Shown here: in pieces, positions 1 to 64,000 of the stretch
Numbering within the stretch: the stretch's first letter is position 1
How the letters are laid out: each line of letters opens with the position of its first letter
Origin: a virus
IMG/VR virus record: IMGVR_UViG_3300020462_000003
Coordinates: 1-64,000 of that record
Reading direction: 5' to 3' (one strand)
DNA length: 64,000 nucleotides
The notes under the pieces: generated by a model
What the model was told of the DNA's origin: nothing
Databases searched by the model: none
The model's input: only the letters and a program-made list of their open reading frames with translations
Made by a program: the position numbers and the translations under genes

Positions 1-39
1 CGGAACCCCCCCCCCCCCTCATCCTGAAAGGAGACCTAG

Positions 40-369
40 ATGAGCGAACAACCGTTACCCCTTTACCTGGTCAACGACCTATTCCGTAACACCTTCCTAC
101 CGATTTTCGGGCGGGTAATGCTCACGCCAGGGGCTGCAGCACATCCTATGCGTGAAGCAGCTATCTCAGCTGTGCGTGTGTTCGATCAGTTCACCGAGGA
201 CAACGACCCGTATGGGGAGCACGACTTCGGTTCGTTCGAGATCGATCACCAACGGTTCTACTGGAAGATCGACTACTACGACCAGCACTACCGCAACGGA
301 TCGGAAGATCCAACCAACCCCCTTATCACCAGACGGCTGCTGACCATCATGCTGGCCGAGGAATACTGA
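40..369 (+). CDS. DUF3768 family protein
   Basis: The 109-residue protein matches the DUF3768 pattern I know: an N-terminal LVNDLFRNTF segment, a GRVMLTPG turn, then DNDPYGEHDFGSFE, a WKIDYYD stretch, a GSEDP motif and a C-terminal LTIMLAEEY. The family recurs in phages and plasmids of proteobacteria and has no known function. An AGGAG ribosome site lies just upstream of the ATG. The stop is three bases before the dNMP kinase start, so the two are probably co-transcribed. A run of 13 C residues lies upstream at the window edge. The family call is from memory of its motifs. Confidence 0.85.
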   Translation: MSEQPLPLYLVNDLFRNTFLPIFGRVMLTPGAAAHPMREAAISAVRVFDQFTEDNDPYGEHDFGSFEIDHQRFYWKIDYYDQHYRNGSEDPTNPLITRRLLTIMLAEEY

Positions 370-372
370 CCC

Positions 373-1071
373 ATGAAACTTATTGGCTTGATTGGCCGTG
401 CCCGTAGCGGCAAAGACACCGTGGCCGGTTACCTGGCCATGCAACACAAATTCACTCATGCCGCCTTTGCAGATCCTATGAAGGAGATGCTGGAAGTGGC
501 TTTCGGCAACATCAATTTCCGTGACGGTGACCGTGAACAGCCGATCGACTGGCTGGGCAAGTCACCTCGCCAACTCATGCAGACCCTTGCAACAGAGTGG
601 GGCCGTGACCTGGTTCATGAAGATCTGTGGACCATGCTCACCGAGCAGAAGGTCAAGAACGCCGTGGAGTTCAACCTTCCACTGGTGATCAGTGACGTTC
701 GTTTCCACAACGAAGCGGACATGATCCTCAAGCATGGTGGCGAGCTGTGGCATATCCAGCGTGACACTGCCGAGACGGTAAACGCTCACGTCAGTGAGCA
801 GTACTCCTGGGACACCTATCAGACCAAGACCCTCGACAACAACGGGTCTCTGGCTGAGCTGTTCCTTCAAGTCGAAGAAGCCTACCAAGGCGAGGCATTC
901 ACCCGGTTCATCGAGCAGGTGAAGGTCTTCTCTCAGGAAACCCAGCCCAAGCTCTGCCGGTGCGACCACAAGCTGCAAGGCACCGGAGCCGTGTTCTACC
1001 AATCCACCAAGCTCCTGCAGTGTTCCAACTGTCATGGCTGGCAGCAGGTGCGTAAACCCATCGAGGTGTGA
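373..1071 (+). CDS. deoxynucleoside monophosphate kinase with zinc-ribbon-like tail
   Basis: The protein has 232 residues and should phosphorylate dNMPs to dNDPs in the host cytoplasm, feeding phage DNA synthesis alongside the ThyX, NrdAB and dUTPase encoded elsewhere in the window. A P-loop GRARSGKDT is at residues 8-16, followed by a TxxAFADPMK-like segment and an LVISDVRF strand typical of phage T4 gp1-type kinases. Residues about 195-220 carry C195, C197, C217 and C220 in a zinc-ribbon-like arrangement beyond the usual kinase domain. That extension is unusual. The start is the ATG three bases after the DUF3768 stop. The kinase assignment is strong; the zinc binding is inference. Confidence 0.85.
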   Translation: MKLIGLIGRARSGKDTVAGYLAMQHKFTHAAFADPMKEMLEVAFGNINFRDGDREQPIDWLGKSPRQLMQTLATEWGRDLVHEDLWTMLTEQKVKNAVEFNLPLVISDVRFHNEADMILKHGGELWHIQRDTAETVNAHVSEQYSWDTYQTKTLDNNGSLAELFLQVEEAYQGEAFTRFIEQVKVFSQETQPKLCRCDHKLQGTGAVFYQSTKLLQCSNCHGWQQVRKPIEV

Positions 1072-1072
1072 G

Positions 1073-2155
1073 ATGACTGAGATTCAAGAGATGGCTCAGG
1101 CCATCCACGAAAAGCACAAGGCACTATGGCCATTGACTTGGGCGGTTGCTGATTTCATGGCCAAGCAACTGGCAGGGGATCAAGGCTACCTTATCGTCAA
1201 TCAGCTGACCCATGAGTTGATGGGGCTGAATACCGAGCCGGTAGAGCCAGCCCCGGAGCCTCGGGATAAGCGCGTCCGCCCCAGCTACCTAGACCAAGCG
1301 GTGATTGATCGCGTTGCTGAAAGCTCTGCCCGGCATCTGGAAGAGATCGGCCGAGGATTAGCCGAGCCAGCCCCGGCGCAGGATGAGGCGTTGGCAGATC
1401 GAATGCGCGCAGCCGGGATGATGACTATCGACGAGATGCTAAGCGGCGCCCCGCTCGACCGGTTCATGCGACACGCAGGCGTCCACGACCTAGCTACTTA
1501 TGGCCAGTGGCTTGACATGAAGTGCCGCGAGTTCCTGACCATGCAGGCTAAGCGCGACCTCAACAAAGACCCCGAAGACGCTATGTACGAATGGGTAATT
1601 GCTCATGCCGCAGTCTTCCAAGAAGCGCGGATTAACTTCAATGCAGCACGCCCCGCGCAGACCGAGCGGCAGCCTTCTGTTCGCATTACGCTGGTGGAGA
1701 ATGATCCACATGGCGGCACATACATCCGGCAATGGGACAACCTAGCTGGACTTGGCGCCGGTCTTCGCCTTCTCTACGCCGCCCCCATCGCGCAGACCGC
1801 CCCGCAATTTACATCTGCCGATGAGAGCGCCGTCCGCGAGTTGTTGGCCGTCTTGAACCGAGATGGCGGACAGCACCAAGACAGCGTCGGCCTTGCTCAA
1901 GCTGCGCAAGATGCCCTTGGGGAGGTAGACAGACTCCGACAGGCTCAGACCGAGCAGCAGCCGGAGCAGAGCGGGCTGTACACCTGCATCGGCAAGGGTG
2001 GTTCGTATGAACTGATCGGGCGGGCGACTACGGCTGGCGCACTCAAGGTGACAGGCCGTTTTGCGGATGAGGTGATCGTCTATCGCGACACCGAATCAAG
2101 CGCGCTCTACTGCCGAGAGCCGGGAGATTTCCGCCTGCGGATGGCTCGTTGCTAG
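1073..2155 (+). CDS. hypothetical modular accessory protein
   Basis: The 360-residue protein is not recognised as a whole. I chose the ATG one base after the dNMP kinase stop, which has no separate ribosome site and may be translationally coupled. It looks assembled from short modules common in Pseudomonas phage accessory proteins. These are a helical N-terminus, Pro/Glu/Ala linkers with repeated PAPE or AEPAPA, a middle segment ending in LLYAAP, and a C-terminal domain of about 55 residues that starts YTCIGKGGSYELIG and ends CREPGDF. The C-terminal domain resembles a small beta domain found at the ends of unrelated phage proteins. Function unknown. Confidence 0.7.
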   Translation: MTEIQEMAQAIHEKHKALWPLTWAVADFMAKQLAGDQGYLIVNQLTHELMGLNTEPVEPAPEPRDKRVRPSYLDQAVIDRVAESSARHLEEIGRGLAEPAPAQDEALADRMRAAGMMTIDEMLSGAPLDRFMRHAGVHDLATYGQWLDMKCREFLTMQAKRDLNKDPEDAMYEWVIAHAAVFQEARINFNAARPAQTERQPSVRITLVENDPHGGTYIRQWDNLAGLGAGLRLLYAAPIAQTAPQFTSADESAVRELLAVLNRDGGQHQDSVGLAQAAQDALGEVDRLRQAQTEQQPEQSGLYTCIGKGGSYELIGRATTAGALKVTGRFADEVIVYRDTESSALYCREPGDFRLRMARC

Positions 2156-2221
2156 CAAGCTCGGTGACACCGTTCAGATCCCCTCTGAACTGATTCAGTA
2201 ACACCCCACTCCCTTAACAAC

Positions 2222-2258
2222 ATCCTTGCATTCCCCTGGCTCGATCCAGGGGAAGGAT
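2222..2258 (+). promoter_or_regulatory. hairpin covering the excisionase ribosome binding site
   Basis: TTCCCCTGG (2231-2239) pairs perfectly with CCAGGGGAA (2246-2254) across a 6-nt loop. ATCC (2222-2225) can also pair with GGAT (2255-2258) past a bulge. The purine-rich stretch GGGGAAGGA, the only good ribosome site for the ATG at 2264, lies inside the 3' arm, so the folded mRNA should hide it. No T-run follows, so it is unlikely to be a terminator. Control of excisionase translation is inference. Confidence 0.5.
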
Positions 2259-2263
2259 TCGTC

Positions 2264-2614
2264 ATGTCCGTAGAAAAGCAGATCAAGGAACTACCAGAAT
2301 GGTATCCCGACAAGGTAACCGAGCAGCAGATGGCTGACATTCTGGGCACCACCAACCGCTCCCTGGAAGCCAGAAGAGCAAGGAATCAGATCCCTGAAGG
2401 GGTTTGGAACCGCATGAATGGCCGCATTTACTACAGCCGATCGAGGTTTGAATCATGGCAAGAAAGCCAATGGCACTGCCCACAGGAGTTGAACTCCACT
2501 ACGGTGCGCTCCGTATCCGATTCAGTTGGAATGGAAAACGCTGCTCCGAAACACTCGACTACCCCACGACGCAAGCGGGGATCACAGCTGCATCCCGTCT
2601 ACGCGATAAAGTAG
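2264..2614 (+). CDS. xis: excisionase-like DNA-binding protein
   Basis: The first 66 or so residues look like a DUF1233-type excisionase: a short N-terminus, a helix-turn-helix-like stretch (TEQQMADILGTTNRSLEARR), then the typical PEGVWNRMNGRIYYS wing and a SRFESWQES end. It should bend attachment-site DNA and steer the adjacent integrase towards excision. The reading frame continues for 50 more residues inside the integrase gene, overlapping it by 160 bases. That tail is low-complexity and probably unimportant. Gene order xis then int is standard for temperate phages but not for N4-like ones. The ribosome site lies within a hairpin. Confidence 0.7.
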   Translation: MSVEKQIKELPEWYPDKVTEQQMADILGTTNRSLEARRARNQIPEGVWNRMNGRIYYSRSRFESWQESQWHCPQELNSTTVRSVSDSVGMENAAPKHSTTPRRKRGSQLHPVYAIK

Positions 2615-3642
2615 TCCAGATGGCCAAGCACGGCACCCTCACCCCTGAGGCCTATGCCGAGCTGTTTCCCAACTCCACCAATGCCATGGCCGCTGTCAGC
2701 TACACCTTTGGCCAGTATGCCCAGGTCTGGCTCGACAGCCGTAACCTGGCTGCTGGCACACGGGTCAACTACCGGTCAGTGCTCAACCACTGGTGGATGA
2801 AGTACCTGGCCACAACACCCCTGCACGCTATGACCACGGCATTCATGCGTGAACTGGTGGTTCGTGTTCCCTGGACCACCGATGGCGTCAAAGCCAATGC
2901 GATGAACAAGCTGAGCACCATCCTGGAGTCAGCGGTGAGTGACAAACTGATCACTGAGAACCCTCTGGTGGATCTGGACATTCCTAGACCCAAGGAGAAG
3001 ACCATTGATCCCTTCACTCAGGTGGAGGCTGAGCTGATCATCGACAAGCTGTACGCCACTGAGCATTGGCCCAGCGAGATCTATGCAGCCTTCTTTGAGT
3101 TCACCTTCTTCACCGGTATGCGTCTAGGTGAAGTGGCTGCACTCAAGTGGGATTCAGTTGAGCTGGATAAGCGTCGTGTGCTGGTTCGCCGTACGGTTGC
3201 CCAGAAAGAAGTGGAAGACCGAACCAAGACCAAGAAGGATCGGTATGTGTTGCTCAATGACCGGGCCATTCATGCACTGGAGTTCGCCAAGGCTTATGCC
3301 GAACGGCGACTGAAAGGGACGGGCAAGCTCACCGAGTTTCCGTACTGCTTCCCACCCAGCAAGAAGTCCCAGTACATCCAACAGACCAGTGACCTGCACC
3401 ATCAGTGGCGACCTACCCTGAAGGCACTGGGTATTCGATACCGTCCTCCGTACAATGCGCGCCACACGTACGCAACCATGTGTTTGATGGCCGGGATGAC
3501 CCCTGCCTTCATCGCCAAACAGCTTGGCCACTCGTTACAAATTCTCCTCTCTCGATACGCTCGTTGGATCGAAGGGGAAGGTGATTGGAACGAAATGGGA
3601 AAATTGAAAATTGCCCCGAAATTGGCCCGAAGCGAAACCTAA
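2455..3642 (+). CDS. int: tyrosine recombinase integrase
   Basis: The 395-residue protein has the full architecture of a phage integrase. An N-terminal arm-binding domain (residues 1-75) with GVELHYGALRIRFSW is followed by a SAM-like core-binding domain (about 80-185) and a catalytic domain. Catalytic residues are visible: R223 in TGMRLGE, a lysine in the KTKKDRYV hairpin, R336-H337 in NARHTYAT, the LGHS motif, and the nucleophile Y368 in SRYARW. It should integrate and, with Xis, excise the phage genome. The frame looks intact. Its last codons contain two TTGCCCCGAA/TTGGCCCGAA repeats that recur downstream as possible arm sites. The start at 2455 is chosen for the arm domain. Confidence 0.95.
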   Translation: MARKPMALPTGVELHYGALRIRFSWNGKRCSETLDYPTTQAGITAASRLRDKVVQMAKHGTLTPEAYAELFPNSTNAMAAVSYTFGQYAQVWLDSRNLAAGTRVNYRSVLNHWWMKYLATTPLHAMTTAFMRELVVRVPWTTDGVKANAMNKLSTILESAVSDKLITENPLVDLDIPRPKEKTIDPFTQVEAELIIDKLYATEHWPSEIYAAFFEFTFFTGMRLGEVAALKWDSVELDKRRVLVRRTVAQKEVEDRTKTKKDRYVLLNDRAIHALEFAKAYAERRLKGTGKLTEFPYCFPPSKKSQYIQQTSDLHHQWRPTLKALGIRYRPPYNARHTYATMCLMAGMTPAFIAKQLGHSLQILLSRYARWIEGEGDWNEMGKLKIAPKLARSET

Positions 3643-3813
3643 CCCTCTGAAACCCGCGAGATAGAGCTTCTTGATTTCTACAGCTAACATCACCATGCAG
3701 TTCTAGGTGGGTTTTTTTGAGGTCTGTTGAACGTATTTACTGGGCTGCAGGCCCCTCAACAGCCCTCAAAAACACCCAATTGGCCCGAAAAGTGGCCCGA
3801 GATTTGGCCCGGA
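3611..3813. other. candidate attP region with integrase arm-type iterons
   Basis: Five near-identical decamers lie on both sides of a non-coding stretch just after int. They are TTGCCCCGAA (3611), TTGGCCCGAA (3622), TTGGCCCGAA (3780), GTGGCCCGAG (3792) and TTGGCCCGGA (3804). The last three have exactly 12-base spacing. Between the two clusters sits a long imperfect inverted repeat. Arm-type sites flanking a core directly behind int are typical of phage attachment sites. I cannot name the core crossover sequence or the host target, and I saw no tRNA 3' end here. Confidence 0.5.
3709..3777. repeat. 22-bp inverted repeat between int and the lysis genes
   Basis: The arm at 3709-3730 and the arm at 3756-3777 are reverse complements at 20 of 22 positions, separated by 25 bases. 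The loop itself can form GGGC/GCCC. It lies inside the candidate attP between the iteron clusters. It could be a recombinase-related structure or part of the transcriptional boundary between convergent int and lysis transcripts. Confidence 0.65.
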
Positions 3814-3824
3814 ATACACAAAGA

Positions 3825-3850
3825 AAAGCCCCGATATCCGGGGCTTTCTT
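3825..3850. terminator. bidirectional terminator between int and holin
   Basis: AAAGCCCCG (3825-3833) and CGGGGCTTT (3839-3847) form a perfect 9-bp stem with a 5-nt loop. T-rich sequence follows on the plus strand and A-rich sequence precedes it, so it can end both the integrase transcript and the convergent minus-strand tail/lysis transcript. Confidence 0.85.
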
Positions 3851-3883
3851 CTGTCAGTTTTACTCACAGGTTCCGCTCCTTGG

Positions 3884-4306
3884 TTACGCCACTCCTTTAC
3901 GCTTCTCGAAGGTTCTGGCACCGGCATAACCCAGGTAGCCAGCTGAGAAGGTCCACCACAGTTCCTCTGGCAAGGCAGCGAATCCTTTACCTACATTGGC
4001 GAAGAACAGATCCATACCCAAAGGGTTGAATACACCGATCACCGGAGCCACAACCGTCAGGCTCAGGATCACGAAGTAGAACACGTAGAGGAAGGACGGA
4101 CGTGCCCGGCTGGTCCATGGGTCAACACTGCTGGCTTCAGCGACGATGGCCGACATGCGCGTCTCCAGTTCCTTCAGCTCACCATTCTGCTGAAGCGACA
4201 AGAGATCCAGTTGAGCCTTGGCTTTCGCCTGAGGATCTGGAATCAACTTGTCGATCAGCTTGCTGCCTACCTCAAGCAGCGAAGGCACCACGGTGAGCAG
4301 GCTCAT
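3884..4306 (-). CDS. holin, three-transmembrane type
   Basis: This 140-residue protein resembles the GTA/3TM holin family. It has an amphipathic N-terminus with a DKLIPDPQAKAKAQ segment (about residues 18-33), a charged linker with DPWTSRARPS, then hydrophobic segments at about 72-92 (FLYVFYFVILSLTVVAPVIG) and near 115-130. It should form pores in the inner membrane that release the endolysin. Its start overlaps the endolysin stop by four bases, so the pair is translationally coupled. It is the last gene of the minus-strand tail/lysis unit. N4 carries its lysis genes in the late region, so this location is unusual. Confidence 0.8.
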   Translation of the reverse strand: MSLLTVVPSLLEVGSKLIDKLIPDPQAKAKAQLDLLSLQQNGELKELETRMSAIVAEASSVDPWTSRARPSFLYVFYFVILSLTVVAPVIGVFNPLGMDLFFANVGKGFAALPEELWWTFSAGYLGYAGARTFEKRKGVA

Positions 4307-4644
4307 TTGCAGCCCTCGTGTTCCAGGCTGAAGTGATTTCCGTCTGCAGAACTAAAACGTCCACCCCAGCAGCCACCCAGTGACTCCCAGTACTCACCTA
4401 GCTGGGTGTAGTCCTCGGTGGCAGTCAGGTACTTGCCATCCTTGAACAGGTTGAAGTCCACAGCAAGACGCTGCTTGTGAACACTCCGAGCAGCCCCATA
4501 AGCCTTCTTCTCCCCATGCTGGCCATGCAGACGTGGGTCTCGGTAGGCATCGCCAAAGGTCAGTTCATACCCATTCTGGTAGGCATACTCGATGAGCAAG
4601 CCAATCAGGCGTGTGAAGTGTCGTTGTTTGTTTCCTAGTGTCAT
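4303..4644 (-). CDS. endolysin, M15 (VanY-like) peptidase
   Basis: The protein is 113 residues long and a probable L,D-peptidase cutting peptidoglycan cross-bridges. The zinc-site pattern of the M15 family is visible: VHKQRLAVDFN (H and D ligands) and GNHFSLEHEG near the C-terminus, with the GGRFSSADGNHF loop common in phage lysins. There is no signal peptide or SAR anchor, so export should depend on the holin. N4 instead uses a SAR muramidase, so the lysis module has been replaced. The start overlaps the upstream gene stop (ATGA). Confidence 0.85.
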   Translation of the reverse strand: MTLGNKQRHFTRLIGLLIEYAYQNGYELTFGDAYRDPRLHGQHGEKKAYGAARSVHKQRLAVDFNLFKDGKYLTATEDYTQLGEYWESLGGCWGGRFSSADGNHFSLEHEGCK

Positions 4645-4901
4645 GACGTAAATCCTCTTACCAAGTGACTGCGAGTCCTTTCGCTTTCATAAGCCTGCTG
4701 ACAATGCCCTGGCTGCCAGAAGAACAATCGATTGATCCAGGTATGTGCAACCACCCAACGGCGTTTGGGTGACTGATCCAGTACCCCACAGCGGTAGGCA
4801 CGACTGGACAAGGTTTCGTCCGGTGTGCCTGCCAGCAGGGCATTGGCCAGTTGATCGATGGCGATCAGCACCGACAACCACCAGCTCACGCTTGCACCCA
4901 C
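4641..4901 (-). CDS. small membrane protein of the lysis cassette
   Basis: This 86-residue protein has an N-terminal hydrophobic segment (WWLSVLIAIDQLANALLAG, about residues 7-25) and a DETLSSRAYR motif that I recall from small proteins next to phage lysis genes. The C-terminal half is basic and aromatic. Role unknown; a lysis accessory or spanin-like part is possible, but no clear Rz/Rz1 pair is visible. It overlaps the endolysin start by four bases and the upstream gene by 16, consistent with one compact transcript. Two other open frames overlap here, but this one has the recognisable motif. Confidence 0.65.
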   Translation of the reverse strand: MGASVSWWLSVLIAIDQLANALLAGTPDETLSSRAYRCGVLDQSPKRRWVVAHTWINRLFFWQPGHCQQAYESERTRSHLVRGFTS

Positions 4902-5209
4902 AACATGGCTTGTTCGGCACCTGCCAACGACAAGGCCTCACCCAGTTCGGTAGCTGTTACCTGGATCACATCGTTGTTAGCCAATACCCAGGTAACCGTC
5001 TCGCTGGTTGAGGCCTGCAGACCTAGAATGGCGCGAGCCATTCGAGCCTGACTCACCTCATCGCCGTCGAAAGTATTACCTGCAGCAGTAGTGACTTTGA
5101 TCGCACTGACTGCCTCAGTCCGGTCAGACTTCCACTGTTGGCGAGCTGCGAGTACGTCCTCAGCTGCTTTGTCTTCCGCTGTTTTCAGCTGGCTCCAGTC
5201 GATACTCAT
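4886..5209 (-). CDS. tail-associated protein, DUF4376-like
   Basis: The 107-residue protein has a helical N-terminus (KTAEDKAAEDVLAARQQWKSDRTEAV), then TAAGNTFDGDEVSQARMARAI and a WVLANNDVIQVTATELGEAL segment. This order matches the DUF4376 domain found after tail-fibre genes, often at the end of fibre assembly proteins. It probably helps fibre folding or attachment. It follows the 115-residue gene with a four-base overlap. Confidence 0.7.
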   Translation of the reverse strand: MSIDWSQLKTAEDKAAEDVLAARQQWKSDRTEAVSAIKVTTAAGNTFDGDEVSQARMARAILGLQASTSETVTWVLANNDVIQVTATELGEALSLAGAEQAMLWVQA

Positions 5210-5553
5210 AAAACCTCCTCCGCTACTACGGGGTCTTCGATGACTTCGGGTTCCGGTTCCGGGTCGAACGGCAGCGGGATCGGCCCGTCAGCCGTGACGG
5301 TCAAAGGCTCAGGGAAAGCAACCGCCCGCGAGGGGTTCGGGCCATGCGGTAGGCGCAGCGTCAAATGCAGCTCGCCGTCAATGCGCGAGACGGGGCCAGT
5401 GATCCAGTCGGAGGCGATGGCCTCGGCTGGCAGCGTGGCGCCTTCCGGTAGCTGACTGAAGTCGAAAGTCTGACCGTTTAGGGTCAGCACGTCGCCGGCC
5501 AGGGAGGCTGTTAGTGTTTCGTCCAGGCGGACTGGGGATAGAGTGATGTGCAT
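5206..5553 (-). CDS. hypothetical tail-module protein
   Basis: This 115-residue protein of unknown function starts with a beta-rich segment (ITLSPVRLDETLTASLAGDVLTL) containing LNGQTFDFSQLPEG. It has a middle LHLTLRLPHGPNP and an acidic Pro/Glu-rich tail. Such small beta proteins recur next to tail fibre genes of Pseudomonas phages. It sits between two fibre-related genes and overlaps the downstream gene by four bases. Confidence 0.6.
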   Translation of the reverse strand: MHITLSPVRLDETLTASLAGDVLTLNGQTFDFSQLPEGATLPAEAIASDWITGPVSRIDGELHLTLRLPHGPNPSRAVAFPEPLTVTADGPIPLPFDPEPEPEVIEDPVVAEEVL

Positions 5554-5985
5554 TTAGAACCACCTCCCCTTCGCCATGTACGAAGGTTTTGCGCTGGCCG
5601 TTGATATCCCCGCGACAATCCAGACAACGCAGCCTGTGGCTGCTATGACTCCTCCTGTGCATGCCCAGCAGATCGCGCTCTGTGCGTCATCCGCTCCAGG
5701 AACTACCTCGGGGGCTGAGAGAAAAGGCGCAGGGAAAGTCATGACTACGGACGATGGGCTTTGATAGATCCCACCCATGCCTAAAGTCGTGGACAGCCTG
5801 CTCGCGCTAGTAAAGCTGCAAAGCTGCGTCCCATCCGCATACCGCACGTACTCCCCATTGGCATTGCTGCCGCGCTCGATGATCGCGCCAGTGGGCGTGC
5901 CACCGGATTGGGAGACGGTGCCGAGGATGTTATCCCGCATATACCCATTGGCTGGAAACTTCGCCAACTCACGTCCGTTACTCAT
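5554..5985 (-). CDS. tail fibre tip / receptor-binding-like protein
   Basis: This 143-residue protein begins FPANGYMRDNILGTVSQSGG, followed by GAIIERGSNANGEYVRYADGTQLC. The latter is the segment often seen at the C-terminal ends of phage fibres, where a GEY(V/I)R(Y/F)ADGTQ motif introduces the tip domain. A beta-rich tip follows, ending KGRWF. It encodes a free-standing tip rather than a fused one. Receptor binding is inference. It overlaps the downstream end of the neighbouring chaperone-like gene by eight bases. Confidence 0.6.
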   Translation of the reverse strand: MSNGRELAKFPANGYMRDNILGTVSQSGGTPTGAIIERGSNANGEYVRYADGTQLCSFTSASRLSTTLGMGGIYQSPSSVVMTFPAPFLSAPEVVPGADDAQSAICWACTGGVIAATGCVVWIVAGISTASAKPSYMAKGRWF

Positions 5986-6388
5986 AGATCACCTCGAACA
6001 CCGGCAGCTCTGCCAGGATCTCTTCAATAGTGGGTTGGGCACGTTCACCACTCTCTACCAGAGCTAGTTGGGTGTATCCGTAATCCCAAACCTGAGAACG
6101 CCAAGCACGGAATGCCCGGCCTTCAATCTGGAACTTAGGGACACTAGGTTCCTCGGCATAGGTCACGGCAGACTTGATATCGTCATAGCCGTAGGCCTTG
6201 GCCGTGGTGTCCATGTGGGATTGGATATCGGCCATGAAGTCTTCGGCAGTGAGGATACGCACCGGGTTAAGGTGTGCCTGGACCTCTGCATCCGTCATGC
6301 GAACTAGGTCAGGCTTGATGTAAGCGTCCTGGCTACCATCAGCTTCATAAGCGGAGACTTCGCCGGTTTCTGATTTGTAGTATTTCAT
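5978..6388 (-). CDS. tail fibre assembly-like protein
   Basis: The protein has 136 residues. The N-terminus MKYYKSETGEVSAYEADGSQ and the region IKPDLVRMTDAEVQAHLNP are typical of fibre assembly chaperones, which read as a linker plus a helical domain. The second half (about 50-136) has FRAWRSQVWDYG and PTIEEILAELP, similar to DUF-type chaperone tails. It should assist folding of the collar-domain fibre immediately upstream; their coding regions share one base at 6388. Function by context. Confidence 0.65.
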   Translation of the reverse strand: MKYYKSETGEVSAYEADGSQDAYIKPDLVRMTDAEVQAHLNPVRILTAEDFMADIQSHMDTTAKAYGYDDIKSAVTYAEEPSVPKFQIEGRAFRAWRSQVWDYGYTQLALVESGERAQPTIEEILAELPVFEVIYE

Positions 6389-7890
6389 TAGCGAAGTTCC
6401 TTCCAGCTTGCTATTGGCGAAGTCCCGACTAAACCTGCTGAATATGTAGCGCCGGGAGGGACAGTTGCAGATATAGCAGCATACATAGACGTAGGCACGT
6501 AGCCGCCATAGATAGTTTGATTTCCAATTATTAGATTGACAGCTCCGATATTACTTGAAGTAGGGCCAATCAATATATTAACTTCGATGGGCCTCCCACT
6601 TGTGTTTATGTAGGTGGTGCCCATAGCTCTGCTGGCCGTAAAATTCTGCCAAGTCTGATTCCATCCAAGCTGACCCTCTCGGTTATCAATACGACCCGCC
6701 AAATTCGCAGAGTCGCTCGCCAACTGAGCAGCATCGGCAGACCCGACATTCACGACAGAGCCGAACAACTTTATAACCCAGCAGCCGGTTACGTTGAGTG
6801 GGCGGGTTTCGGCAGCAGTGCGAGTAGTTCCATCTGCAAAGACATTGGCTGTAGCTCTGGGCGGTGTACCCTCCGGAGGACCGTCTAAGTTTATCTTAGT
6901 GTCCCCATAGTTTTGACCAGAGTTGTTTGCGTTTTGCGTTGGGTACAGGCCATGTCTGTGCTGTTGCAAAGCGTCACGTTGAATCTCACCCGCAACAGCA
7001 GCACTCAGCGCACCGTCACCACGCAAGAACACAGCACCCAATGACCCAGAGCTCTTACCGTTGTAGTCAGGCAGGCGGAACGTGGTGCTACCGTCACCAG
7101 TCGAGTAGCAACCACGCTTGGTTGGATCAGCCAGCCACACCGCATCGCTGACCACCGGCACCTTGCCTGCTGCAATGGCAGCCCAGGCATCCGGGTAAGT
7201 AGCTCGGCTCAACAGCTGACCATCAGAGGCTGCACGTCCGGCACCCAGCAAGCTGCGAGACGCAATCCAGCGAACATCCAGTACCGGCTCACCGAACTTG
7301 GCTTCGGCAGTGGCCAGGCGAGACTCCACCTGCGCCGCGCTGTAGGTATCGGCCACCTGGAAGGCACCGAAGGCCTGGATCACCAGCTCGTCACCAGCAC
7401 TGGCTGCGTGCTCCAGCTTGATCTGGGTAGAAGATGACATGCTGAAGTCAGTGACTGGTTCAAGAGCTGAGCCGTTTAGGAACGCCAGGAAGGCATTCGG
7501 CGTGACGTTCAGCACTAGACCGTTGGCATCCACTCCGGTGAATATCGTCTGCCCTGCAATGGCTACGAATTTGAAGGTCGACACCACCTTCGTCAGCTTG
7601 GTGAACTCCCCTGCCGTCAACGACTGATAGGAGTAGGAACCAGCAGGCCAGGCACGAGGAGACGTGCCTTCGAGGCCGCGAACCAGACCATTAAGTGTGT
7701 TACCGCTGCGTGAGGTGTAGCTCACGATCTCGGTGTACAGCGGACTGCCCACGCTATCGGCAATAACCAAAATACCCCCTGTTAGAGGAGGCATGCGGTA
7801 AGCACCTGTTGGGTTGGCCAGTGTCACTGACACATCGGCAGATCCTAGTGGCGCTGCCAACTGAACCTGTACAAAATTCTCATAGGTCAT
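6388..7890 (-). CDS. tail fibre protein with phage tail collar domain
   Basis: The 500-residue fibre has an N-terminal virion-binding part (residues 1-170, with VSVTLANPTGAYRMPPLTGG) and then a coil. A classic collar domain follows at about residues 240-375, marked by TFRLPDYNGK, FLRGDG, DALQQHRHG and ETRPLNVTGCWVIK. The last 120 residues form a small beta-rich receptor domain. It should be a trimeric adhesin. It overlaps the upstream gene by four bases and is followed by a chaperone-like gene. Confidence 0.85.
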   Translation of the reverse strand: MTYENFVQVQLAAPLGSADVSVTLANPTGAYRMPPLTGGILVIADSVGSPLYTEIVSYTSRSGNTLNGLVRGLEGTSPRAWPAGSYSYQSLTAGEFTKLTKVVSTFKFVAIAGQTIFTGVDANGLVLNVTPNAFLAFLNGSALEPVTDFSMSSSTQIKLEHAASAGDELVIQAFGAFQVADTYSAAQVESRLATAEAKFGEPVLDVRWIASRSLLGAGRAASDGQLLSRATYPDAWAAIAAGKVPVVSDAVWLADPTKRGCYSTGDGSTTFRLPDYNGKSSGSLGAVFLRGDGALSAAVAGEIQRDALQQHRHGLYPTQNANNSGQNYGDTKINLDGPPEGTPPRATANVFADGTTRTAAETRPLNVTGCWVIKLFGSVVNVGSADAAQLASDSANLAGRIDNREGQLGWNQTWQNFTASRAMGTTYINTSGRPIEVNILIGPTSSNIGAVNLIIGNQTIYGGYVPTSMYAAISATVPPGATYSAGLVGTSPIASWKELR

Positions 7891-8204
7891 TTATTACGCA
7901 CCTTGATCTTGAACTCGACTTCTTTGGTCCGGTCTTGTTCGGTCAGAACAACACAAGTCACGATGTAGTCCATGAAGTTAGTACCGCCCCCGATCCAAAC
8001 TTTGAACCGTTTAGGATCGGCCCCCATGATCACGTACTCAGGGTGAACACCGGGACCTACAACAAGTGTGGGCTGCTCTTCAGCAACACTGGTTACCGTG
8101 ATAGTTACTGTTTCAATGTCGTCAAACGGAATGGATGAAAACCAATCCGCCATCTCTACATCATAGTCGAGAACTTCATTCGGCTGCTTAACAAATACTT
8201 CCAC
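7887..8204 (-). CDS. Ig-like tail structural protein
   Basis: This 105-residue, all-beta protein has the pattern LDYDVEMADWFSS, then FKVWIGGGTNFMDYIVTCVV, and a closing EVEFKIKVRNK. Many phages carry this small Ig-like tail protein family in the same place, just upstream of a fibre. I infer a minor virion or fibre-adaptor part. It is coupled to the collar-domain fibre by a four-base overlap. Confidence 0.65.
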   Translation of the reverse strand: MEVFVKQPNEVLDYDVEMADWFSSIPFDDIETVTITVTSVAEEQPTLVVGPGVHPEYVIMGADPKRFKVWIGGGTNFMDYIVTCVVLTEQDRTKEVEFKIKVRNK

Positions 8205-8213
8205 GGAATCACC

Positions 8214-9458
8214 TCACACTTTAATAAGTCGTGGCTGTTCCGGCACATCGATAAGTCTGACTTCTTCCAACAGCACAACTGTGCGATCGGCAGGAGCTTT
8301 AGCTATATCGTTTACCTGAATGAAGCCGGTGGCAGTGCAAGTACCTTCAGAAGTACTCGACGCGAATTGAGTCTTGGTTGGAACTCCAGACACTACTGCT
8401 TCAGTGAGTGCCGGACTTCCTTGGATATCCAACTGCACAGTACTGACTTGCATACCCAGGTAGGCGTTAGCTGTACCAGACCTGTTGTAGCTTCCTTGTG
8501 CGTACCCACCTCCTGTTGCATAGGAGATGGAGTTGCCTTTCAGTGCCCAACGGTATTCAGCCAAGGCGTATGCAGTGGTCTTCCCTCCACCAACACCAGT
8601 CACACCTGTCTGAGTACCCAATGCAATACCACGGCCTTTGGCTGTGACATGAGCAAAACCCCGTACCCCTTTGGTATGGACAGGTTTGGCCGAGCTGGCT
8701 TGAGCCTTCGAGCTGACAGACTGGATCTGGTAAACCTGGGTATTGCTGATCCAGGCAGAAGCCATGGAGACAGCAGCCCCCATCAACTCGAATTCTCGGA
8801 TGCCTCCACGAGTGACCGCTGCGTCAACCAGGTGTGTTGCTTCAGCCAGCGCATCTGTGCCTGCACCACCGGAACGACGGCATTCACCCTCAGCATGACT
8901 GGAGGTATGCGCGTGTGCCCCGCCACCTGCAATCAGAATGCACTTGGCTTGTCCGAAGGCATTGGCTCTGCCATCGGTACGCCCTACGTGATAGGTAGTG
9001 CCGAACGCATCAGCACGCGCCCGTACAGGTTGGGTCTGGGCGTACTCGTAGACCTGCCCTTCACCTTCTGCCGAAGCGTATGCCCACATCAGTGTCTGTT
9101 TGACACGGGTACGCTTGCTGGCAAGACCGGAATAACTGAACAGGGCATCCCCCTGCCCTGCCAGGAAGAACTCAACCGAAGGCTTGGCAATGCCTTGGGC
9201 GATACCCTCTGCAGACACATAGCCTGAGAAGTCGCACTGGGCCGAACCCTGAGCCAGGCAACTAACAAGCGCTTGTGTTACAGGAATCAGTTGTTTGGTG
9301 GCTTGAACAACAGGCGTCGCATTCGCCTGCGTGTTACCTGCACCGTAGCGAGTGACTTCCGGAACGGCCACTGCGGTGGCGAGCACAGCTGCAAACCCTG
9401 TTGCCAGGATCTGCCCAGAAGTTGCACCACCAAAGAGTGACCGACCGAAGATCATCAT
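8214..9458 (-). CDS. Ala/Gly/Ser-rich tail-module protein
   Basis: The protein has 414 residues and is not recognised. The first 40 residues are hydrophobic (FGGATSGQILATGFAAVLAT). The rest is rich in Ala, Gly, Ser and Thr, with a loose alternating pattern such as GKTTAYALAEYRWAL and AQGSYNRSG, as in beta-solenoid or adhesin-like folds. A few cysteines are present. It sits between two virion-type genes, so a structural or appendage role is likely. No convincing ribosome site precedes the tandem ATG codons at 9458/9455. Confidence 0.6.
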   Translation of the reverse strand: MMIFGRSLFGGATSGQILATGFAAVLATAVAVPEVTRYGAGNTQANATPVVQATKQLIPVTQALVSCLAQGSAQCDFSGYVSAEGIAQGIAKPSVEFFLAGQGDALFSYSGLASKRTRVKQTLMWAYASAEGEGQVYEYAQTQPVRARADAFGTTYHVGRTDGRANAFGQAKCILIAGGGAHAHTSSHAEGECRRSGGAGTDALAEATHLVDAAVTRGGIREFELMGAAVSMASAWISNTQVYQIQSVSSKAQASSAKPVHTKGVRGFAHVTAKGRGIALGTQTGVTGVGGGKTTAYALAEYRWALKGNSISYATGGGYAQGSYNRSGTANAYLGMQVSTVQLDIQGSPALTEAVVSGVPTKTQFASSTSEGTCTATGFIQVNDIAKAPADRTVVLLEEVRLIDVPEQPRLIKV

Positions 9459-9464
9459 GCTGGG

Positions 9465-9869
9465 TTACGCCAGAGTGATGGTCAGGGAGCCAATCGGGAA
9501 CGACAGTACGTCAGTCGGATCGAGGGTCTTAGGGTTCAGCAGAGGTGCGTGATACAGCAGGTTGCCACTGTTCTGTGCATCGAAGATACCCCAGTGAGTG
9601 ATGACCTTCTGGGTATCAGCGATCGGTGGGAAGACCAGGTTTTTGGTGTTACTTGTCGATCCGTTGGACGGTGCTGTGAAACCATCGGACGACACGGTGG
9701 TGTGGGCACGTTGACGCAAGTAGGCACTGTCGACCAACTCAGCGCCTGTACCGGCATCCGTTGGATCAGCAGTAAAGAGAGCAACGAAAACACTGCCTCC
9801 GGTAAAAGTACCACCACGCAACGTGGCATTTACCAGAGCATTTTCGAGGTAATCAGAAAAGGCAGACAT
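9465..9869 (-). CDS. phage tail protein of the Gp80-like family
   Basis: The 135-residue protein matches a widespread virion protein family: SDYLENALVN at the start, VFVALFTADPTDAGTG, then KNLVFPPIADTQKVITHWGIFD and a closing FPIGSLTITLA. I place the start at 9869, ten codons inside the longest frame, because GGAGAT is correctly spaced there. It is probably a minor tail or fibre-base protein. About 145 bases upstream up to the next gene contain nothing I could support. Confidence 0.75.
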   Translation of the reverse strand: MSAFSDYLENALVNATLRGGTFTGGSVFVALFTADPTDAGTGAELVDSAYLRQRAHTTVSSDGFTAPSNGSTSNTKNLVFPPIADTQKVITHWGIFDAQNSGNLLYHAPLLNPKTLDPTDVLSFPIGSLTITLA

Positions 9870-10014
9870 AGAGATCTCCAGCAACAATAAGGATGGCAAC
9901 TGTGAGCGCGGCCTAAGTGTTGCTGGAGATGAACTCTCTCAGTCTCTTAATCCACCCATACATGTTCGGGAGGAATCTATATTCCGAGGGGTACTAGGTC
10001 AAATTAGGTATCAC

Positions 10015-10833
10015 TTACATCACTTGAACCGCAAATACTTGAGGCCCGCCTGTTTGCTGCTCAAGCAAACGACCAATCTTGTCGGTTGCAATACCACCAT
10101 GTGTAGCAATACGGTCTACGTCCAACTTAACCAGCCCGCCAACCGCTGCTCGAATAGTGCCGTGTTGGGAGAATCCAAATCGAACCGATCCCCAAGCCAG
10201 GTTGAAGTTGCCTTGATAGACCTGAAACCCAGTCAAGTTGGACACCAGAAGACCGTGCTCTCCATCGAACCCGTAGTTCCAAGGAAGTGCGTACTCACGC
10301 CAGCCGTAAGAACCCCCTGTTGCTTGCCAGCCTTTAAGGTGTTCGCGTAAACGTAGAATCTTGGTGCCACTGTCGAAGGTAAGTTTGCCTTCTTCGTTGA
10401 ATACCCGGAGGCCCCACCGTTCATTGGAGGGGATCACCATATCCATACGCACCACAGCGTATTTCCATCCAATATGAGGAATGCCTTGATACTGCCCACC
10501 GTAAGGAAGATCAAACACATGTTTATACGCGATCTCGAACCCTGACCAGGCACCTGGACTACCGATAGGCTGGTAGGAATGAACAGCCCCTTGAGGGGAG
10601 TCAGGGATCATAACCACCAAGGGTGGCTCGATGGAATTGATTACCGAAGGGAAGTATGCCCGGATCAACATCCCGTAGTAGTAATCGTTGTAGACGTAGA
10701 ACCCCCTATTAGAGTTGTAGAACAGCCCCTCTGCATAGTGCATCGTGCCCCGTGCTACAACTGAAAGGGTCACATGTTGGTCATCTACAACAATCGACCC
10801 TTTGTCATTGTTGATCTGGAATCCGTAACTCAT
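10015..10833 (-). CDS. DUF6453-like tail protein with internal repeats
   Basis: The 272-residue protein begins MSYGFQINNDKGSIVVDD, the signature start of a small tail-protein family (DUF6453 type). Similar units recur inside, WGLRVFNEEGKLTFDSG near residue 137 and YGFDGEHGLLVSN later, suggesting it grew by repeat duplication. The adjacent upstream gene is a shorter paralogue. Start chosen at 10833, where ATGA overlaps the upstream stop. It probably belongs to the fibre or baseplate. Confidence 0.65.
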   Translation of the reverse strand: MSYGFQINNDKGSIVVDDQHVTLSVVARGTMHYAEGLFYNSNRGFYVYNDYYYGMLIRAYFPSVINSIEPPLVVMIPDSPQGAVHSYQPIGSPGAWSGFEIAYKHVFDLPYGGQYQGIPHIGWKYAVVRMDMVIPSNERWGLRVFNEEGKLTFDSGTKILRLREHLKGWQATGGSYGWREYALPWNYGFDGEHGLLVSNLTGFQVYQGNFNLAWGSVRFGFSQHGTIRAAVGGLVKLDVDRIATHGGIATDKIGRLLEQQTGGPQVFAVQVM

Positions 10834-11171
10834 GACAAGGCCACCAGGACAATATCGCAACTGCAGTCCATCAACCCTGGTCCTGTTTGCGATGAGGGAA
10901 TGGAGATAGGCTCCAGAACCAGATAGCCATCGTAAGGCGTCACAATAGGAGGGTTGTATCCACGGTGGCCTTCAGGACCTGAATGCCCGTAGCGTGTGCG
11001 CGCCTGGACAATGACAGCGTGATTGCTTCTGCATTTAGGAGCAGACACCCAAAGGGCTGAGTTCCGCATACCTGCGTACACCCTGACGATATCGATCACA
11101 CGCAGCGACAGGAACTCGGAATCGAATACCACCCCACCGTTTTCATTCCAGCATCGAATACCATAACTCAT
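10830..11171 (-). CDS. DUF6453-like tail protein, short paralogue
   Basis: This 113-residue protein starts MSYGIRCWNENGGVVFDSEF, clearly related to the N-terminus of the next gene downstream. The remainder (VRVYAGMRNSALWVSAP, YDGYLVLEPISIP) is beta-rich. Start placed at 11171 because ATGA overlaps the stop of the J-like fibre gene; an in-frame ATG two codons earlier is the alternative. A minor tail role is likely. Confidence 0.65.
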   Translation of the reverse strand: MSYGIRCWNENGGVVFDSEFLSLRVIDIVRVYAGMRNSALWVSAPKCRSNHAVIVQARTRYGHSGPEGHRGYNPPIVTPYDGYLVLEPISIPSSQTGPGLMDCSCDIVLVALS

Positions 11172-12430
11172 GCCCATAGATCTCCGATTTGAACGCGCAG
11201 CCTGCCGCTGCCGTCATACACCTTGGTGGCATTATTGGTATCTACCTTTCGGCCACGACCTGGGGTTACACCGTTGTTCTCGAAGACCCCCGATCTATCC
11301 AACTTCCACCCTGAATAGCCTGGGGAGTAATTGCTTGACTGAATCGCCCCTGACACTTTGGCGAAGTCCAGCTCCAAATAGTCTGCTTTCAGTTTGCCGT
11401 CTTGCACCATGACGGAACCATCGTCTGCACGCAGCTTGGTAAACACCAGGCTCCGTACAACAGCCTGATCAATAAACACCTCATCGTCCTCAACGATGAA
11501 AGGTTTGACTCGATTCTTGGTACGACCTACCCAGAAGCGATCTACGTCGAAACCGGCTTCCACGGAAGTGCCGTCGTTGTACACACCGAAGCCACCAATC
11601 AGACCATTTACGTCGACTTGTGCGGTGTACAGAGCACCGATCTCCTTGACCGTACCGTTCACCGTTTCGATCTTGGTCTCAAAACGCTGCTGCACTGAGG
11701 CAATCTCATCGCCTAGCTGGCTCTGAGCTGTGGTGATCTGCTGGGCCAATGCCCCGTCTCGATTAATACGAGTAGCAGTCTCTTCCTGCACGGCTGCAGA
11801 TACGTTGTTGCTATGAGCCTGGACCGTATTGATTGCGGTAACCAGGGACTCTTCAGCCGTAGCCCTGGCCACTACCTCTTCCTGCAGCAATGCACGGGAG
11901 TGCTCAGTGAAGGCCACCACCTCGTTGTAGGCGACACCTAAGGCGTCGTCATACTCAGCCAACATCCGCAGCTCTTTATCAATCTCCAACTTATTGGTCT
12001 GGATCATCCCGATCTCAGTCTTCAAGGATTGAGCCAGGACACCTGAATCAATCTGATCCGTCAGCAGCTCTAACATCTGGGTGATGGTGGGCCTGGCTGT
12101 AGCAGAGGCCGGGCCAATCATTGGACCTATCGTGCCATTCACGGAGACGATCTGAATCCAGTAGTAATACTTGATCAGTGTTGCCGTGGTGGTCCGATCG
12201 TAGAAGTAGTTACCTGCGACGATCTTGTGACGTACAGCAGAACTCTCAGCAGGTGCTGTACTTCGATAGACAATCACATGTGCAACTGCATGGGGATTGA
12301 TTGCAGGATAGGTCCACTCAACATCAATCCCCCCGAATGCCGAAGTAGCAGTCAGGATTGAGTTATTATCCGGGTCCCCCGGCTTGGGGAAGTTCCCTCC
12401 CCCAGTTCCACATACCCATCCTTCAGACAT
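11168..12430 (-). CDS. lambda J-like central tail fibre (C-terminal type)
   Basis: This 420-residue protein resembles the C-terminal half of siphophage host-specificity protein J. It has an FN3-like domain (about 25-115, with GIDVEWTYP and YYWIQIVSVNG), a long helical region rich in EEVVARATAEESL and QEETATRINRDGA (about 160-250), then a DUF1983-type domain with YTAQVDVNGLIGGFGVYND. A tip domain ends it. It is the first gene of the minus-strand tail/lysis unit. Finding a J-type fibre in an N4-like podophage points to module exchange. Confidence 0.8.
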   Translation of the reverse strand: MSEGWVCGTGGGNFPKPGDPDNNSILTATSAFGGIDVEWTYPAINPHAVAHVIVYRSTAPAESSAVRHKIVAGNYFYDRTTTATLIKYYYWIQIVSVNGTIGPMIGPASATARPTITQMLELLTDQIDSGVLAQSLKTEIGMIQTNKLEIDKELRMLAEYDDALGVAYNEVVAFTEHSRALLQEEVVARATAEESLVTAINTVQAHSNNVSAAVQEETATRINRDGALAQQITTAQSQLGDEIASVQQRFETKIETVNGTVKEIGALYTAQVDVNGLIGGFGVYNDGTSVEAGFDVDRFWVGRTKNRVKPFIVEDDEVFIDQAVVRSLVFTKLRADDGSVMVQDGKLKADYLELDFAKVSGAIQSSNYSPGYSGWKLDRSGVFENNGVTPGRGRKVDTNNATKVYDGSGRLRVQIGDLWA

Positions 12431-12508
12431 GAGAAGTGCCCTACCAAAGATTCAGTTGGGCCTTACTATACGCAACTCCCCTCCACACTACCCAAACAGA
12501 GAAGCAAC

Positions 12509-13153
12509 ATGAAAGCCGATTACATTACCCACATGGGTGACGACCTGTTGGTTGTCAATTCCGCTCGCGTATCGTTCTCGAAAGAGTCGGACTTCGATAT
12601 CGACGGAAACCTGGATTCCCGTGATCAAAAGTTGATTACTTACCTTGCTGCTCACGGACACTGGACACCCTTTAGCCATCCACAAATCACCCTGCGTGAA
12701 ACAGTCCCGATCTTCGTGGCCCGTCAGCGTTTCAAGCACATGGTAGGATTCACTTACAACGAAGTGTCTCGTCGCTACGTGGATGACACTCCAGCCTTCT
12801 ATGTGCCTGAAGTCTGGCGTAGCCGTCCTGAAGGCAGCATGAAGCAGGGGAGCGGTGAAGCCCACAAAGATCAAGGCTTCTACACCAAAGCGTACTCGGA
12901 ACTCATGGACTCGCTACGCGAGTGCTACGAATCCATGATTAAAGATGGTATTGCGCCGGAACAAGCCCGCATGGTTTTGCCGCAATCCATGATGACCAGT
13001 TATTACGTAACTGGCTCTCTCGCAGCCTGGGCACGCGCGTATAAGCAACGCATGGATGCACACGCTCAAGTTGAAATTCAGGACCTGGCCAAACAGTGGG
13101 GAAATGTACTTGAACCCCTGTTCCCAATTTCATGGAAGGCATTGACTCAGTAA
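12509..13153 (+). CDS. thyX: flavin-dependent thymidylate synthase
   Basis: The 214-residue protein converts dUMP to dTMP using FAD and methylene-tetrahydrofolate. The ThyX signature is present at residues 72-90 (RQRF...NEVSRRY). Other family features include HWTPFSHPQI near residue 51 and an RMVLPQS motif near residue 154 that contains the FAD/dUMP-binding arginine. Length fits the family. It is the first gene of a nucleotide operon with nrdB and nrdA, divergent from the tail genes. A terminator-like hairpin separates it from nrdB. Confidence 0.95.
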   Translation: MKADYITHMGDDLLVVNSARVSFSKESDFDIDGNLDSRDQKLITYLAAHGHWTPFSHPQITLRETVPIFVARQRFKHMVGFTYNEVSRRYVDDTPAFYVPEVWRSRPEGSMKQGSGEAHKDQGFYTKAYSELMDSLRECYESMIKDGIAPEQARMVLPQSMMTSYYVTGSLAAWARAYKQRMDAHAQVEIQDLAKQWGNVLEPLFPISWKALTQ

Positions 13154-13155
13154 CT

Positions 13156-13181
13156 AGCGTAAGTGTTCTAATACACTCGCT
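13156..13181 (+). promoter_or_regulatory. palindrome behind thyX
   Basis: AGCG-ta-AGTGT (13156-13166) pairs with ACACTCGCT (13173-13181) across a 6-nt loop. It lies directly behind the thyX stop and ahead of the nrdB leader. It has no T-run, so an operator or an mRNA-stabilising hairpin are the likelier roles. It does not match the NrdR box consensus I know. Confidence 0.35.
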
Positions 13182-13199
13182 GTAACTCTCCTCACCTTT

Positions 13200-13245
13200 A
13201 AGCCAGTGCCCTGAACTTTTCCTGCAGGGCATTGGCTTCTTTTTA
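13200..13245 (+). terminator. terminator or attenuator between thyX and nrdB
   Basis: AAGCCAGTGCCCTG (13200-13213) pairs with CAGGGCATTGGCTT (13225-13238), with one G-T wobble, over an 11-nt loop, followed by CTTTTTA. It should end or attenuate thyX transcription ahead of nrdBA, 22 bases before the nrdB start. Confidence 0.75.
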
Positions 13246-13266
13246 TCCGCTCTACGAGGTTCCTAT

Positions 13267-14298
13267 ATGTCTTTGGACATTATTCCGCCTGCGTTGAGCC
13301 AAATTGAATCCCCAACCGATTCATACGTGGCTCGCTATCCGTGGGCAGCAGAGTTTGCTGTCGAACAACAATCCATCTTCTGGCCTGCTGAAGAGTTGGG
13401 TGTTGATGAAGACGAAGATGACTTCCGTACCAAACTTACCGACGGTGAGTTGCACGGTGTTCTTTTCGCCCAATCAATCCTCACTCAGTACGAGCTGATG
13501 ATCGGTGGCGAGGAACTATGGGGTGGCAAGATCGCCCGCATGTTCCCACGTCCCGAGATCCAGCGGATGTGTGCCTGTTTTGCCCACGTCGAGCTGGGTA
13601 GCCATGCACCCTTCTACGACCTGGCAAACAAGGTGCTGGGCCGTGCCACCGACGACTTCTACCGTCAGTGGAAGAGCGACCCGATCCTGGCTGAGCGCAT
13701 CGCCTTCATCAGCCAATGTGCTGGTAGTGCCAATCCGTTGGAAGTCACTGCAGCCCTCGCCTTCCTCGAAGGTGCCGTGCTGTTCAGCGTCTTTGGTTAC
13801 TTCAAGGGTTTCAATGCCCGTGGCCACAACATGATCCCGCACTTCGTGTCCGGTATCGATGGGAGTGCCAAGGACGAGAACTTCCACTCGATCGCCTCTG
13901 CTCGCCTGTTCAACCAGTGCCGTGCAGAACGCATGGAGCTGGGTAACCACACCCCTGCTCACGACGAAGCGTTGAACCAGGTCATCGACCGGATGAGCCA
14001 GACCGTCTACGAGCATGAGCTGCGGATCATCGACCGTATGTTCGAAGTGCCGGGCAACCGCGTGGTGGCTCAGGACGAGCTGGTGCATTTCCTCAAGGAC
14101 CGCATCGACGTGGTGCGTAACCGTCTGGGCCGTCCTGCCCAGTTCGACCTGAAGAAAGGCGAGATCTCCAACTGGTTCTACCAGCAGCTTTCCACCGTGA
14201 AGGTGCCTGACTTCTTCGCAGCAACCCAACTGCAGTACACCCGCAACTGGGCCAAGCACAAACTCACCTTCCGTAAGGAGCTGGCTCATGGCGTTTGA
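13267..14298 (+). CDS. nrdB: class I ribonucleotide reductase small subunit
   Basis: The 343-residue protein is the metal-cofactor subunit that generates the radical for NrdA, so it needs oxygen if class Ia. A helical bundle with metal ligands is visible: an E/H cluster HVELGSHAPFYD near residue 115 (also holding the likely radical tyrosine), LEGAVLFSVFGYF near 180, and the second ExxH in DENFHS near 201. The last seven residues overlap nrdA by 11 bases, so the subunits are translationally coupled. Order nrdB then nrdA is the reverse of most bacterial operons. Confidence 0.93.
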   Translation: MSLDIIPPALSQIESPTDSYVARYPWAAEFAVEQQSIFWPAEELGVDEDEDDFRTKLTDGELHGVLFAQSILTQYELMIGGEELWGGKIARMFPRPEIQRMCACFAHVELGSHAPFYDLANKVLGRATDDFYRQWKSDPILAERIAFISQCAGSANPLEVTAALAFLEGAVLFSVFGYFKGFNARGHNMIPHFVSGIDGSAKDENFHSIASARLFNQCRAERMELGNHTPAHDEALNQVIDRMSQTVYEHELRIIDRMFEVPGNRVVAQDELVHFLKDRIDVVRNRLGRPAQFDLKKGEISNWFYQQLSTVKVPDFFAATQLQYTRNWAKHKLTFRKELAHGV

Positions 14299-16015
14299 TC
14301 CCACTGGTCTGGATGAACAGACCCTGCAGAAATTCGAACAGCTGAGCGTCGAGCGTAAGCGCCTTCAGGAGATGGGCCACCTGCCGAGCTGGTACACCAC
14401 GCAAGGCTGGCAAATGTTCAAGAAGAAGTACGCCGTTCCGGAAGAACTGGCTGTACTAGGCCGCCATCGGCGTATTGCCTACACCCTGGCTCGACACATG
14501 AAAGGCCGTGAGGTGGAGTGGGAAGAGAAGTTCTTCCACGAGATGTGGGATGGCATCCTCAGCCCCTCCAGCCCTGCCCTGGCCAACACGGGAACCGATC
14601 GAGGCATGATGGTCGCCTGCTCTGGGCAAGTGGTCAGCGACAGCGTAAACGGCTTCTACACCGCCTTGCGTGAGACTGCGCTGCTGTCCAAGTGGGGCTT
14701 TGGCACCAGTGCCGACTTCAGCGGTATCCGGGGTCGGGGCATGCCGATCAGCAAAGGCGGTGAAGCCAGTGGTGCCGTGGAGGTCATCAATGACTTCTTC
14801 ACGGCAGCGGGCAAGATCAGCCAGGGGGGTGCTCGCCGGGGTTCCATTGGGGCCTACCTGGATATCGAGCACAGCGATTGGGATGAGGCCTGCGATTCGC
14901 TGGCTGCTGAACCCAACGGGAAGAATTATGGCTGGATCATCCGTGATTCGTTCGTGGACAAGCTCGACGCAGGCGACAAGGATGCCAACCGTCGCTGGAC
15001 CAAGGCGCTCTACACCAAGCTGATCACCGGCAAGGGGTACATCTTCTGCCCTGATAAGGCCAACCGCCACCGTCCGCAGATGTACAAGGACCGGGGCTTG
15101 GATATCAAAGCCACCAACCTGTGCTCGGAGATCATGCTGCACAGCTCCGACGACCTGACCTATAGCTGCATCCTGGCTTCATTGAACCTGGTGCATTGGG
15201 ACCGCATCAAGAACAGTGAGTCGGTGTTCATCGCAACGGTGTTCCTGGATTGCCTGTGTCAGGAATTCATCGAGAAGAGTGCCGGTATTCCAGGTCTGGA
15301 GAAGGTCCGTGCGTTCACGATCAAGGGCCGAGCCATCGGTCTGGGTATCATGGGCTTCCACACCTACCTGCAGTCGCAGAACATTCCGTACGTGGGTCTT
15401 GAAGCACAGTTCCTCTCCACCGAGATCGCCAAGCACCTGCATGACGAATCCCTTCGGGCAAGCCAGTGGCTGGCACAGGAGTACGGCGAGCCTGAATGGT
15501 GCAAGGGTTACGGTGTCCGCAACACACATCGCACAGCCTACGCACCGACCAAGACCACCAGCCTGCTGATGGGGGGCGTCAGTGAATCCTGGTTCCCAGA
15601 CCCTGGCATGGTGTTTGATGCGGGTTCATCTGTGGGCGAGCTTCGCCGGATTCCCCCGGTGTTCTACGAGCTGATGAAAGCCCGAGGCGTCTACAGCGAA
15701 GAGACCGTACAGGACATCATCGATCACCTCGGTTCTGTTCAGCATGTTGACTGGCTGGGTGACCCTGAAAAGCTGGTGTATCTCAATGCCTTCGAGATGG
15801 ACCAGCACATCCTGCTGCGTCACTGCTCTCAACGTCAGAAGTGGACTTGCCAAGGTCAGAGCCTGAACTTCTACGTACCGGAAGACGGCAGCGAGGATCT
15901 GATTGCTGAGCTGATGACCCTGGTGCTGCTCGACGAGAACATCCTGTCTCAGTACTACATCTACTCGCGCAGCGGTGTGGTCGTGAAGGATGAATGCGTG
16001 GCCTGCTCAGCGTGA
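14288..16015 (+). CDS. nrdA: class I ribonucleotide reductase large subunit
   Basis: The 575-residue catalytic subunit reduces NDPs to dNDPs. The redox and radical cysteines are visible: C111 (MVACSG), C279 in NLCSEI with its Asn and Glu partners, C294 (YSCIL), and the C-terminal swinging-arm pair C570/C573. The protein is shorter than the bacterial enzyme (about 750) and begins directly with the catalytic domain. It therefore lacks the N-terminal ATP-cone and should escape dATP feedback inhibition, as in several phage enzymes. It supplies dNTPs with ThyX, dUTPase and dNMP kinase. Confidence 0.95.
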   Translation: MAFDPTGLDEQTLQKFEQLSVERKRLQEMGHLPSWYTTQGWQMFKKKYAVPEELAVLGRHRRIAYTLARHMKGREVEWEEKFFHEMWDGILSPSSPALANTGTDRGMMVACSGQVVSDSVNGFYTALRETALLSKWGFGTSADFSGIRGRGMPISKGGEASGAVEVINDFFTAAGKISQGGARRGSIGAYLDIEHSDWDEACDSLAAEPNGKNYGWIIRDSFVDKLDAGDKDANRRWTKALYTKLITGKGYIFCPDKANRHRPQMYKDRGLDIKATNLCSEIMLHSSDDLTYSCILASLNLVHWDRIKNSESVFIATVFLDCLCQEFIEKSAGIPGLEKVRAFTIKGRAIGLGIMGFHTYLQSQNIPYVGLEAQFLSTEIAKHLHDESLRASQWLAQEYGEPEWCKGYGVRNTHRTAYAPTKTTSLLMGGVSESWFPDPGMVFDAGSSVGELRRIPPVFYELMKARGVYSEETVQDIIDHLGSVQHVDWLGDPEKLVYLNAFEMDQHILLRHCSQRQKWTCQGQSLNFYVPEDGSEDLIAELMTLVLLDENILSQYYIYSRSGVVVKDECVACSA

Positions 16016-16018
16016 CAG

Positions 16019-16034
16019 ACGCCCTCACGGGCGT
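16019..16034 (+). promoter_or_regulatory. small hairpin after nrdA
   Basis: ACGCCC and GGGCGT pair around TCAC just after the nrdA stop. There is no T-run, so this is a weak terminator at best and may instead protect the mRNA 3' end. It begins the 420-base non-coding stretch up to 16435, which is described in the following entries. Confidence 0.4.
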
Positions 16035-16084
16035 TCGGTGACGAACCAGTAGAAGAGGTTCAGTTATGACTTCAAGGAAGAACA

Positions 16085-16155
16085 GGTCACTGCATCGGAG
16101 CGCAGCACAAGGCGAGCCTGCGAGCCGACAGTGCGGAGGCGACGTTGCAGTGACC
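16085..16155 (+). ncRNA. structured element complementary to the downstream RNA
   Basis: A perfect 10-bp stem, GGTCACTGCA (16085-16094) with TGCAGTGACC (16146-16155), encloses a nested stem of TCGG/CCGA and CGCAG/CTGCG. Two blocks inside are exact reverse complements of parts of the hairpin RNA 200 bases downstream: 16101-16114 with 16336-16349 (14 bp) and 16129-16139 with 16303-16313 (11 bp). It may be a diverged inverted copy, or a partner that pairs with the downstream RNA. A 33-codon open frame runs through it but resembles no protein I know. Confidence 0.45.
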
Positions 16156-16188
16156 ATTCATCGGTAGTGGCAGTAAGCCACCCTACAG

Positions 16189-16231
16189 TTGATCCAGATC
16201 AAGCAGATTCAGTGACCCCGTTCACTAGAAT
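16189..16231 (+). promoter_or_regulatory. Anr/FNR-type promoter
   Basis: TTGATCCAGATCAA (16189-16202) matches the TTGAT-N4-ATCAA box of FNR/Anr regulators perfectly. A -10-like TAGAAT lies at 16226-16231, 23 bases after the box. That puts the box centre near -42 relative to a start at about 16238, the classic class II activator position. It should raise plus-strand transcription when oxygen is low. It sits right after an oxygen-dependent RNR operon. Function is inferred from sequence and geometry. Confidence 0.5.
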
Positions 16232-16237
16232 GCGCGC

Positions 16238-16378
16238 CCTCTGCTGTACGGGACTTTGAATAAGTCCTTTCGCTTGTACAACTTTCCAATCCTCGACTCG
16301 AACCTCCGCACTGGCGGCGCACTCGCTGCGCTCGACGCCTTGTGCTGCGTTCGCGCCTCGGATTGGTGAGGGTTTTTG
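16238..16378 (+). ncRNA. candidate small RNA downstream of the Anr box
   Basis: The predicted transcript of about 140 nt begins with a hairpin, GGACTT/AAGTCC around TGAAT, closed by TGTAC/GTACA. It then forms a long multi-step stem from 16286 to 16366: CCAATCC/GGATTGG, CGAAC/GTTCG, GCAC/GTGC, GGCG/CGCC and GCGCA/TGCGC around a 5-nt loop. GGTTTTTG follows and could be the terminator tail. No open frame of note is present. Alternatively it is the structured leader of the gene at 16436. Confidence 0.45.
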
Positions 16379-16380
16379 TG

Positions 16381-16428
16381 GGGGATCGAGCCTGTGTCTG
16401 GCCTGCCGAAGGCACAGGGGAGATCCCC
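16381..16428 (+). promoter_or_regulatory. leader hairpin before the 16436 gene
   Basis: GGGGATC (16381-16387) pairs with GATCCCC (16422-16428), then a 3x3 internal loop, then CCTGTG (16391-16396) with CACAGG (16413-16418). The only purine-rich ribosome site for the ATG at 16436 is inside the 3' arm, so translation could depend on unfolding. Confidence 0.5.
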
Positions 16429-16435
16429 TTTATAT

Positions 16436-16912
16436 ATGCGTCGTTTTCGAGAGGTCATCTTGGACGCCTACACCAGCACGTACCCGATCGATGAAATGCC
16501 CTTGCTCATGGCTCGCTTAGGCAAGGCAAGAACCGATCGGATTCGCTACAGCTCCAGCTACACACACCCCCGTCCACCCTCCCCCCGTAACACGGCCAAC
16601 CCGTTGCTGAGCTTCATGCAACGCTACAAGGCCTACGACGGCAGTCAGGTGGACGACATTATCTTGGGCATCGCCAGGCTGGATCACCACAGCAAGGCGG
16701 GGAAGCACTCCATACCCCTGAGTGTGACCCGGCTCTACAACATCCTGCAGTGCATGGATGTGATCAATACCCAGGAGATCCGCTACATGCTTGGCGTGGA
16801 TACTCGGCAGGCACAGAAGTACCTGAAGGCTATCAAGTTGTGCCTGTTTCATATTCAAAAGCACATCGACAAACAACAATACCAGACCTCGCCAGACGAG
16901 CCACTGGAATAA
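16436..16912 (+). CDS. hypothetical protein
   Basis: This 158-residue basic protein of unknown function begins MRRFREVILDAY. It has a low-complexity THPRPPSPRNTANP stretch near 45-55 and a helical C-terminal half. A helix-turn-helix-like part reads LYNILQCMDVINTQEIRYMLGVDTRQAQKYLKAI (about 101-134), which suggests DNA binding. Start chosen at the ATG at 16436; a TTG extension upstream would run through a leader hairpin. It is the first gene after the Anr-type promoter region and precedes the replication genes. Confidence 0.65.
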   Translation: MRRFREVILDAYTSTYPIDEMPLLMARLGKARTDRIRYSSSYTHPRPPSPRNTANPLLSFMQRYKAYDGSQVDDIILGIARLDHHSKAGKHSIPLSVTRLYNILQCMDVINTQEIRYMLGVDTRQAQKYLKAIKLCLFHIQKHIDKQQYQTSPDEPLE

Positions 16913-16962
16913 ACCAACACTTGAAATAAACTGCATGGACGCAATAACCCCAGGAAGTAACC

Positions 16963-17289
16963 ATGCACGACCTGCAGCACTGCAAGAGTATCGGCTGTTC
17001 CATGAGTTGGCGCAGCGAAGAACTCAACGACTACTGTCCAAGTTGCCGAGATAAGAACGCTGTTCCGAACTTCGGTCACTTGCACAGTATCGACAACCAT
17101 CGTGTGAACCACCTCTTCAAGATCAACCATCCCTGTTTGCAGGAAGCAGTCAGCTACCTACTGGAATCAGGTAAGGCTACGGATGAGTGGCAAGAAGAGT
17201 TGGTGGACAATGCCTTGAAGGCGTTGAACCGCTGGCAGGAAATGATTCAAGAAGACAAACAAGGAGCTGCCATCCTGGCAGTCGAATGA
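16963..17289 (+). CDS. hypothetical protein with zinc-ribbon-like cysteines
   Basis: The 108-residue protein has an N-terminal CKSIGC...CPSC cluster (residues 7-31) that could bind zinc. Helical segments follow (EAVSYLLESGKATDEWQEEL). A GGAAG ribosome site precedes the ATG. The stop overlaps the next start (ATGA). Function unknown; its place between a putative HTH gene and the N4 gp42-like nuclease suggests a role in replication or regulation. Confidence 0.7.
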   Translation: MHDLQHCKSIGCSMSWRSEELNDYCPSCRDKNAVPNFGHLHSIDNHRVNHLFKINHPCLQEAVSYLLESGKATDEWQEELVDNALKALNRWQEMIQEDKQGAAILAVE

Positions 17290-17504
17290 CCATGCTCAAC
17301 TTACTGCTTTTGCTGGTTCCTCGGTTTACGACTCGGTATTACATCCACCGTATTTCTCGTGGGAGTAGTAAGCCTAGTAAGTTGACCTTGCTGTATTGCA
17401 ACTCTCCGAAGTTTATTCAACCCGGTGACCTGGTTCACAAGGTGAGTTACTTCAACCTCTTTGGTTTCCCGAAGTTCATCAACGTTACGGTGACCCGCCA
17501 CTGA
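17286..17504 (+). CDS. small hypothetical protein
   Basis: This 72-residue protein has a hydrophobic N-terminus (MLNLLLLLVP) and then a basic, aromatic-rich domain with LTLLYCNSPKFIQPGDLV. The start at 17286 overlaps the preceding stop by four bases (ATGA), which is why I prefer it over a longer frame beginning at 17187. It may be membrane-anchored or a short beta domain. Function unknown. Confidence 0.6.
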   Translation: MTMLNLLLLLVPRFTTRYYIHRISRGSSKPSKLTLLYCNSPKFIQPGDLVHKVSYFNLFGFPKFINVTVTRH

Positions 17505-17541
17505 GTCTGGTGTGTGGGTCGCCTTCATTGAAGGTAGTCCC

Positions 17542-18516
17542 ATGCGTAAGTACCTCAACAACTCCAACGTCCCGTTGTCTCTCGCGGTCTTTTTAGCGAC
17601 AGACAATTATGATCACGACTCCGCCACCATCAGTGCTACCACACTGATCAAACCCCTTCGCCAGATCATCCTGGCCTCCCGTGTGCCTCAGGAGCAGGGA
17701 CTGGTCGATATCTCCGGCATGGTCAGCTCCCGTATGGGCAGTGCGATCCATGACAGCATCGAGCAGGCCTGGAAACAGCGTCACGTCGAAGCTATGACTG
17801 CACTGGGCTATCCGGACAAGGTGATCGCCAAGGTGCGTATCAACCCTGCACCTGAAGAACTGGGTCCGGGCGTTATCCCGGTCTACCTGGAGCAACGCGC
17901 CTATCGAGAAATCGAAGGCCGTACCGTGTCGGGCAAGTTCGACTTTGTGGGCGATGGCCGCGTGGAGGATTTCAAGTCCACATCGGTGTACACCTACATC
18001 AACAACACCAACGATGAGAAGTACAAACTTCAGGGCGGTATCTATCGCTGGTTGAATCCGAAGATCATCACGCAAGACACGATGGCTATTCAGTTCATCT
18101 TCACTGACTGGAGTCAGGCCCAGGCCAAGAGTTCTGCGAACTACCCTGCCAGCCGAACACTGGAACATGTGTTGCGTCTGCCCTCTCCGCAATTCATCGA
18201 AGAATTTATCCGAAACAAGATTCGTAATCTGGATAAGTTCTGGAATGCACCGGAAAATGAGATCCCGCTTTGTACTGAAGAAGATCTCTGGCGATCTGCC
18301 CCACAGTTCAAGTACTACAAGAACCCTGCAAAGACCCAACGCTCAACCAAGAACTTCGACAACAAGCAAGATGCTTACTTGCAACTGGCCAATGATGGCA
18401 ATGTCGGCAAAGTGGTTGAAGTGCAAGGTCAGGTTAAGGCATGCCGGTATTGCCCAGGGTTCTACGCCTGCACCCAGAAAGATAAATACATCGAATCGGG
18501 TGAACTTCAGCTTTAA
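17542..18516 (+). CDS. PD-(D/E)XK nuclease, N4 gp42-like
   Basis: The 324-residue protein looks like a RecB-type nuclease. The core reads SGKFDFVGDGRVEDFKST (about 136-153), with the D and DFK catalytic pattern, then YKLQGGIYRWL with the family glutamine. A C-terminal CRYCPGFYAC recalls the cysteine cluster that ends some iron-sulfur RecB-like nucleases. In N4-like genomes this gene precedes the primase-like ATPase and is needed for replication. Start chosen at 17542, which has a GAAGG site; the longer frame starts on a non-ATG codon. Confidence 0.8.
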   Translation: MRKYLNNSNVPLSLAVFLATDNYDHDSATISATTLIKPLRQIILASRVPQEQGLVDISGMVSSRMGSAIHDSIEQAWKQRHVEAMTALGYPDKVIAKVRINPAPEELGPGVIPVYLEQRAYREIEGRTVSGKFDFVGDGRVEDFKSTSVYTYINNTNDEKYKLQGGIYRWLNPKIITQDTMAIQFIFTDWSQAQAKSSANYPASRTLEHVLRLPSPQFIEEFIRNKIRNLDKFWNAPENEIPLCTEEDLWRSAPQFKYYKNPAKTQRSTKNFDNKQDAYLQLANDGNVGKVVEVQGQVKACRYCPGFYACTQKDKYIESGELQL

Positions 18517-18534
18517 CCACAACAGGAGTGCTCC

Positions 18535-20676
18535 ATGCTTCCCGTCAATCAGATGCCGTACCACCCCACGGCAGAACAACTCGTGCAGATCCTTTGCAAC
18601 CGTACCCAGAACACGGAGCCGTTATTCTTCCGCGTCCTGGTCGGTTACTACTTCGCCGTAGTGGCCTCGCAGATGCGCTGCATCATCGGCACACCTGACC
18701 GTGGGGATATTCCAGTCAACGTCTATGCGTTGAACCTGTCCCCTTCCGGCACCGGCAAGGGCCACTCCACCAGCATCATCGAGGACGAGGTGATACATCA
18801 GTTCCGCGACCGCTTCCTGGAAGAGACCTTTCCCCTGCTGGCTGATCGTAACCTGCCGGTACTGGCTAACAAGCGTGCCGTGCGCAAGAACAGCGATCCG
18901 GATGAGGAGCTGATCCGTGTGCAGAAGGAATTCGAGCAGCTGGGTTCCCTGCTGTTCAGCTTCGACTCTGGTACCAGCCCTGCAGTCAAGCAAATGCGCC
19001 ACAAGCTGCTGATGGCGGATGCCGGTGCAGTGAACCTGGAGATCGACGAGATCGGTTTGAACCTGGTGGGCAACACCGAGGTGCTGACTGTGTTCCTTGA
19101 GCTATACGACAAGGGCAAGGTCAAGACCAAGCTGGTCAAGTCGACTTCCGACAACTCACGCTTCGAGGAGATCAAGGGCACCACGCCGACCAACATGATG
19201 CTCTTCGGTACACCGTCCAAGCTGTTCGACGGTGCGGCCACTGAGCAGGCTCTGTACTCGATGCTGGATACCGGCTACGCACGTCGCTGCCTGTTTGGCT
19301 ATCTCAAAGGTGCCAGCAAGAATCTGGATCTGACTCCGGAGGAGGTCTACGACCTGCAAACCAGCCAGCAGACCAACCAGTTCCTCGAAGAGCTGGCCGA
19401 TAAGCTGGAACGCCTGGCCGATATCATCAACGCCAACAAGCGTCTGGTGATGAGCCGGGACACCAGCCTGGAGCTGATCCAGTACAAGCTGCTGTGTGAG
19501 AAGCAGGCCGACGCCATGCCTGAGCACGACGAGATCCGCAAGGCCGAGCTGTCACACCGTTACTTCAAGGCGCTCAAGCTGGCTGGTGCTTATGCCTTTG
19601 TGGACGACTCACCTGAGCTGACCCTGAGCCATCTGCACAACGCTATCCGACTGGTGGAGGACAGTGGCTTTGCCTTTGGGCAGATGCTCTCGCGTGATCG
19701 TCCATACGTGAAGCTAGCCAAGTACCTGGCTTCCATCGGCAAGGAAGTGACTCAGGCTGATCTGGTTGAAGACCTGCCCTACTACAAGGGGTCTGCTAGC
19801 CAGAAGCAGGAGATGCTGACGCTCGCCACGGCCTACGGCTACAAGAACAACATCATCATCAAGAAGGCGTTCAACGACGGCATCGAGTTCCTGCGTGGCG
19901 AAAGCCTCAAGGAAACCGACCTGGACAAGATGGTGGTGAGCTATTCCAGCGATATGACCACCGGCTACAACAACGAGACGGCACCGTTCGACAAGCTGCA
20001 CCTGCTGACTCAGGCCCCAGGCATGCACTGGATCAACCATCACCTCAAGGGTGGTTACCGCAACGAGGACAACGCTGAACCCGGCTTCAACCTGCTGGTT
20101 ATCGACGTGGACGGCACCTGCAACCTGAACACAGCCAAGCTGCTGCTCAAGGATTACAAGGCGCTGTACTACACCACCAAGAGCCACACCGACCAGAACC
20201 ACCGGTATCGCATCATCCTGCCGACCAACTTCGAGTTGAAGATGGATGCCAAGGACTACAAGGAGTTCTACAACAACGTCCTGCAGTGGCTGCCATTCGA
20301 TGCTGATCCCTCTGCTGCCCATCGGTGCAAGAAGTGGCTGACCAAACCCGGTCACTACGAATACACCGAAGGCGATGTGTTCGATGTTCTGCCCTTCATT
20401 CCGAAGACCAGCAAGAACGAAGAGCGCAAGCAACGATTCGACTCGCAACAGTCGCTAGACAACTTGGAACGCTGGGTCATCAACAATACCGGCGATGGTA
20501 ACCGCAACAACATGTTGCTGCGTTACGCCATGATTCTCATGGACGCCAACTTCGACTTCGACGGTATCCGCTCTCGCGTGGTGTCGTTGAATGACAAGTT
20601 GCCAGACAAGTTGGACGAAGTGGAGATCATGAGTTCCATCATGGTCACGGTCGGCAAAGCACTCTCCAAGCGGTGA
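18535..20676 (+). CDS. replication ATPase/primase-like protein, N4 gp43-like
   Basis: The 713-residue replication protein has an N-terminal ATPase with P-loop SPSGTGKG at residues 69-76 in a DUF3987-like context. The C-terminal part from about residue 480 (HLLTQAPGMHWINHHLKG, then LLVIDVDGTCNLNTAK, HRYRIILP and HRCKKWLT) resembles primase-polymerase catalytic regions. It should act at the phage fork with the nuclease before it and the AAA ATPase and SSB after it. A terminator follows its stop. Enzyme activity is inferred. Confidence 0.8.
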   Translation: MLPVNQMPYHPTAEQLVQILCNRTQNTEPLFFRVLVGYYFAVVASQMRCIIGTPDRGDIPVNVYALNLSPSGTGKGHSTSIIEDEVIHQFRDRFLEETFPLLADRNLPVLANKRAVRKNSDPDEELIRVQKEFEQLGSLLFSFDSGTSPAVKQMRHKLLMADAGAVNLEIDEIGLNLVGNTEVLTVFLELYDKGKVKTKLVKSTSDNSRFEEIKGTTPTNMMLFGTPSKLFDGAATEQALYSMLDTGYARRCLFGYLKGASKNLDLTPEEVYDLQTSQQTNQFLEELADKLERLADIINANKRLVMSRDTSLELIQYKLLCEKQADAMPEHDEIRKAELSHRYFKALKLAGAYAFVDDSPELTLSHLHNAIRLVEDSGFAFGQMLSRDRPYVKLAKYLASIGKEVTQADLVEDLPYYKGSASQKQEMLTLATAYGYKNNIIIKKAFNDGIEFLRGESLKETDLDKMVVSYSSDMTTGYNNETAPFDKLHLLTQAPGMHWINHHLKGGYRNEDNAEPGFNLLVIDVDGTCNLNTAKLLLKDYKALYYTTKSHTDQNHRYRIILPTNFELKMDAKDYKEFYNNVLQWLPFDADPSAAHRCKKWLTKPGHYEYTEGDVFDVLPFIPKTSKNEERKQRFDSQQSLDNLERWVINNTGDGNRNNMLLRYAMILMDANFDFDGIRSRVVSLNDKLPDKLDEVEIMSSIMVTVGKALSKR

Positions 20677-20688
20677 GTGTGTCCACCT

Positions 20689-20718
20689 ACCCCAAGTTCT
20701 CTTGGGGTTCCTTTTCTT
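20689..20718 (+). terminator. terminator after the gp43-like gene
   Basis: ACCCCAAG and CTTGGGGT pair around TTCT, followed by TCCTTTTCTT. A second inverted repeat (CAGAAGCC with GGCTTCTG, about 20722-20770) lies between it and the next gene. Confidence 0.85.
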
Positions 20719-20789
20719 ATTCAGAAGCCCGGCTAAGTCATGACGACTACATGGACTCACTCGGCTTCTGTTTATCGGAGATAGCAAAC

Positions 20790-21281
20790 ATGGGTTGCGA
20801 TATTCATTGGCACTCGGAAACCAAGAAAGATGGCGTCTGGGTGTGTGACCAAGCTGCAAGTTTCAAGATCAATCCACCTGAGTACGACGGTCAAGGGGAA
20901 TATCCTGAAATGGATAAATTGCCGGGCCGTACTCGTGACTACTGGTTCTTCGGCCTGCTGAACAACGGTGTCCGCACCAACTGGCCGTGGTCGTTCCCGT
21001 ACACCTGTGACATTCCGTACGACACGTCCAGTGAAGTGAGGGCCATCGTTCAACACTGGGACGAGGACGGCCACTCCCAAGGAGTCCGCACCCAGGCCGA
21101 ACTGATCGCCAAGCTCGAAGAACTGAATCTCGCCCGTGCCCAGCTGCTGATCGCCCCCAGCGAAGATGCCTCGATCCACAACGTCGACCACCTGATCGCG
21201 CGACTGGAAGAAACCCTGGCCACCCTCGGTGCCACGGACACTCCGGACGATCGCCGCATCGTGTTCTGGTTCGGCAACTGA
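20790..21281 (+). CDS. MGCDIH-type phage protein
   Basis: The 163-residue protein starts MGCDIHWHSETKKDG, the hallmark of a common phage family of unknown function, and continues with YWFFGLLNNGVR and a helical LEELNLARAQLLI segment. The longer frame from 20673 runs through a terminator, so I chose the ATG at 20790 with GGAGAT. It sits between two core replication genes. Confidence 0.8.
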   Translation: MGCDIHWHSETKKDGVWVCDQAASFKINPPEYDGQGEYPEMDKLPGRTRDYWFFGLLNNGVRTNWPWSFPYTCDIPYDTSSEVRAIVQHWDEDGHSQGVRTQAELIAKLEELNLARAQLLIAPSEDASIHNVDHLIARLEETLATLGATDTPDDRRIVFWFGN

Positions 21282-21331
21282 CCTTCAGGTGCCCTCCGGG
21301 CACTTGGCGAATTCCCACCAAGGAGTCTGAA

Positions 21332-22057
21332 ATGACCCAAGTAAACGACCACCTGATCCTGTTGTGTGGCAAATCGGCGACCGGCAAATCCGCTTCGCTG
21401 ATGGGCCTGCGAGATCCGGAAGGCGTGATGTACCTGAACTGTGAAGCCGGCAAGAAACTACCGTTCCGCGCCAAGTTCCGTCAGTACACCATCACCGATC
21501 CGCATCAGATCTTCGAAGCCTTCCAAGTGGCCGAGAACGATCCGACCAACCACACCATCGTGGTGGACTCGCTGACCTATCTGCTGGATATGTACGAGTC
21601 GCTGTTCGTGCTGAACTCAGCCAACTCCATGAAGGCCTGGGGCGACTTTGCCCAGTACTTCAAGCAGCTCATGCAACAGCATGTAGCCAAGTCCACCAAA
21701 AACGTGATCTTCATTGCTCACACCCGCGACACTGTGAACGAATCAGAGATGATTCTGGAAACATGTGTGCCGGTGAAGGGTGCATTGAAGAACAACGGTA
21801 TCGAAAGCTACTTCACAGTAGTAATCGCATCGAAGAAAGTTCCACTCAAGAACTTGAAGGACTATTCTTCGCCGCTGTTGAACATCACTCCGGAAGAAGA
21901 GGCACTTGGTTTCAAGTACGTCTTCCAGTGCAAGCTGACCAAAGACACTGTAGGCGAACGCCTGCGTGGTCCACTTGGTTTGTTCGACACGTCCGAGACG
22001 TTCACCGACAACAACCTGCAGGGGATCATCGATCGCCTGCGCAGTTACTACGACTGA
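21332..22057 (+). CDS. AAA ATPase, N4 gp44-like
   Basis: This 241-residue RecA/Sak4-like ATPase has Walker A GKSATGKS at residues 13-20 and a Walker B-like TIVVDSLTYLLDM near 70. A later IAHTRDTV segment fits sensor motifs. N4-like phages carry it directly before SSB, where it likely helps load SSB or promote strand annealing. A GTGCCC/GGGCAC hairpin with a TCC loop lies 30 bases upstream. GGAG precedes the ATG. Confidence 0.85.
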   Translation: MTQVNDHLILLCGKSATGKSASLMGLRDPEGVMYLNCEAGKKLPFRAKFRQYTITDPHQIFEAFQVAENDPTNHTIVVDSLTYLLDMYESLFVLNSANSMKAWGDFAQYFKQLMQQHVAKSTKNVIFIAHTRDTVNESEMILETCVPVKGALKNNGIESYFTVVIASKKVPLKNLKDYSSPLLNITPEEEALGFKYVFQCKLTKDTVGERLRGPLGLFDTSETFTDNNLQGIIDRLRSYYD

Positions 22058-22119
22058 TTCAACTCTCCCCAGGCGAATGATCGCCAAGCTCCCACTTAAT
22101 TCAACAAAGGGTAATTACT

Positions 22120-22866
22120 ATGTCTCTTCTCGCTGCTCTGACTACTACTGATGAAATCGCCACTGCCAAAGACTCCGTTGGCGGTTCCCGTGTCCGCGAC
22201 TCTGGCCTGTATCCACTGAAAGTGGCTCTGGCCTATGTCACCAAATCCAGTGGTGGTGCCATGGCACTGAATGTCACCTTCAAGGATGACGACGGTGAAG
22301 TGCGCCAGCAGTTCTGGATGACTTCCGGCACTGCCAAAGGCGGTCACAACTACTACATCGACAAGCAGAACCAGAAGCAATACCTGCCTGGTTTCATCCA
22401 TGCCAATGCCCTGACCCTGCTGACCCTCGGCAAGGAGATCGGCTCGCTGGATACCGAGAAGAAGGTGATCAACCTGTACTCGGCTGAATCCAAGGCTGAA
22501 GTACCAACTCAGGTCGACATGCTGATGGACCTGGTGGGTCAGGAAGTCCTGGTTGGCCTGATCAAGCAGACCGTCGACAAGAACGTCAAGGATGCTGCAG
22601 GCAACTACATTCCGTCCGGTGAAACCCGTGAGGAGAACGAGGTCGACAAGATCTTCCGCCTCAAGGACAAGATGACCGAAGCGGAAATCCGTGCGCAGGC
22701 TGAACAAGCCAACTTCTTCGCCGTCTGGGAGCAGAAGTGGGCTGGCAAGGTCAAGGACAAGACCACCAAGGGTGCCAACACCGGTACTGCTGGTGCTCCA
22801 CGTCCAGCAGCTGCAGCCGGTGGCAACAGCCGTCCGACCACCAGCCTGTTCGGCGCTCAGGCGTAA
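22120..22866 (+). CDS. single-stranded DNA-binding protein, N4 gp45-like
   Basis: The 248-residue protein is identified as the N4 SSB by position and by its sequence style: a beta-rich N-terminal core (SGLYPLKVALAYVTKSSGG, ALNVTFKDDDGEVRQQFWM) and a flexible Ala/Gly/Pro-rich tail ending TTSLFGAQA. In N4 this protein covers ssDNA in replication and recombination and also activates late transcription by host RNA polymerase. That second role is knowledge from N4, not visible here. A strong terminator follows. Confidence 0.85.
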   Translation: MSLLAALTTTDEIATAKDSVGGSRVRDSGLYPLKVALAYVTKSSGGAMALNVTFKDDDGEVRQQFWMTSGTAKGGHNYYIDKQNQKQYLPGFIHANALTLLTLGKEIGSLDTEKKVINLYSAESKAEVPTQVDMLMDLVGQEVLVGLIKQTVDKNVKDAAGNYIPSGETREENEVDKIFRLKDKMTEAEIRAQAEQANFFAVWEQKWAGKVKDKTTKGANTGTAGAPRPAAAAGGNSRPTTSLFGAQA

Positions 22867-22887
22867 CACCCTCCCCGCAACACCCAC

Positions 22888-22914
22888 AAGGGCCGGGCAA
22901 CTGGCCCTTTTTCA
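22888..22914 (+). terminator. terminator after SSB
   Basis: AAGGGCC (22888-22894) and GGCCCTT (22903-22909) form a perfect stem with an 8-nt loop, followed by TTTCATTT. It ends the replication transcript or makes read-through partial before the RuvC gene cluster. Confidence 0.9.
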
Positions 22915-22934
22915 TTTCTGCTCACGAGGTGTAC

Positions 22935-23210
22935 ATGAGCGAAACCATCGAGATCAAAACAGCTGACCAGTTCGCTACCCTGATCAGTCACTGGCATGCC
23001 AACCGCATGGCTCAACTGGGCCAGATGCAACAGGTGCCGGATGAGGTAGAGATCTGTCAGCCAGGCGAGAACGGCGAAGACGTGCCTATGACTGCCGAAC
23101 AGCGTGAAGGCTTCAAGGCTGGACTGATCGTGGCCAAGGCCCTGTTCGCTGAGCTGCCCTTCATGGGCATTTCGGATGAAGAGGAAGCCCCGCTGAGCGC
23201 AGCTGGATGA
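22935..23210 (+). CDS. hypothetical protein
   Basis: This 91-residue acidic protein reads MSETIEIKTADQFATLISHW with a helical middle and an ISDEEEAPLSAAG tail. I chose the ATG at 22935, which follows CGAGG; the longer frame overlaps the SSB gene and the terminator. The stop overlaps the RuvC-like start. Function unknown. Confidence 0.7.
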   Translation: MSETIEIKTADQFATLISHWHANRMAQLGQMQQVPDEVEICQPGENGEDVPMTAEQREGFKAGLIVAKALFAELPFMGISDEEEAPLSAAG

Positions 23211-23782
23211 GTCTGCTCCAGGTTGTAGGTATGGACCCTTCGTTACGCAACTGGGGCATCGCCAAAGGCACGTTGACTGTGGGGCTGCATTCCAGCCTCA
23301 CGATCAGCCACCTGGACGTGATCCAGCCGGTACTTTCCACCGGCAAGCAGGTACGCCAGAACAGCCTGGATCTGGAGTCTGCCCGTCAGCTCGCAGCACA
23401 GGCTCTGGCTGCCGCTCAGGGCGCTCACGCGATCTTCGTCGAGGTGCCGGTCGGTAGCCAGTCCGCACGCGCAATGGCCTCTTACGGCATCTGCGTGGGC
23501 GTGCTGGGTGCCCTTCGAGCCAGTGGGATTCCCTTCTTCGAGGTCACCCCGAACGAAGTGAAGATGATCTCCGTGGGCAAGAAGACGGCCACCAAGAGCG
23601 AGATGATCCAGTGGGCGTATGCCCGTCACCCCGAGGCCAAATGGCCCACCTACAAGCAGCACGGACAGGACGTGATCAGCGAAGCCAAAGCTGAGCACAT
23701 GGCCGATGCCGTGGCTGCCATTCACGCTGGCCTGGCCAGCAACCCATTTCAACAAACGCTGCCGTTCCTACGTGCGGCATGA
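23207..23782 (+). CDS. RuvC-like Holliday junction resolvase
   Basis: The 191-residue protein has an RNase H fold. GMDPSLRNWGIAKG at the N-terminus holds the first catalytic Asp (D10). IFVEVPVGSQSARAM supplies the catalytic Glu, and the HMADAVAAIH end supplies the last acidic residue. It should resolve recombination junctions and branched replication intermediates before packaging. It is coupled to the upstream and downstream genes by four-base overlaps or near overlap. Confidence 0.88.
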   Translation: MSLLQVVGMDPSLRNWGIAKGTLTVGLHSSLTISHLDVIQPVLSTGKQVRQNSLDLESARQLAAQALAAAQGAHAIFVEVPVGSQSARAMASYGICVGVLGALRASGIPFFEVTPNEVKMISVGKKTATKSEMIQWAYARHPEAKWPTYKQHGQDVISEAKAEHMADAVAAIHAGLASNPFQQTLPFLRAA

Positions 23783-23793
23783 GAGGACTCAAC

Positions 23794-24162
23794 ATGCTGA
23801 TCAAACTGAAACAATCCGAGATCGAAGAAGCCCTACGCGACTTCATCGTCAAGCAAGGCTTCAACCTCGATCGCAAGACCGTGGACATTTCCTTCACTGC
23901 CGGTCGTGGTGATAGCGGCATGACTGCTGACCTGGACATTCATGACGCTGCTGCCGTGAGCGGTGGTGTATCGGGTGGTGCCCCGTGCAGCCCGGTCTAC
24001 GAAACCCCGGCTGACACCAGTCCGGTCAACGAGATCGTCGAGCAATCGACTGCTCAGCTGCGTGTGGTGGACGCCTCGCCAGCTCCGGAAGACGTGCTGC
24101 CTGATCCTCAGGAAGAAGAAGAGCCGGTGGTCAGCACCAAGCAAAGCCTGTTCGGCGGCTGA
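23794..24162 (+). CDS. hypothetical protein
   Basis: The 122-residue protein begins MLIKLKQSEIEEALRDFIVKQG and a beta hairpin DRKTVDISFTAGRG. A Pro/Glu-rich acidic tail ends STKQSLFGG, and the SLFGG end echoes the SSB tail end (SLFGAQA). It may therefore compete for or share SSB-tail partners. The start at 23794 has GAGAGGA; a start at 23779 overlapping RuvC is possible. Function unknown. Confidence 0.7.
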   Translation: MLIKLKQSEIEEALRDFIVKQGFNLDRKTVDISFTAGRGDSGMTADLDIHDAAAVSGGVSGGAPCSPVYETPADTSPVNEIVEQSTAQLRVVDASPAPEDVLPDPQEEEEPVVSTKQSLFGG

Positions 24163-24164
24163 CC

Positions 24165-24365
24165 ATGAATGCCCTCAAGGGGATGATCTTCGTGCCACTC
24201 GCAATCGTCTTCATGGGGGCGTGTTATGTGAGTAGCATGATCATTGGTTGGCTCTTTGCCATCCTGACCACAGTGGGGATCGTCATAGTAATCGTTGCAG
24301 TTATCCTGCATGGTCTCTATACGTACATCACCCAATCAGGTAAAAAGCCTCCTCGAAAGCAGTGA
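24165..24365 (+). CDS. small two-helix membrane protein
   Basis: The 66-residue protein has two hydrophobic segments (about residues 7-30 and 33-54) and a basic C-terminus (GKKPPRKQ), so it probably spans the inner membrane twice with its tail in the cytoplasm. It starts two bases after the previous stop. Function unknown; superinfection or host-membrane roles are possible. Confidence 0.7.
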   Translation: MNALKGMIFVPLAIVFMGACYVSSMIIGWLFAILTTVGIVIVIVAVILHGLYTYITQSGKKPPRKQ

Positions 24366-24444
24366 TGCTTTCAAAGAGTGGTGGGGCGTTCGACGCAAGT
24401 CGTCACACCTGACAGCCGGGAATAGACCGGCACCCTTCTCTATC

Positions 24445-24589
24445 GGGGAGTGTTCTGTCCTGCAGTTGCCACAGCAGGTCGAGGATGAAACCTACGAACC
24501 AAGCAGCCCCTGGCGGTGAGCTTTTGCAGCGTTGGAAGAATGAACGGTGGGCTGTTGAAGAGACCACACCTCCGGACAGAACATTCCCC
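24445..24589 (+). other. inverted repeat in the gap before vRNAP
   Basis: GGGGAGTGTTCTGTCC (24445-24460) and GGACAGAACATTCCCC (24574-24589) are reverse complements at 15 of 16 positions and enclose 113 bases that contain further short stems (CTGC/GCAG, CCGG repeats just upstream). The whole gap 24366-24599 is otherwise without a clear gene. It reads like a structured RNA domain near the end of the plus-strand transcript, before the bidirectional terminator. Confidence 0.4.
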
Positions 24590-24601
24590 CATACAGAATA
24601 A
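24485..24601 (+). CDS. possible 38-residue protein
   Basis: A short open frame, MKPTNQAAPGGELLQRWKNE to the end FPHTE, has a weak GAGG site directly before its ATG. It lies inside the inverted repeat and stops at the terminator. Composition is protein-like and amphipathic, but nothing else supports it, and the RNA structure is an equally good explanation. Confidence 0.25.
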   Translation: MKPTNQAAPGGELLQRWKNERWAVEETTPPDRTFPHTE

Positions 24602-24623
24602 AGCCCTCCGAAGAGGGCTTTTT
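24600..24623. terminator. bidirectional terminator between replication and vRNAP genes
   Basis: AAAGCCCTC (24600-24608) pairs perfectly with GAGGGCTTT (24613-24621) around CGAA, with a T-run on the plus strand and AAATAAA-like sequence before it. It serves the convergent plus-strand and vRNAP transcripts. Confidence 0.88.
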
Positions 24624-24625
24624 CA

Positions 24626-27600
24626 TCACTTGATCAGTGAGCTGATCGCCTGGATAGGCAGGGTTTCATCCCACGCATCCAGCATCTTGAAGGCCCCTAT
24701 ATCCAGTGGGTTGCCAAACTGGTTGACTGCAGCCGAGTCAATCAGTGTCTGAGCACCGTCCAGGTAGCCATCAAAGGCCAGCAACATCAGTGCCCGAGCA
24801 GGGTTCTCTTTCATGAGATCCATGATCACATGCTGGATACGCAGGTAGTACTTGGTGAAGTACACCAGACCCATCCTGTTCGCATAGTCGAGCAGTTGGT
24901 GTGACGGCTTGTCGTAGTTCACGAATGCACGCGACACCTTCAACACTGCATCTTCGTGGCTCAGTGGATTCTTCTTCCGTGAAATCAGCTGCTGGTACAG
25001 GGTGTACCTCGCCACGAAGTCCGACACCTGAGTGCCCTGGCTCAATACGCGGTACAACGCTGTGTCATGCGTAACAAAGGCCACCTTCGCAACAGACTTG
25101 AGCGCATCCGGCACACGGTCGGCGTGTTGTTCCAAGCTCTTCACCCAACGTGACTTGTACGAGTAGTCAGAATCGGCAGTGTCCACGTCCTCAACAATGC
25201 TCGACAGCAGTCCTGCTTCGATCAGGGAACGTACCGGGCTTTTAGCCAGTGTGTTCTCCAGTCGAAGAATCTTCTGCTGCATCTCGCGCACATCCCCTAC
25301 GACAGCACCCGAAGCCAGTTGCGCCTGCAAGGCTGACAGTTCGCTCTCGTCCTTCCGATAGTCCAATACCCCCTGCAATGCCACCCAACTGTTCTTGGCA
25401 ATGTCCACAACAGGCACGCCACTGAGCCACAACTGCGTGTAGTTACTGACCACGTTCCATAGCAGCGTCATGCCCGTCTTGACCACCAGAATGTCCTTGA
25501 CCACCCGGATGACCTCCATCCAGCGATCTTCCCCCCGGCGAATCATCAGTGCTGCACGCTTGGCACGATCTTCCAGATCCACACCGGTATGCCCTTCACG
25601 CTTGAGCTGCCAGCGAACCATCAGGTCCGTCATCTTGAAGAACATGTCTTCAGAGAAGTTACGCTGAGCCTCGTCCAGCTCCATGATCTTCGACAGACTG
25701 TAGGCCGAGTAACCAAACGTCTGGTCGTAAATGTCGTTACGGACCATCAGGTTGTCCGACCCCCAAACATCTCTGAGTGCTTGCTTGGAAGCAGGGGGCA
25801 ATATCCGCCAGGTTTCACGGATCGATGCGTCCTTACTGTCAGGGCCAAAAGTGATATACGCATCCGGGTTTTTTGTGTACTCCTGATCGTACTGATCCTT
25901 CAAGGCTTCAAAGGCTTTGCGGTTCTGCTGAGTCACATTGCTCTTGTCGAAGATGTTCGACTCCAACGCACCTAACAGCAGATCAAAGCTGTTGTTGCGC
26001 TCCAGCAGTTGATCCTTCATCTGCTCGCTCATCAGGTAGCGATACCCTGCAGCCTCACCCACGGCATTGATCACCGGAGCCATGTAGACCTTGCTGTCCT
26101 TGCGTGGATCATAATTCGGGTCGATGGGCTGAGCCTGTACAGCACGGGTGATTGCCCGATTGATTCGCGCCGCATGCTTGTCAACGTACCCGTTACGCGA
26201 ATACAAAGGCGCATGCACTTCCGTGCCTTTGTGGTGCTGACCGGTATAGGTCACCACACCCGTCTGGCGATTAGGCAGTCCTCGATCAGTGAGGCGCAGC
26301 AGCACCAGATCCTTGAGTACAACGTCGGTATCGTCCTGTTCCAACGGACCTACCACCTCATACCCCTGAGCCACCATACGCGCTACTTCAGAAGCCGGAG
26401 CGGTGATAATCTCGGTGTGTGGGTTGTACACCTCCGGCAAATACCCTTTCATCATCAGCAACTCACTGTCTTTGAACAGCTTCTCTGCCGATTCCTTTTG
26501 CATGTGACGGTGCAGTTTGAGAATGACCTCGATACCGTTGCCCTTGTCATCCCGTTCAAGCTCTTTACGCATCACCTGGGCGGCCTGCATACGTTGGTTG
26601 GCATCGGTGTATTCAAGCGCGTAGAGCGAAACCAGTGGATCGAGCACCTTGGCAATCTCACGGCCTTCTTCCAGGGAGACCTTGGTGCTGTCCGGCGTAT
26701 TCAGCCGCAAGGCGATACCCAACGCATTCTGCTGAGTGTTGTAGCCCTTGACCTTTACCGCCATCCGGTAGGCCAGTTGCTTGACGCCCTGGATATATGC
26801 GTCCTTGAACGGGCCACTGAGTTGAGCTTCGTACTGAGCTATAGCCTTGTCACGCGCTGCCTTGTCAGTCATCAGATCCAGCAGACCGGCACTGTCAAAG
26901 GGACCTAGCAGCGATTGCATGTCGGTACGCAAAGCCACCTTGGTGACGGCATCCTTCATTCTCTGAGTGAGGTATTCACCGTTCTCGGCAAAGCTGTCCA
27001 GACTCATTTTGGCGAAGTCGGTCTTGATCTTCATCCGCACCGTTTCCAGGAACTTGGTGCTGAGCAGTAACAGATCCGCCACCTTGTTGCCTTCACGCAT
27101 CTCGTTGATCACACCGGCCATAAGACCCAGCTTGCCCTGGTACAGACGATCCCGCAGCACTTTGCCTGCATCTACCAGCTGCCCTACCTGATCATCGACC
27201 GAGGCGGCAGCTATGCTGCTGGCAGCACGCACAAAAGCATTCTTGTGCTGATCCAGCATAGGCGACTCCAGTACCCTGAGTACCTGTTGCTTGGCCTTGG
27301 TACTCACACCGTCCAGGGCGTCTTCCAGTTGCTCACGGGCCGCACCCACAGGACCTGTACGACGGTTCTGTTTGCGGTACTCCAGGTCCACCAAACGTCG
27401 AGCCAGGACACTCAACTTCTCATCGGCCTGTTGACCGCTGTAGACCTTGAACAGGCGATGCTGCAGTGCATCCAGCAGTTGTTCCCACAGCCACTGGATG
27501 CGTTCCCCCAGCTTCATCTGCGACACCTTGCGTGTGTCTTTATCGGTCTCAAAACTCATCTGGTCATGCAACGGCTCCCAGACCATAGCCAGTGCAGCGA

Positions 27601-30600
27601 ACCGAGCCAGGTACTCAGAACCCTGCCCCTTCGAATTAAAGACGTGATCCCACTGCTGGGTATTCAGGGCAGTACGGATGTTCGGGTTACGACGAGCCTC
27701 CTCGTACAGGCGAACCAGCTGCTTGCGTGTGCCTTGAGCTTCGGCACTGTCCAGCGTCTCCTGGAAGGTCAACTGAGCCAGCTCCAAGGCAAAGGTCTCT
27801 TGCTCATTCAGGCCAATGCCTGCTGTAGCGGTATCAGCAGAGAATGGCAGGATGCCGAGCACCTTGGCTTGCATGATCTGCGCGATTGGGTCAGTGGCCT
27901 GAGTGCTTTGCATCTGCGCCTTCAGCACGCCAAAAGGACCCTGCAACCGTGACATGACCCCACTCACCAGGGCTTGCAGACGTGCAGTCTGATCCTGGCT
28001 CATCGGCTTGTTGGCCTGAGCCAATGAATCGAACACCTGCAAGGTATCCATCGCAGCCTGCGACGTGGCTCGTTGACGCAGGGTCAGTCCTGCCTGCTGG
28101 TTGCGGGTCACCCCGGCTTCGTAGAACAAACCAGAGGTATTGGTGATCAGTGCCGTCAGTGCCGAGGCTGCCTGTTCTTTCTCGGTCTTGCTCGATCCAT
28201 TGAAGAGAATGCCCACCACCGAATCGATGAACTTACGCATCGCCTTGATCAATCCGTTCGGGCCTTTACGCTGGCTCTCGAAGGTCATCTTGTTCAGCAC
28301 ATCACGCTGAAAGCCCTGGTTGGTCATGCCCCAGGAAATCAACTCATGGACGTTCTCGATGGCCGGTGCGTAGTTCTGCTGCAGCTGGGCATCCTTGGCA
28401 ATAAACGCTTCGGCCTGCACACGCAGCAGTTCCAGATCATCAATCAGATCCAGGGCTTCACTCTCATGCTCTGGATTGGCTGTGCGTGCAGCCAGTTCTG
28501 CTTCGATGGTCTGAGCCAAGGCACCGTGTACCAGCTCATGCAGCACCAGTTCAGGCGTCAGGTTGCCTACCTGAGAATCGGTGCTACGCAGGTAAATGGT
28601 CGGCGTGCCTCCCTCAGTGGTGAACCAGCCCAGCGAGTTGTCTACATCTTCGCCCTTCAGCTCACTCTTCGGCGTGTTCGGGGTGACGTAGCGGATCTCC
28701 AGTCCAGCATCAACCGTGTTGGCCAACATCTTCAACAGCTTGCGGTTGAGGTTCTGTACCCGTCCTGCAGGCGTGGCCAGCAGTGCCTGTTCAACCAGAC
28801 CAAAGACTTCCTTGGCTGGCATCACCGGCTTGGCTTTCAGGGCTGCTTCCAGGGGAGACAGCTCTTGTGTGTCGTCTTCTTCGACGACCTCTTCCTGAGC
28901 CTCTGCGGCCTTGCCGGGTTGCATCCCTTTCGCCTTTTCAGCCAGCAGCTCAGCAGCGGCCTGTACCTCGGCAGACAACACCGGCTGCAGGGTTTTGAGT
29001 TTGGCCTCGATGGCTTCACGATCCTTATCGGTTACCCGGTACACCCCTTTCTCCAGGGTGTACTGATCCAGGGTATCCACTTCCATCAACAGGTTGAGTT
29101 TGGCCTGGTCAGCGGCGTAGGCACCATACTTGGCTGCATCCAGTACATGCGGAATCAGCCTATCGAAAGGCACACCTTCCACATCCTTATCGAACGCCTT
29201 CTCTATCTGAACGTGGATCTGTCGCAACGCATCCATGTCGAAGGCATCACCTTCGGTCTCGATACGTTCAGCCAACGCCAGTACGGTACGTTCCAGAGCC
29301 TGGTAGGTCTGTTCGGGAATGGAGTAGTTCAGCAACGCCTCGAAGGTGTGTTTGTTCAGGCTGTTGGCACCCTTGACCATATCTTTGAGTGCCAGCCCCA
29401 GAGCGTCATGCACGTTCAAGGCTTCGACCTGTGCGTAGCTGCTCATGGCAATGAAGCTATCCGTACTCTGTACGCTTTTAGCCATACCACTGACGCCAGG
29501 GTCCTTCATCATTTCGGTCATGGCACGCACCTGCATGCGCGGACGACCATTGAAGGCAATCTGCGAGGAGTAGCGTGGATCACTGTTCAAGTGTCGCTCG
29601 GACTGGGTAGCGAAGACTGCGCCTTCTGTACTGCCTGTCTGAGAGCTGGCCGTATGCAGGCGAGGCTCGAAGGCTTTCACCCGCTCACGTAACACCTTGG
29701 TCTGCTCTGCCGTCAGGTCATGCAGCGGAACACGCACTTCATCCTTATTGCGCTTGAAGGCCATCAGCCCTGCATCCATCAGCTCCTCTTCGTAGCGGCC
29801 ACGTTCCAGTGCGTACATCTGGTCGTAGATGGCATACGCCGCCTGCAACGTGTTGTTGATCTGGGTACGTGCCGCCATGAAGTCGCCAAGGTTCTCTTGC
29901 AGAGATACACGGGTGGCCTTGCCCAGCGAAACCTGGAAAGCACCCTTGAACAGGCTGGCTTGCTTGTCGGAGAACTCCCACTCCATCCCCTGCTCCAGGG
30001 TCATGGTTTCAGGGAGCAGCTGTGATTCCAGGAAGTACTTCTGCTTGCTGCTCATCTTCTTGCCCTTGGACATGCCCAGGGTCAGCAGCGCATTGATATC
30101 CCGAACAATCTGCTCCATCGAGTCAGGGGTCTTGTTCTTCTTGGCAGCCAAGGACTCCATTCGCGCATAGACCCGATCCAGGGTCTCTTCCGCCATGGCA
30201 TCCAGTGCGGTGAACACCGATGAGCCGTACATCAGCCCCGTCAAAGGGGTCTTGACCAGGTTACGCGCATCCTTGCTCACCGAGCCGTCTTCTGCCCGCA
30301 GTACGCCAGTAAACCGGTACAGGGCATCGATACCCCCTAGGCCTATGCTGTAGTCGCGATCAGACCATTCTTTAGTGATCTCCTGCATGGAGAACGTCAT
30401 GTCACTGGCCAGAGTCTGGTACAGGTCAAGATTGCCCAAGGCCTTCCAGGCACCAAAGCCCTTCTCGTCCATCGACTTCAGCATGAAGCCCCCTTTGGGA
30501 GCCAGGTTCTGCGTCATGGCACCGAGCAACCACAGGCTCAGCATCGGGCCGTTGGTCTTGCCGTCCACCTCACCCATCATGTGGGAAGTGAATACCTGCT

Positions 30601-33600
30601 TACCGGACTCCTTGGCTTGCAGGTAATCGGCCAGACCCAGCAAGGCATCGAAGCTGTGCATCTTCTCCTTGCCCTTGAGTACACCTGCCAGGATGGCTTC
30701 CTGACTTTCAGGCGTTACCGTCTCATTCCAGATTAGGTCACGGATGGCCTGAGCAGCCGCCCGATAAGTAGGATCGTTCTCGATCGATTCCCACTTGGCC
30801 AGGGTGGCTTCGTCACTTTGCTCGTCGGACTTGATGCCCAGGCCTTCCATTACCCGCAGCTGGAAGTTGATCAGCGATGTGTCGCCTGCACCCTTGCCCA
30901 TGGATACGTTGGATACCCAACCACCCATGCGGGTGACGAAGCGATGCACCTTACTGGTCTGAGGGTTGATGCCGTTTTCCTTGAGCATCACACGCTGGTT
31001 ATTGGACGTGGTAGGCGTCAGATGAAACGGTACATCCAGGGACGCATCGAGCTTGGAGATCTGCTGGAAGAACTCCATCAGGTGAGCAATCTCACGACGC
31101 AGGCCATCGTTCTTCGCTTCCTGGCTCTTGCGGTGAGCCTTGTGAACCTTCGTCTCGTCTACCAACACCACACCTGCGACCTGCTCGAAGACCTCCGGAT
31201 TGAGTAGGGTCACCACCTGCATGGAATCCGCACGCAGGTAACTGGTTCGCTTGGCGACCTTTTTCAGGATCTTCCATTGCAGGTCAGGAGTTTTCTGCAG
31301 TCCTTTTACATGCGTCTCCGGACGCATCTTCGGTGCGGTGAGTGCGGGAAATTGCACAGCCGACTCCACCCCGAAGACCTTGTTGAAGGCGCCTTCTGTC
31401 TGACGGGCCGACTCAACAATCGACTGAGCTTGCTGGTTCAACTCACCATTTTTCGTAACCAGTCGAATGAAGACGTGGTTGCCTGCGTTGTACTCTCGCT
31501 TGTCACGGGAAGCATCAACGACAGCTTTATCGGAGACAGTGGATGCTTCAACAATACCCTGCTCTTCCAGCATGGCCAGCGTGTGAGCACCCAAGGCGAT
31601 GCGCAGCCGATCATGGCTGTCACTAGGCGCATCTTTCTTCAGACGCAGCCCAAGCGCCTGTATAGCCATGTCACCCAGTCGATTAACCACCAGGTTACGG
31701 GTGGTGCCTACATCCGAGAGCAGGCGCATCAATGCAGGTGGGACAGCCAGATCCTGTTTACGCCCGATCTTGGCATTGACGGCTTCTTCGTTATCCAGAC
31801 GGGGCTTGCCGGAGGCTTCCAGAATCCAGCCATAGGCCGATACCGACAGGGCCGTGGCAATGTTCTCTTCCAGGTTCAGGTCATCGTCGTGCAGGAACTG
31901 CATGAAGTCGTAGGCGAAGGATTCGGTAAGGATCTTTCCTTCCTTGTTCTTCATGCGCTTGAGCTGGCCCTGAAGAGTGTCCTGCCAGGCTTCGGCTGCA
32001 ACCACGAAGCGGTTCAGCAAACCATGCTGCTCATCGGTCAGGTCACTGTCGATGAACGACTGGAACTTCGCCTTCCCAGACTTGATCTTGCTCATGAAGT
32101 CGGTGACCGAAGTCAGTGGCTTCTTGGCATGACGCACCTGCTCGAAGTCTTCGGCAACACGGTTCTGTGTGAGGTAGTTGGCTGCTTCAAAGGGTTTGCC
32201 CGAGGCTTCGGCAAACAGCTTCAGACGCCCATCCACCACCGCCTCTTCAAATAGATCCGGCTGAACATCGTCCTGCTTGTCTGCCAACCCTTCCATCCAC
32301 TGCAGGATGCCTGCTGCTTCTTCAGCAGCCAGATCCTGATCGGCGGCCAGCTCATCGATCTTGGCGTCCATGCGTTGCACGAACTCAGGGGAAGCCAGTC
32401 GAGCAATACGCGCACGCACAGGGGCAAAGGCTTCACGGATACTGTTCTCGTTGAACATGTCCGTGTAGAGGTTTTCAGCCGCAGTCTCGCCGTCGTCATC
32501 CAGCTCCTGCGGATTGGCATCCAGTAGCTTCTGGCCTTCAAGCAGACGCTCACGCGCATCCAAGTCGCTGACACGAGCAGCCTGCTCTACGAAATTGGCA
32601 GGCACATTTGCTTCAACTTCCTCGGCTACAGATGCAGGGTCCTGAACAGGTTCACTGGTTGGTTGGGGAATCTCTTGAGGGGCTTCCGCCACCGTAGCTT
32701 GAGCAGGTTCGGCAACCGGCTTGGCGATCTCCTGCCGGGGAGTTTCTGCCACAGTTACAGGCTCAGTCGGTGCAACAACAGCGGGAGCCTGCTTTACTGA
32801 CGAGGTACGCAGCTTGTACAGCGACTTCATCTCATTCAGCAGCGACTTCAGTGCAGCCGCTTCCTTACGGACTTCGTTGATACGGCCTGCCGATGCACGG
32901 GTGACTGTGAATCCACCGGCCTCTTTCATAGCCTTCATGCTCAAGGGTTGCGTGACGGGTCCCCAGTTACCTTCGGCATCCGGCACCACCTGCACACTGC
33001 CACCCTTCTTCTGGATGGCATCCAAGGCACTCTTCAGTGCGGTCACCTTCTTGATGTGACTCGCCGCAAAGTTCTGCAGATCCTTGATCTCTCGACGGGC
33101 CGTCACTTCATCCGGTGTAGTGGCGTTCAGGGCAGAAGTGATCCAGGAACGGTACTGCTTCATTCCCTTGTTCTTGTCCGAACCCAGACGGATCTCGTCG
33201 CTCACGGCACCGAAGTCCTTGAGCTGGTTTTCCGCTACACGACTGGCTGACAGGAATCGCAGATGCTTACGCTGTGCGTCATCCAGTTTGATGGACGGCG
33301 AATTAATCAGGTAATCCAGGGTGCTATCGGTCAGCGCCTCAGGGTTACGCATGGACAAGGTGAACGACTCGGCAACCGCTTTCTCCAGCACAGTCGGTTC
33401 AACAGTATCGGGTGTTTCGATGGCTTGTTTGATAGTGGCCTGAGCGGTCTCAGCTACCTTGCCGGTTACACGCTGCTCGAACTTACGGGCCGTCTCCAAC
33501 TGGGTTTCCAGCGTCTCGACCGCAGTCTTGGCACGCTTACGAGAATCTGCATCCGAACGCACGGCAACACGCTTCTCCAGAGCGGTGATGTACTGGGTGT

Positions 33601-35374
33601 ACTCAGCCACCGTTTCCGTGTCAGCAGGGTCTACGGCCGCCAGTTCGGTCTTGCGCTGATCCAGCTCTGCCTGCATCTCCTGCACCCGTTCAGGGGCGTA
33701 CTCAGCCAGCGTCGCCTTCTTCTTGTCCAGGGATGCCTGCATATCCCCGACCAGGGATACCAGTTCCTGACTCTTGGCTTCCTTTTGTTCTGGAGCCAGA
33801 TCAGCCTTCTCGATGTGACGCATCAGTGCCCGAGCACCCAGCACGGGGTTGTAGGTAGCCGACTCAGGGTTGACCAGCGCCTCTACGTCACCTGTTTCAG
33901 CCGCCTTGTCTGCTGCTTTCTGGGCGTCGTCGTAGCGGGCCAAGGCTTCTTTCTGCTCACGGCTGGCACCGCCCATGACCGAACCCATGGCAGTACCGGT
34001 GACCAGACCCATGGCAGCCGCATTACCTACACCTTCATCGTAGGGACGGTCCAACGCCAGGTTCTGCAGCACCTGCTCGCCTGAGGATTGGACAGCTTCC
34101 TCACCCCCCTCCAGACCTGCAGCGCCTACTGTGCGGGGCACTACCGGTTTGGTGGATGTGCCCAGTGCGCCTTTAACCAGAGCTTCATCCACGTCACCCA
34201 AGCCTGCCTTGTTGGCCAGGCCACCACTGAGACGATTGACCAGCGAACCCATGACGCCTGTACCACCGGCAGCAGCAGTCTGCTTGAGTGACAGCAAGCC
34301 ATCAGCGGTCTGCTGACGGATACCCTCAGCTGCACTGCCTGCCATGACCAGGCCTTCGCCTGCTGCAGCTGCTACCTTGCTGCCTGCACCTAAGGCCTGC
34401 AAACCACGGCCAAACAAACCACCTGCCAGCATGGAGGGGATGGATTCACCCACAGCATGAGGAACAACACTGGGGTTGGCTGCGATCTCTTCCATCGTGT
34501 CCCAGAAGCCTTCGGCCTGACCGACGTTTTCGTCGGCATACCGCTGTTCCCAAGTCTTCAGGGTGTCGAGGAATTCACGAGCCTCCTCAGGACGGAAACC
34601 GGCTTCTTCGAGCGTCTTGCCTGCATGGCCACCCGACACAATGTCAGCCAGACCCACGGCCATCTCGGGAACGCTCACAGCACCCTTGACCGCAGTGACA
34701 GTACCGTCCTGCGTGGCACGGCGCATCAGACTATTGGTTCGCTCTTCCGTCTCCCCCATACCGGCCAGCGAATCCCAGTTGGATAGCTGATCGATCTTCT
34801 CGGAGAAGCCCCGAGCCTTCAGGGCACGTTCCAGTCGATCCAGGTTAGCGGCACCTTCCCTCGCTGGCATCTGGGCAGACCCGAACGTCATCTCACGCTG
34901 GGACAGCAGATCCATATCGGCATCGGTAGCCTGGTTGGTGCGGTAACGGCCATAGGCTTCTTTGGCAGCAGCATCCACCGAGGCTTCCTCGGCAAAGGCG
35001 TACGCATCCAACGGAGCCTGCAGGACATTACCCCCCAGAGCAGCGGCATCCTTGGCGAAGGACGCCAACTGGTTGATCACCATGCCTGGATATCCCTCAT
35101 GATCCAGACCCAACTTACTCACAACACTGTTGGCGTTGGCTTCATCAATGCGACCTTGCCGTTCACGAAACCGACGATTACCGTCGATGATCGATGCCGT
35201 ACGGGTAGCCTCACGCGCTGCCAATGAATTAGGTATCGGCTCCTGGTCCTTCAGCGCACCCAGTACTTGACGCTTTAATTCAGTTGCTTGCGCCAGCTTT
35301 TCCTTTTTAAGTTCGGTCAAGGAGATAGAGCGTAGTTCTTCTGGGAGTTCTGGAAGTTCTGGGAGCTGAGCCAT
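24626..35374 (-). CDS. virion RNA polymerase, N4 gp50-like
   Basis: At 3582 residues this matches the size of N4 vRNAP, which is packaged in the head, injected with DNA and transcribes early genes from hairpin promoters. The central polymerase domain shows the T7-family motifs: the DxxGR-equivalent R1461 in TSNNQR, motif A D1604 in DGKTNGP, motif B R1704-K1708-Y1716-G1717, and motif C H1989-D1990. The spacings between motifs (143, 104, 282 residues) closely track N4 vRNAP. About 1300 residues precede and 1550 follow the polymerase domain. The C-terminal part holds an HELVH zinc-peptidase-like motif at 2279-2283. It is the last gene of the late minus-strand unit. Confidence 0.97.
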   Translation of the reverse strand: MAQLPELPELPEELRSISLTELKKEKLAQATELKRQVLGALKDQEPIPNSLAAREATRTASIIDGNRRFRERQGRIDEANANSVVSKLGLDHEGYPGMVINQLASFAKDAAALGGNVLQAPLDAYAFAEEASVDAAAKEAYGRYRTNQATDADMDLLSQREMTFGSAQMPAREGAANLDRLERALKARGFSEKIDQLSNWDSLAGMGETEERTNSLMRRATQDGTVTAVKGAVSVPEMAVGLADIVSGGHAGKTLEEAGFRPEEAREFLDTLKTWEQRYADENVGQAEGFWDTMEEIAANPSVVPHAVGESIPSMLAGGLFGRGLQALGAGSKVAAAAGEGLVMAGSAAEGIRQQTADGLLSLKQTAAAGGTGVMGSLVNRLSGGLANKAGLGDVDEALVKGALGTSTKPVVPRTVGAAGLEGGEEAVQSSGEQVLQNLALDRPYDEGVGNAAAMGLVTGTAMGSVMGGASREQKEALARYDDAQKAADKAAETGDVEALVNPESATYNPVLGARALMRHIEKADLAPEQKEAKSQELVSLVGDMQASLDKKKATLAEYAPERVQEMQAELDQRKTELAAVDPADTETVAEYTQYITALEKRVAVRSDADSRKRAKTAVETLETQLETARKFEQRVTGKVAETAQATIKQAIETPDTVEPTVLEKAVAESFTLSMRNPEALTDSTLDYLINSPSIKLDDAQRKHLRFLSASRVAENQLKDFGAVSDEIRLGSDKNKGMKQYRSWITSALNATTPDEVTARREIKDLQNFAASHIKKVTALKSALDAIQKKGGSVQVVPDAEGNWGPVTQPLSMKAMKEAGGFTVTRASAGRINEVRKEAAALKSLLNEMKSLYKLRTSSVKQAPAVVAPTEPVTVAETPRQEIAKPVAEPAQATVAEAPQEIPQPTSEPVQDPASVAEEVEANVPANFVEQAARVSDLDARERLLEGQKLLDANPQELDDDGETAAENLYTDMFNENSIREAFAPVRARIARLASPEFVQRMDAKIDELAADQDLAAEEAAGILQWMEGLADKQDDVQPDLFEEAVVDGRLKLFAEASGKPFEAANYLTQNRVAEDFEQVRHAKKPLTSVTDFMSKIKSGKAKFQSFIDSDLTDEQHGLLNRFVVAAEAWQDTLQGQLKRMKNKEGKILTESFAYDFMQFLHDDDLNLEENIATALSVSAYGWILEASGKPRLDNEEAVNAKIGRKQDLAVPPALMRLLSDVGTTRNLVVNRLGDMAIQALGLRLKKDAPSDSHDRLRIALGAHTLAMLEEQGIVEASTVSDKAVVDASRDKREYNAGNHVFIRLVTKNGELNQQAQSIVESARQTEGAFNKVFGVESAVQFPALTAPKMRPETHVKGLQKTPDLQWKILKKVAKRTSYLRADSMQVVTLLNPEVFEQVAGVVLVDETKVHKAHRKSQEAKNDGLRREIAHLMEFFQQISKLDASLDVPFHLTPTTSNNQRVMLKENGINPQTSKVHRFVTRMGGWVSNVSMGKGAGDTSLINFQLRVMEGLGIKSDEQSDEATLAKWESIENDPTYRAAAQAIRDLIWNETVTPESQEAILAGVLKGKEKMHSFDALLGLADYLQAKESGKQVFTSHMMGEVDGKTNGPMLSLWLLGAMTQNLAPKGGFMLKSMDEKGFGAWKALGNLDLYQTLASDMTFSMQEITKEWSDRDYSIGLGGIDALYRFTGVLRAEDGSVSKDARNLVKTPLTGLMYGSSVFTALDAMAEETLDRVYARMESLAAKKNKTPDSMEQIVRDINALLTLGMSKGKKMSSKQKYFLESQLLPETMTLEQGMEWEFSDKQASLFKGAFQVSLGKATRVSLQENLGDFMAARTQINNTLQAAYAIYDQMYALERGRYEEELMDAGLMAFKRNKDEVRVPLHDLTAEQTKVLRERVKAFEPRLHTASSQTGSTEGAVFATQSERHLNSDPRYSSQIAFNGRPRMQVRAMTEMMKDPGVSGMAKSVQSTDSFIAMSSYAQVEALNVHDALGLALKDMVKGANSLNKHTFEALLNYSIPEQTYQALERTVLALAERIETEGDAFDMDALRQIHVQIEKAFDKDVEGVPFDRLIPHVLDAAKYGAYAADQAKLNLLMEVDTLDQYTLEKGVYRVTDKDREAIEAKLKTLQPVLSAEVQAAAELLAEKAKGMQPGKAAEAQEEVVEEDDTQELSPLEAALKAKPVMPAKEVFGLVEQALLATPAGRVQNLNRKLLKMLANTVDAGLEIRYVTPNTPKSELKGEDVDNSLGWFTTEGGTPTIYLRSTDSQVGNLTPELVLHELVHGALAQTIEAELAARTANPEHESEALDLIDDLELLRVQAEAFIAKDAQLQQNYAPAIENVHELISWGMTNQGFQRDVLNKMTFESQRKGPNGLIKAMRKFIDSVVGILFNGSSKTEKEQAASALTALITNTSGLFYEAGVTRNQQAGLTLRQRATSQAAMDTLQVFDSLAQANKPMSQDQTARLQALVSGVMSRLQGPFGVLKAQMQSTQATDPIAQIMQAKVLGILPFSADTATAGIGLNEQETFALELAQLTFQETLDSAEAQGTRKQLVRLYEEARRNPNIRTALNTQQWDHVFNSKGQGSEYLARFAALAMVWEPLHDQMSFETDKDTRKVSQMKLGERIQWLWEQLLDALQHRLFKVYSGQQADEKLSVLARRLVDLEYRKQNRRTGPVGAAREQLEDALDGVSTKAKQQVLRVLESPMLDQHKNAFVRAASSIAAASVDDQVGQLVDAGKVLRDRLYQGKLGLMAGVINEMREGNKVADLLLLSTKFLETVRMKIKTDFAKMSLDSFAENGEYLTQRMKDAVTKVALRTDMQSLLGPFDSAGLLDLMTDKAARDKAIAQYEAQLSGPFKDAYIQGVKQLAYRMAVKVKGYNTQQNALGIALRLNTPDSTKVSLEEGREIAKVLDPLVSLYALEYTDANQRMQAAQVMRKELERDDKGNGIEVILKLHRHMQKESAEKLFKDSELLMMKGYLPEVYNPHTEIITAPASEVARMVAQGYEVVGPLEQDDTDVVLKDLVLLRLTDRGLPNRQTGVVTYTGQHHKGTEVHAPLYSRNGYVDKHAARINRAITRAVQAQPIDPNYDPRKDSKVYMAPVINAVGEAAGYRYLMSEQMKDQLLERNNSFDLLLGALESNIFDKSNVTQQNRKAFEALKDQYDQEYTKNPDAYITFGPDSKDASIRETWRILPPASKQALRDVWGSDNLMVRNDIYDQTFGYSAYSLSKIMELDEAQRNFSEDMFFKMTDLMVRWQLKREGHTGVDLEDRAKRAALMIRRGEDRWMEVIRVVKDILVVKTGMTLLWNVVSNYTQLWLSGVPVVDIAKNSWVALQGVLDYRKDESELSALQAQLASGAVVGDVREMQQKILRLENTLAKSPVRSLIEAGLLSSIVEDVDTADSDYSYKSRWVKSLEQHADRVPDALKSVAKVAFVTHDTALYRVLSQGTQVSDFVARYTLYQQLISRKKNPLSHEDAVLKVSRAFVNYDKPSHQLLDYANRMGLVYFTKYYLRIQHVIMDLMKENPARALMLLAFDGYLDGAQTLIDSAAVNQFGNPLDIGAFKMLDAWDETLPIQAISSLIK

Positions 35375-35385
35375 TACTTATCCTG

Positions 35386-36735
35386 TTACTTAGAGGAAGG
35401 CTTTAATGCGTTGCGTATCTTATACCGATCCATGAGTTCCTGGTTCGCAGTATCACGCGCTTTTTGCGCTTTACTCAGTTGATCTTGATAACTCATGTAC
35501 TGCACGTACTCGTTATAGACTTTTGGCAAGACTCGTTTGACGTCAGCATCATCAAAGCTGTCATCCCCTATCCACGCCTCATCAATACCCGCCATCTTTG
35601 CGGCAGCCAGAATGACAGGCCCCAAGTTGGCGTCTTTTGGAATATTCAGATCCTTGTTACTACGCAGTTCCTTCACCAAGTCTTGGAATTGCTTAGACGT
35701 GTTGTCCTCTTCCTTAGGCGTCAGTTTAGAGACTTGAGCAATTGCCTCGCTTTCCGACACGTTATCGTTGACGGCCTGAGAGAACACTGGCTGACTGTCC
35801 ACATACTTCTGTGCAACAGCAACTTCCGATTCATAAGGGGTCAGTGCCTTAACACGCTCCTCATCCTGTTCCGGTGTCAGGCCAGTCAACTGACCGTAGC
35901 TGCTGGATACCTTCGAGAGCACATTGTTCAGCAAGCCAACAGGGGCGTTACCCAAGTTCTGTGAAACAGCACTGCGAACATCAGCCAGCGAACCTCCGTT
36001 CTGCATCACCTGATTGGCCGCTATCTCAGCGTTACGCTCATCAAGTGCCCATTGGTGCTGATCTCCGGTGATGGTCCGACGTTGAGCAGAGTTAGCCTCC
36101 ATATCCGCCACACGACGCCCTTCAAATCCAAGGCGTGTTCGGGCATTACCGATCTGTTCTACCGTCTGATGATCGCCCAGTAGTGACCTGCGAATATCTA
36201 CTAGCCCTTGAGCTGCAGTCGCTTGACCGCGAGTACTCAAGCCTGACTGCCCTAGTTTTTTCTCCAACAGATTGAGTTGTGCTTCAACCTGCTTAGGGTC
36301 CCCAATATCAATCTGCCTGGCTTCAGCCAGTAGACCATTCAAGATCGGGGCGTCGGAGTTATCCTGGGCCTGGTTGTTGTAAGCCATCTGATTGGTAGCC
36401 TGCTGACGCAGGAAATCCCCTCGGGTATCCAAGGCATTCCGCACAGCCGAACGATCGATCTGAGCACCGTACTGGGCACGATCCTGGTCCAGCTGACCGG
36501 ATGCCTGCAGAGCGGCCATCTCTTCAGGCGTACGGACCTGGCTCAGCCGATCGAGAAAGGCTTGAGTGTTCTGCTCCTTACCGGAATCCCAGTTGGCTTT
36601 CTCCTGGGTCTGGTACTGGGCGAGCACATCCTTCAAACCATCGAACCCGCTGTTCAGTGACCGGCCTGCCTGATTAAACAGACTGACTGCGCCCCCAGCA
36701 TTGGGAGCGTCCACATTGCGCCAAGTGATCGCCAT
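35386..36735 (-). CDS. virion protein, N4 gp51-like by position
   Basis: The 449-residue, glutamine-rich and largely helical protein starts AITWRNVDAPNAGGAVSLF and contains LNSGFDGLKDVLAQYQTQEK. That pattern is typical of internal virion proteins ejected with the DNA. It lies between the gp52-like gene and vRNAP, as gp51 does in N4. I recognise no enzyme domain. It is spaced 11 bases before vRNAP, so co-expression is likely. Confidence 0.75.
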   Translation of the reverse strand: MAITWRNVDAPNAGGAVSLFNQAGRSLNSGFDGLKDVLAQYQTQEKANWDSGKEQNTQAFLDRLSQVRTPEEMAALQASGQLDQDRAQYGAQIDRSAVRNALDTRGDFLRQQATNQMAYNNQAQDNSDAPILNGLLAEARQIDIGDPKQVEAQLNLLEKKLGQSGLSTRGQATAAQGLVDIRRSLLGDHQTVEQIGNARTRLGFEGRRVADMEANSAQRRTITGDQHQWALDERNAEIAANQVMQNGGSLADVRSAVSQNLGNAPVGLLNNVLSKVSSSYGQLTGLTPEQDEERVKALTPYESEVAVAQKYVDSQPVFSQAVNDNVSESEAIAQVSKLTPKEEDNTSKQFQDLVKELRSNKDLNIPKDANLGPVILAAAKMAGIDEAWIGDDSFDDADVKRVLPKVYNEYVQYMSYQDQLSKAQKARDTANQELMDRYKIRNALKPSSK

Positions 36736-36738
36736 TGT

Positions 36739-37224
36739 TTAGATCCCATTCTTGTTCATGTAATCACCTACCGATTGGTAAGCACCGGAGTTCGCAGCCA
36801 CACGCGCACGTTGACGATCTTCCAACTGAGCGTTGGTAAGTTTGCGTTGCGCCTCGTAGTTGGTATTGAACTGTCGCTTGTTTTCTTTAAGCGCGTCTTT
36901 AGCCAGACCGTACTGCTTCATACCCATCCAGGCATTACCCAGTCCTTGAGCCGCACCCAGTGCCAAGCCGCCCCAGCCTTGTTGCTGAGCGCCTGTAGCC
37001 TGATTGGTGTAACCCAACATGGATTGCATGAGAGTTGGGTTCATTACTGCAGTGGTAGGTTGGGCAGTCGCAGTCGCTGCACTTCCTCCAGCCAATGCTG
37101 CATCTAATCCAGCGAGAGGATTAGTGTTATTGGCGACAGGTGAATACCCTCCTACCTGCCCATAGTTTTGTTGGGGCTGACCTATACCTTGAAAGGCACC
37201 GGTAATGTTATCGAAGATGCCCAT
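36739..37224 (-). CDS. virion protein, N4 gp52-like by position
   Basis: The 161-residue protein starts MGIFDNITGAFQGIGQPQQ, has a Gly/Ala/Gln-rich first half, a GLALGAAQGLGNAWMGMKQYG segment that could enter a membrane, and a helical basic end. This resembles T7 gp14-type internal proteins that help build the ejection channel. In N4, gp52 is a small virion protein at the same place. The stop is three bases before the gp51-like gene. Confidence 0.7.
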   Translation of the reverse strand: MGIFDNITGAFQGIGQPQQNYGQVGGYSPVANNTNPLAGLDAALAGGSAATATAQPTTAVMNPTLMQSMLGYTNQATGAQQQGWGGLALGAAQGLGNAWMGMKQYGLAKDALKENKRQFNTNYEAQRKLTNAQLEDRQRARVAANSGAYQSVGDYMNKNGI

Positions 37225-37284
37225 GTCTTAACTCCAGTAGGGACGGAAACACTTGGTAGTGTAGAGACAATCATTAAATACGGC

Positions 37285-37311
37285 CAAAAAGAAAGGCTCC
37301 CGAAGGAGCCT
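37285..37311 (-). terminator. terminator after the lipoprotein gene
   Basis: AGGCTCC and GGAGCCT pair around CGAA (37294-37311), and the minus strand continues into TTTCTTTTT. It separates the lipoprotein gene from the gp52-like gene. Confidence 0.85.
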
Positions 37312-37335
37312 GTCTGTATGACGAAGGGCGTCTTG

Positions 37336-37776
37336 TTAGTTGCACATGGTCACTCCGCCCACAGTGTTGCAGTAGATGGGCCGAGAGTTATTTATGCCAT
37401 TCAGTGTGTTCTGGAGTGCTTGTTCACTTCTTTGCACCCCTAGATTGTGTTGATCGATCCTTCCTTTTTCACCCATTATTTGCGAAGCCACTTGGTTACA
37501 TACAGCCTTGGGTACATCTGGTGTTATTGCTGCTACCTGACTGACTTCTTTGTTCAATTGGTCAGGAAAGTAGGAGTACTTACCCAACTCTGCCTGCAGG
37601 TACTGCTTACCTAAGGCCCCTGTTGCGGGGTCCATTGCTCCGGATTCGATACACCGGTTGATGCCTACCCAGCCTTTGGCAAAAGCCGTATACCGTTGTG
37701 AGTCCATTGAAGGGGTTGCTTGTGAGGCGCACCCTGCCAACAGCACTGCCCCTACTATCACCGTAATCAATTGCAT
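37336..37776 (-). CDS. phage-encoded lipoprotein
   Basis: The 146-residue protein has a lipoprotein signal: hydrophobic MQLITVIVGAVLLAGC, with lipobox LAGC and the modified cysteine at about residue 16. The mature part is soluble, with paired cysteines and a NSRPIYCNTVGGVTMCN end seen in small bacterial envelope proteins. It should be anchored in the outer or inner membrane. It lies within the late virion genes. Superinfection exclusion by receptor masking, or a spanin-like role, are possible; neither is shown. Confidence 0.75.
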   Translation of the reverse strand: MQLITVIVGAVLLAGCASQATPSMDSQRYTAFAKGWVGINRCIESGAMDPATGALGKQYLQAELGKYSYFPDQLNKEVSQVAAITPDVPKAVCNQVASQIMGEKGRIDQHNLGVQRSEQALQNTLNGINNSRPIYCNTVGGVTMCN

Positions 37777-37841
37777 GCCGTTGCTCTCCCTGGCTATTCA
37801 GACACTAGCGTACCTGAATGCCAGCAGATGGCCACCCCCTG

Positions 37842-40064
37842 TTAGGCGACCCCCTCACCCCCTTCCCAGTCGGATACGGTGTGTTGGAAGGTAGGCAGAG
37901 CCAGCGAGTTAGACACGTAGGAGCCAGGTACATCGAGTGTCATCACGCCGATATTTCCGGAGTGGACGGTGCGTGAGTACATGTCCTGCGGCAATTCGCC
38001 CCATACGATCAAGGGCGTTTCAGCTACAAGTTCAAAAGGATCGATCAGGCTCTGGGTATCCAGCAGCTTGCGCATCTCCTCCAATTCAGCGACCTGAGTC
38101 TCCTTGAACAGCTCGAACTGCTGCAGCTCGTTGTTGTAGTCCTGGATCTGCCCTTGCTGGTGAACACTCATGGCAGCCTTGCCCAAGCTGGTTCCCAACT
38201 TCACGAACACATTGGCCGTGGCTGATTTCACCGCCTCCACCGAGAGAGCACCTGCTTTGCCGATCGCCTGGTAACCCCCGTAGGCAATTGCAATGACAGC
38301 GATGACCATGGCCCATTCCGCACCGACTGCTTCAGCAAAGAGCTGAATGGCAGCAGAGATTGCAAACTGAATGATGATGGTGGCAATGACCGCCATCGCC
38401 AGGTACACCGTACCTGCAGCTGCAATAGCCGCCCACATGGCAGCACCACCTGGCGGATAGATCACAGTCAGCACGATGGACACAATGATCATCACCCACT
38501 TGAACCAACCACTTTGATACCACTTGGTCTTGGTGGTGACTCGGGTGTTGAAGATGTTGTGCAACGATCTTGTGTACAGGATCTCTTTATCAGGAAGGGA
38601 AAAGTGACTGGCCACTGACCGGTCCAGAGGCACCAACAACTTGTCGGAGGAGCCACTGGCAGAGGTCGAATAGTCTTTCCAGATAGCGTAGGTAGTCTTG
38701 AGGCCGTACACCTTAATCTCATCATAGAAGCCGCGTGCCACCTGCTTCTGATAGACGTGGCATCCGTCTCCCGATCCACCGGCATAGCCACCAACCTTGG
38801 CCACCGTTCCGGCTATGCGCTTTCGCGTCATTCCCTGGAAACGCAGAACCATGTGGAACTCCTTGTCCCGGAGGCTGATGGTTCGGCCTGTGGCTGGGTC
38901 ATAACCAAGCGAGGATGCCAGGGCATTCAACGCGGACTGCGAGGCACCACTGCTTTGGTGATACATCAGGCCGAAGTATTCGTAGAGATACTTACGATCC
39001 ACCTCGTCTTCGCTGTTGGCTGCTACTGCCATGATGGTCATGGCCTGCTCTACATCATCGATCCCTGGGTTCTCGTGGATAGCAGTACCAAATTCCACGA
39101 AGTCGATCCCGAGGTACTTACACAGTTTGATCGAGGATACGTAAGCAGGATCACCTACTACGTTTTCGCTGACCCGACTTTGTTGATCGTGCCGGTAATA
39201 GATCCAAGGGAAGTATGTGCCCATCTCTGTGAAGGAGGTCTTGTAGATCGTGTCCACAGCCGGGTATAGGCCGGACCCTTGCAGGTAACGCCAGTACTTG
39301 ACCGCACCGCCCACTCGGTAACGAACATGGTGATAATCGCCGTCTTCGTCGGGATGGGTGTCAATAACCGGAATGTCGAATGACCCCTGCTGCAGCACTT
39401 CATCTTTCAGGTAGACATAGAGAACTCGGACGTAATCCTGAGTCGCTTCCGTATCAACCTGATAAGGAGATGGCTTCACCAGGGTGTGAAGGGTCTCCGA
39501 ACCCATAGCGACTCGTTCAGGGGTGTACCCTGCCGATGGAGCGTTGCCCCACACATCGAGCGTTCCTGGCTCGGCAGCATCGAGGGTGGCCTGCGTGTAG
39601 ACCGCAATCATGTCCTGCAGGTACACCTTGGCTTCCAGCAGAGCACTGAGTGAGGTGATCTCATTACTCGATACATCATACCCATGATCTGCAATCAAGG
39701 TCTGCCAGCCCACATGGATGTTGTTCAACGGACCAAAGTGGTAGTAATCCAGGGCGATGGGTTGCCCTTCGATATCTTCCAGTGTCTGGGTCACCACAAC
39801 TTTCCCCTGAGTGGGGGAAATGCCGGTTGCCTGAGGAAGCCCGTAGAAGTAATCCCCTCGCTTGGCGAAGGCGTACATCCGTTCTGCCCGGACAGCCACA
39901 CTCTCCACCATCTTGTTCAACAGGTGGTTGGAGATCCGATCGCCATCCTTGAGGATGTACTCGATCACAGCCGACTTGGCTGATGCAGGTAGCTGGTTGT
40001 CCTCCACCATGCGCTGCACTTCGGTGTGTACCGTGGTCTTCTTCTTACTGCTGAACAGCCCCAT
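37842..40064 (-). CDS. large virion protein with membrane segments, N4 gp53-like by position
   Basis: The 740-residue protein has a soluble first part (about 1-490, with YYHFGPLNNIHVGWQTLI and DVWGNAPSAGYTPERVAMG). A strongly hydrophobic region then follows (about 520-615) with several potential membrane helices, including WVMIIVSIVLTVIYPPGG and YLAMAVIATIIIQFAISAAI. A helical end follows. This fits a virion protein that inserts into the host envelope during ejection. Start placed at 40064 because GGAGG is correctly spaced; a start at 40076 is possible. A terminator lies immediately upstream. Confidence 0.75.
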   Translation of the reverse strand: MGLFSSKKKTTVHTEVQRMVEDNQLPASAKSAVIEYILKDGDRISNHLLNKMVESVAVRAERMYAFAKRGDYFYGLPQATGISPTQGKVVVTQTLEDIEGQPIALDYYHFGPLNNIHVGWQTLIADHGYDVSSNEITSLSALLEAKVYLQDMIAVYTQATLDAAEPGTLDVWGNAPSAGYTPERVAMGSETLHTLVKPSPYQVDTEATQDYVRVLYVYLKDEVLQQGSFDIPVIDTHPDEDGDYHHVRYRVGGAVKYWRYLQGSGLYPAVDTIYKTSFTEMGTYFPWIYYRHDQQSRVSENVVGDPAYVSSIKLCKYLGIDFVEFGTAIHENPGIDDVEQAMTIMAVAANSEDEVDRKYLYEYFGLMYHQSSGASQSALNALASSLGYDPATGRTISLRDKEFHMVLRFQGMTRKRIAGTVAKVGGYAGGSGDGCHVYQKQVARGFYDEIKVYGLKTTYAIWKDYSTSASGSSDKLLVPLDRSVASHFSLPDKEILYTRSLHNIFNTRVTTKTKWYQSGWFKWVMIIVSIVLTVIYPPGGAAMWAAIAAAGTVYLAMAVIATIIIQFAISAAIQLFAEAVGAEWAMVIAVIAIAYGGYQAIGKAGALSVEAVKSATANVFVKLGTSLGKAAMSVHQQGQIQDYNNELQQFELFKETQVAELEEMRKLLDTQSLIDPFELVAETPLIVWGELPQDMYSRTVHSGNIGVMTLDVPGSYVSNSLALPTFQHTVSDWEGGEGVA

Positions 40065-40074
40065 ACCAGCCTCC

Positions 40075-40101
40075 AAAAAGAAAGGGAGCCATAAGGCTCC
40101 C
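40075..40101 (-). terminator. terminator between the gp54-like and gp53-like genes
   Basis: GGGAGCC (40084-40090) pairs with GGCTCCC (40095-40101), and the minus strand then reads TTTCTTTTT. It directly overlaps the leader of the gp53-like gene, so it may tune expression between capsid and ejection proteins. Confidence 0.8.
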
Positions 40102-40123
40102 TGTTCTCACTACGCCTGTCGAA

Positions 40124-40753
40124 TCAGGCCTTGATACCTGCCAGTAACTTGCTTACTGCACGTCCAATCGTGGCGTCGTTGAGCATGTTGGTCGAGTCAG
40201 CCACCGTGCCTTCATCCGTGGTTCGACGTACGTTCCAGGTGTCGATCAGGGTCTTGGCGGTCTTCTGCTCAGCATCCCGCTGGAAGCCATCAGTCTGAGC
40301 CTTGTACAGCAGCTTCTGACGGCCCACCACGCTGTCTTCGTCCACACCAGCACCCACGGTCTGGGCTTTCTCGGTGATCTTCTTCTGAGCCAGCAAGCCC
40401 GTCTCTTCAGTGGTCTTCAGGCGCTGTTCCAGCAACAGGTCGTACTCAGCCTTGAGCTTGCACACCTGTGCTTCGAGCACCCGATTCTCCACCTCGGCAT
40501 TAAGGATCTGCTGGTTGATCAGACGAACCTCGGCATCCGCCTTGTCCTTCTGCAACAGGAACTGAACGGATGTTTCCAGCACTTGGGTCAGCGAACCCAG
40601 GTAGACCTGGGCGTACTCCGCACCCTTGATGCGGTTGCGGGAGAACTCCTCATCCAGGTGTGCCCGGCTGGCTTTCATCAGCACATCGAATACACCAGAA
40701 CCCGTCAGACGGGCATCGGTCAGGGCAGACAACGGAATCAGTGATGTACTCAT
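40124..40753 (-). CDS. virion protein, N4 gp54-like by position
   Basis: The 209-residue, mostly helical protein has coiled-coil-like heptads in the middle (VRLINQQILNAEVENRVLEAQVCKL), a charged QKKITEKAQTVGAG segment and an acidic TTDEGTVADSTNML end. It begins STSLIPLSALTDARLTGSG. A structural or ejection role is likely from position between the capsid genes and the gp53-like gene. Function not known. Confidence 0.7.
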   Translation of the reverse strand: MSTSLIPLSALTDARLTGSGVFDVLMKASRAHLDEEFSRNRIKGAEYAQVYLGSLTQVLETSVQFLLQKDKADAEVRLINQQILNAEVENRVLEAQVCKLKAEYDLLLEQRLKTTEETGLLAQKKITEKAQTVGAGVDEDSVVGRQKLLYKAQTDGFQRDAEQKTAKTLIDTWNVRRTTDEGTVADSTNMLNDATIGRAVSKLLAGIKA

Positions 40754-40774
40754 TGCACGCTCCAGGTACTTGGG

Positions 40775-41338
40775 TTACAGACCGCCAGCCATGGCCTGAC
40801 GCTGAGCCAGATCCTTCAGTTCATCCTTGGTCAGTGCAGGCAGCACTTCCACCGCGAACTCACGGATCAGCTTGCCCTTGCGGGTCTTGTTACCGCCCGG
40901 CAGGGTGATGGTCTGGAACACCTGGCACTGACGCTGGACGATCTGGTTGTAGATGATGCGTGGCACATGCCAGCCGTCATCAGCATTGAACGGAACGTAC
41001 TTCTTGAAGGTGCCGACCGTGCTGTTGCCTACGGTGAAGATTTCGCCTTCCCATTCCTTCTTGGCGGGGTTCATACAGGTCACGCGAATACGCACAAGCT
41101 CACTGGCTTGCTTCTTCAGGCGCACGCGTTTCTGACCTTCGGTTTCTTTCTCGGCAGACGCTTCGCTCGAAGAGTCCGCAGCTGGCGCGTCGCCTTCGGC
41201 TAGCTTGGCTGCTACCTTCTCGCGCAGCCTGTCCGCTCCAATGGAGGGGTGATAGGAAATGCCCAGCAGATCAGCACGGGCTTTGAGGGTGGCGAGTTCG
41301 TCTTGGACGAGTACTTCTTCTTGATCCAACTCTTGCAT
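40775..41338 (-). CDS. virion protein, N4 gp55-like by position
   Basis: The 187-residue protein starts with a LEM/SAP-like helical stretch (ATLKARADLLGISYHPSIG, about 14-32), an acidic linker, then a beta-rich part (VRIRVTCMNPAKKEWEGE, VPRIIYNQIVQRQCQVF). The combination of a short helical domain and an Ala/Glu linker is known from phage head-decoration or head-completion proteins. It follows the major capsid gene behind a terminator. Confidence 0.65.
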   Translation of the reverse strand: MQELDQEEVLVQDELATLKARADLLGISYHPSIGADRLREKVAAKLAEGDAPAADSSSEASAEKETEGQKRVRLKKQASELVRIRVTCMNPAKKEWEGEIFTVGNSTVGTFKKYVPFNADDGWHVPRIIYNQIVQRQCQVFQTITLPGGNKTRKGKLIREFAVEVLPALTKDELKDLAQRQAMAGGL

Positions 41339-41359
41339 TGCAGATGCTCCGATTGATGA

Positions 41360-41383
41360 GAAAAGGGGCAGTTGCCTGCCCCT
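41360..41383 (-). terminator. terminator after the major capsid gene
   Basis: AGGGGCA (41364-41370) and TGCCCCT (41377-41383) form a perfect stem with a 6-nt loop, followed on the minus strand by TTTTCTC. It probably lets the capsid gene be expressed above its downstream neighbours. Confidence 0.82.
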
Positions 41384-41398
41384 AGTTACCGCAGTGGA

Positions 41399-42568
41399 TT
41401 ACAGCTTGGCGGCGGTCTTGATCAGACCGATACGCTCCGGACGCAGGACCATGAAGCCGTAGTACCACTTGATCGACATGAAGCCGGTCTCGCCGTACGG
41501 GTCGTTGCGGTCAGCGGTCTGCTCACCTGGCTTCTTGTGGTAGATCTTGAACTTCACGGTTTTGCCATCAGTCTGGAAACCGATGGTGGTGAAGGACTCG
41601 CTACCGATAACCAGCATCGGGAACACGTCGAACTTGTCGCCCGTGGTGTAGTGAGCAGCATCACCCGCAGCAGCTGCACCCGCACCCGCCCACTTCAGCA
41701 TTTCCGGAACCACGACGATGCGGAACTGATCGATGGTGCCAATCTCGCCAGTCAGGGTCTGGCCACCAGCGGCGTACTTCTCGATGGAGATGAAGGCCGG
41801 AGCGTTGTGCAGATCCTTCATGCCTTTCAGCGTCGGGATCAGTTCGGAACCGCAGTACAGAACACGGGCACCTTGGATGGTCGCGGTATCAACCATACGA
41901 GTACCGGTGATCATCTTGGTGTGCTTCGGCGTACGGTTGTTGTCCAGGTCAATGGACAGACGCATCAGGTCGCCGTAAGAGACCAGATCAGCCGCATCGA
42001 CTTCCACGTCCTGAGTGGCGTTACCGGCGTAGCGAATCACACCCGCCGAGTTCAGGAGGTCGATCTGGAGAGCGTCCTCGTTGATCTCGTTGGCACCGTT
42101 GATCATCTCGCGGTTGATGTGCTGCATCAGCTCAGCATCGGTGTCGAAGTCCAGGGATTCCTGGGTGTACTCGTCGAAGAAGCCGAACTTCTCGAACGTG
42201 CCTTCGAGTTCCTTACGCTTGAAGCCAACACGGTTCACGCGACCACCGGTCTCGGAGAGAGCGGGTAGTTTCGCGGTGATGGTGCCCACGTCCTTGCTGG
42301 AGCCATACAGGTTACCGTTGGCGATGACCACACCAGCAGCATCGATGCCCTGGTCGTTGATGTTCGCGTCATCGAGCAGCGGCAGGTAGTGATAACGCTT
42401 GATCTTCTTACCCATGTTCTTGGGCATCGAAGTGGTATCAGCCAGCTGACTGAAGTACTGCTCTTTACGAGCTTCGATCAGCGCCTGCTTGATGTAGTGG
42501 AACGTGTTGAACTGGTTGCCCATCGTCGATGGAGTACCGCCAGCTGGATCGTTGTATTGCATACCCAT
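41399..42568 (-). CDS. major capsid protein, N4 gp56-like
   Basis: The 389-residue protein is the expected length and position for the HK97-fold MCP of N4-like phages. Visible features include the helical N-terminus with YIKQALIEARKEQYFSQLAD, a YHYLPLLDDANINDQGI loop, KRKELEGTFEKFGFFDEYT and a C-terminal TGFMSIKWYYGFMVLRPERI strand pair. It forms the icosahedral head. It is flanked by the scaffold-like gene upstream and a strong terminator downstream, fitting high late expression. Confidence 0.88.
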   Translation of the reverse strand: MGMQYNDPAGGTPSTMGNQFNTFHYIKQALIEARKEQYFSQLADTTSMPKNMGKKIKRYHYLPLLDDANINDQGIDAAGVVIANGNLYGSSKDVGTITAKLPALSETGGRVNRVGFKRKELEGTFEKFGFFDEYTQESLDFDTDAELMQHINREMINGANEINEDALQIDLLNSAGVIRYAGNATQDVEVDAADLVSYGDLMRLSIDLDNNRTPKHTKMITGTRMVDTATIQGARVLYCGSELIPTLKGMKDLHNAPAFISIEKYAAGGQTLTGEIGTIDQFRIVVVPEMLKWAGAGAAAAGDAAHYTTGDKFDVFPMLVIGSESFTTIGFQTDGKTVKFKIYHKKPGEQTADRNDPYGETGFMSIKWYYGFMVLRPERIGLIKTAAKL

Positions 42569-42583
42569 GAGAACACCTCGTCG

Positions 42584-43747
42584 TTACATGTATTTGGGAT
42601 TACCCAACTTGCTGAACTCTTCATCGCTCAGAGCCAGAGGATTGAACTCAGGCTGCTTGGCGACTGGAGCCGCAGGTTTTGGTGGGCTGGCAGCTCGCTT
42701 CTTGTCACGTAGGTCGGGTTCGGGAGCAACCACCGGTACAGGGACGGGTTCCTTAACGGGTACGGGTTCAGCCGGTACTTGTTGTTTGAACAAGTTGGCG
42801 AATCCATTACGCGCCTGGATAGCGTCACCGACTTGGCGATAAGCCTCGATATCCGACACACCATTCAAGCGTCCAAACATGCGTTCACGTTCGATCTCGC
42901 TACTGATCAGGTCATATACGCCACTGGCCATGTGGTCGTTAATCACTTTCAGAAGTTGGGGATTGTTCGCAACCACTTGTTTACTGGCAGCATCCCACTT
43001 GTTGCTAACGACGCTGACGGTCTTGGAGTACACCGGTGTGTCCTGGATTTCTTCCAGCACCGCGTCCAAATCCATCTCACGTTCATCGACAGTGTAAGTA
43101 TTGGGTGCGTACTCATTCGCTTTTTCTACGTCTACATCCAGTGGATCAATACCACTGTCCTTGAGCAACTTCCCGATTGCGGCTGGGTTCTTTTTATCCA
43201 GATCAATCAGGAAGCCAAGTTTCTCTTCACTCAGGAGGTTATTGTTCTCCAGAAGTTTAAGCAATTTCAAATTCGGTTTCAGAGCAGCCATTTTCTTATT
43301 GTAATTGGCGCCCATCTGCATAAGAGCAACTGCATCGTCGACATTATCGACAACCATCTCTTTTCCGTTCGCCTTGAATGGCGCGAATAGTTTATCGACG
43401 ATTGCTTTGTGATCGACCGGTTGTACCGGTTCATCTGCTGCCGGTTTGTCCTTGGACTCTTCTGTAGGTGCAGCTGGGACTTCTGGTTCCTTGCCGCTGA
43501 CCGGCTCTTCTTCGTCGGTCGTGGTGTCCGGTTCTGGCTTGGGGTCTTGTTCAGTGCCCTGGTCATCTTCGTCTTCCTCGGTAACAGGTGCAGCTGCCGG
43601 ATCAACTACCGGGGCCTGAGGCTCAACAACAGCATTCAGATCCAGCTTGGCAAACTCCTCGTCACTCATATCGAGCACGTCGGAGTTCAGCTCTTCTTCC
43701 TGTTCCTGGTCGAGATCCAGGTCTTCTACATTGTCAGCAAGGCTCAT
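42584..43747 (-). CDS. scaffold-like protein, N4 gp57-like
   Basis: The 387-residue, highly acidic, Pro/Glu/Asp-rich N-terminal third (for example EDLDLDQEQEEELNSDVLD) is followed by a helical domain (KMAALKPNLKLLKLLENNNLL) and a proline-rich segment before a conserved-looking FNPLALSDEEFSKLG end. Position directly before the MCP and the acidic, coiled composition indicate a scaffolding protein. A DMSDEEFAKL motif near the N-terminus repeats as LSDEEFSKLG at the C-terminus, an internal duplication worth noting. Confidence 0.75.
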   Translation of the reverse strand: MSLADNVEDLDLDQEQEEELNSDVLDMSDEEFAKLDLNAVVEPQAPVVDPAAAPVTEEDEDDQGTEQDPKPEPDTTTDEEEPVSGKEPEVPAAPTEESKDKPAADEPVQPVDHKAIVDKLFAPFKANGKEMVVDNVDDAVALMQMGANYNKKMAALKPNLKLLKLLENNNLLSEEKLGFLIDLDKKNPAAIGKLLKDSGIDPLDVDVEKANEYAPNTYTVDEREMDLDAVLEEIQDTPVYSKTVSVVSNKWDAASKQVVANNPQLLKVINDHMASGVYDLISSEIERERMFGRLNGVSDIEAYRQVGDAIQARNGFANLFKQQVPAEPVPVKEPVPVPVVAPEPDLRDKKRAASPPKPAAPVAKQPEFNPLALSDEEFSKLGNPKYM

Positions 43748-44088
43748 TATTCAAGCTCCTCTTGAGCAAGTTCAGCGCGGAACTCTTCATCCGCTGCGAG
43801 TTGTTTGGTGGCTTGTTCGCAGAGGTGTTCCTGCACACGCAAGTAATCACTCAATCCGGAGATGGCATCCATCTGTTTGATGATGGAGGCTTGGCTCTCG
43901 GCAGACTGCATGTTCGGGTCTGCCCGTAGATGGACAAGACGGACAGCTTCGCGCTCGAAGTAGCCTTTAAGGATTACTTCCTTGAAGTCCTTGTTAACCA
44001 ACAGTCGAGCCAGTGCTTTACCCTGCTCAATTGTTTTACGGTTTGAACTGATGGCTGCGTCGAGTTGTTCAATGTGACCTTGGGACAT
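43747..44088 (-). CDS. small head-gene protein, N4 gp58-like by position
   Basis: The 113-residue helical, charged protein begins MSQGHIEQLDAAISSNRKT. I placed the start here, after AGAGAT, rather than 19 codons earlier. It contains ARLLVNKDFKEVILKGYFEREAVRL, a pattern common in small proteins between portal and scaffold genes of podophages. The last base overlaps the scaffold-like start. Function unknown. Confidence 0.7.
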   Translation of the reverse strand: MSQGHIEQLDAAISSNRKTIEQGKALARLLVNKDFKEVILKGYFEREAVRLVHLRADPNMQSAESQASIIKQMDAISGLSDYLRVQEHLCEQATKQLAADEEFRAELAQEELE

Positions 44089-44154
44089 ATCTCTACCAGT
44101 GCTGTAGTAGTTAATAGGGATTAAACGATGCGGAACATAATACAAATCAACTAG

Positions 44155-44177
44155 AAAGGCACCACAGGTGTGGTGCC
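44155..44177 (-). terminator. hairpin after the portal gene
   Basis: GGCACCAC and GTGGTGCC form a perfect 8-bp stem with a 4-nt loop (44158-44177). Only a short T-run follows on the minus strand, so termination may be partial. Confidence 0.65.
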
Positions 44178-44187
44178 CTATTAACTA

Positions 44188-46332
44188 CTAGTTAGTTGTC
44201 GGCTTCTTCTGCTGAGCTTTCATGTGGTTATCCACCACTTTCAACTGCATCTGTGCCCTGGCTTGTGCGCCCTGTTTCTGCAAGTCACGTTCCTGTTTCA
44301 CCCCAGACTCTTGTTCAACGAAGTCCAGGTTCTTCAGGTCAGCATCACTTTGAAGATGGGTGGCTTTAGCCCCTTCAGTTCCAACTTTGGCACCGGAGAG
44401 TTCTGCGTCAGCCTGCAACTTCATAGCCTTCGCCTGAAGTTCCATGACTTCCGCTTCCAACTTAGCCAGTTCCAGTTCCTGCATACGCTGAGCAATTGGA
44501 TCAGGCTCAGGCTGGTACTCCTCGATCTGCTTGGCCAGATCAGGCATCTTCCGCAGGCGAGCAATGTCGGCCAGGATCATGCGACTCATCGCAGGGTCCA
44601 TGTTGTTGCCCATGGTCTGCAGCATGAAGGCCAGTTCCTGTGCCTTGGCGTTGTCGTCTTCAGCCGTGGTGATGTTCAGACGCAGGTCGAAGTTACCGGC
44701 CAGGTCATCACGGCGAATCTCCACGAAGTCTTCTTCGGTGATCCGCACCACTTCCTGCTCCGAGAGCCATACCGCATTCATTGAGATGAACTTGCGGGCC
44801 ACCTTGACCATGCCTGCAGCCAGGCGACGAAGGATGGCCAGCTCACGCTTGGATGCAGCGTCCAATGCACCCCGGATACCAGCAGCCACTTCACCCAGAG
44901 AAGATCCAGAGATCCCTTGGTTGAATGCCTTCACACCGGTCAGTGATTCAGCCTCGAAGTTCTGCAGCTGCAGCATGAACTGAGCACTGGCGGGGATCTC
45001 CGGGAAGGTGTGCATGAACACGCCCTGGCGAGGATCGACGTTGGCATTGAACTCGTAGTCCTGGCCCTTCTCGTACTTGCGGCGGTTGGTTACATCGAGC
45101 ATGTCTTTGCGCATGCCGGTCTGACCATTAGCACCCTTACCGAGAATGTCGATCATGCCGCGAGTCACAGCACCGATGATCTTCTGGTTGTCTTCCAGCA
45201 GTGAACCATCTGGCTCACCGTAGATGCTCTTGCGCACCGGCAAGTAAGGGACCACAACGAAGGGAAGTTTCTGATCCGGGAAGGGGTTCTCTTCCATGCG
45301 GATAAGGGTGTCGCCTACCCAAGCCACCACAATAGGCCGCACAATCCCAGTACCATCAATATCCCAAAATCCCCAATATTCATAAACAACAAACTTCTTA
45401 CGGGGTTCGTCACTGAAGTTGAAATTCTTTGAATACTCGTTGGCCGTTGCATGGTCAGGTTCCCCCAAGATGGAATTTGAGGTGATATTGATCTGGTCCA
45501 GGTTCTTGTACCGATCCCCCTCCTTCTTCAACTGAGCCAGTGAAGATTCAAAGGAGTAGATAACAAAGCTGGCCTTGTCGATATCGCCCTGACACGTAGG
45601 GTCGATCATGACATTGCGGTAGTCGCAGACTTCCACAGTCGGATGGTTCTTGATCACCCGAGTCTTCTTGACTGGCTTGTGCCCCTTGACCACGGCTTCA
45701 ACAGGTCGGCCATGTTGTTGGTACAACTGATGCGCCTGCTTAATCTCCGGTTCAACTTCCTGCTCGTATTGTTCAGGACTTTGCTGAACCATCTGATCCA
45801 GGTGCTGCATCATCGGAGCAGCTTCATCGCTGAAGACGTACTCCACATCAGGAACGATGGCGGTGTACTCCTCTTCTTCAAAGCTCCAGCCGGTACGGAG
45901 TATAACGGTGCCTTCGTCCACTGCTGTTCGCACGAACTCGTCAATGAACGTCACCTTATCGATGCGCGTATTGAACTGGTTGTTCAGAATCAACTGGTTC
46001 TGTTGAGCCGCTTTCTTATCTTCCCAACTGACCGGACGCACACTGAATACATCGTCGGTACTGAGGAAAGGTTCGCTGAGTGCGGGATACCGCCACTCGG
46101 CTTGTTTACGAATGAGCTTGGGTACGATCTTGGAAGAACCTTCCGGCGTCTTGACCTGAGCCTTGCCGGTAACGTTCAAGTTATCCAGCCATTCACTGAT
46201 CTGAGAAGTCTTGCTGTCGTGGTAGCTCTTGGCTTCCTGATAGTCCTGCTTCAAATCAAGGATAGAAGGTTCTTTGGCCCACTTTGTGAGCTTCTTAACT
46301 GCGGCAGTTGCTGCCACCAAATTGTCGGCCAT
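44188..46332 (-). CDS. portal protein, N4 gp59-like
   Basis: The 714-residue protein is the right size and in the right place for the dodecameric portal at one head vertex. Recognisable regions are RKQAEWRYPALSEPFLS near 80, EVCDYRNVMIDPTCQGD near 230, FVVVPYLPVRKSIYGEPDG near 360 and a long helical, Glu/Ala/Gln-rich end (QELELAKLEAEVMELQAKAM). Start placed at 46332 (MADNLVAAT); a frame 12 codons longer exists. It is the first gene of the capsid block and is divergent from the dUTPase. Confidence 0.88.
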   Translation of the reverse strand: MADNLVAATAAVKKLTKWAKEPSILDLKQDYQEAKSYHDSKTSQISEWLDNLNVTGKAQVKTPEGSSKIVPKLIRKQAEWRYPALSEPFLSTDDVFSVRPVSWEDKKAAQQNQLILNNQFNTRIDKVTFIDEFVRTAVDEGTVILRTGWSFEEEEYTAIVPDVEYVFSDEAAPMMQHLDQMVQQSPEQYEQEVEPEIKQAHQLYQQHGRPVEAVVKGHKPVKKTRVIKNHPTVEVCDYRNVMIDPTCQGDIDKASFVIYSFESSLAQLKKEGDRYKNLDQINITSNSILGEPDHATANEYSKNFNFSDEPRKKFVVYEYWGFWDIDGTGIVRPIVVAWVGDTLIRMEENPFPDQKLPFVVVPYLPVRKSIYGEPDGSLLEDNQKIIGAVTRGMIDILGKGANGQTGMRKDMLDVTNRRKYEKGQDYEFNANVDPRQGVFMHTFPEIPASAQFMLQLQNFEAESLTGVKAFNQGISGSSLGEVAAGIRGALDAASKRELAILRRLAAGMVKVARKFISMNAVWLSEQEVVRITEEDFVEIRRDDLAGNFDLRLNITTAEDDNAKAQELAFMLQTMGNNMDPAMSRMILADIARLRKMPDLAKQIEEYQPEPDPIAQRMQELELAKLEAEVMELQAKAMKLQADAELSGAKVGTEGAKATHLQSDADLKNLDFVEQESGVKQERDLQKQGAQARAQMQLKVVDNHMKAQQKKPTTN

Positions 46333-46397
46333 ATCAAATCCCGAGGGTGGTAGATACAATGGCCGCATCTTAACAACAAACTACTGGAGTACCTGAA

Positions 46398-46823
46398 ATG
46401 AATATCCAACCCCTGCACCCCAAATTCAAAGTTCCAACCAAAGGAACTGAACAGGCGGGTGCTTATGATCTCTATATGCCTGAACCTGGTCACTGCGAGG
46501 GCGACAACTATGAAGTAAAGGTCAACCTGGGTTTCGCTGCCGAACTTCCAGCGGGGCATGTAGCCCTGCTACTTCCCCGTTCGGGTGTGGGCAGTAAGGT
46601 GGGACTGGAACTGAACAATACCTGTGGCGTAATCGATGCTGATTACCGAGGCCCTTGGTTTGCAACGCTGCGAACCAAAGACGGTAATTTTTATTCATGG
46701 AATGCAGGCGATCGTCTGCTGCAGATGCTGATCGTTCCGGTTGCACAAGTTGAATTCAATGTTGTGGACGATCTGTCCGAAACTTCCCGTGGCACTGGTG
46801 GCCTTGGCTCAACTGGTAAGTGA
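46398..46823 (+). CDS. dut: dUTPase
   Basis: The 141-residue trimeric dUTP pyrophosphatase prevents uracil incorporation and supplies dUMP for ThyX. Family motifs are visible in order: AGAYDLYMP (motif 1), LLLPRSGVGSKVGL (motif 2), NTCGVIDADYRG (motif 3), NAGDRLLQMLIVPV (motif 4) and RGTGGLGSTGK (motif 5). It sits in a short plus-strand island between the minus-strand portal and tail-tube genes. Confidence 0.95.
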   Translation: MNIQPLHPKFKVPTKGTEQAGAYDLYMPEPGHCEGDNYEVKVNLGFAAELPAGHVALLLPRSGVGSKVGLELNNTCGVIDADYRGPWFATLRTKDGNFYSWNAGDRLLQMLIVPVAQVEFNVVDDLSETSRGTGGLGSTGK

Positions 46824-46831
46824 GGTGTGCC

Positions 46832-47164
46832 ATGACGTGTGAACTCTTCCGTGTGGACTTCAAACGCAAGTTCCTCAAAGAGCGGACTACCCTTGGCAAG
46901 GATGCCCAGCCCTATGACCCACGGAAGTGTCCCGTCGTCAGCAACATCGTTGACCATGCGATGGTCATGTTGAGTGAGGCTCATGAGCAATACGCTGACC
47001 CACGGCGTGCTGTGTTCCTGGTGGCCGATCCGCTGCATAACTTCAGTGCTGCCATGTTCGACACGGAGTTCTTGAGCACCACTGACGCCATCGAAAGTTT
47101 GGAAGCCACCCTCAACAAACTGTACGCCCTGCGTGAACACGAAGAGCAAGGAGAACCCGCATGA
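46832..47164 (+). CDS. hypothetical protein
   Basis: The 110-residue protein of unknown function starts MTCELFRVDFKRKFLKE and is helical, with DAIESLEATLNKLYALREHEEQ at the end. The ATG at 46832 follows GAGG; a GTG at 46820 overlapping the dut stop is possible. Its end overlaps the next gene (ATGA), so the three plus-strand genes form one operon. Confidence 0.65.
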   Translation: MTCELFRVDFKRKFLKERTTLGKDAQPYDPRKCPVVSNIVDHAMVMLSEAHEQYADPRRAVFLVADPLHNFSAAMFDTEFLSTTDAIESLEATLNKLYALREHEEQGEPA

Positions 47165-47523
47165 AGTTCCGCAAAAAGCCTGTGGCAATTGAAGCGTCCC
47201 AGTGGTTCAAGAACGGCGACCACCCTCTTGACTACAGCCGCACACATGACGGACTGGAGAATGGGGAGCTTCGTCAGTTCCTTCCAGAAGAACGCAAGGC
47301 CAACGAGTGGGAAGGCGACATCGTTCGCTATTTCCGCTCACCGGAACTGCCTGGCAAACACGCATGCCAGCACTGCGGAAAGACAATGCACGAGCATGGT
47401 TGGATTGACACGCTTGAAGGGGGGCACATCGTCTGCCCAGGTGACTGGATCATCACTGGTGTGCAGGGGGAACTCTATCCCTGCAAGCCTGGTATCTTCG
47501 CAGCTACCTACGAAGCAGTGTGA
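47161..47523 (+). CDS. conserved phage protein with PGDWIITG motif
   Basis: This 120-residue member of a phage family of unknown function recurs widely. It starts MKFRKKPVAIEASQW and ends with the characteristic CPGDWIITGVQGELYPCKP and IFAATYEAV. The inserted CQHCGKTMHEHGWIDTLEGGHIVC part places cysteine and histidine residues like a small zinc site. A terminator follows. Confidence 0.8.
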   Translation: MKFRKKPVAIEASQWFKNGDHPLDYSRTHDGLENGELRQFLPEERKANEWEGDIVRYFRSPELPGKHACQHCGKTMHEHGWIDTLEGGHIVCPGDWIITGVQGELYPCKPGIFAATYEAV

Positions 47524-47529
47524 CAGAAC

Positions 47530-47557
47530 AAGGCCCCAATCAAGGGGCCTTTTCTTT
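47530..47557. terminator. bidirectional terminator between the dut operon and tail tube gene
   Basis: AAGGCCCC and GGGGCCTT pair (47530-47551) with T-rich sequence on the plus strand. It separates the convergent plus-strand dut operon and minus-strand gp67-like gene. Confidence 0.88.
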
Positions 47558-48282
47558 TACACCCAGCCGTTACGGTTGAACCGTGTGTTCCCTTCTCCCA
47601 CATCCAGGCGATGACCCTGGTTGTCCAGCAGCTGACAGGCTGCCTCGAATTTCGCCGCGTAGTTGTTCCCCTCATGGAAATTACCACCGGCACCGATCGG
47701 GTTCATCACCCGGCTGGCCACGTAGAACAGCAACGCCTCCAGGTGGCTGTATGGCAGATCCACCTCGATCTCTGCCGGGTCGAACGAGTTGTCCTCCCGG
47801 ATAAGCTGAGGGTGATTGGCCCGATACACCACATCCACCGTGTCACCTTTCAACAGCTCCGGCAGCACCAACGTGTTCATGCTGACGGTGCGCACGTTGA
47901 GCGGGTGGCCATACCCCAGGTCACCAGCATTGAGCGCCAGCTCCTGGCCCGTGGCATCGAAGACGCGCTCGATCTTGAGCAGGTCATCCTCGAACGGCTG
48001 CAGCATGGAGTCATGGATGTACTTCTCCACGCCCCACGATTCCATGTTGCTCACAGCATGCTTTCTGCTGACGGTGTACGTCCGCAGTCCTGGCACCAGG
48101 TGCAGGGTGACTCGCCCTTCCTTGAGCAGGAAGCGCTTGTGCAGTTCGGTCAGCCCAAGGTTCACATGGGTCAGGATCTCGTTCTGGTTGTCCTTGGTGA
48201 TGCCCTGCTCCTCAGCACCGCCGATATGGAGCTGGCGTAGCTCGCCGTAGGTCAGGGCCTGGAATACTTCAGTTAATTTCAT
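47557..48282 (-). CDS. tail tube / connector protein, N4 gp67-like
   Basis: The 241-residue protein resembles head-tail connector (gp6-like) proteins: helical N-terminus LTEVFQALTYGELRQLHIGG, a loop with HLVPGLRTYTV, then a beta segment VRTVSMNTLVLPELLKGD and the DLPYSHLEALLFYVASRVMNPIG helix. In N4 the equivalent sits beside the terminase and forms the tail tube. It starts nine bases after the terminase stop. Confidence 0.82.
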   Translation of the reverse strand: MKLTEVFQALTYGELRQLHIGGAEEQGITKDNQNEILTHVNLGLTELHKRFLLKEGRVTLHLVPGLRTYTVSRKHAVSNMESWGVEKYIHDSMLQPFEDDLLKIERVFDATGQELALNAGDLGYGHPLNVRTVSMNTLVLPELLKGDTVDVVYRANHPQLIREDNSFDPAEIEVDLPYSHLEALLFYVASRVMNPIGAGGNFHEGNNYAAKFEAACQLLDNQGHRLDVGEGNTRFNRNGWV

Positions 48283-48291
48283 AGGGGTTCC

Positions 48292-49962
48292 TCAGACAAT
48301 GTAGGACGACATGCGGTCGCAGGTTTCATCTTCTTCGTCGCCTTCCCACATACCGGTGCCCTCGTTCTGGTGCAGCCCGGCCTCCTCCGAAGGCTTCCAG
48401 GCATGCAGCGAAGCCAGCATGGAGATGGTGTCAATGAAGTCGTCGTGCTTGCTCTTGAAGCCGCCAGGGGTCGCCAGCTCCAGTTCGTTAATGGCTTCCA
48501 CCATCTCGGCACTGCGCTTCTTCTCGATGGGGAAGAAGATCTTCCGCGCCTTGAACAACGGCACCACGGTGTTGAAGCGAACCAGCTTGTTGGTATTCGG
48601 ACGGATACCTGGCTTGGAGTCGTTGCCCTCTGAAGCCAGCGAGAAGTAGATGTTGCGGTTCAACATCTCGCCCTGAATCCAGGAGACGAAGCCCTGCTGC
48701 TGACCCGAGACCTCGATACCTACCTGCTGTGGTCGGTACTGCTGTGCCAGCCGGAACAGGTCATCCACGTTCTTGGACATATCCTGCCGCTTGCAGATGC
48801 CGTCTACCCACAGCCAGTCACCGGCATTGTTGTAGGCCCAGACACTGATCACGCTGTAGTCGGACTTCTGCTTCTCACTGGTGGCAAAGTCGGTGGTGAT
48901 ATAGAAGTTGAACCGGCCCCGGTTACGCAGGACAGCATCGACCTTGTACCAACCAATGTCATGGTCCTGGATCAGCCGGTCTTCGTCCGACATGATCCGC
49001 AGCATCAGTTCCTGGTTGAAGGTGTCGACCTTGCCCAGCTTGACCGCATCATCGTACTGCTTCTTCACATAGTCGTAGGTGAAGCGATCGGGCCAGCTGC
49101 CCCGGAACTCCTCCCGGCTGCAGGGGAACTGCTCGCACACCGGGAACACGTTGACCGCCCACGCTCCCGACTCCACGGCCTTGTACAGAGGGTCCTTCGC
49201 GTTGAAGGGTGTACCTGACCAGACAATGATGTTCTTGGTTGGATGCAGGGCGTAGTTGACCGCCTTGTATACCGTGTCCTCTACCGCAGAGATCACGGTG
49301 GCCGAGCGGGCGTCTTCGTCCGAGATCAAGTCATCGAGCACCGCCAGCTGTGGCCGCTTGCCCATCTCCTTGGCACCACGGACGCCGGTCTTGGCACCGT
49401 AGCCTTTGACGATGAAGATCTTGCCGTCAGCGTTGCGGAACTCCCAGCGGATATCGGTGAAGCGGATCTCAGGTACGTACTGCTTCAGGAACTCGGAGTT
49501 ATCCCAACGGAACTCCAGGTTCTTACGCATGTTCTTCACGCCGTTCTCAATTGAGTCCGACACATACAAGGCCAGGTCCACCCGCCCGAAGTTGGGCAGC
49601 TCACCGTAGGTGGCGATGTACAGGAACAGGTACTCGCCCATCACAGTGGTCTTGGCGATACCCCGGTGACACAGGTTGATCACCCGACGCCCACCCTCGG
49701 TGAGGGTATCGAGCATCTTGTAATGCACCAGGGGCGTTTTGTTCTCCTCGCCCTGCGCCCCGTTCACCAGCTTGATGAAGGTGACGAACTCCAGAGCAAA
49801 GTCACTCGGCACATAGCTCGGGTCGACCGTGTAGTCAGTGGCAGCCAGGTACTGCTCCACCTTCCACGGTGCCAACGCCTCGGCAACAGGGTCAGCAGCC
49901 AACGCACCCGTCACGCCCATGGCCATCCCGGCTATCGCCGAAGCCAGCTTGGTCATGGTCAT
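48292..49962 (-). CDS. terL: terminase large subunit, N4 gp68-like
   Basis: The 556-residue packaging motor has an ATPase with a Walker A-like CHRGIAKTT (about residues 98-106), Walker B LAVLDDLISDEDA and a nuclease domain with ITTDFATSEKQKSDYSV, an IEVSGQ acidic site and a final KHDDFIDTISML. It should cleave and pump DNA into proheads through the portal. The first 30 residues are hydrophobic and end in GALAADP, like a signal peptide, which is odd for a cytoplasmic terminase. The start overlaps a 28-codon gene. Confidence 0.9.
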   Translation of the reverse strand: MTMTKLASAIAGMAMGVTGALAADPVAEALAPWKVEQYLAATDYTVDPSYVPSDFALEFVTFIKLVNGAQGEENKTPLVHYKMLDTLTEGGRRVINLCHRGIAKTTVMGEYLFLYIATYGELPNFGRVDLALYVSDSIENGVKNMRKNLEFRWDNSEFLKQYVPEIRFTDIRWEFRNADGKIFIVKGYGAKTGVRGAKEMGKRPQLAVLDDLISDEDARSATVISAVEDTVYKAVNYALHPTKNIIVWSGTPFNAKDPLYKAVESGAWAVNVFPVCEQFPCSREEFRGSWPDRFTYDYVKKQYDDAVKLGKVDTFNQELMLRIMSDEDRLIQDHDIGWYKVDAVLRNRGRFNFYITTDFATSEKQKSDYSVISVWAYNNAGDWLWVDGICKRQDMSKNVDDLFRLAQQYRPQQVGIEVSGQQQGFVSWIQGEMLNRNIYFSLASEGNDSKPGIRPNTNKLVRFNTVVPLFKARKIFFPIEKKRSAEMVEAINELELATPGGFKSKHDDFIDTISMLASLHAWKPSEEAGLHQNEGTGMWEGDEEDETCDRMSSYIV

Positions 49963-50045
49963 AGGCCGATCTCCGATTCAAGCCTGCCTACCACCCATGC
50001 CAGGGCAAATGCGCCAATAACAACCAGAGAAAACCAGGCACTCAT
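49959..50045 (-). CDS. 28-residue membrane peptide
   Basis: A tiny frame, MSAWFSLVVIGAFALAWVVG plus a polar end, links two packaging genes. Its ATG overlaps the gp69-like stop and its TGA overlaps the terminase ATG, an exact chain of coupled starts. It is almost a single transmembrane helix. Because the overlaps are precise, I think it is translated, whether for function or only to couple terminase to gp69. Confidence 0.55.
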   Translation of the reverse strand: MSAWFSLVVIGAFALAWVVGRLESEIGL

Positions 50046-50734
50046 TGCAGGCGCTCCCCTTCAACGTCGATCACCAGCTTGCTGTGCGCCACCTCCTGGG
50101 CATTCATGGCCCCAGCCTCCAGCATCAGCCGCTGCTGGCGAGCGAGAGCCAGGGTGGTCTCACGCAGAGCCTGGATGGAGCTGTCCTCCTTCACGTTCAC
50201 GTCCAGCTCGACCTTCTGGGTCTCCGGCATCTTCAGGTGCGTGAGCAGGGAGTTGGCCGCATCACAACGCACCTTCTCGCTATTGGCACTCACCATCAGC
50301 TCGGCCTGCACATTCAACGCCTTCTGGTACAGGTCCTGGTTCAACACGTAATGCGGAACCAGGGTTTGCTCGAAGATCAGGTTGACCAACTTGGACTTGT
50401 TGTACGCCGAGACATAACTGGCTATGTCCTTGGCAGTCACACCCTGATTGATAAAGCCCTGGTACTTGGACGGGAAGGTCTTCATGTACGCATCGATGTT
50501 GGAACAACCCAACAGCTTGTGACTGACGTACTTCACTGCATCGATGTAGTTGGAGATCTTGAACCGACCGTCCGCCATCACCTTGGTGTAACTCAGCAAG
50601 TTATCCCGGTACTGCTCGTACATCTCAGGATCAGCCAGTGTCTTGTTGACGGCATCAATCAAGTCCTGGCTTACCGACTTCTTCACCTTGTCAGGCAAAG
50701 CTCGCTGGAATTGTTCAAGAGTAAGTGCGGACAT
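50042..50734 (-). CDS. late protein, N4 gp69-like, possible small terminase
   Basis: The 230-residue helical protein begins MSALTLEQFQRALPDKVKKS (start at 50734; the longest frame adds 20 doubtful residues) and contains LLGCSNIDAYMKTFPSKYQGF, ASYVSAYNKSKLVNLIFEQ and an acidic LDVNVKEDSSIQALRE end. In N4 this gene is the last at the right end of the genome, next to terL. A small-terminase or DNA-recognition role is inferred only from position. Confidence 0.7.
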   Translation of the reverse strand: MSALTLEQFQRALPDKVKKSVSQDLIDAVNKTLADPEMYEQYRDNLLSYTKVMADGRFKISNYIDAVKYVSHKLLGCSNIDAYMKTFPSKYQGFINQGVTAKDIASYVSAYNKSKLVNLIFEQTLVPHYVLNQDLYQKALNVQAELMVSANSEKVRCDAANSLLTHLKMPETQKVELDVNVKEDSSIQALRETTLALARQQRLMLEAGAMNAQEVAHSKLVIDVEGERLQ

Positions 50735-50794
50735 GAAGGAACCCCTATTCACCATATAGGGTGAACATAGTATGGAGTTGGGACTTAAAGACAA

Positions 50795-50968
50795 AATCGG
50801 AGTGAGTGGAAGTGTACGGAAGGAAAGGTATTTAGCGAAATTGGGTCCTCGGGTTTTGGGAATTTTTATAATTTGGGTACTGACCTAGTACTTACAGTTT
50901 CTTACCTCAAAAACTAAACCACCCCCCCCCATTACTCCGTACACGTATTCACCACCTACCTACCCACT
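50795..50968. other. likely genome-end junction, no gene
   Basis: Between the last late gene and the first early promoter lies a gene-free stretch that shifts to lower GC (GGGAATTTTTATAATTTGGG near 50855) and includes a nine-C run at 50922-50930. In N4-like virions this is where the terminal repeats meet. I see no repeat copy here, so the end positions cannot be read from the window. Confidence 0.4.
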
Positions 50969-50972
50969 ACCA

Positions 50973-50995
50973 CCAGGCTTCGCCTAAGTATGGAT
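50973..50995 (+). promoter_or_regulatory. early hairpin promoter 1
   Basis: AGGC (50975-50978) and GCCT (50982-50985) pair around the 3-nt loop TTC. TGGA starts 11 bases after the loop centre. This is the first of four early sites sharing loop, downstream AG and TGGA, the geometry known for N4 vRNAP promoters. It precedes the first early gene by 39 bases. Confidence 0.65.
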
Positions 50996-51029
50996 CAATC
51001 TCGATCCTTCCCTGATCAGGAGCTACACC

Positions 51030-51257
51030 ATGTGGGACGCCATCTTCGCCGCTATCACCGCTGCCTTCCAATCCGTAGGCACCGTATGTCACGCAGCCAA
51101 CACTGCAGCTGACTCCATCCATGACCTTGCCAAAGTAGGCAAAGTCCACAGCCAAAAGCTCCTGCTTGAGGCTGAACTCGAATCCGAGGAATCCATCTTC
51201 ACCATGCGTACATCACTGGACGCCAAGAAGAAACTCCTCATCACGCAACAGCCGTAA
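51030..51257 (+). CDS. early small protein
   Basis: The 75-residue protein begins MWDAIFAAITAAFQSVGTVC, an amphipathic helix, and then a helical charged part (HSQKLLLEAELESEESIF) ending TMRTSLDAKKKLLITQQP. CAGGAG precedes the ATG. It is the first gene behind the left-most early promoter, the position where N4-like phages put host-takeover genes. Function unknown. Confidence 0.7.
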   Translation: MWDAIFAAITAAFQSVGTVCHAANTAADSIHDLAKVGKVHSQKLLLEAELESEESIFTMRTSLDAKKKLLITQQP

Positions 51258-51261
51258 CACC

Positions 51262-51290
51262 AGGGACCCTTCGGGGTCCCTACCCTTTTT
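51262..51290 (+). terminator. terminator after the first early gene
   Basis: AGGGACCC and GGGTCCCT pair around TTCG, followed by ACCCTTTTT. It isolates the first early gene from the promoter at 51361. Confidence 0.88.
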
Positions 51291-51360
51291 AAAGCACACA
51301 CCTTTAAAGCACACAAAGAGCACACACCTTAGACAGTGTTATCAGAGATACAGTAGATCA

Positions 51361-51382
51361 CCGGGCTTCGCCCGAGAGTGGA
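51361..51382 (+). promoter_or_regulatory. early hairpin promoter 2
   Basis: CGGGC (51362-51366) and GCCCG (51370-51374) form a 5-bp stem with loop TTC. GAG and TGGA follow, with TGGA 11 bases after the loop centre. It should drive the early genes from 51422. Confidence 0.72.
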
Positions 51383-51421
51383 ATGAGAGCAGTCAGCTCT
51401 CTCAACTCTTTGAGGTGATGT

Positions 51422-51646
51422 ATGTTTCATACTCAGGTCCCTGTCTCTACTGAACTTGATGCCATCGAGTTCTTCAACACACTCGAAGAGTGTGAGGAAT
51501 ACTGCGAAGGAGTACTCATGTACTCCCTTCCAGAAGAGGATGGATTCTTCATCTGGAAAGGTACGGAACTGGCATGCACAGTTGCCCGTAATCCTTGGAA
51601 CAATGAAGTATTCGCTTACCGCGAAAGTAACTTCGATTCCTTCTAA
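51422..51646 (+). CDS. early small acidic protein
   Basis: The 74-residue acidic protein, MFHTQVPVSTELDAIEFFNT, continues with a cysteine-containing CEEYCEGVLMYSL stretch and ends ESNFDSF. GAGG lies before the ATG. Function unknown; very acidic early proteins often bind host enzymes or mimic DNA, but nothing specific supports that here. Confidence 0.65.
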   Translation: MFHTQVPVSTELDAIEFFNTLEECEEYCEGVLMYSLPEEDGFFIWKGTELACTVARNPWNNEVFAYRESNFDSF

Positions 51647-51711
51647 TCCCAAACCGATACACACCCGATAAGTTGCTTGTCGGGTGCATCCTCATGTCTG
51701 GAGACAGTGTT

Positions 51712-51888
51712 ATGGACAACTACCATGTTGTTGCCTACTTCGAGTACCACTCCAAGAAGTGTGGTCTGCATACCTTCGGTGGTATGAGCATGTATCACCT
51801 TGCTACTCGTGAACTCTTCGATGCGCGTACTCATTCCATGTACGGGTATCTCGTTTCGCCTGCTTGCGATACAGACATTCCTTTCTAA
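51712..51888 (+). CDS. early small protein
   Basis: The 58-residue protein starts MDNYHVVAYFEYHSKKCGLH and ends SPACDTDIPF. I chose the ATG at 51712 because GGAG is correctly spaced; upstream ATGs at 51673 and 51694 are in frame but lack a site. Its aromatic, cysteine-containing sequence suggests a compact beta fold. Function unknown. Confidence 0.6.
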   Translation: MDNYHVVAYFEYHSKKCGLHTFGGMSMYHLATRELFDARTHSMYGYLVSPACDTDIPF

Positions 51889-51901
51889 TTCCGAGGTTCC
51901 T

Positions 51902-52048
51902 ATGCAACCCACTGTCTCTCTGCTCATCACCACTGTCCTTGTATTCCAGCTTGTTGTTGTTGGTCTGATCTTCAACCACAACATGCCCAACTGGTGTGCT
52001 ACTCCAGAAGTAGGACACAACTACCTGCTTCAACCTTTCTGCAAGTAA
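51902..52048 (+). CDS. early single-helix membrane protein
   Basis: The 48-residue protein has one transmembrane helix (about residues 5-24, VSLLITTVLVFQLVVVGLIF) and a periplasmic-type end with two cysteines (NWCAT, QPFCK). CGAGG precedes the ATG. A membrane role early in infection, for example superinfection control, is possible but unproven. Confidence 0.6.
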   Translation: MQPTVSLLITTVLVFQLVVVGLIFNHNMPNWCATPEVGHNYLLQPFCK

Positions 52049-52072
52049 TCACACATCTCTTCAGTTAATCAG

Positions 52073-52094
52073 GCGAACTCCGTTCGCTTGAGGA
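52073..52094 (+). promoter_or_regulatory. possible early hairpin promoter, TCC-loop variant
   Basis: GCGAAC (52073-52078) and GTTCGC (52082-52087) form a 6-bp stem with loop TCC. AGGA begins 11 bases after the loop centre, so positions +2 to +4 again read GGA. It differs in loop and stem from the four main sites, so I rank it lower. It precedes a 27-codon gene. Confidence 0.4.
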
Positions 52095-52121
52095 AGTGAG
52101 TTCATCTAAAGGACTTCAGTT

Positions 52122-52205
52122 ATGGACATTCACGACAAACTCACACTGGTATTCAGTGGAGTCAGTATTGCCCTTATCTTCGGAAAACTGGGAGGTCTGA
52201 TATGA
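52122..52205 (+). CDS. 27-residue membrane peptide
   Basis: A tiny frame, MDIHDKLTLVFSGVSIALIF plus seven more residues, contains one hydrophobic segment. A weak AAAGGA lies before it, and its stop overlaps the next ATG exactly (ATGA). The coupling is the main reason to accept it. Confidence 0.45.
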   Translation: MDIHDKLTLVFSGVSIALIFGKLGGLI

Positions 52206-52372
52206 CCTTCCCTCTTCCCCTGATCGAGGTTGACGAGCATTCCGTCGCCTCGTTGTACATCTGCGATGAAGATCAGCTCGTGTCAGTCGATAGCGTGGAA
52301 GCCACTCTGGCCCATGCCATCGAGGACTACTACGCAAGCCGTGGCTACTACGTGGCCATCGAGCTGGCTTGA
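52202..52372 (+). CDS. early small acidic protein
   Basis: The 56-residue protein, MTFPLPLIEVDEHSVASLYI, is acidic and ends YYVAIELA. A GGGAGG site precedes its ATG. It lacks a known motif. It is the last gene before early promoter 3. Confidence 0.6.
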   Translation: MTFPLPLIEVDEHSVASLYICDEDQLVSVDSVEATLAHAIEDYYASRGYYVAIELA

Positions 52373-52407
52373 GTCAGCTTCACCTCTTTAAGCGTTCCCA
52401 TCGTCCA

Positions 52408-52430
52408 CCCGGCTTCGCCGGAGAATGGAT
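52408..52430 (+). promoter_or_regulatory. early hairpin promoter 3
   Basis: CCGGC (52409-52413) and GCCGG (52417-52421) form a perfect 5-bp stem around TTC, then AGAA and TGGA, which starts 11 bases from the loop centre. This is the cleanest copy of the early promoter pattern. Confidence 0.75.
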
Positions 52431-52471
52431 AGAGCAGCCTGCTCAACACTACCCATGCAAGGAGATTCACC

Positions 52472-52744
52472 ATGGCTTTTAATTCCAATGCCCGTAACAA
52501 CCAGCCTGCTGTTGCCAACGACAACTGGAAGGCTCAAGGATTCATCAACATCTACCTGCCGACACCGGATGGTGGTCGTCGTAAGATCGGTTCGATCGCT
52601 CTGAAGGAATCGAAAGCCTACGAGGCTGCGCTGCTCAAGCGTCTGTCGACTGATCCTCTGGCCATCCAGAAGATGGCTGAAGCGATCCAGCTGGACTTCC
52701 AGCTCGCTGACAAAGAGGTGAAGGAAAACGAACTCGGTTTCTGA
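52472..52744 (+). CDS. conserved phage protein, WKAQGFINIYLP family
   Basis: The 90-residue protein has the NDNWKAQGFINIYLP and GGRRKIGSIALKESK motifs of a small phage family that I recall across several phage groups. The family looks like a compact OB-type or single-strand-binding-like beta domain followed by a helix. An AAGGAG site precedes the ATG. Function not established. It is immediately downstream of early promoter 3. Confidence 0.75.
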   Translation: MAFNSNARNNQPAVANDNWKAQGFINIYLPTPDGGRRKIGSIALKESKAYEAALLKRLSTDPLAIQKMAEAIQLDFQLADKEVKENELGF

Positions 52745-52762
52745 TCCACCTCTGTGGCATCC

Positions 52763-52799
52763 AAGGCCTGCTTCCCTCAAGGGGGAGTGGGCCTTTTTA
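52763..52799 (+). terminator. terminator after the 52472 gene
   Basis: AAGGCC and GGCCTT flank an inner stem of CTTCCC with GGGGAG around TCAA, and TTTTTATT follows. This is a long, strong stop before early promoter 4. Confidence 0.85.
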
Positions 52800-52820
52800 T
52801 TATGCGTCGTTTTCGTCAGA

Positions 52821-52840
52821 CAGCTTCGCTGGAGGATGGA
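52821..52840 (+). promoter_or_regulatory. early hairpin promoter 4
   Basis: CAGC (52821-52824) and GCTG (52828-52831) pair around TTC, then GAGGA and TGGA, again starting 11 bases after the loop centre. Its transcript would begin with a structured leader and terminator before the gene at 52942. Confidence 0.65.
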
Positions 52841-52922
52841 ATCACCTACCTGTGTCGCTGACAGTGGACTCCCTTCGGGGAAGCACAGGCGATTATCCAG
52901 AGCCGTGTTGCACGGGCTTTTT
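52837..52922 (+). ncRNA. structured leader or short RNA from early promoter 4
   Basis: From the predicted start at 52837, CCTGTG (52849-52854) pairs with CACAGG (52884-52889) around an inner CCC-TTCG-GGG hairpin. AGCCGTG/CACGGGCT (from 52901) is then followed by TTTTT. The promoter could therefore make an RNA of about 85 nt, or attenuate the gene at 52942. Confidence 0.4.
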
Positions 52923-52941
52923 ACCCATCAAGGAGTGAACC

Positions 52942-53253
52942 ATGACCACCCTCGAAAAGCTGCAAATGCACCTGATCAGCCCTGCCATTCACCAGCACTT
53001 GCCGGGACACTTCCATAAGGAAGTTGCTGCGTCTGTGCGTTGTGCTGACGGCACCACAATGTCGGTGCAAGCCAGTGAGCACGCTTACTGCTCACCGCGT
53101 ACCAACTTCGGTCCTTATACCCAAGTGGAGGTCTGGCGCTGTGGTGAGGTGCCTGCATGGGCTGAATACGGCGATGGTGAAGAACCGTATGCCTACCTTC
53201 CCATTGAATTGGTAGTGGAAGAAATAGACCGTCGAGGCGGTTTCGCAAATTGA
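52942..53253 (+). CDS. conserved phage protein of the VQASEHAYCSPR type
   Basis: The 103-residue protein resembles a family I recall from many tailed phages, with SVQASEHAYCSPRTNFGPYTQVEV followed by a DGEEPYAYLPIELVVEEI end. The function is unknown. AGGAG precedes the ATG. It lies behind the structured leader and starts the long early operon towards RNAP1. Confidence 0.75.
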   Translation: MTTLEKLQMHLISPAIHQHLPGHFHKEVAASVRCADGTTMSVQASEHAYCSPRTNFGPYTQVEVWRCGEVPAWAEYGDGEEPYAYLPIELVVEEIDRRGGFAN

Positions 53254-53296
53254 CCAGAAGCCCCGATTCAAGGGCTTCGTTGTATCTGGAGTAACC

Positions 53297-53563
53297 ATGA
53301 GCCACACCGTTGTAGCCGTCGACAAAACCACCGACACCATCGTCCACATTCAGGTGGAAGATTTGTCGGACTTCAATGCCCTTGACGCAGCTCACCTGCT
53401 GTACGAGCGGCCCAAGCTGGTGCTGTTCATACCCCAGATCCACAAAGACATAGTGCATTCGCACATGCGCTATCACCGCAGCCGTGGCTGTGTGAAGCAC
53501 CGTCTCTGCCATATCACCGATATCCCTGCACGAGTCCGTGCTGCGTTTCTACTTGCCCACTGA
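53297..53563 (+). CDS. hypothetical early protein
   Basis: This 88-residue protein starts MSHTVVAVDKTTDTIVHIQV. A helical C-terminal half is rich in His and Arg (HMRYHRSRGCVKHRL) and ends RAAFLLAH. TGGAG precedes the ATG. No family recognised. It precedes the next gene by 12 bases. Confidence 0.65.
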   Translation: MSHTVVAVDKTTDTIVHIQVEDLSDFNALDAAHLLYERPKLVLFIPQIHKDIVHSHMRYHRSRGCVKHRLCHITDIPARVRAAFLLAH

Positions 53564-53575
53564 AAGGAATCCTCA

Positions 53576-53794
53576 ATGTCCGTATCTGCTCTGCGTTACC
53601 TGCACACCCCAACCAACAAAGAACACGCTGTGCGTGTGGCCTCTCTGCATGACGCTCGGGAGATCGTATCTGCCCTTGATCAGCAGAAGGTTAAGGGCAT
53701 CCGCATCAGCTACTTCAGTGATTACCACCACTGTGAGGTGATCACTCACCAGTTCACTGATGGCGAGTTCATCACCACCCGGAAGCGGGTGTGA
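53576..53794 (+). CDS. hypothetical early protein
   Basis: The 72-residue protein has alpha/beta character: MSVSALRYLHTPTNKEHAVR, helix HDAREIVSALDQQKVKG, strands IRISYFSDYHH and FITTRKRV. It reads like a short RRM-like or ferredoxin-like half domain, but I cannot assign it. AAAGGA precedes the ATG, and its stop overlaps the next GTG start. Confidence 0.65.
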   Translation: MSVSALRYLHTPTNKEHAVRVASLHDAREIVSALDQQKVKGIRISYFSDYHHCEVITHQFTDGEFITTRKRV

Positions 53795-54057
53795 GCGTCC
53801 AGTACCTGTGCCTGAAGCGTGGCGTGCTTCAGCACCACATTGAGCCAGATGAGGATTGGCTGGAATTCCCTTCTCGTTACCTCAAGGCCAACCCTCATGC
53901 CGCTGTATATCGCAAGCGGCATACAGGTGGACAGTACCTGCGATATGCCTATGACAAGGCCAAACGTCACCCACGCCAAATGCGTTCGACCGTGATGGAA
54001 CGTCACGAGCTACCGCCTGAAGTACAGGCAGCCATGCTGCTGCTTGATATCAAATAA
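53791..54057 (+). CDS. hypothetical early protein
   Basis: This 88-residue basic protein begins on GTG at 53791, overlapping the upstream stop. It reads SVQYLCLKRGVLQHHIEPDE, then YLKANPHAAVYRKRHTGGQYL and a basic KRHPRQMRSTVMERHE part. Basic composition suggests nucleic acid binding. It lies directly before RNAP1, whose ribosome site starts right after its stop. Confidence 0.6.
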   Translation: MSVQYLCLKRGVLQHHIEPDEDWLEFPSRYLKANPHAAVYRKRHTGGQYLRYAYDKAKRHPRQMRSTVMERHELPPEVQAAMLLLDIK

Positions 54058-54071
54058 CCAAGGAGAGATCC

Positions 54072-55052
54072 ATGTCCCATCCCACTCTGATGCTGCCGTA
54101 CGACCTGCAGTTGGCCAACGAACACCGGTTCTCCAAGCATCACATCGACCGCTATATCCGCAAGGAGATAGCAGCCAATGAGTGGATGCAGGCCAAGGTG
54201 CAAGAAGGCGTTCAGCTGCTTAATGACTGGCTGTCTGGCCAGTACTACGAATCCAAGATGGCACGACTGGAACAGGTCCGTGCCCTTGATCTGGAGGAGT
54301 TGGTACTGACCATCTTCACCCAGATCGCCTACTGCCAGCGTGACGAGCTGTTCACTTCGGTGACGGCTCAGCTGGCAGGCAGACTGCACTTCAGCGAGAA
54401 GCGTGAAGGCATCCAGACCATCGCTGAGATGGTGGCTGTGCTGTGTGCGACAGACGTGTTCGATATCAACAAGTACAGCAACGCTGCCAGCTTGATGATC
54501 CAGAGCCGTATCCCACTCAGTGAGGAGCTGCTGCAGTACATCTACGAATCACGGTTCCTGCCACCCATGGTCTGCACACCCAATGTGGTCACGCACAATC
54601 ATGAGTCAGGCCACCTGACCCACAACGATTCGTTGGTACTGGGCAAAGGCAATCACCATGACGGTGACCTCTGTCTGGACGTGATCAACCTGCAGAACCA
54701 GATCCCGCTCAAACTGGACTTGGACTTTCTGTGTGCCTTGGAAGAGGAACCCAACAAACCCTTCACACTGGAGAACGTGAAGGACAAGGCCCTTGAGGAA
54801 GGGGACGTGCTTACCGATGCCCAAGCCAAGGAGATCCTGCAACAGCAGATCGACAACTGGGACACCTTCAAGGCCGAGTCCAACGACATGTATATCCTGA
54901 TGTTGAACCAAGGCAATCGCTTCCACCTGACCAACAAGGTGGACAAGCGAGGGCGTCTGTATGCCATCGGTTATCACATCACCACTCAAGGCAGTGCCTT
55001 CAAGAAGGCTGTCATTGAGCTGGCTGACGAAGAGATCGTGGAGGGTGTGTGA
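54072..55052 (+). CDS. middle RNA polymerase subunit 1, N4 RNAP1-like
   Basis: The 326-residue protein corresponds to the N-terminal part of a T7-type RNA polymerase. The C-terminal DKRGRLY (D291 to R295) is the DxxGR motif that contacts the template near the active site, and the rest of the catalytic motifs are missing because they lie in RNAP2. The two should form a heterodimer that transcribes middle genes. AAGGAGAG precedes the ATG. It overlaps the following small gene by four bases. Confidence 0.92.
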   Translation: MSHPTLMLPYDLQLANEHRFSKHHIDRYIRKEIAANEWMQAKVQEGVQLLNDWLSGQYYESKMARLEQVRALDLEELVLTIFTQIAYCQRDELFTSVTAQLAGRLHFSEKREGIQTIAEMVAVLCATDVFDINKYSNAASLMIQSRIPLSEELLQYIYESRFLPPMVCTPNVVTHNHESGHLTHNDSLVLGKGNHHDGDLCLDVINLQNQIPLKLDLDFLCALEEEPNKPFTLENVKDKALEEGDVLTDAQAKEILQQQIDNWDTFKAESNDMYILMLNQGNRFHLTNKVDKRGRLYAIGYHITTQGSAFKKAVIELADEEIVEGV

Positions 55053-55252
55053 AGACGTACGTTGTGTTCTACGGAACACAGGTGTACGGCGAGTACACCC
55101 CAGTCACATGGCCTGATGATCTACCAGATGGTGCTTACGCCATCACGCCGTTCGGTAACTGGATTCGTATTAATCACGGAATTCACCTGCCTTGTGATCC
55201 GGACGATGTACCTGCCGTAGTGAAGACACTAGCCCTAATCTTGGGGCGTTAA
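55049..55252 (+). CDS. small protein between RNAP1 and RNAP2
   Basis: The 67-residue protein starts on GTG overlapping the RNAP1 stop: MKTYVVFYGTQVYGEYTPV then WPDDLPDGAYAITPFGNW. It is a compact beta-type sequence. Between it and RNAP2 lies a CCGGTGT/ACACCGG hairpin. It interrupts the usually adjacent RNAP pair, so it could be a regulator or simply an inserted gene. Function unknown. Confidence 0.6.
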   Translation: MKTYVVFYGTQVYGEYTPVTWPDDLPDGAYAITPFGNWIRINHGIHLPCDPDDVPAVVKTLALILGR

Positions 55253-55327
55253 ACCCCAACCTAATCAATCGCTTACCGGTGTGAACAACACCGGGACGGC
55301 ATCCTATTGCCCAAAGGAATTGAAACC

Positions 55328-56563
55328 ATGATGAAATTCACAGGCTTTGAATACTTGCTGATCGACGCTGCCAACAACTTTGGTCTCGACAAGCTCCGCT
55401 TCGAAGATCGCATCCAATGGGCACGGGACAACCTTGACCATCTGGAGGACCTACTCGATCAGGCTGAAACCAAGCCGCTGTACCTCAAGGCTGTGATGGC
55501 CATCCGCAAGGCGCAGAACCGTGAACCCACTGGCCACCTCGTGGCTATGGATGCCACCTGCTCCGGTGTGCAGATCATGTCTGTACTCACTGGCTGCATG
55601 GCAGGTGCCAAGGCCACTGGTCTGGTTGATCCTGACCGTCGTGCCGATGCCTACAGTGACCTGAACGAGTGCATGAATGGTTTGCTGGGTGGCGGATTCT
55701 CCGTACCACGCAAGGACACCAAGCAGGCACTGATGACCAGCTGCTATGGCTCCAAGAAGGTGCCAAAGGTGCTGTTCGGTGAAGGTACTGAAGAACTCAA
55801 CGCCTTCTATGAGGCGGTCGAGATCGTGGCACCCGGTGCATGGGAACTGCTGCAGGACCTGTTGGCCAGCTGGCAGGCCTACTCACTGTGCCATGCGTGG
55901 AAGCTGCCTGACGGCTTCGATGCCAAGGTCAAAGTGATGGTTAAGCAGGAGGCTCGTATCGAGGTGGATGAGCTGGATCACGCCACCTTCACCTACGAGT
56001 ACTACGTCAACGAGGGTGAGAAGACTGGCCGTGCCAACGTGGCCAATGTCATCCACTCCATCGACGCCTTCATCCTGCGTGAGTTGCTGCGTCGCTGTAA
56101 CTACGACTTCAACGTAGTGAGCTATGCCAACGATCTGATCGAGACTGAGCTACTGGAGCGTAATCTGAATGGCTGGAACCACCCACAAACGGACTCGGAT
56201 ATCGAGTACTTCAGTGCGCAGTTCATGCGCAGTGGCCAAGCCAGTGTGGTGATCCTGCCTTACCTCAACGAACACAACGTATCCAGTCTGGGAACGTGGC
56301 ACCTGCAAGTGCTTAAAGGCATCACCAACCAGATGTTGCAATACAACCCCTTCCCGGTGATTACCATCCATGACTCGTTCGCGGCTCATGCCAACAACGT
56401 CAATTGGGTGCGTCACTGGTACAAGGAGATCCTTGCAGAACTGGCTGACTCGGAAGTCCTCAGCGACATTCTGAGCCAGATCCATGGTGTAGCGGGCAAC
56501 GTGCCCAAGCGCATGCAGAACCTTAGTGCCCTGATTCGCCAGTCCAACTATGCACTCTCCTGA
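55328..56563 (+). CDS. middle RNA polymerase subunit 2, N4 RNAP2-like
   Basis: The 411-residue protein carries the catalytic motifs of a T7-type polymerase: motif A D75 in VAMDATCSG, motif B R128-K132-Y140-G141 in RKDTKQALMTSCYG, and motif C H348-D349 in TIHDSF. With RNAP1 it forms the middle-gene polymerase. Length agrees with N4 RNAP2 (about 400). I chose the ATG at 55328, with AAAGGAA, over a non-ATG codon at 55307. A strong terminator follows. Confidence 0.95.
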   Translation: MMKFTGFEYLLIDAANNFGLDKLRFEDRIQWARDNLDHLEDLLDQAETKPLYLKAVMAIRKAQNREPTGHLVAMDATCSGVQIMSVLTGCMAGAKATGLVDPDRRADAYSDLNECMNGLLGGGFSVPRKDTKQALMTSCYGSKKVPKVLFGEGTEELNAFYEAVEIVAPGAWELLQDLLASWQAYSLCHAWKLPDGFDAKVKVMVKQEARIEVDELDHATFTYEYYVNEGEKTGRANVANVIHSIDAFILRELLRRCNYDFNVVSYANDLIETELLERNLNGWNHPQTDSDIEYFSAQFMRSGQASVVILPYLNEHNVSSLGTWHLQVLKGITNQMLQYNPFPVITIHDSFAAHANNVNWVRHWYKEILAELADSEVLSDILSQIHGVAGNVPKRMQNLSALIRQSNYALS

Positions 56564-56606
56564 GTTGAACAGGTGCGCTCCGCGCACTCGATGAAGCAAC
56601 TCCTCT

Positions 56607-56636
56607 TGCAGCCCTTCGGGGTTGCATCTTTTTTTT
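56607..56636 (+). terminator. terminator after RNAP2
   Basis: TGCAGCCC and GGGTTGCA pair (with one G-T) around TTCG, followed by about ten Ts (56628-56636). It marks the end of the early transcript. Confidence 0.92.
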
Positions 56637-56659
56637 CCAGCACCCGCACAGCTGAACGA

Positions 56660-56733
56660 AGACAGTCATAGAAGTATTGGAGAACTTCTCCAAACTACTA
56701 AACCGATATTCTAACTTTCGGAAAGACAGTCAT
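56660..56733 (+). promoter_or_regulatory. middle-region control segment with operator-like palindrome
   Basis: A perfect 8-bp palindrome, TTGGAGAA-C-TTCTCCAA (56677-56693), lies between two copies of AGACAGTCAT (56660-56669 and 56724-56733). The stretch is AT-rich and precedes the HTH gene. It may be a promoter and operator for that gene, perhaps autoregulated. I did not find a recognisable -10/-35 pair. Confidence 0.45.
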
Positions 56734-56783
56734 TTCTACCATGTGCTGCCGATAGACAGACTCCCTCTTTAGGACCCCCTTTA

Positions 56784-57173
56784 ATGACTGTTTGGATTCT
56801 CTCTGACAAAGAGCAGGACGAGATTGCTCGTATCTATTCTTTGAAGTTCCACACCATGTATGACCTGGCCAATAAGTACCAAGTCTCGATTGGAACCATA
56901 AGCAAAGTGCTGCGTGAAAAAGGCATCACTGGCAAGGCTCCAGCCATTACTGTTGAGCAAGCCAACTTGTTGCAAGTTGCAGATAAGTACTTGATCAACG
57001 CCCCCAAGCTGGAAGAGCTTGTTCACATGCCTTCTCTCACTTACCCCAATGTCCAGCGTTACCTGGAAGGACTGGAACAGGACAGATTGATAACTCTGTT
57101 CTCCCGTACTTCCATTGGTAACTGGCTACTCTCCCTACAACCCAAGGAAGAACAACATGTTGAAAGCAATTGA
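56784..57173 (+). CDS. helix-turn-helix regulator
   Basis: The 129-residue protein has an N-terminal DNA-binding domain (about 15-50): KFHTMYDLANKYQVSIGTISKVLREKG, a clear helix-turn-helix. The C-terminal half is helical (VEQANLLQVADKYLINAPKLEEL, then SLTYPNVQRYLEGLEQDRLI, which looks like a second helix-turn-helix or winged helix). It likely regulates middle transcription, and the palindrome upstream may be its operator. It is the first gene after the RNAP2 terminator. Confidence 0.75.
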   Translation: MTVWILSDKEQDEIARIYSLKFHTMYDLANKYQVSIGTISKVLREKGITGKAPAITVEQANLLQVADKYLINAPKLEELVHMPSLTYPNVQRYLEGLEQDRLITLFSRTSIGNWLLSLQPKEEQHVESN

Positions 57174-57351
57174 AGGACGCAAGACCACCCCAGAACACAT
57201 GAGTCTGTATCCCACTATGGACTCCGTGACTGATGCAATTACCTACATCGAGTCACAAGTTCCAGTTACCGATCGCAACAAGATGTTCAGTCTGCTGATG
57301 ATGTACAACAACACATTGTTGGCAGAACTCAATCGCAGTAAAGCAGCGTAA
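57157..57351 (+). CDS. small hypothetical protein
   Basis: The 64-residue, mostly helical protein reads MLKAIEGRKTTPEHMSLYPT, then a TDAITYIESQVPVTDRNKMF core and a C-terminal LLAELNRSKAA. Its ATG at 57157 follows GGAAG and overlaps the HTH gene by 17 bases; the longer open frame starts inside the HTH gene without a site. Function unknown. Confidence 0.6.
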   Translation: MLKAIEGRKTTPEHMSLYPTMDSVTDAITYIESQVPVTDRNKMFSLLMMYNNTLLAELNRSKAA

Positions 57352-57362
57352 CAGGGAAGGTT

Positions 57363-57854
57363 ATGGAAACTAATCCAATCGATTCAATGCTTCCCATCAT
57401 TGTTGAAGCAGTTCAATCCTGGCGTGGCAAGAACATGGCCAGCTCTTTGACCCAGCAAGTCCATTCCACACTGGATAAAGAAGCCAAGCAGATTGTTCTA
57501 AAACTGTTGGGCTTCGACACGAACTACTCCAGCTACATGTTGGACCACTGTAATGGCCGTTCGGGTAACTCCACTGCTGGTGATTACATTGCCGGGGTAC
57601 AAAAAGAAGCTGTTCGTAACTGGTTGGCCTCTGTACCCATGCCTGAACTAACCGATGAGGAACGAACAACCCTCAGTGCGTCCATGCGCCAGGAATACAT
57701 TTCCAAGTTCCGTCGTGAAGTTCTGCAACAAGCCAATAACAAAGCAATCGCTGATGCAAAAGAACTGGTCAACAAAATCAGCGAATCACTCACCATCGAC
57801 AGCTACGTCAAGCTGCGCGATCTCATTTCAAGCAAGGAAGAATCCAATGAGTAA
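57363..57854 (+). CDS. hypothetical protein
   Basis: The 163-residue helical protein of unknown function starts METNPIDSMLPIIVEAVQSW and contains a Ser/Asn/Gly-rich NGRSGNSTAGDYIAGVQKEA loop near 60-80 and a long amphipathic end (NNKAIADAKELVNKISESL). GGAAGG precedes the ATG. Eight bases of its end overlap the next small gene. Confidence 0.65.
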   Translation: METNPIDSMLPIIVEAVQSWRGKNMASSLTQQVHSTLDKEAKQIVLKLLGFDTNYSSYMLDHCNGRSGNSTAGDYIAGVQKEAVRNWLASVPMPELTDEERTTLSASMRQEYISKFRREVLQQANNKAIADAKELVNKISESLTIDSYVKLRDLISSKEESNE

Positions 57855-57945
57855 TCAACACGCACTTAAAGCCATCAGCCGCATCCTCGATATCTTCCTC
57901 AGCTCCGAAGCGCAGATCCGTCCGCACTTCCCACTGATCCAGTAA
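57847..57945 (+). CDS. 32-residue helical peptide
   Basis: A short frame, MSNQHALKAISRILDIFLSS followed by EAQIRPHFPLIQ, has a good GGAAG site and overlaps the previous gene. It is predicted to be an amphipathic helix. A small inhibitor or membrane-associated role is conceivable; nothing shows it. Confidence 0.5.
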   Translation: MSNQHALKAISRILDIFLSSEAQIRPHFPLIQ

Positions 57946-57992
57946 GGAATCCCCATGAAATCTCTACCAGGCCGGTATAACAGAGGGTCGTC

Positions 57993-58214
57993 ATGAGTGA
58001 ATACCTCATCACACTCATCCTCGCAGGCTGCTTGATCGCCGCTGCAGTGATCTTCTCAGACCAGACAGTAAATCCTGCCCACATTGCCTGGGCGGAGAAT
58101 TCCTGCAGCTTGAACAGCGGGATACATGAACTCTCGGCAGACAGGGAACAACTCAGCGTTCGTTGCATGAATGGTGCTGTGTTCATTGCTGCAAAAAGTG
58201 GGGTCAAGCCATGA
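57993..58214 (+). CDS. small membrane-anchored protein
   Basis: The 73-residue protein has one N-terminal hydrophobic segment (residues 4-22, YLITLILAGCLIAAAVIFS) and a polar domain with paired cysteines (NSCSLNSG, VRCMNGA), suggesting an exported, disulfide-stabilised domain. A 13-codon frame at 57955-57996 ends over its ATG and could be a leader peptide. The stop overlaps the next gene. Confidence 0.6.
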   Translation: MSEYLITLILAGCLIAAAVIFSDQTVNPAHIAWAENSCSLNSGIHELSADREQLSVRCMNGAVFIAAKSGVKP

Positions 58215-58438
58215 GTATCACCGTCTTGGTGGTTTACCTCTGCACATCTGCTGCCATGGACAACTGTTCCGTCTGGCAAGAAGGCAGCTGGACCGGTGCA
58301 GCAGCACCCATCTACTGCACCGTCGAGCGTGATCTGGCTGAAGCCAGCGTCCTGCCCAATCAATTCATTCGTTACGAATGTGAAACCGTCGAGACCGAAC
58401 AGGTCGCGCGCACCCAACACAAAGGAATAAACCAATGA
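58211..58438 (+). CDS. small cysteine-containing protein
   Basis: The 75-residue protein starts MSITVLVVYLCTSAAMDNCS, a weak signal-like N-terminus, and continues with WQEGSWTGAAAPIYC and RYECETVETEQV. It is coupled to its neighbours by ATGA overlaps on both sides, the second with the AAA ATPase. Cysteine spacing suggests a small exported beta domain. Function unknown. Confidence 0.6.
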   Translation: MSITVLVVYLCTSAAMDNCSVWQEGSWTGAAAPIYCTVERDLAEASVLPNQFIRYECETVETEQVARTQHKGINQ

Positions 58439-58767
58439 AGGTAAAACTCAGCCAAGCACACGACATGATCGTGCAGTGCATCAAGGTCGGCCTGGTCCCG
58501 ATCGTCAAGGGCAGCCCTGCCGTGGGCAAGTCCTCCATCGTTCACCAGATCGCCAAGGAATACGGTCTCAAGGTCATCGACCTGCGCCTTGCTCAGTGCG
58601 ACCCAACCGATCTGCTGGGCTTCCCCAACACTGCCAATGGCCGGGGCCGCTATGTACCCATGGAAACCTTCCCCATCGAAGGAGATGAGCTTCCGAAGGG
58701 CTACGAAGGCTGGCTGTTGTTCATGGATGAGTTCACCAGTGCTCCGCGTGGCGTGCAGGCTGCTGCT
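58435..58767 (+). CDS. MoxR-like AAA ATPase, exon 1 (N4 gp24-like)
   Basis: Residues 1-111 of an ATPase that is completed by exon 2 at 59651. Walker A GSPAVGKS is at residues 26-33 and Walker B LLFMDE at 94-99. The frame hits a stop directly after GVQAAA, where the group I intron begins. Joined to exon 2, the sequence reads on as AAYKLVLDRM, the expected helix of MoxR-type ATPases, giving a protein of 337 residues. It pairs with the VWA protein at 61344 as N4 gp24 and gp25 do, probably as a chaperone-like remodelling couple. Confidence 0.9.
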
Positions 58768-59650
58768 TAATTTATAGGCATTCACAGAAGAGACTCTGTG
58801 TCTAAAGCTACTTAAAACGGGAAACTCTGACTAGCTTATATCTGCTTGCACTTAGTTGTGCTTGTTTGTAAGCTAAAGACAATCCGTTGCTAAGTAGGAA
58901 TTGAAATGACTGAAATCTGGAAAGACATTCTTGGATATGAAGAGACTTACGAAGTTTCCAACTTCGGAGGAATCCGTTCCAAGAGCCGAGTAGTCCCTTG
59001 TAAAGGGGGAACTCGTACCGTCAAAGGCCAAATCAGAAAAACCTTTCTGAACAGAAAGGGATATCCAATTACCACGTTGTGTCAAAACAACAAACTGATG
59101 ACATTTACTGTTCACCAGTTGGTAGCTCAAGCCTTTATTCCCGGCTTCATCAAAGGAACGGAAATTAACCATAAGGATGGAAATCCTGGTAACCCTTCCG
59201 TAACTAATTTGGAAGTATCCAACCCATCTCATAATCAGCTACATGCTGTGAGGATGGGTCTGGTCCCTAAACAAGGGATATCCAAATACCGGAACGTGAC
59301 TTATGTGAGTAACCCTCGGGCGAAATATAAGTGGGCGGGATCGGTACGACATGCAGGCAAATCCGTCTTTGGATGGAAAACCTTCATGACTGAGGAAGAA
59401 GCAGCGCGCCATGTTGACTGGTTGCTTGATTCCATTGGAGACACTGACCGGATTCGGAACTTCCCTTCAATTCCTTAAATGCCCAACGACTAGTCCGCTA
59501 TAGGACGTAGGCCCAAGTGGGTCGAAATGGTAGCCCCCCAAACAGGTCAAGCTGTGGGGGTTGATATAGTCTGCTCTGCATAGAAATATGCAGCAGTGAT
59601 GCCTCAGGAACATCACGGGTAAGGCGTAACGCCCCTTACTGAACACAAGG
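58768..59650 (+). ncRNA. group I intron in the AAA ATPase gene
   Basis: The 883-base intron has its 5' splice site after the U of GCT (58767) and ends in G (59650), the group I rule. Near the 3' end the core is recognisable: AACGACTAG (from 59484), the P7 strand, pairs later with GATATAGTC (about 59564-59572), the P7 partner. Removal joins the two ATPase exons in frame. It carries an HNH endonuclease gene in a peripheral loop. The exact splice point could shift by one base, because both exon edges allow T. Confidence 0.92.
58906..59478 (+). CDS. HNH homing endonuclease in the intron
   Basis: The 190-residue protein has a NUMOD4 start (WKDILGYEETYEVSNFGGIRS), an HNH domain (VHQLVAQAFIPGF then INHKDGNPGNPSVTNLEVSN and HNQLHAVRMG) and an AP2-like C-terminal DNA-binding domain (KYRNVTYVSNPRAKYKWAGS). 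It should cut intron-free alleles of the ATPase gene and promote intron homing. Codon use is more AT-rich than that of the exons, which fits recent arrival. Confidence 0.93.
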   Translation: MTEIWKDILGYEETYEVSNFGGIRSKSRVVPCKGGTRTVKGQIRKTFLNRKGYPITTLCQNNKLMTFTVHQLVAQAFIPGFIKGTEINHKDGNPGNPSVTNLEVSNPSHNQLHAVRMGLVPKQGISKYRNVTYVSNPRAKYKWAGSVRHAGKSVFGWKTFMTEEEAARHVDWLLDSIGDTDRIRNFPSIP

Positions 59651-60331
59651 TATAAATTAGTCCTGGATCGCATGGTCGGTACTCACACCCTGCACAAGAA
59701 AGTCGCCATCGTCTGTGCAGGCAACCTGGAGACAGACGGAGCCATCGTCGAAGAGATGAGCACGGCTCTGGAATCTCGCTTGGTTCACATGGAAGTCACG
59801 GTGGACCACAAGGACTGGTGTGAAGGATGGGCCATGCAGAACGGCATCGACCACCGCATCACCAGCTTCATCAAATTCAAACCAGGGATGCTGTACACCT
59901 TCAGCCCTGATCACACCGACTGCACCTACGCCAGCCCCCGAACCTGGGAGTTCGCCAACCGCCTGGTCAAGGGCAAAGAGATCGGTATCGACGACATTCC
60001 TCTGTTGGCTGGAACCATCTCCGAAGGCGTGGCACGCGAGTTTCGAACCTTCACCCAGATCTACAGCAACCTGCCCACCCTGACCCAGATGATGGAACAG
60101 GCCACCACGCTGCCGGTGCCTCAGGAACCCAGCATCCTGTTTGCACTGACCGGTTCGATTGCGCACAACGCCAACGATGAGAACGCAGGTCCGCTGATGG
60201 ACTTCGTGTCCCGTCTGCCGATCGAGTTTCAGGTGGTCACCCTGCGTGAAATGGTACGTCGTAGCCCTGCCCTGATGAACCACAAGTCCGTCCAGGCGTG
60301 GATCACCAAGAACGCGAAGGAGCTGTTCTGA
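59651..60331 (+). CDS. MoxR-like AAA ATPase, exon 2 (N4 gp24-like)
   Basis: This is the 226-residue remainder of the ATPase, in frame with exon 1 from TAT at 59651. It begins YKLVLDRMVGTHTLHKKVAIV, contains the sensor-1 strand VAIVCAGN, the arginine-finger-like SRLVHMEV region and a C-terminal helical lid (PLMDFVSRLPIEFQVVTLREM). An ATG at 59672 lies inside exon 2, so unspliced RNA could yield a truncated protein without the Walker motifs. It ends one base before the next ORF. Confidence 0.92.
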   Translation, partial: YKLVLDRMVGTHTLHKKVAIVCAGNLETDGAIVEEMSTALESRLVHMEVTVDHKDWCEGWAMQNGIDHRITSFIKFKPGMLYTFSPDHTDCTYASPRTWEFANRLVKGKEIGIDDIPLLAGTISEGVAREFRTFTQIYSNLPTLTQMMEQATTLPVPQEPSILFALTGSIAHNANDENAGPLMDFVSRLPIEFQVVTLREMVRRSPALMNHKSVQAWITKNAKELF

Positions 60332-60332
60332 C

Positions 60333-60827
60333 ATGGGCGACCGCACCTACGTGTACCTCTATGTGCCTGCCGAGTTGTTCGAGCAGGCCAAAGAGATCGC
60401 CATCAAGTACGACGGTCAACCTGAAGAGGAAAACACTGACGATGATCAGCTTCACTACCTTGGCTTCGAGGAAGTGAATTACGGGGAGCTGAATTGCATC
60501 CGGGAGCTGCAATTAGCAGGCATACCCTATGACATGGACTGGGCTGATGGAGCCAACTACGAAGAGGGGGTACAGCACTGCCGCTTCACCGAAACAGGGG
60601 AACTCTCTCTCAAGGTCGTAATGGGGAGCGATCACAGCATCGATCCCTCCGTACTGGAAGAGGTCATCAAAAAGCATAACACCCTCGATGCCGTGAAGGA
60701 TTTTCTGAAGAAACATAACGAAGTTGTCAATCCACTCCCTTGGGACAACCAAGTCGAGTATGGAAAGATATACCGCACCAAACAACTAATTGCGGGCAAT
60801 ACAGAACAGTTGACCCTCAACACATAA
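60333..60827 (+). CDS. hypothetical protein
   Basis: The 164-residue acidic protein starts MGDRTYVYLYVPAELFEQAK and continues with acidic EEENTDDDQLHYLGFEEVNYG and a helical EEVIKKHNTLDAVKDFLKKHN part. I recall similar proteins in other phages but no function. It starts one base after the ATPase stop, so it is co-expressed. The region after it (60828-60914) holds a TTCCG/CGGAA hairpin and no gene. Confidence 0.65.
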   Translation: MGDRTYVYLYVPAELFEQAKEIAIKYDGQPEEENTDDDQLHYLGFEEVNYGELNCIRELQLAGIPYDMDWADGANYEEGVQHCRFTETGELSLKVVMGSDHSIDPSVLEEVIKKHNTLDAVKDFLKKHNEVVNPLPWDNQVEYGKIYRTKQLIAGNTEQLTLNT

Positions 60828-60914
60828 CGACTATTCCGCTAAATACTTAGACGGAACAGCGCTGCCAAAGTGCAACACACTTAACTCAATCCAAGTAGTA
60901 GACAGGTAGTATAA

Positions 60915-61091
60915 ATGCTCGTATTAACCCGCAAGGCAGGTCAGGCAATTCACATCGGCGACAACATTGTTGTTCGTATTCTGGGTTATCAGAACGGTCA
61001 CTTCCGCGTGGGCATTGAAGCCCCCAAGGACATTGATATTCAACGGGACGATATGAAGAATCCAAAAAAGCCGGAAGTTGTCAGTGAATAG
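60915..61091 (+). CDS. csrA: CsrA/RsmA family translational regulator
   Basis: The 58-residue protein begins MLVLTRKAGQAIHIGDNIVV and continues VRILG, FRVGIEAPKDIDIQRDD, matching CsrA along its length. The R6 and R44-equivalent positions (LTRKAG and IQRDD) keep the RNA-contact arginines. It should bind GGA motifs in mRNA leaders as a dimer, repressing or stabilising host or phage messages. It is too short for most gene finders. It lies in the middle-gene region and overlaps the next small gene by eight bases. AGACAGG is a weak ribosome site. Confidence 0.92.
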   Translation: MLVLTRKAGQAIHIGDNIVVRILGYQNGHFRVGIEAPKDIDIQRDDMKNPKKPEVVSE

Positions 61092-61242
61092 TTCAGGTAC
61101 ACGGAAACCCAGAATACTTCGCAAGAAGTCTTTTGAAGTAACCCTGAACAGCACCTGCGATATCTGTGGTCAGCACCGTGGCGGGAGTTCTCCTGTCAGT
61201 CACATCAAGTGTTCCAAGATTCGTCAGAATCGTCCGAAGTAA
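61084..61242 (+). CDS. small Cys/His protein downstream of csrA
   Basis: The 52-residue, basic protein begins on GTG at 61084 inside the csrA end. It has CDICGQHRGG and HIKCSKIRQ, a likely zinc knuckle of the CxxC...H...C type, and is rich in Lys and Arg. Nucleic-acid binding is plausible. The eight-base overlap with csrA suggests coupled translation. Confidence 0.6.
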   Translation: MNSSGTRKPRILRKKSFEVTLNSTCDICGQHRGGSSPVSHIKCSKIRQNRPK

Positions 61243-61259
61243 CTAATACACAGTTCAAT

Positions 61260-61298
61260 AGTTCAACTTGCGGGATAGTTATATCTGCAAGTTGAACT
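61260..61298 (+). promoter_or_regulatory. 12-bp perfect inverted repeat before the VWA gene
   Basis: AGTTCAACTTGC (61260-61271) and GCAAGTTGAACT (61287-61298) are exact reverse complements with a 15-base loop that contains GGGATAG. No T-run follows, so an operator or a regulatory mRNA hairpin is more likely than a terminator. The loop GGA is a possible CsrA target; this is speculation. Confidence 0.55.
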
Positions 61299-61343
61299 TC
61301 TGTTGTCCAGTTAGTTGTAACTCTCTATCAAAGGAAGTTCGTC

Positions 61344-62450
61344 ATGTCATTGCAAGATGCCAACAAGGCTCTCGATAAAGCCAAGATCGGTCTTATGAGT
61401 AAGCCTGATAGTGCTTTCTTTACCACCCTCTGTCTTTCGTTTCGTCATCTGTTTGACGAGACCATTCCAACTGCGTGTGTGTCCGATACCGAGATCCGGA
61501 TCAACCCGCAGTTCTTCCTTTCGCTCTCCGATCAAGAGCGGATATTCGTCCTGGTGCATGAGTGCATGCACCCTGCCCTGATGCACACCGTGCGTCGAGG
61601 GGATCGTGATCCCGTGAAGTGGAACATCGCTGGCGATCACGTCATCAACCTGATGCTGCTGGATCGTGGCTTCAAGATGCCTGATTGGGTACTCAAGGAC
61701 CGTCAGTACCAGGGGATGAGTACCCTGCAGGTATACGACCTGTTGCCGGATGATCCCCAAGCACCCCGCATGCAGGACTTGTCGCCCAGCTCTCAGTCTC
61801 CCGAGGAGCAACAACAAACCGAGCAAAACATCACCGATATCGTCATGCGTGCTGCTACGCAGTCGGCGATGAGTGGAGATACACCAGGCACCATTCCAGG
61901 TGATATCCAGATCTTCCTGGATGAATACCTCAACCCCATACTTCCATGGGACAAGTTACTACGGAAGTTCTTCAATCAGTTCGCCAAGACGGACTACACC
62001 TGGAAGCGTCCTAATCGCCGTTTCATGCCTGAGCATATTCTCCCAACACTTTACGGCATCACCCTCGGTGAAATAGCCGTTGCCGTTGATACGTCTGGTT
62101 CCGTCAGTGACGCAGACTTCCATCGCTTCATCAGTGAAGTAAATGGAATCATGAAGAAGTTGAAACCCTCACAAATAACCCTGTTGCAGTTTGATACCCG
62201 CATCCATAAAAAGGATGTACTCAAAAGTGTATCTGACTTAAATCAGGTCACGTTCCACGGACGTGGGGGTACGAATGTTTCAGAAGTAATCCAGTGGGCC
62301 AGAGACAACAAGCCAGTTGCACTCTTGTTATTCAGCGACGGTGAATTCAGGCATGTAACGCCTGCACCGAAGTGTCCGGTATTGTGGGTTATCCACAACA
62401 ACAAAAAGTTTACTGCCCCCTACGGGAAAGTTATCCACTACAACATCTGA
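61344..62450 (+). CDS. VWA-domain protein, N4 gp25-like
   Basis: The 368-residue protein joins a metallopeptidase-like N-terminal domain, with HECMH at residues 72-76, to a C-terminal von Willebrand A domain with the MIDAS motif D249-TSGS. It is the partner of the interrupted MoxR ATPase, the usual MoxR/VWA pairing, and N4 carries the same couple. The pair may remodel a host or phage protein complex. AAAGGAAG precedes the ATG. Confidence 0.88.
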   Translation: MSLQDANKALDKAKIGLMSKPDSAFFTTLCLSFRHLFDETIPTACVSDTEIRINPQFFLSLSDQERIFVLVHECMHPALMHTVRRGDRDPVKWNIAGDHVINLMLLDRGFKMPDWVLKDRQYQGMSTLQVYDLLPDDPQAPRMQDLSPSSQSPEEQQQTEQNITDIVMRAATQSAMSGDTPGTIPGDIQIFLDEYLNPILPWDKLLRKFFNQFAKTDYTWKRPNRRFMPEHILPTLYGITLGEIAVAVDTSGSVSDADFHRFISEVNGIMKKLKPSQITLLQFDTRIHKKDVLKSVSDLNQVTFHGRGGTNVSEVIQWARDNKPVALLLFSDGEFRHVTPAPKCPVLWVIHNNKKFTAPYGKVIHYNI

Positions 62451-62458
62451 GGTGAATC

Positions 62459-62785
62459 ATGGAAGTTGCTGAAGCACTTAAACAAGTTAAAGCAGCAGGT
62501 AAGCGCAACAGCAACTACCTGGTTATCAACCTAAGTTATAACCACCAAATCCTGCTGCCCTACAACGAAGGGATGTTATTCGTATCTAGCCTAGAAAAGG
62601 CAGAGACTCTTGAAGTCCCTTATTCAAGACCGCCAGTAGTTAAAGGTTTTGAAATGTCATCCATAGAGTTCCGAGTTATATCGGAGCACGAGTACCACCG
62701 ACACAAAGTTGCTCAACTGATGGGGGTTTCTCTCGACAGTGTTAATTCACTGGAACCCATACAATCACCCAAGGAAGAAGCATGA
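62459..62785 (+). CDS. hypothetical protein
   Basis: The 108-residue protein reads MEVAEALKQVKAAGKRNSNY then beta-rich LVINLSYNHQILLPYNEGML and a helical HEYHRHKVAQLMGVSLDSV end. No family recognised. Its stop overlaps the helicase ATG (ATGA). Confidence 0.65.
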   Translation: MEVAEALKQVKAAGKRNSNYLVINLSYNHQILLPYNEGMLFVSSLEKAETLEVPYSRPPVVKGFEMSSIEFRVISEHEYHRHKVAQLMGVSLDSVNSLEPIQSPKEEA

Positions 62786-64000
62786 ACGCACTTACCCTGT
62801 CACCCGATCAACAAGCAGGCTATGAGGCCTTCTCCAGTTTTCTGTTGGACCTACATAAGTCTGTGTTCGTCCTGGCAGGGCATAGTGGCACGGGTAAGAG
62901 CACCCTGGTTCGCACCCTGCTGGAGCAGATTGACAACCTCTTCAAGATGGCCCGTCTGATCAACCCCAACTACCCCGTCTTCGACGTGAAACTCACGGCC
63001 ACTACCAACAAGGCCTGTGAGGCGCTTCGCCACATCACGGCACGGGAAGTCACCACGATCCAGTCAGCCTTAGGACTGCGTGTACAGACGGACTACAGCA
63101 CCAATACCACTCGACTGGTGGTTCGCCAGGGTGCTGATATCGTTCAGAACACCGTGCTGTTTATCGATGAAGCCAGCTTCATTGATCGGGATCTGTTACT
63201 CACCATTTTCAAGCGTACCGAACGCTGCAAGATCATCTTCATTGGTGACCCTGCTCAGCTGACACCTGTGAAGAGCGATATCACACCTGTGTTCGAAGCG
63301 GGATACGAAGGGGTGCATCTGTCCAAGGTGGTTCGCCAGGCCGAAGGCAACCCGATCATCGAGTTGTCTACCAAGTTCCGCGAGACGGTCACCTCAGGGG
63401 AGTTCTTCAGCTTCCAGCCGGACGGTCACTTCATCCAGCACATGGATCGGGCAGCGTTCGATCAGGCGATCCTGGCTGAGTTCGGACGCCCTGACTGGCA
63501 CTACCACGACTCCAAGGTTCTGGGTTGGACTAACAAGTGCGTGGTGGCTTACAACCGGGGCATCCGGGACTTCATTCAAGGAGATCCGGACTTCCAGATC
63601 GGTGACTACGCCGTGTGTAACCACTTCGTTGGGACCAAGGGTTACAGCATCAAAACCGATCAGTTGGTGCAAATCACCAGTATCAGTGAACCCTCGTTCG
63701 AGCTGGGCTTACCAGGCAAGTACTTCCAGGTGGACGGCAACGTCACCAAGTTCATGCCCGACTCACTCACTGACAAGAAGGCTCTGGTACGTCAGGCCCA
63801 GAACGAAGGCAACGCCATGGCGCTGTACGAGATGGATACCAACTGGATCGATCTGCGTGCAGCCTTCGCATGCACCATCAATAAAGCCCAAGGCAGCACC
63901 TTCCGCAAAGTCTTCATCGACCTCGACGACATTAGAAAATGCACCCTGGGTAGCCAGATTGCACGCCTGATGTACGTGGGTGTAAGCCGTGCCAGCGAGC
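62782..64000 (+). CDS. Dda-like SF1 helicase, partial
   Basis: The first 406 codons of a helicase that continues past the window. Motif I is AGHSGTGKST (residues 32-41), motif Ia/Ib region TATTNKACEALRHI, motif II FIDEAS, motif III GDPAQLTPV, and near the edge the INKAQGST segment of motif V and RLMYVGVSRA of motif VI. It should unwind DNA 5'-3' at replication forks. In N4 the helicase (gp37) precedes the DNA polymerase, which would therefore lie just outside. Confidence 0.93.
   Translation, partial: MNALTLSPDQQAGYEAFSSFLLDLHKSVFVLAGHSGTGKSTLVRTLLEQIDNLFKMARLINPNYPVFDVKLTATTNKACEALRHITAREVTTIQSALGLRVQTDYSTNTTRLVVRQGADIVQNTVLFIDEASFIDRDLLLTIFKRTERCKIIFIGDPAQLTPVKSDITPVFEAGYEGVHLSKVVRQAEGNPIIELSTKFRETVTSGEFFSFQPDGHFIQHMDRAAFDQAILAEFGRPDWHYHDSKVLGWTNKCVVAYNRGIRDFIQGDPDFQIGDYAVCNHFVGTKGYSIKTDQLVQITSISEPSFELGLPGKYFQVDGNVTKFMPDSLTDKKALVRQAQNEGNAMALYEMDTNWIDLRAAFACTINKAQGSTFRKVFIDLDDIRKCTLGSQIARLMYVGVSRASE

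Follow-up and report, generated by a model that had tools for sequence, protein, structure and literature searches.

The csrA locus and its genomic context

The window, by which we mean the whole stretch of 64,000 nucleotides analyzed here, is taken from a virus record of 74,266 bases, of which it covers positions 1-64000. The following features lie at and around its csrA gene:

60333..60827, plus strand: gene for a 164-aa protein of phrog_31558, a function-unknown, lineage-variable neighbor upstream of csrA (PHROG match, synteny)
60828..60861, plus strand: hairpin H1 in the csrA leader, core 60834-60856 (RNAalifold, one compensatory pair; z -3.3)
60915..61091, plus strand: csrA, encoding a 58-aa CsrA/RsmA-family RNA-binding protein (MLVLTRKAGQAIHIGDNIVVRILGYQNGHFRVGIEAPKDIDIQRDDMKNPKKPEVVSE; Pfam PF02599, locus conservation, dN/dS, AF2/Foldseek)
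61073..61077, plus strand: GGAAG Shine-Dalgarno sequence of the zinc-protein gene, within the csrA coding sequence (from sequence; invariant in the aligned genomes, alignment A1)
61084..61242, plus strand: gene for a 52-aa basic protein with the C2HC motif CX2CX11HX2C and a GTG start (8-nt overlap with csrA; conserved in 5 genomes)
61260..61298, plus strand: hairpin H2 between the zinc and VWA genes, with GGAUAGUUA at its apex (z -6.2; paired in 5 genomes)
61344..62450, plus strand: gene for a VWA/DUF2201 metallopeptidase-like protein, a Schitoviridae core gene downstream (Pfam DUF2201_N, DUF2201)

The gene set of the window is N4-like, comprising a 3582-aa virion RNA polymerase ORF, two small RNA polymerase genes, an ATPase, the VWA protein, a helicase and a DNA polymerase. 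The giant virion RNA polymerase, RNAP1/2, the ATPase plus VWA gene pair and the capsid that are expected of Schitoviridae (N4-like phages) are all present, with homologues in N4-like records, and the gene set thereby bears out the N4-like assignment made in the preliminary description. Its placement of csrA in the middle region is likewise correct, the gene being flanked by the RNA polymerase/ATPase genes and by the VWA/helicase/DNA polymerase genes. No phage close to the window over 58-64 kb was found in the GenBank phage collection.

The virion RNA polymerase (24626-35374) shares just 33-34% identity, over an alignment that starts at residue 1063, with its counterparts in two related contigs (G013 and G014), whereas the capsid, terminase and DNA polymerase are ~90% identical between the window and the same two contigs. 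It seems from this disparity that the virion RNA polymerase module was exchanged between the window lineage and these relatives.

Identity and RNA-contact residues of the CsrA-family protein

For the csrA product, the Pfam CsrA profile (PF02599) returned a match of 68 bits (curated cut-off 27; E 6.9e-19), in agreement with the 58-codon CsrA/RsmA frame first noticed in the sequence, and the PHROG 'CsrA-like regulator' profile matched with E 3e-15. The region 60915-61091 is the sole CsrA match within the whole 74,266-base phage record. The AF2 monomer (pLDDT 81) contains the five strands and short helix of the CsrA fold, the strands pairing between subunits not being formed in this single-chain model; its 15 top PDB matches by Foldseek are all CsrA, RsmA or RsmE, and the nearest solved sequence is that of Pseudomonas RsmE. 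The NCBIfam csrA equivalog cut-offs were missed (TIGR00202, 57.2 vs 70.1 bits; NF002469, 58.5 vs 73), and with a score below these cut-offs the equivalence of the phage protein to cellular CsrA would not be considered established.

In an alignment of 20 phage and bacterial sequences, Thr5, Arg6, Lys7, Ala36, Pro37 and Arg44 are invariant, and the phage proteins retain Leu/Ile4, Thr5, Arg6, Lys7, Gly33, Ala36, Pro37 and Arg44, position 4 being Leu but Ile in three phage copies. Throughout the CsrA family, RNA binding requires Arg44 (PMC7366521). Loss of the RNA-contact residues, which the preliminary description had named as a sign that would speak against a CsrA, was thus not found; a deviation is seen at position 43, which is Gln in 5/5 phage copies (IQRD), whereas Pseudomonas Rsm proteins have His43 in a VHRE/D motif. 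The H43A mutation weakens RsmQ binding (PMC9928087). Residue 43 is highly variable across the aligned bacterial CsrA relatives, those of other phyla included, so that Gln43 may call for caution on affinity and on equivalence to Pseudomonas Rsm proteins but would be no argument against family membership. The window protein is a true member of the CsrA/RsmA family and an accessory gene product of one temperate N4-like clade.

Conservation and selection

The csrA gene occurs at the same locus, encoding 58 aa each time, in four related IMG/VR contigs (L003, L099, L100 and L101), with protein identities to the window of 76-88% and dN/dS values of 0.07-0.17. L003 is a close relative (95% DNA identity over 3.1 kb), and its csrA has 25 differences from that of the window, distributed as 5, 0 and 20 over codon positions 1, 2 and 3 (dN/dS 0.075); in the remoter relatives L099-L101, csrA is 76-78% identical with dN/dS of 0.14-0.17. 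Because of the constant length, the shared locus and these low dN/dS values, a chance ORF is excluded and the csrA frame is under purifying selection.

CsrA was not found in 17 further N4-like records or in nine integrase-relative records including G035, some of them fragments, and a capsid search in the first set of csrA contigs, most of which are fragments, was empty. A non-exhaustive scan of 84,980 species for chromosomal csrA donors, by short peptide patterns, gave best matches of 41-57% scattered over phyla; no recent chromosomal donor of the phage csrA appears to be visible. The expectation that genes this short would escape gene callers did not hold, as many phage records have an annotated csrA of similar length to the 52-58 codons considered here.

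The overlapping zinc-protein gene

The 52-codon Cys/His gene overlapping csrA, as first described, is real: the same contigs retain it, with dN/dS of 0.12-0.21 in divergent pairs, and the product matches the function-unknown family phrog_17140 (E 2.6e-9). The designation of zinc knuckle has to be abandoned. The spacing of a zinc knuckle is CX2CX4HX4C and that of the window protein is CX2CX11HX2C, of which His31 is not kept outside the clade. In the GenBank phage collection, relatives of the zinc protein are confined to Pseudomonas phages and none has a known function; the protein has no Pfam or NCBIfam family and no convincing PDB match, and its structure model is poor. The small zinc proteins of Pseudomonas phages in phrog_17140 and phrog_10699 share the CDICGxxRG...H.KCS.IR core with the window protein, from which they differ in that the window gene is predicted to be coupled to csrA, and translation of the zinc protein probably occurs through such coupling.

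History of the locus

The VWA/DUF2201 gene is present in 593 phage records. It directly follows the ATPase gene in Pylas and ZC03, whereas one ORF separates the two in Ka3. In G016/L105 it directly follows the 164-aa gene, with neither csrA nor the zinc gene there and no CsrA anywhere in the record. G035 has the zinc gene without csrA, the zinc-gene ATG overlapping the end of the 164-aa gene, and in the window and its four relatives csrA is placed between the 164-aa gene and the zinc gene. This layering suggests, as the simplest order, that the zinc gene came first and that csrA was inserted before it later, the alternative being a loss of csrA in G035.

Synonymous divergence between the window and L003 is 0.73 for csrA, 0.17 for the zinc gene, 0.08 for the VWA gene and 0.74 for the next small gene. 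The contrast between csrA and the VWA gene points to an exchange between relatives of a segment ending in csrA, and over 60893-62786 the pattern of synonymous divergence is that of a mosaic of exchanged segments.

Upstream, an HNH endonuclease gene (58906-59478) interrupts the ATPase gene (58435-60331), leaving it in two frames, an arrangement that resembles the annotated intron of Klebsiella phage Pylas. The ATPase gene is unsplit in L100 and L101, and L099 has a different HNH gene elsewhere in it. Rfam gave no intron match at the gathering cut-off for the split region and no match anywhere in the window. A scan of the csrA region for sigma-70 promoters and terminators returned signals no more frequent than chance.

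Temperate lifestyle

N4-like phages have long been regarded as strictly lytic. Two further features of the window bear on this:

2455..3642, plus strand: gene for a tyrosine integrase (PF00589, 67 bits)
3671..3703, plus strand: attP core, 33 bases that match codons 1-11 of host ybiT exactly, as seen at the G001 junction

The integrase is 91-99% identical in all four csrA-carrying relatives. In G001 (L108) and G012 (L111), homology to the window ends at 3703 and is followed by a host gene, an ABC-F ATPase by NCBIfam (PRK15064) that is annotated as YbiT in E. coli records, and G035 (L236) provides a third host-phage junction at ybiT. The window and G014 have an uninterrupted attP, and G013 is cut at the integrase stop, like a trimmed prophage. 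With an integrase and fixed-site host-phage junctions in three related contigs, the phage lineage is temperate; this lifestyle, overlooked in the preliminary description, may change the possible purpose of csrA. Repeats of the TTGGCCCGA type around the attP core may be integrase arm sites. The host of the window phage is likely a pseudomonad; the best plasmid-database match of the ybiT flank is to Halomonas (76%).

An association of csrA with the integrase was considered, all csrA-carrying records being integrase-positive at first and two sister records without, and was dropped because csrA-less N4-like records, the sister G016 included, carry other integrases. csrA is therefore not simply a lysogeny marker. 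Different tyrosine integrases were seen in the N4-like contigs G016, G018, G020, G021, G022 and G029, and judging from these genes, N4-like phages seem to have repeatedly acquired lysogeny modules. Relatives of the window integrase (74-76% identical) also lie on contigs of 19-54 kb (L218-L221, L223-L225 and L227; G036-G043), several of which stop at the integrase end, as trimmed proviruses would. The capsid protein of the window phage was not found in these contigs, so that the integrase may have been passed from one type of phage to another.

Flanking hairpins and a possible control of phage genes

If the phage protein acted on its own genome, by binding its own leader and the zinc-gene and VWA-gene mRNAs, it could tune the middle region or the lysis-lysogeny choice. 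This alternative to a host-directed role is a rather unlikely one. In its favor, csrA is flanked by H1 and H2, both with pair-preserving changes (several of them one-sided in H2 across 5 genomes); H2, which has no U-tract, occurs in one copy per genome in all five csrA-carrying genomes and is absent from the csrA-less G035; and GGA lies within the Shine-Dalgarno sequences of both the zinc gene and the VWA gene, although GGA is ordinary in such sequences. RsmE recognizes A(N)GGAX exposed atop a stem, and pairing of the GGA strongly weakens recognition (PMC4005645). As drawn, both hairpins are poor CsrA sites because these bases are paired: the ACGGA of H1 sits in the paired 3' arm, and H2 has its GG in base pairs and, in the window copy, a G for the preceding A, which rules out H2 as a canonical CsrA site (PMC4005645).

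The leaders of the window phage contain GGA and AnGGA at chance level (1.16 vs 1.25 and 0.297 vs 0.299 per leader, respectively, against shuffles), so that the enrichment that might signal self-regulation is not seen there. Among relatives, these motifs are ~2 sd high in the leaders of csrA-carrying G014 and ~1 sd high in those of G013, low in csrA-less G016, and at or below chance in csrA-less relatives; all of these counts rest on home-made gene calls and on comparison with shuffles and csrA-less relatives. Of the two roles offered in the preliminary description, a middle-to-late switch is thus unsupported, since the phage leaders are not GGA-enriched and the GGA of the hairpins is paired, while resetting of the host is plausible.

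The conservation of H1 and H2 across the csrA clade, together with the absence of H2 from G035, could also be read to mean that csrA, its flanking hairpins and the coupled zinc protein form a self-contained RNA-regulatory feedback cassette that sets lysogeny or host takeover, an idea that we regard as doubtful.

A possible host-directed role

The best reading of the locus, favored with moderate confidence, is that csrA encodes a host-directed accessory protein of the CsrA/RsmA family that would re-repress the host Gac/Rsm regulon. The protein would form the usual domain-swapped dimer, bind GGA-bearing leaders of host mRNAs and possibly also the host sponge RNAs RsmY/Z, and push the infected or lysogenic host toward an 'RsmA-active' state, in which the Gac/Rsm regulon, including pseudomonad defense and antagonism genes, would be held translationally repressed during phage replication or persistence. 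Host targets are the more likely ones given the lack of GGA/AnGGA enrichment in the phage's own leaders, and published parallels lend further support: plasmid RsmQ (pQBR103) takes over host Rsm targets and controls host traits (PMC9928087), CRISPR-Cas systems are under repression by RsmA, which phage RsmA genes have been suggested to exploit (PMC8450108), and the Gac/Rsm pathway coordinates pseudomonad defense against phages and bacteria (PMC11888443). Counting against a host-directed role, other temperate N4-like phages do without csrA, and Gln43, the sub-equivalog score and a host that is presumed to be a pseudomonad may each weaken it.

The host could instead be shifted indirectly if the phage protein mainly occupied RsmY/RsmZ or formed mixed dimers with host RsmA. 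Strong binding to RsmY/Z motifs is known for RsmQ, which may work in this manner (PMC9928087), and the predicted fold would give the same dimer interface, but CsrA is not known to form heterodimers in bacteria (PMC7366521), and such interference seems improbable as the main activity. That csrA is a passenger with no function at present, or that its frame arose by chance, as its small size, accessory nature and confinement to one clade might suggest, is very improbable and is largely refuted by the selection pattern, i.e., the low dN/dS, identical length and third-position bias described above. Should the host-directed reading be true and host RsmA targets be bound, the locus would offer a compact test of phage exploitation of Gac/Rsm control, which governs pseudomonad defense, during infection or lysogeny, and natural comparisons are at hand in the related contigs, some of which have csrA at this locus and others not.

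Comparison with known systems

Temperate N4-like viruses were reported previously with the Schitoviridae gene set plus an integrase, as in the window (PMC10654107); csrA goes unmentioned there, and searching the text revealed no ybiT attachment site. Phage-borne CsrA has also been surveyed (PMC7366521, PMC8450108), and csrA is annotated in dozens of phage records. Among the csrA phage records whose taxonomy was checked, which are part of 90 matches, no Schitoviridae were found: H66 belongs to Hollowayvirus, PTXU04 and Pondi belong to Xuquatrovirus, and three other records have no family assignment. The F116/H66-like (Hollowayvirus), Vibrio and Xuquatrovirus phages (phrog_9500, phrog_5527) are similar to the window phage in being tailed phages with a small CsrA-family gene, annotated as carbon storage regulator, but their proteins are <=53% identical to that of the window and their csrA genes have other neighbors.

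With RsmE/RsmA of Pseudomonas and CsrA of E. coli, the window protein has in common the fold, the N-terminal TRK/R strand, the APK turn and Arg44, and it is ~50% identical to RsmE in the core; it differs from them in its length of 58 aa, its short Lys-rich tail, Gln43 in place of His43 and its score below the NCBIfam equivalog cut-off. RsmQ of pQBR103 is an Rsm protein borne by a mobile element and acting on the host regulon, whereas the window CsrA is carried by a phage and has a predicted function. Phage and plasmid csrA genes, discussed among other things as potential suppressors of host defense, have already been published; what is new is the carrier of a known kind of gene, namely an N4-like lineage. 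The range of phage-borne CsrA thereby comes to include an N4-like phage that has an integrase and whose attachment site has been mapped.
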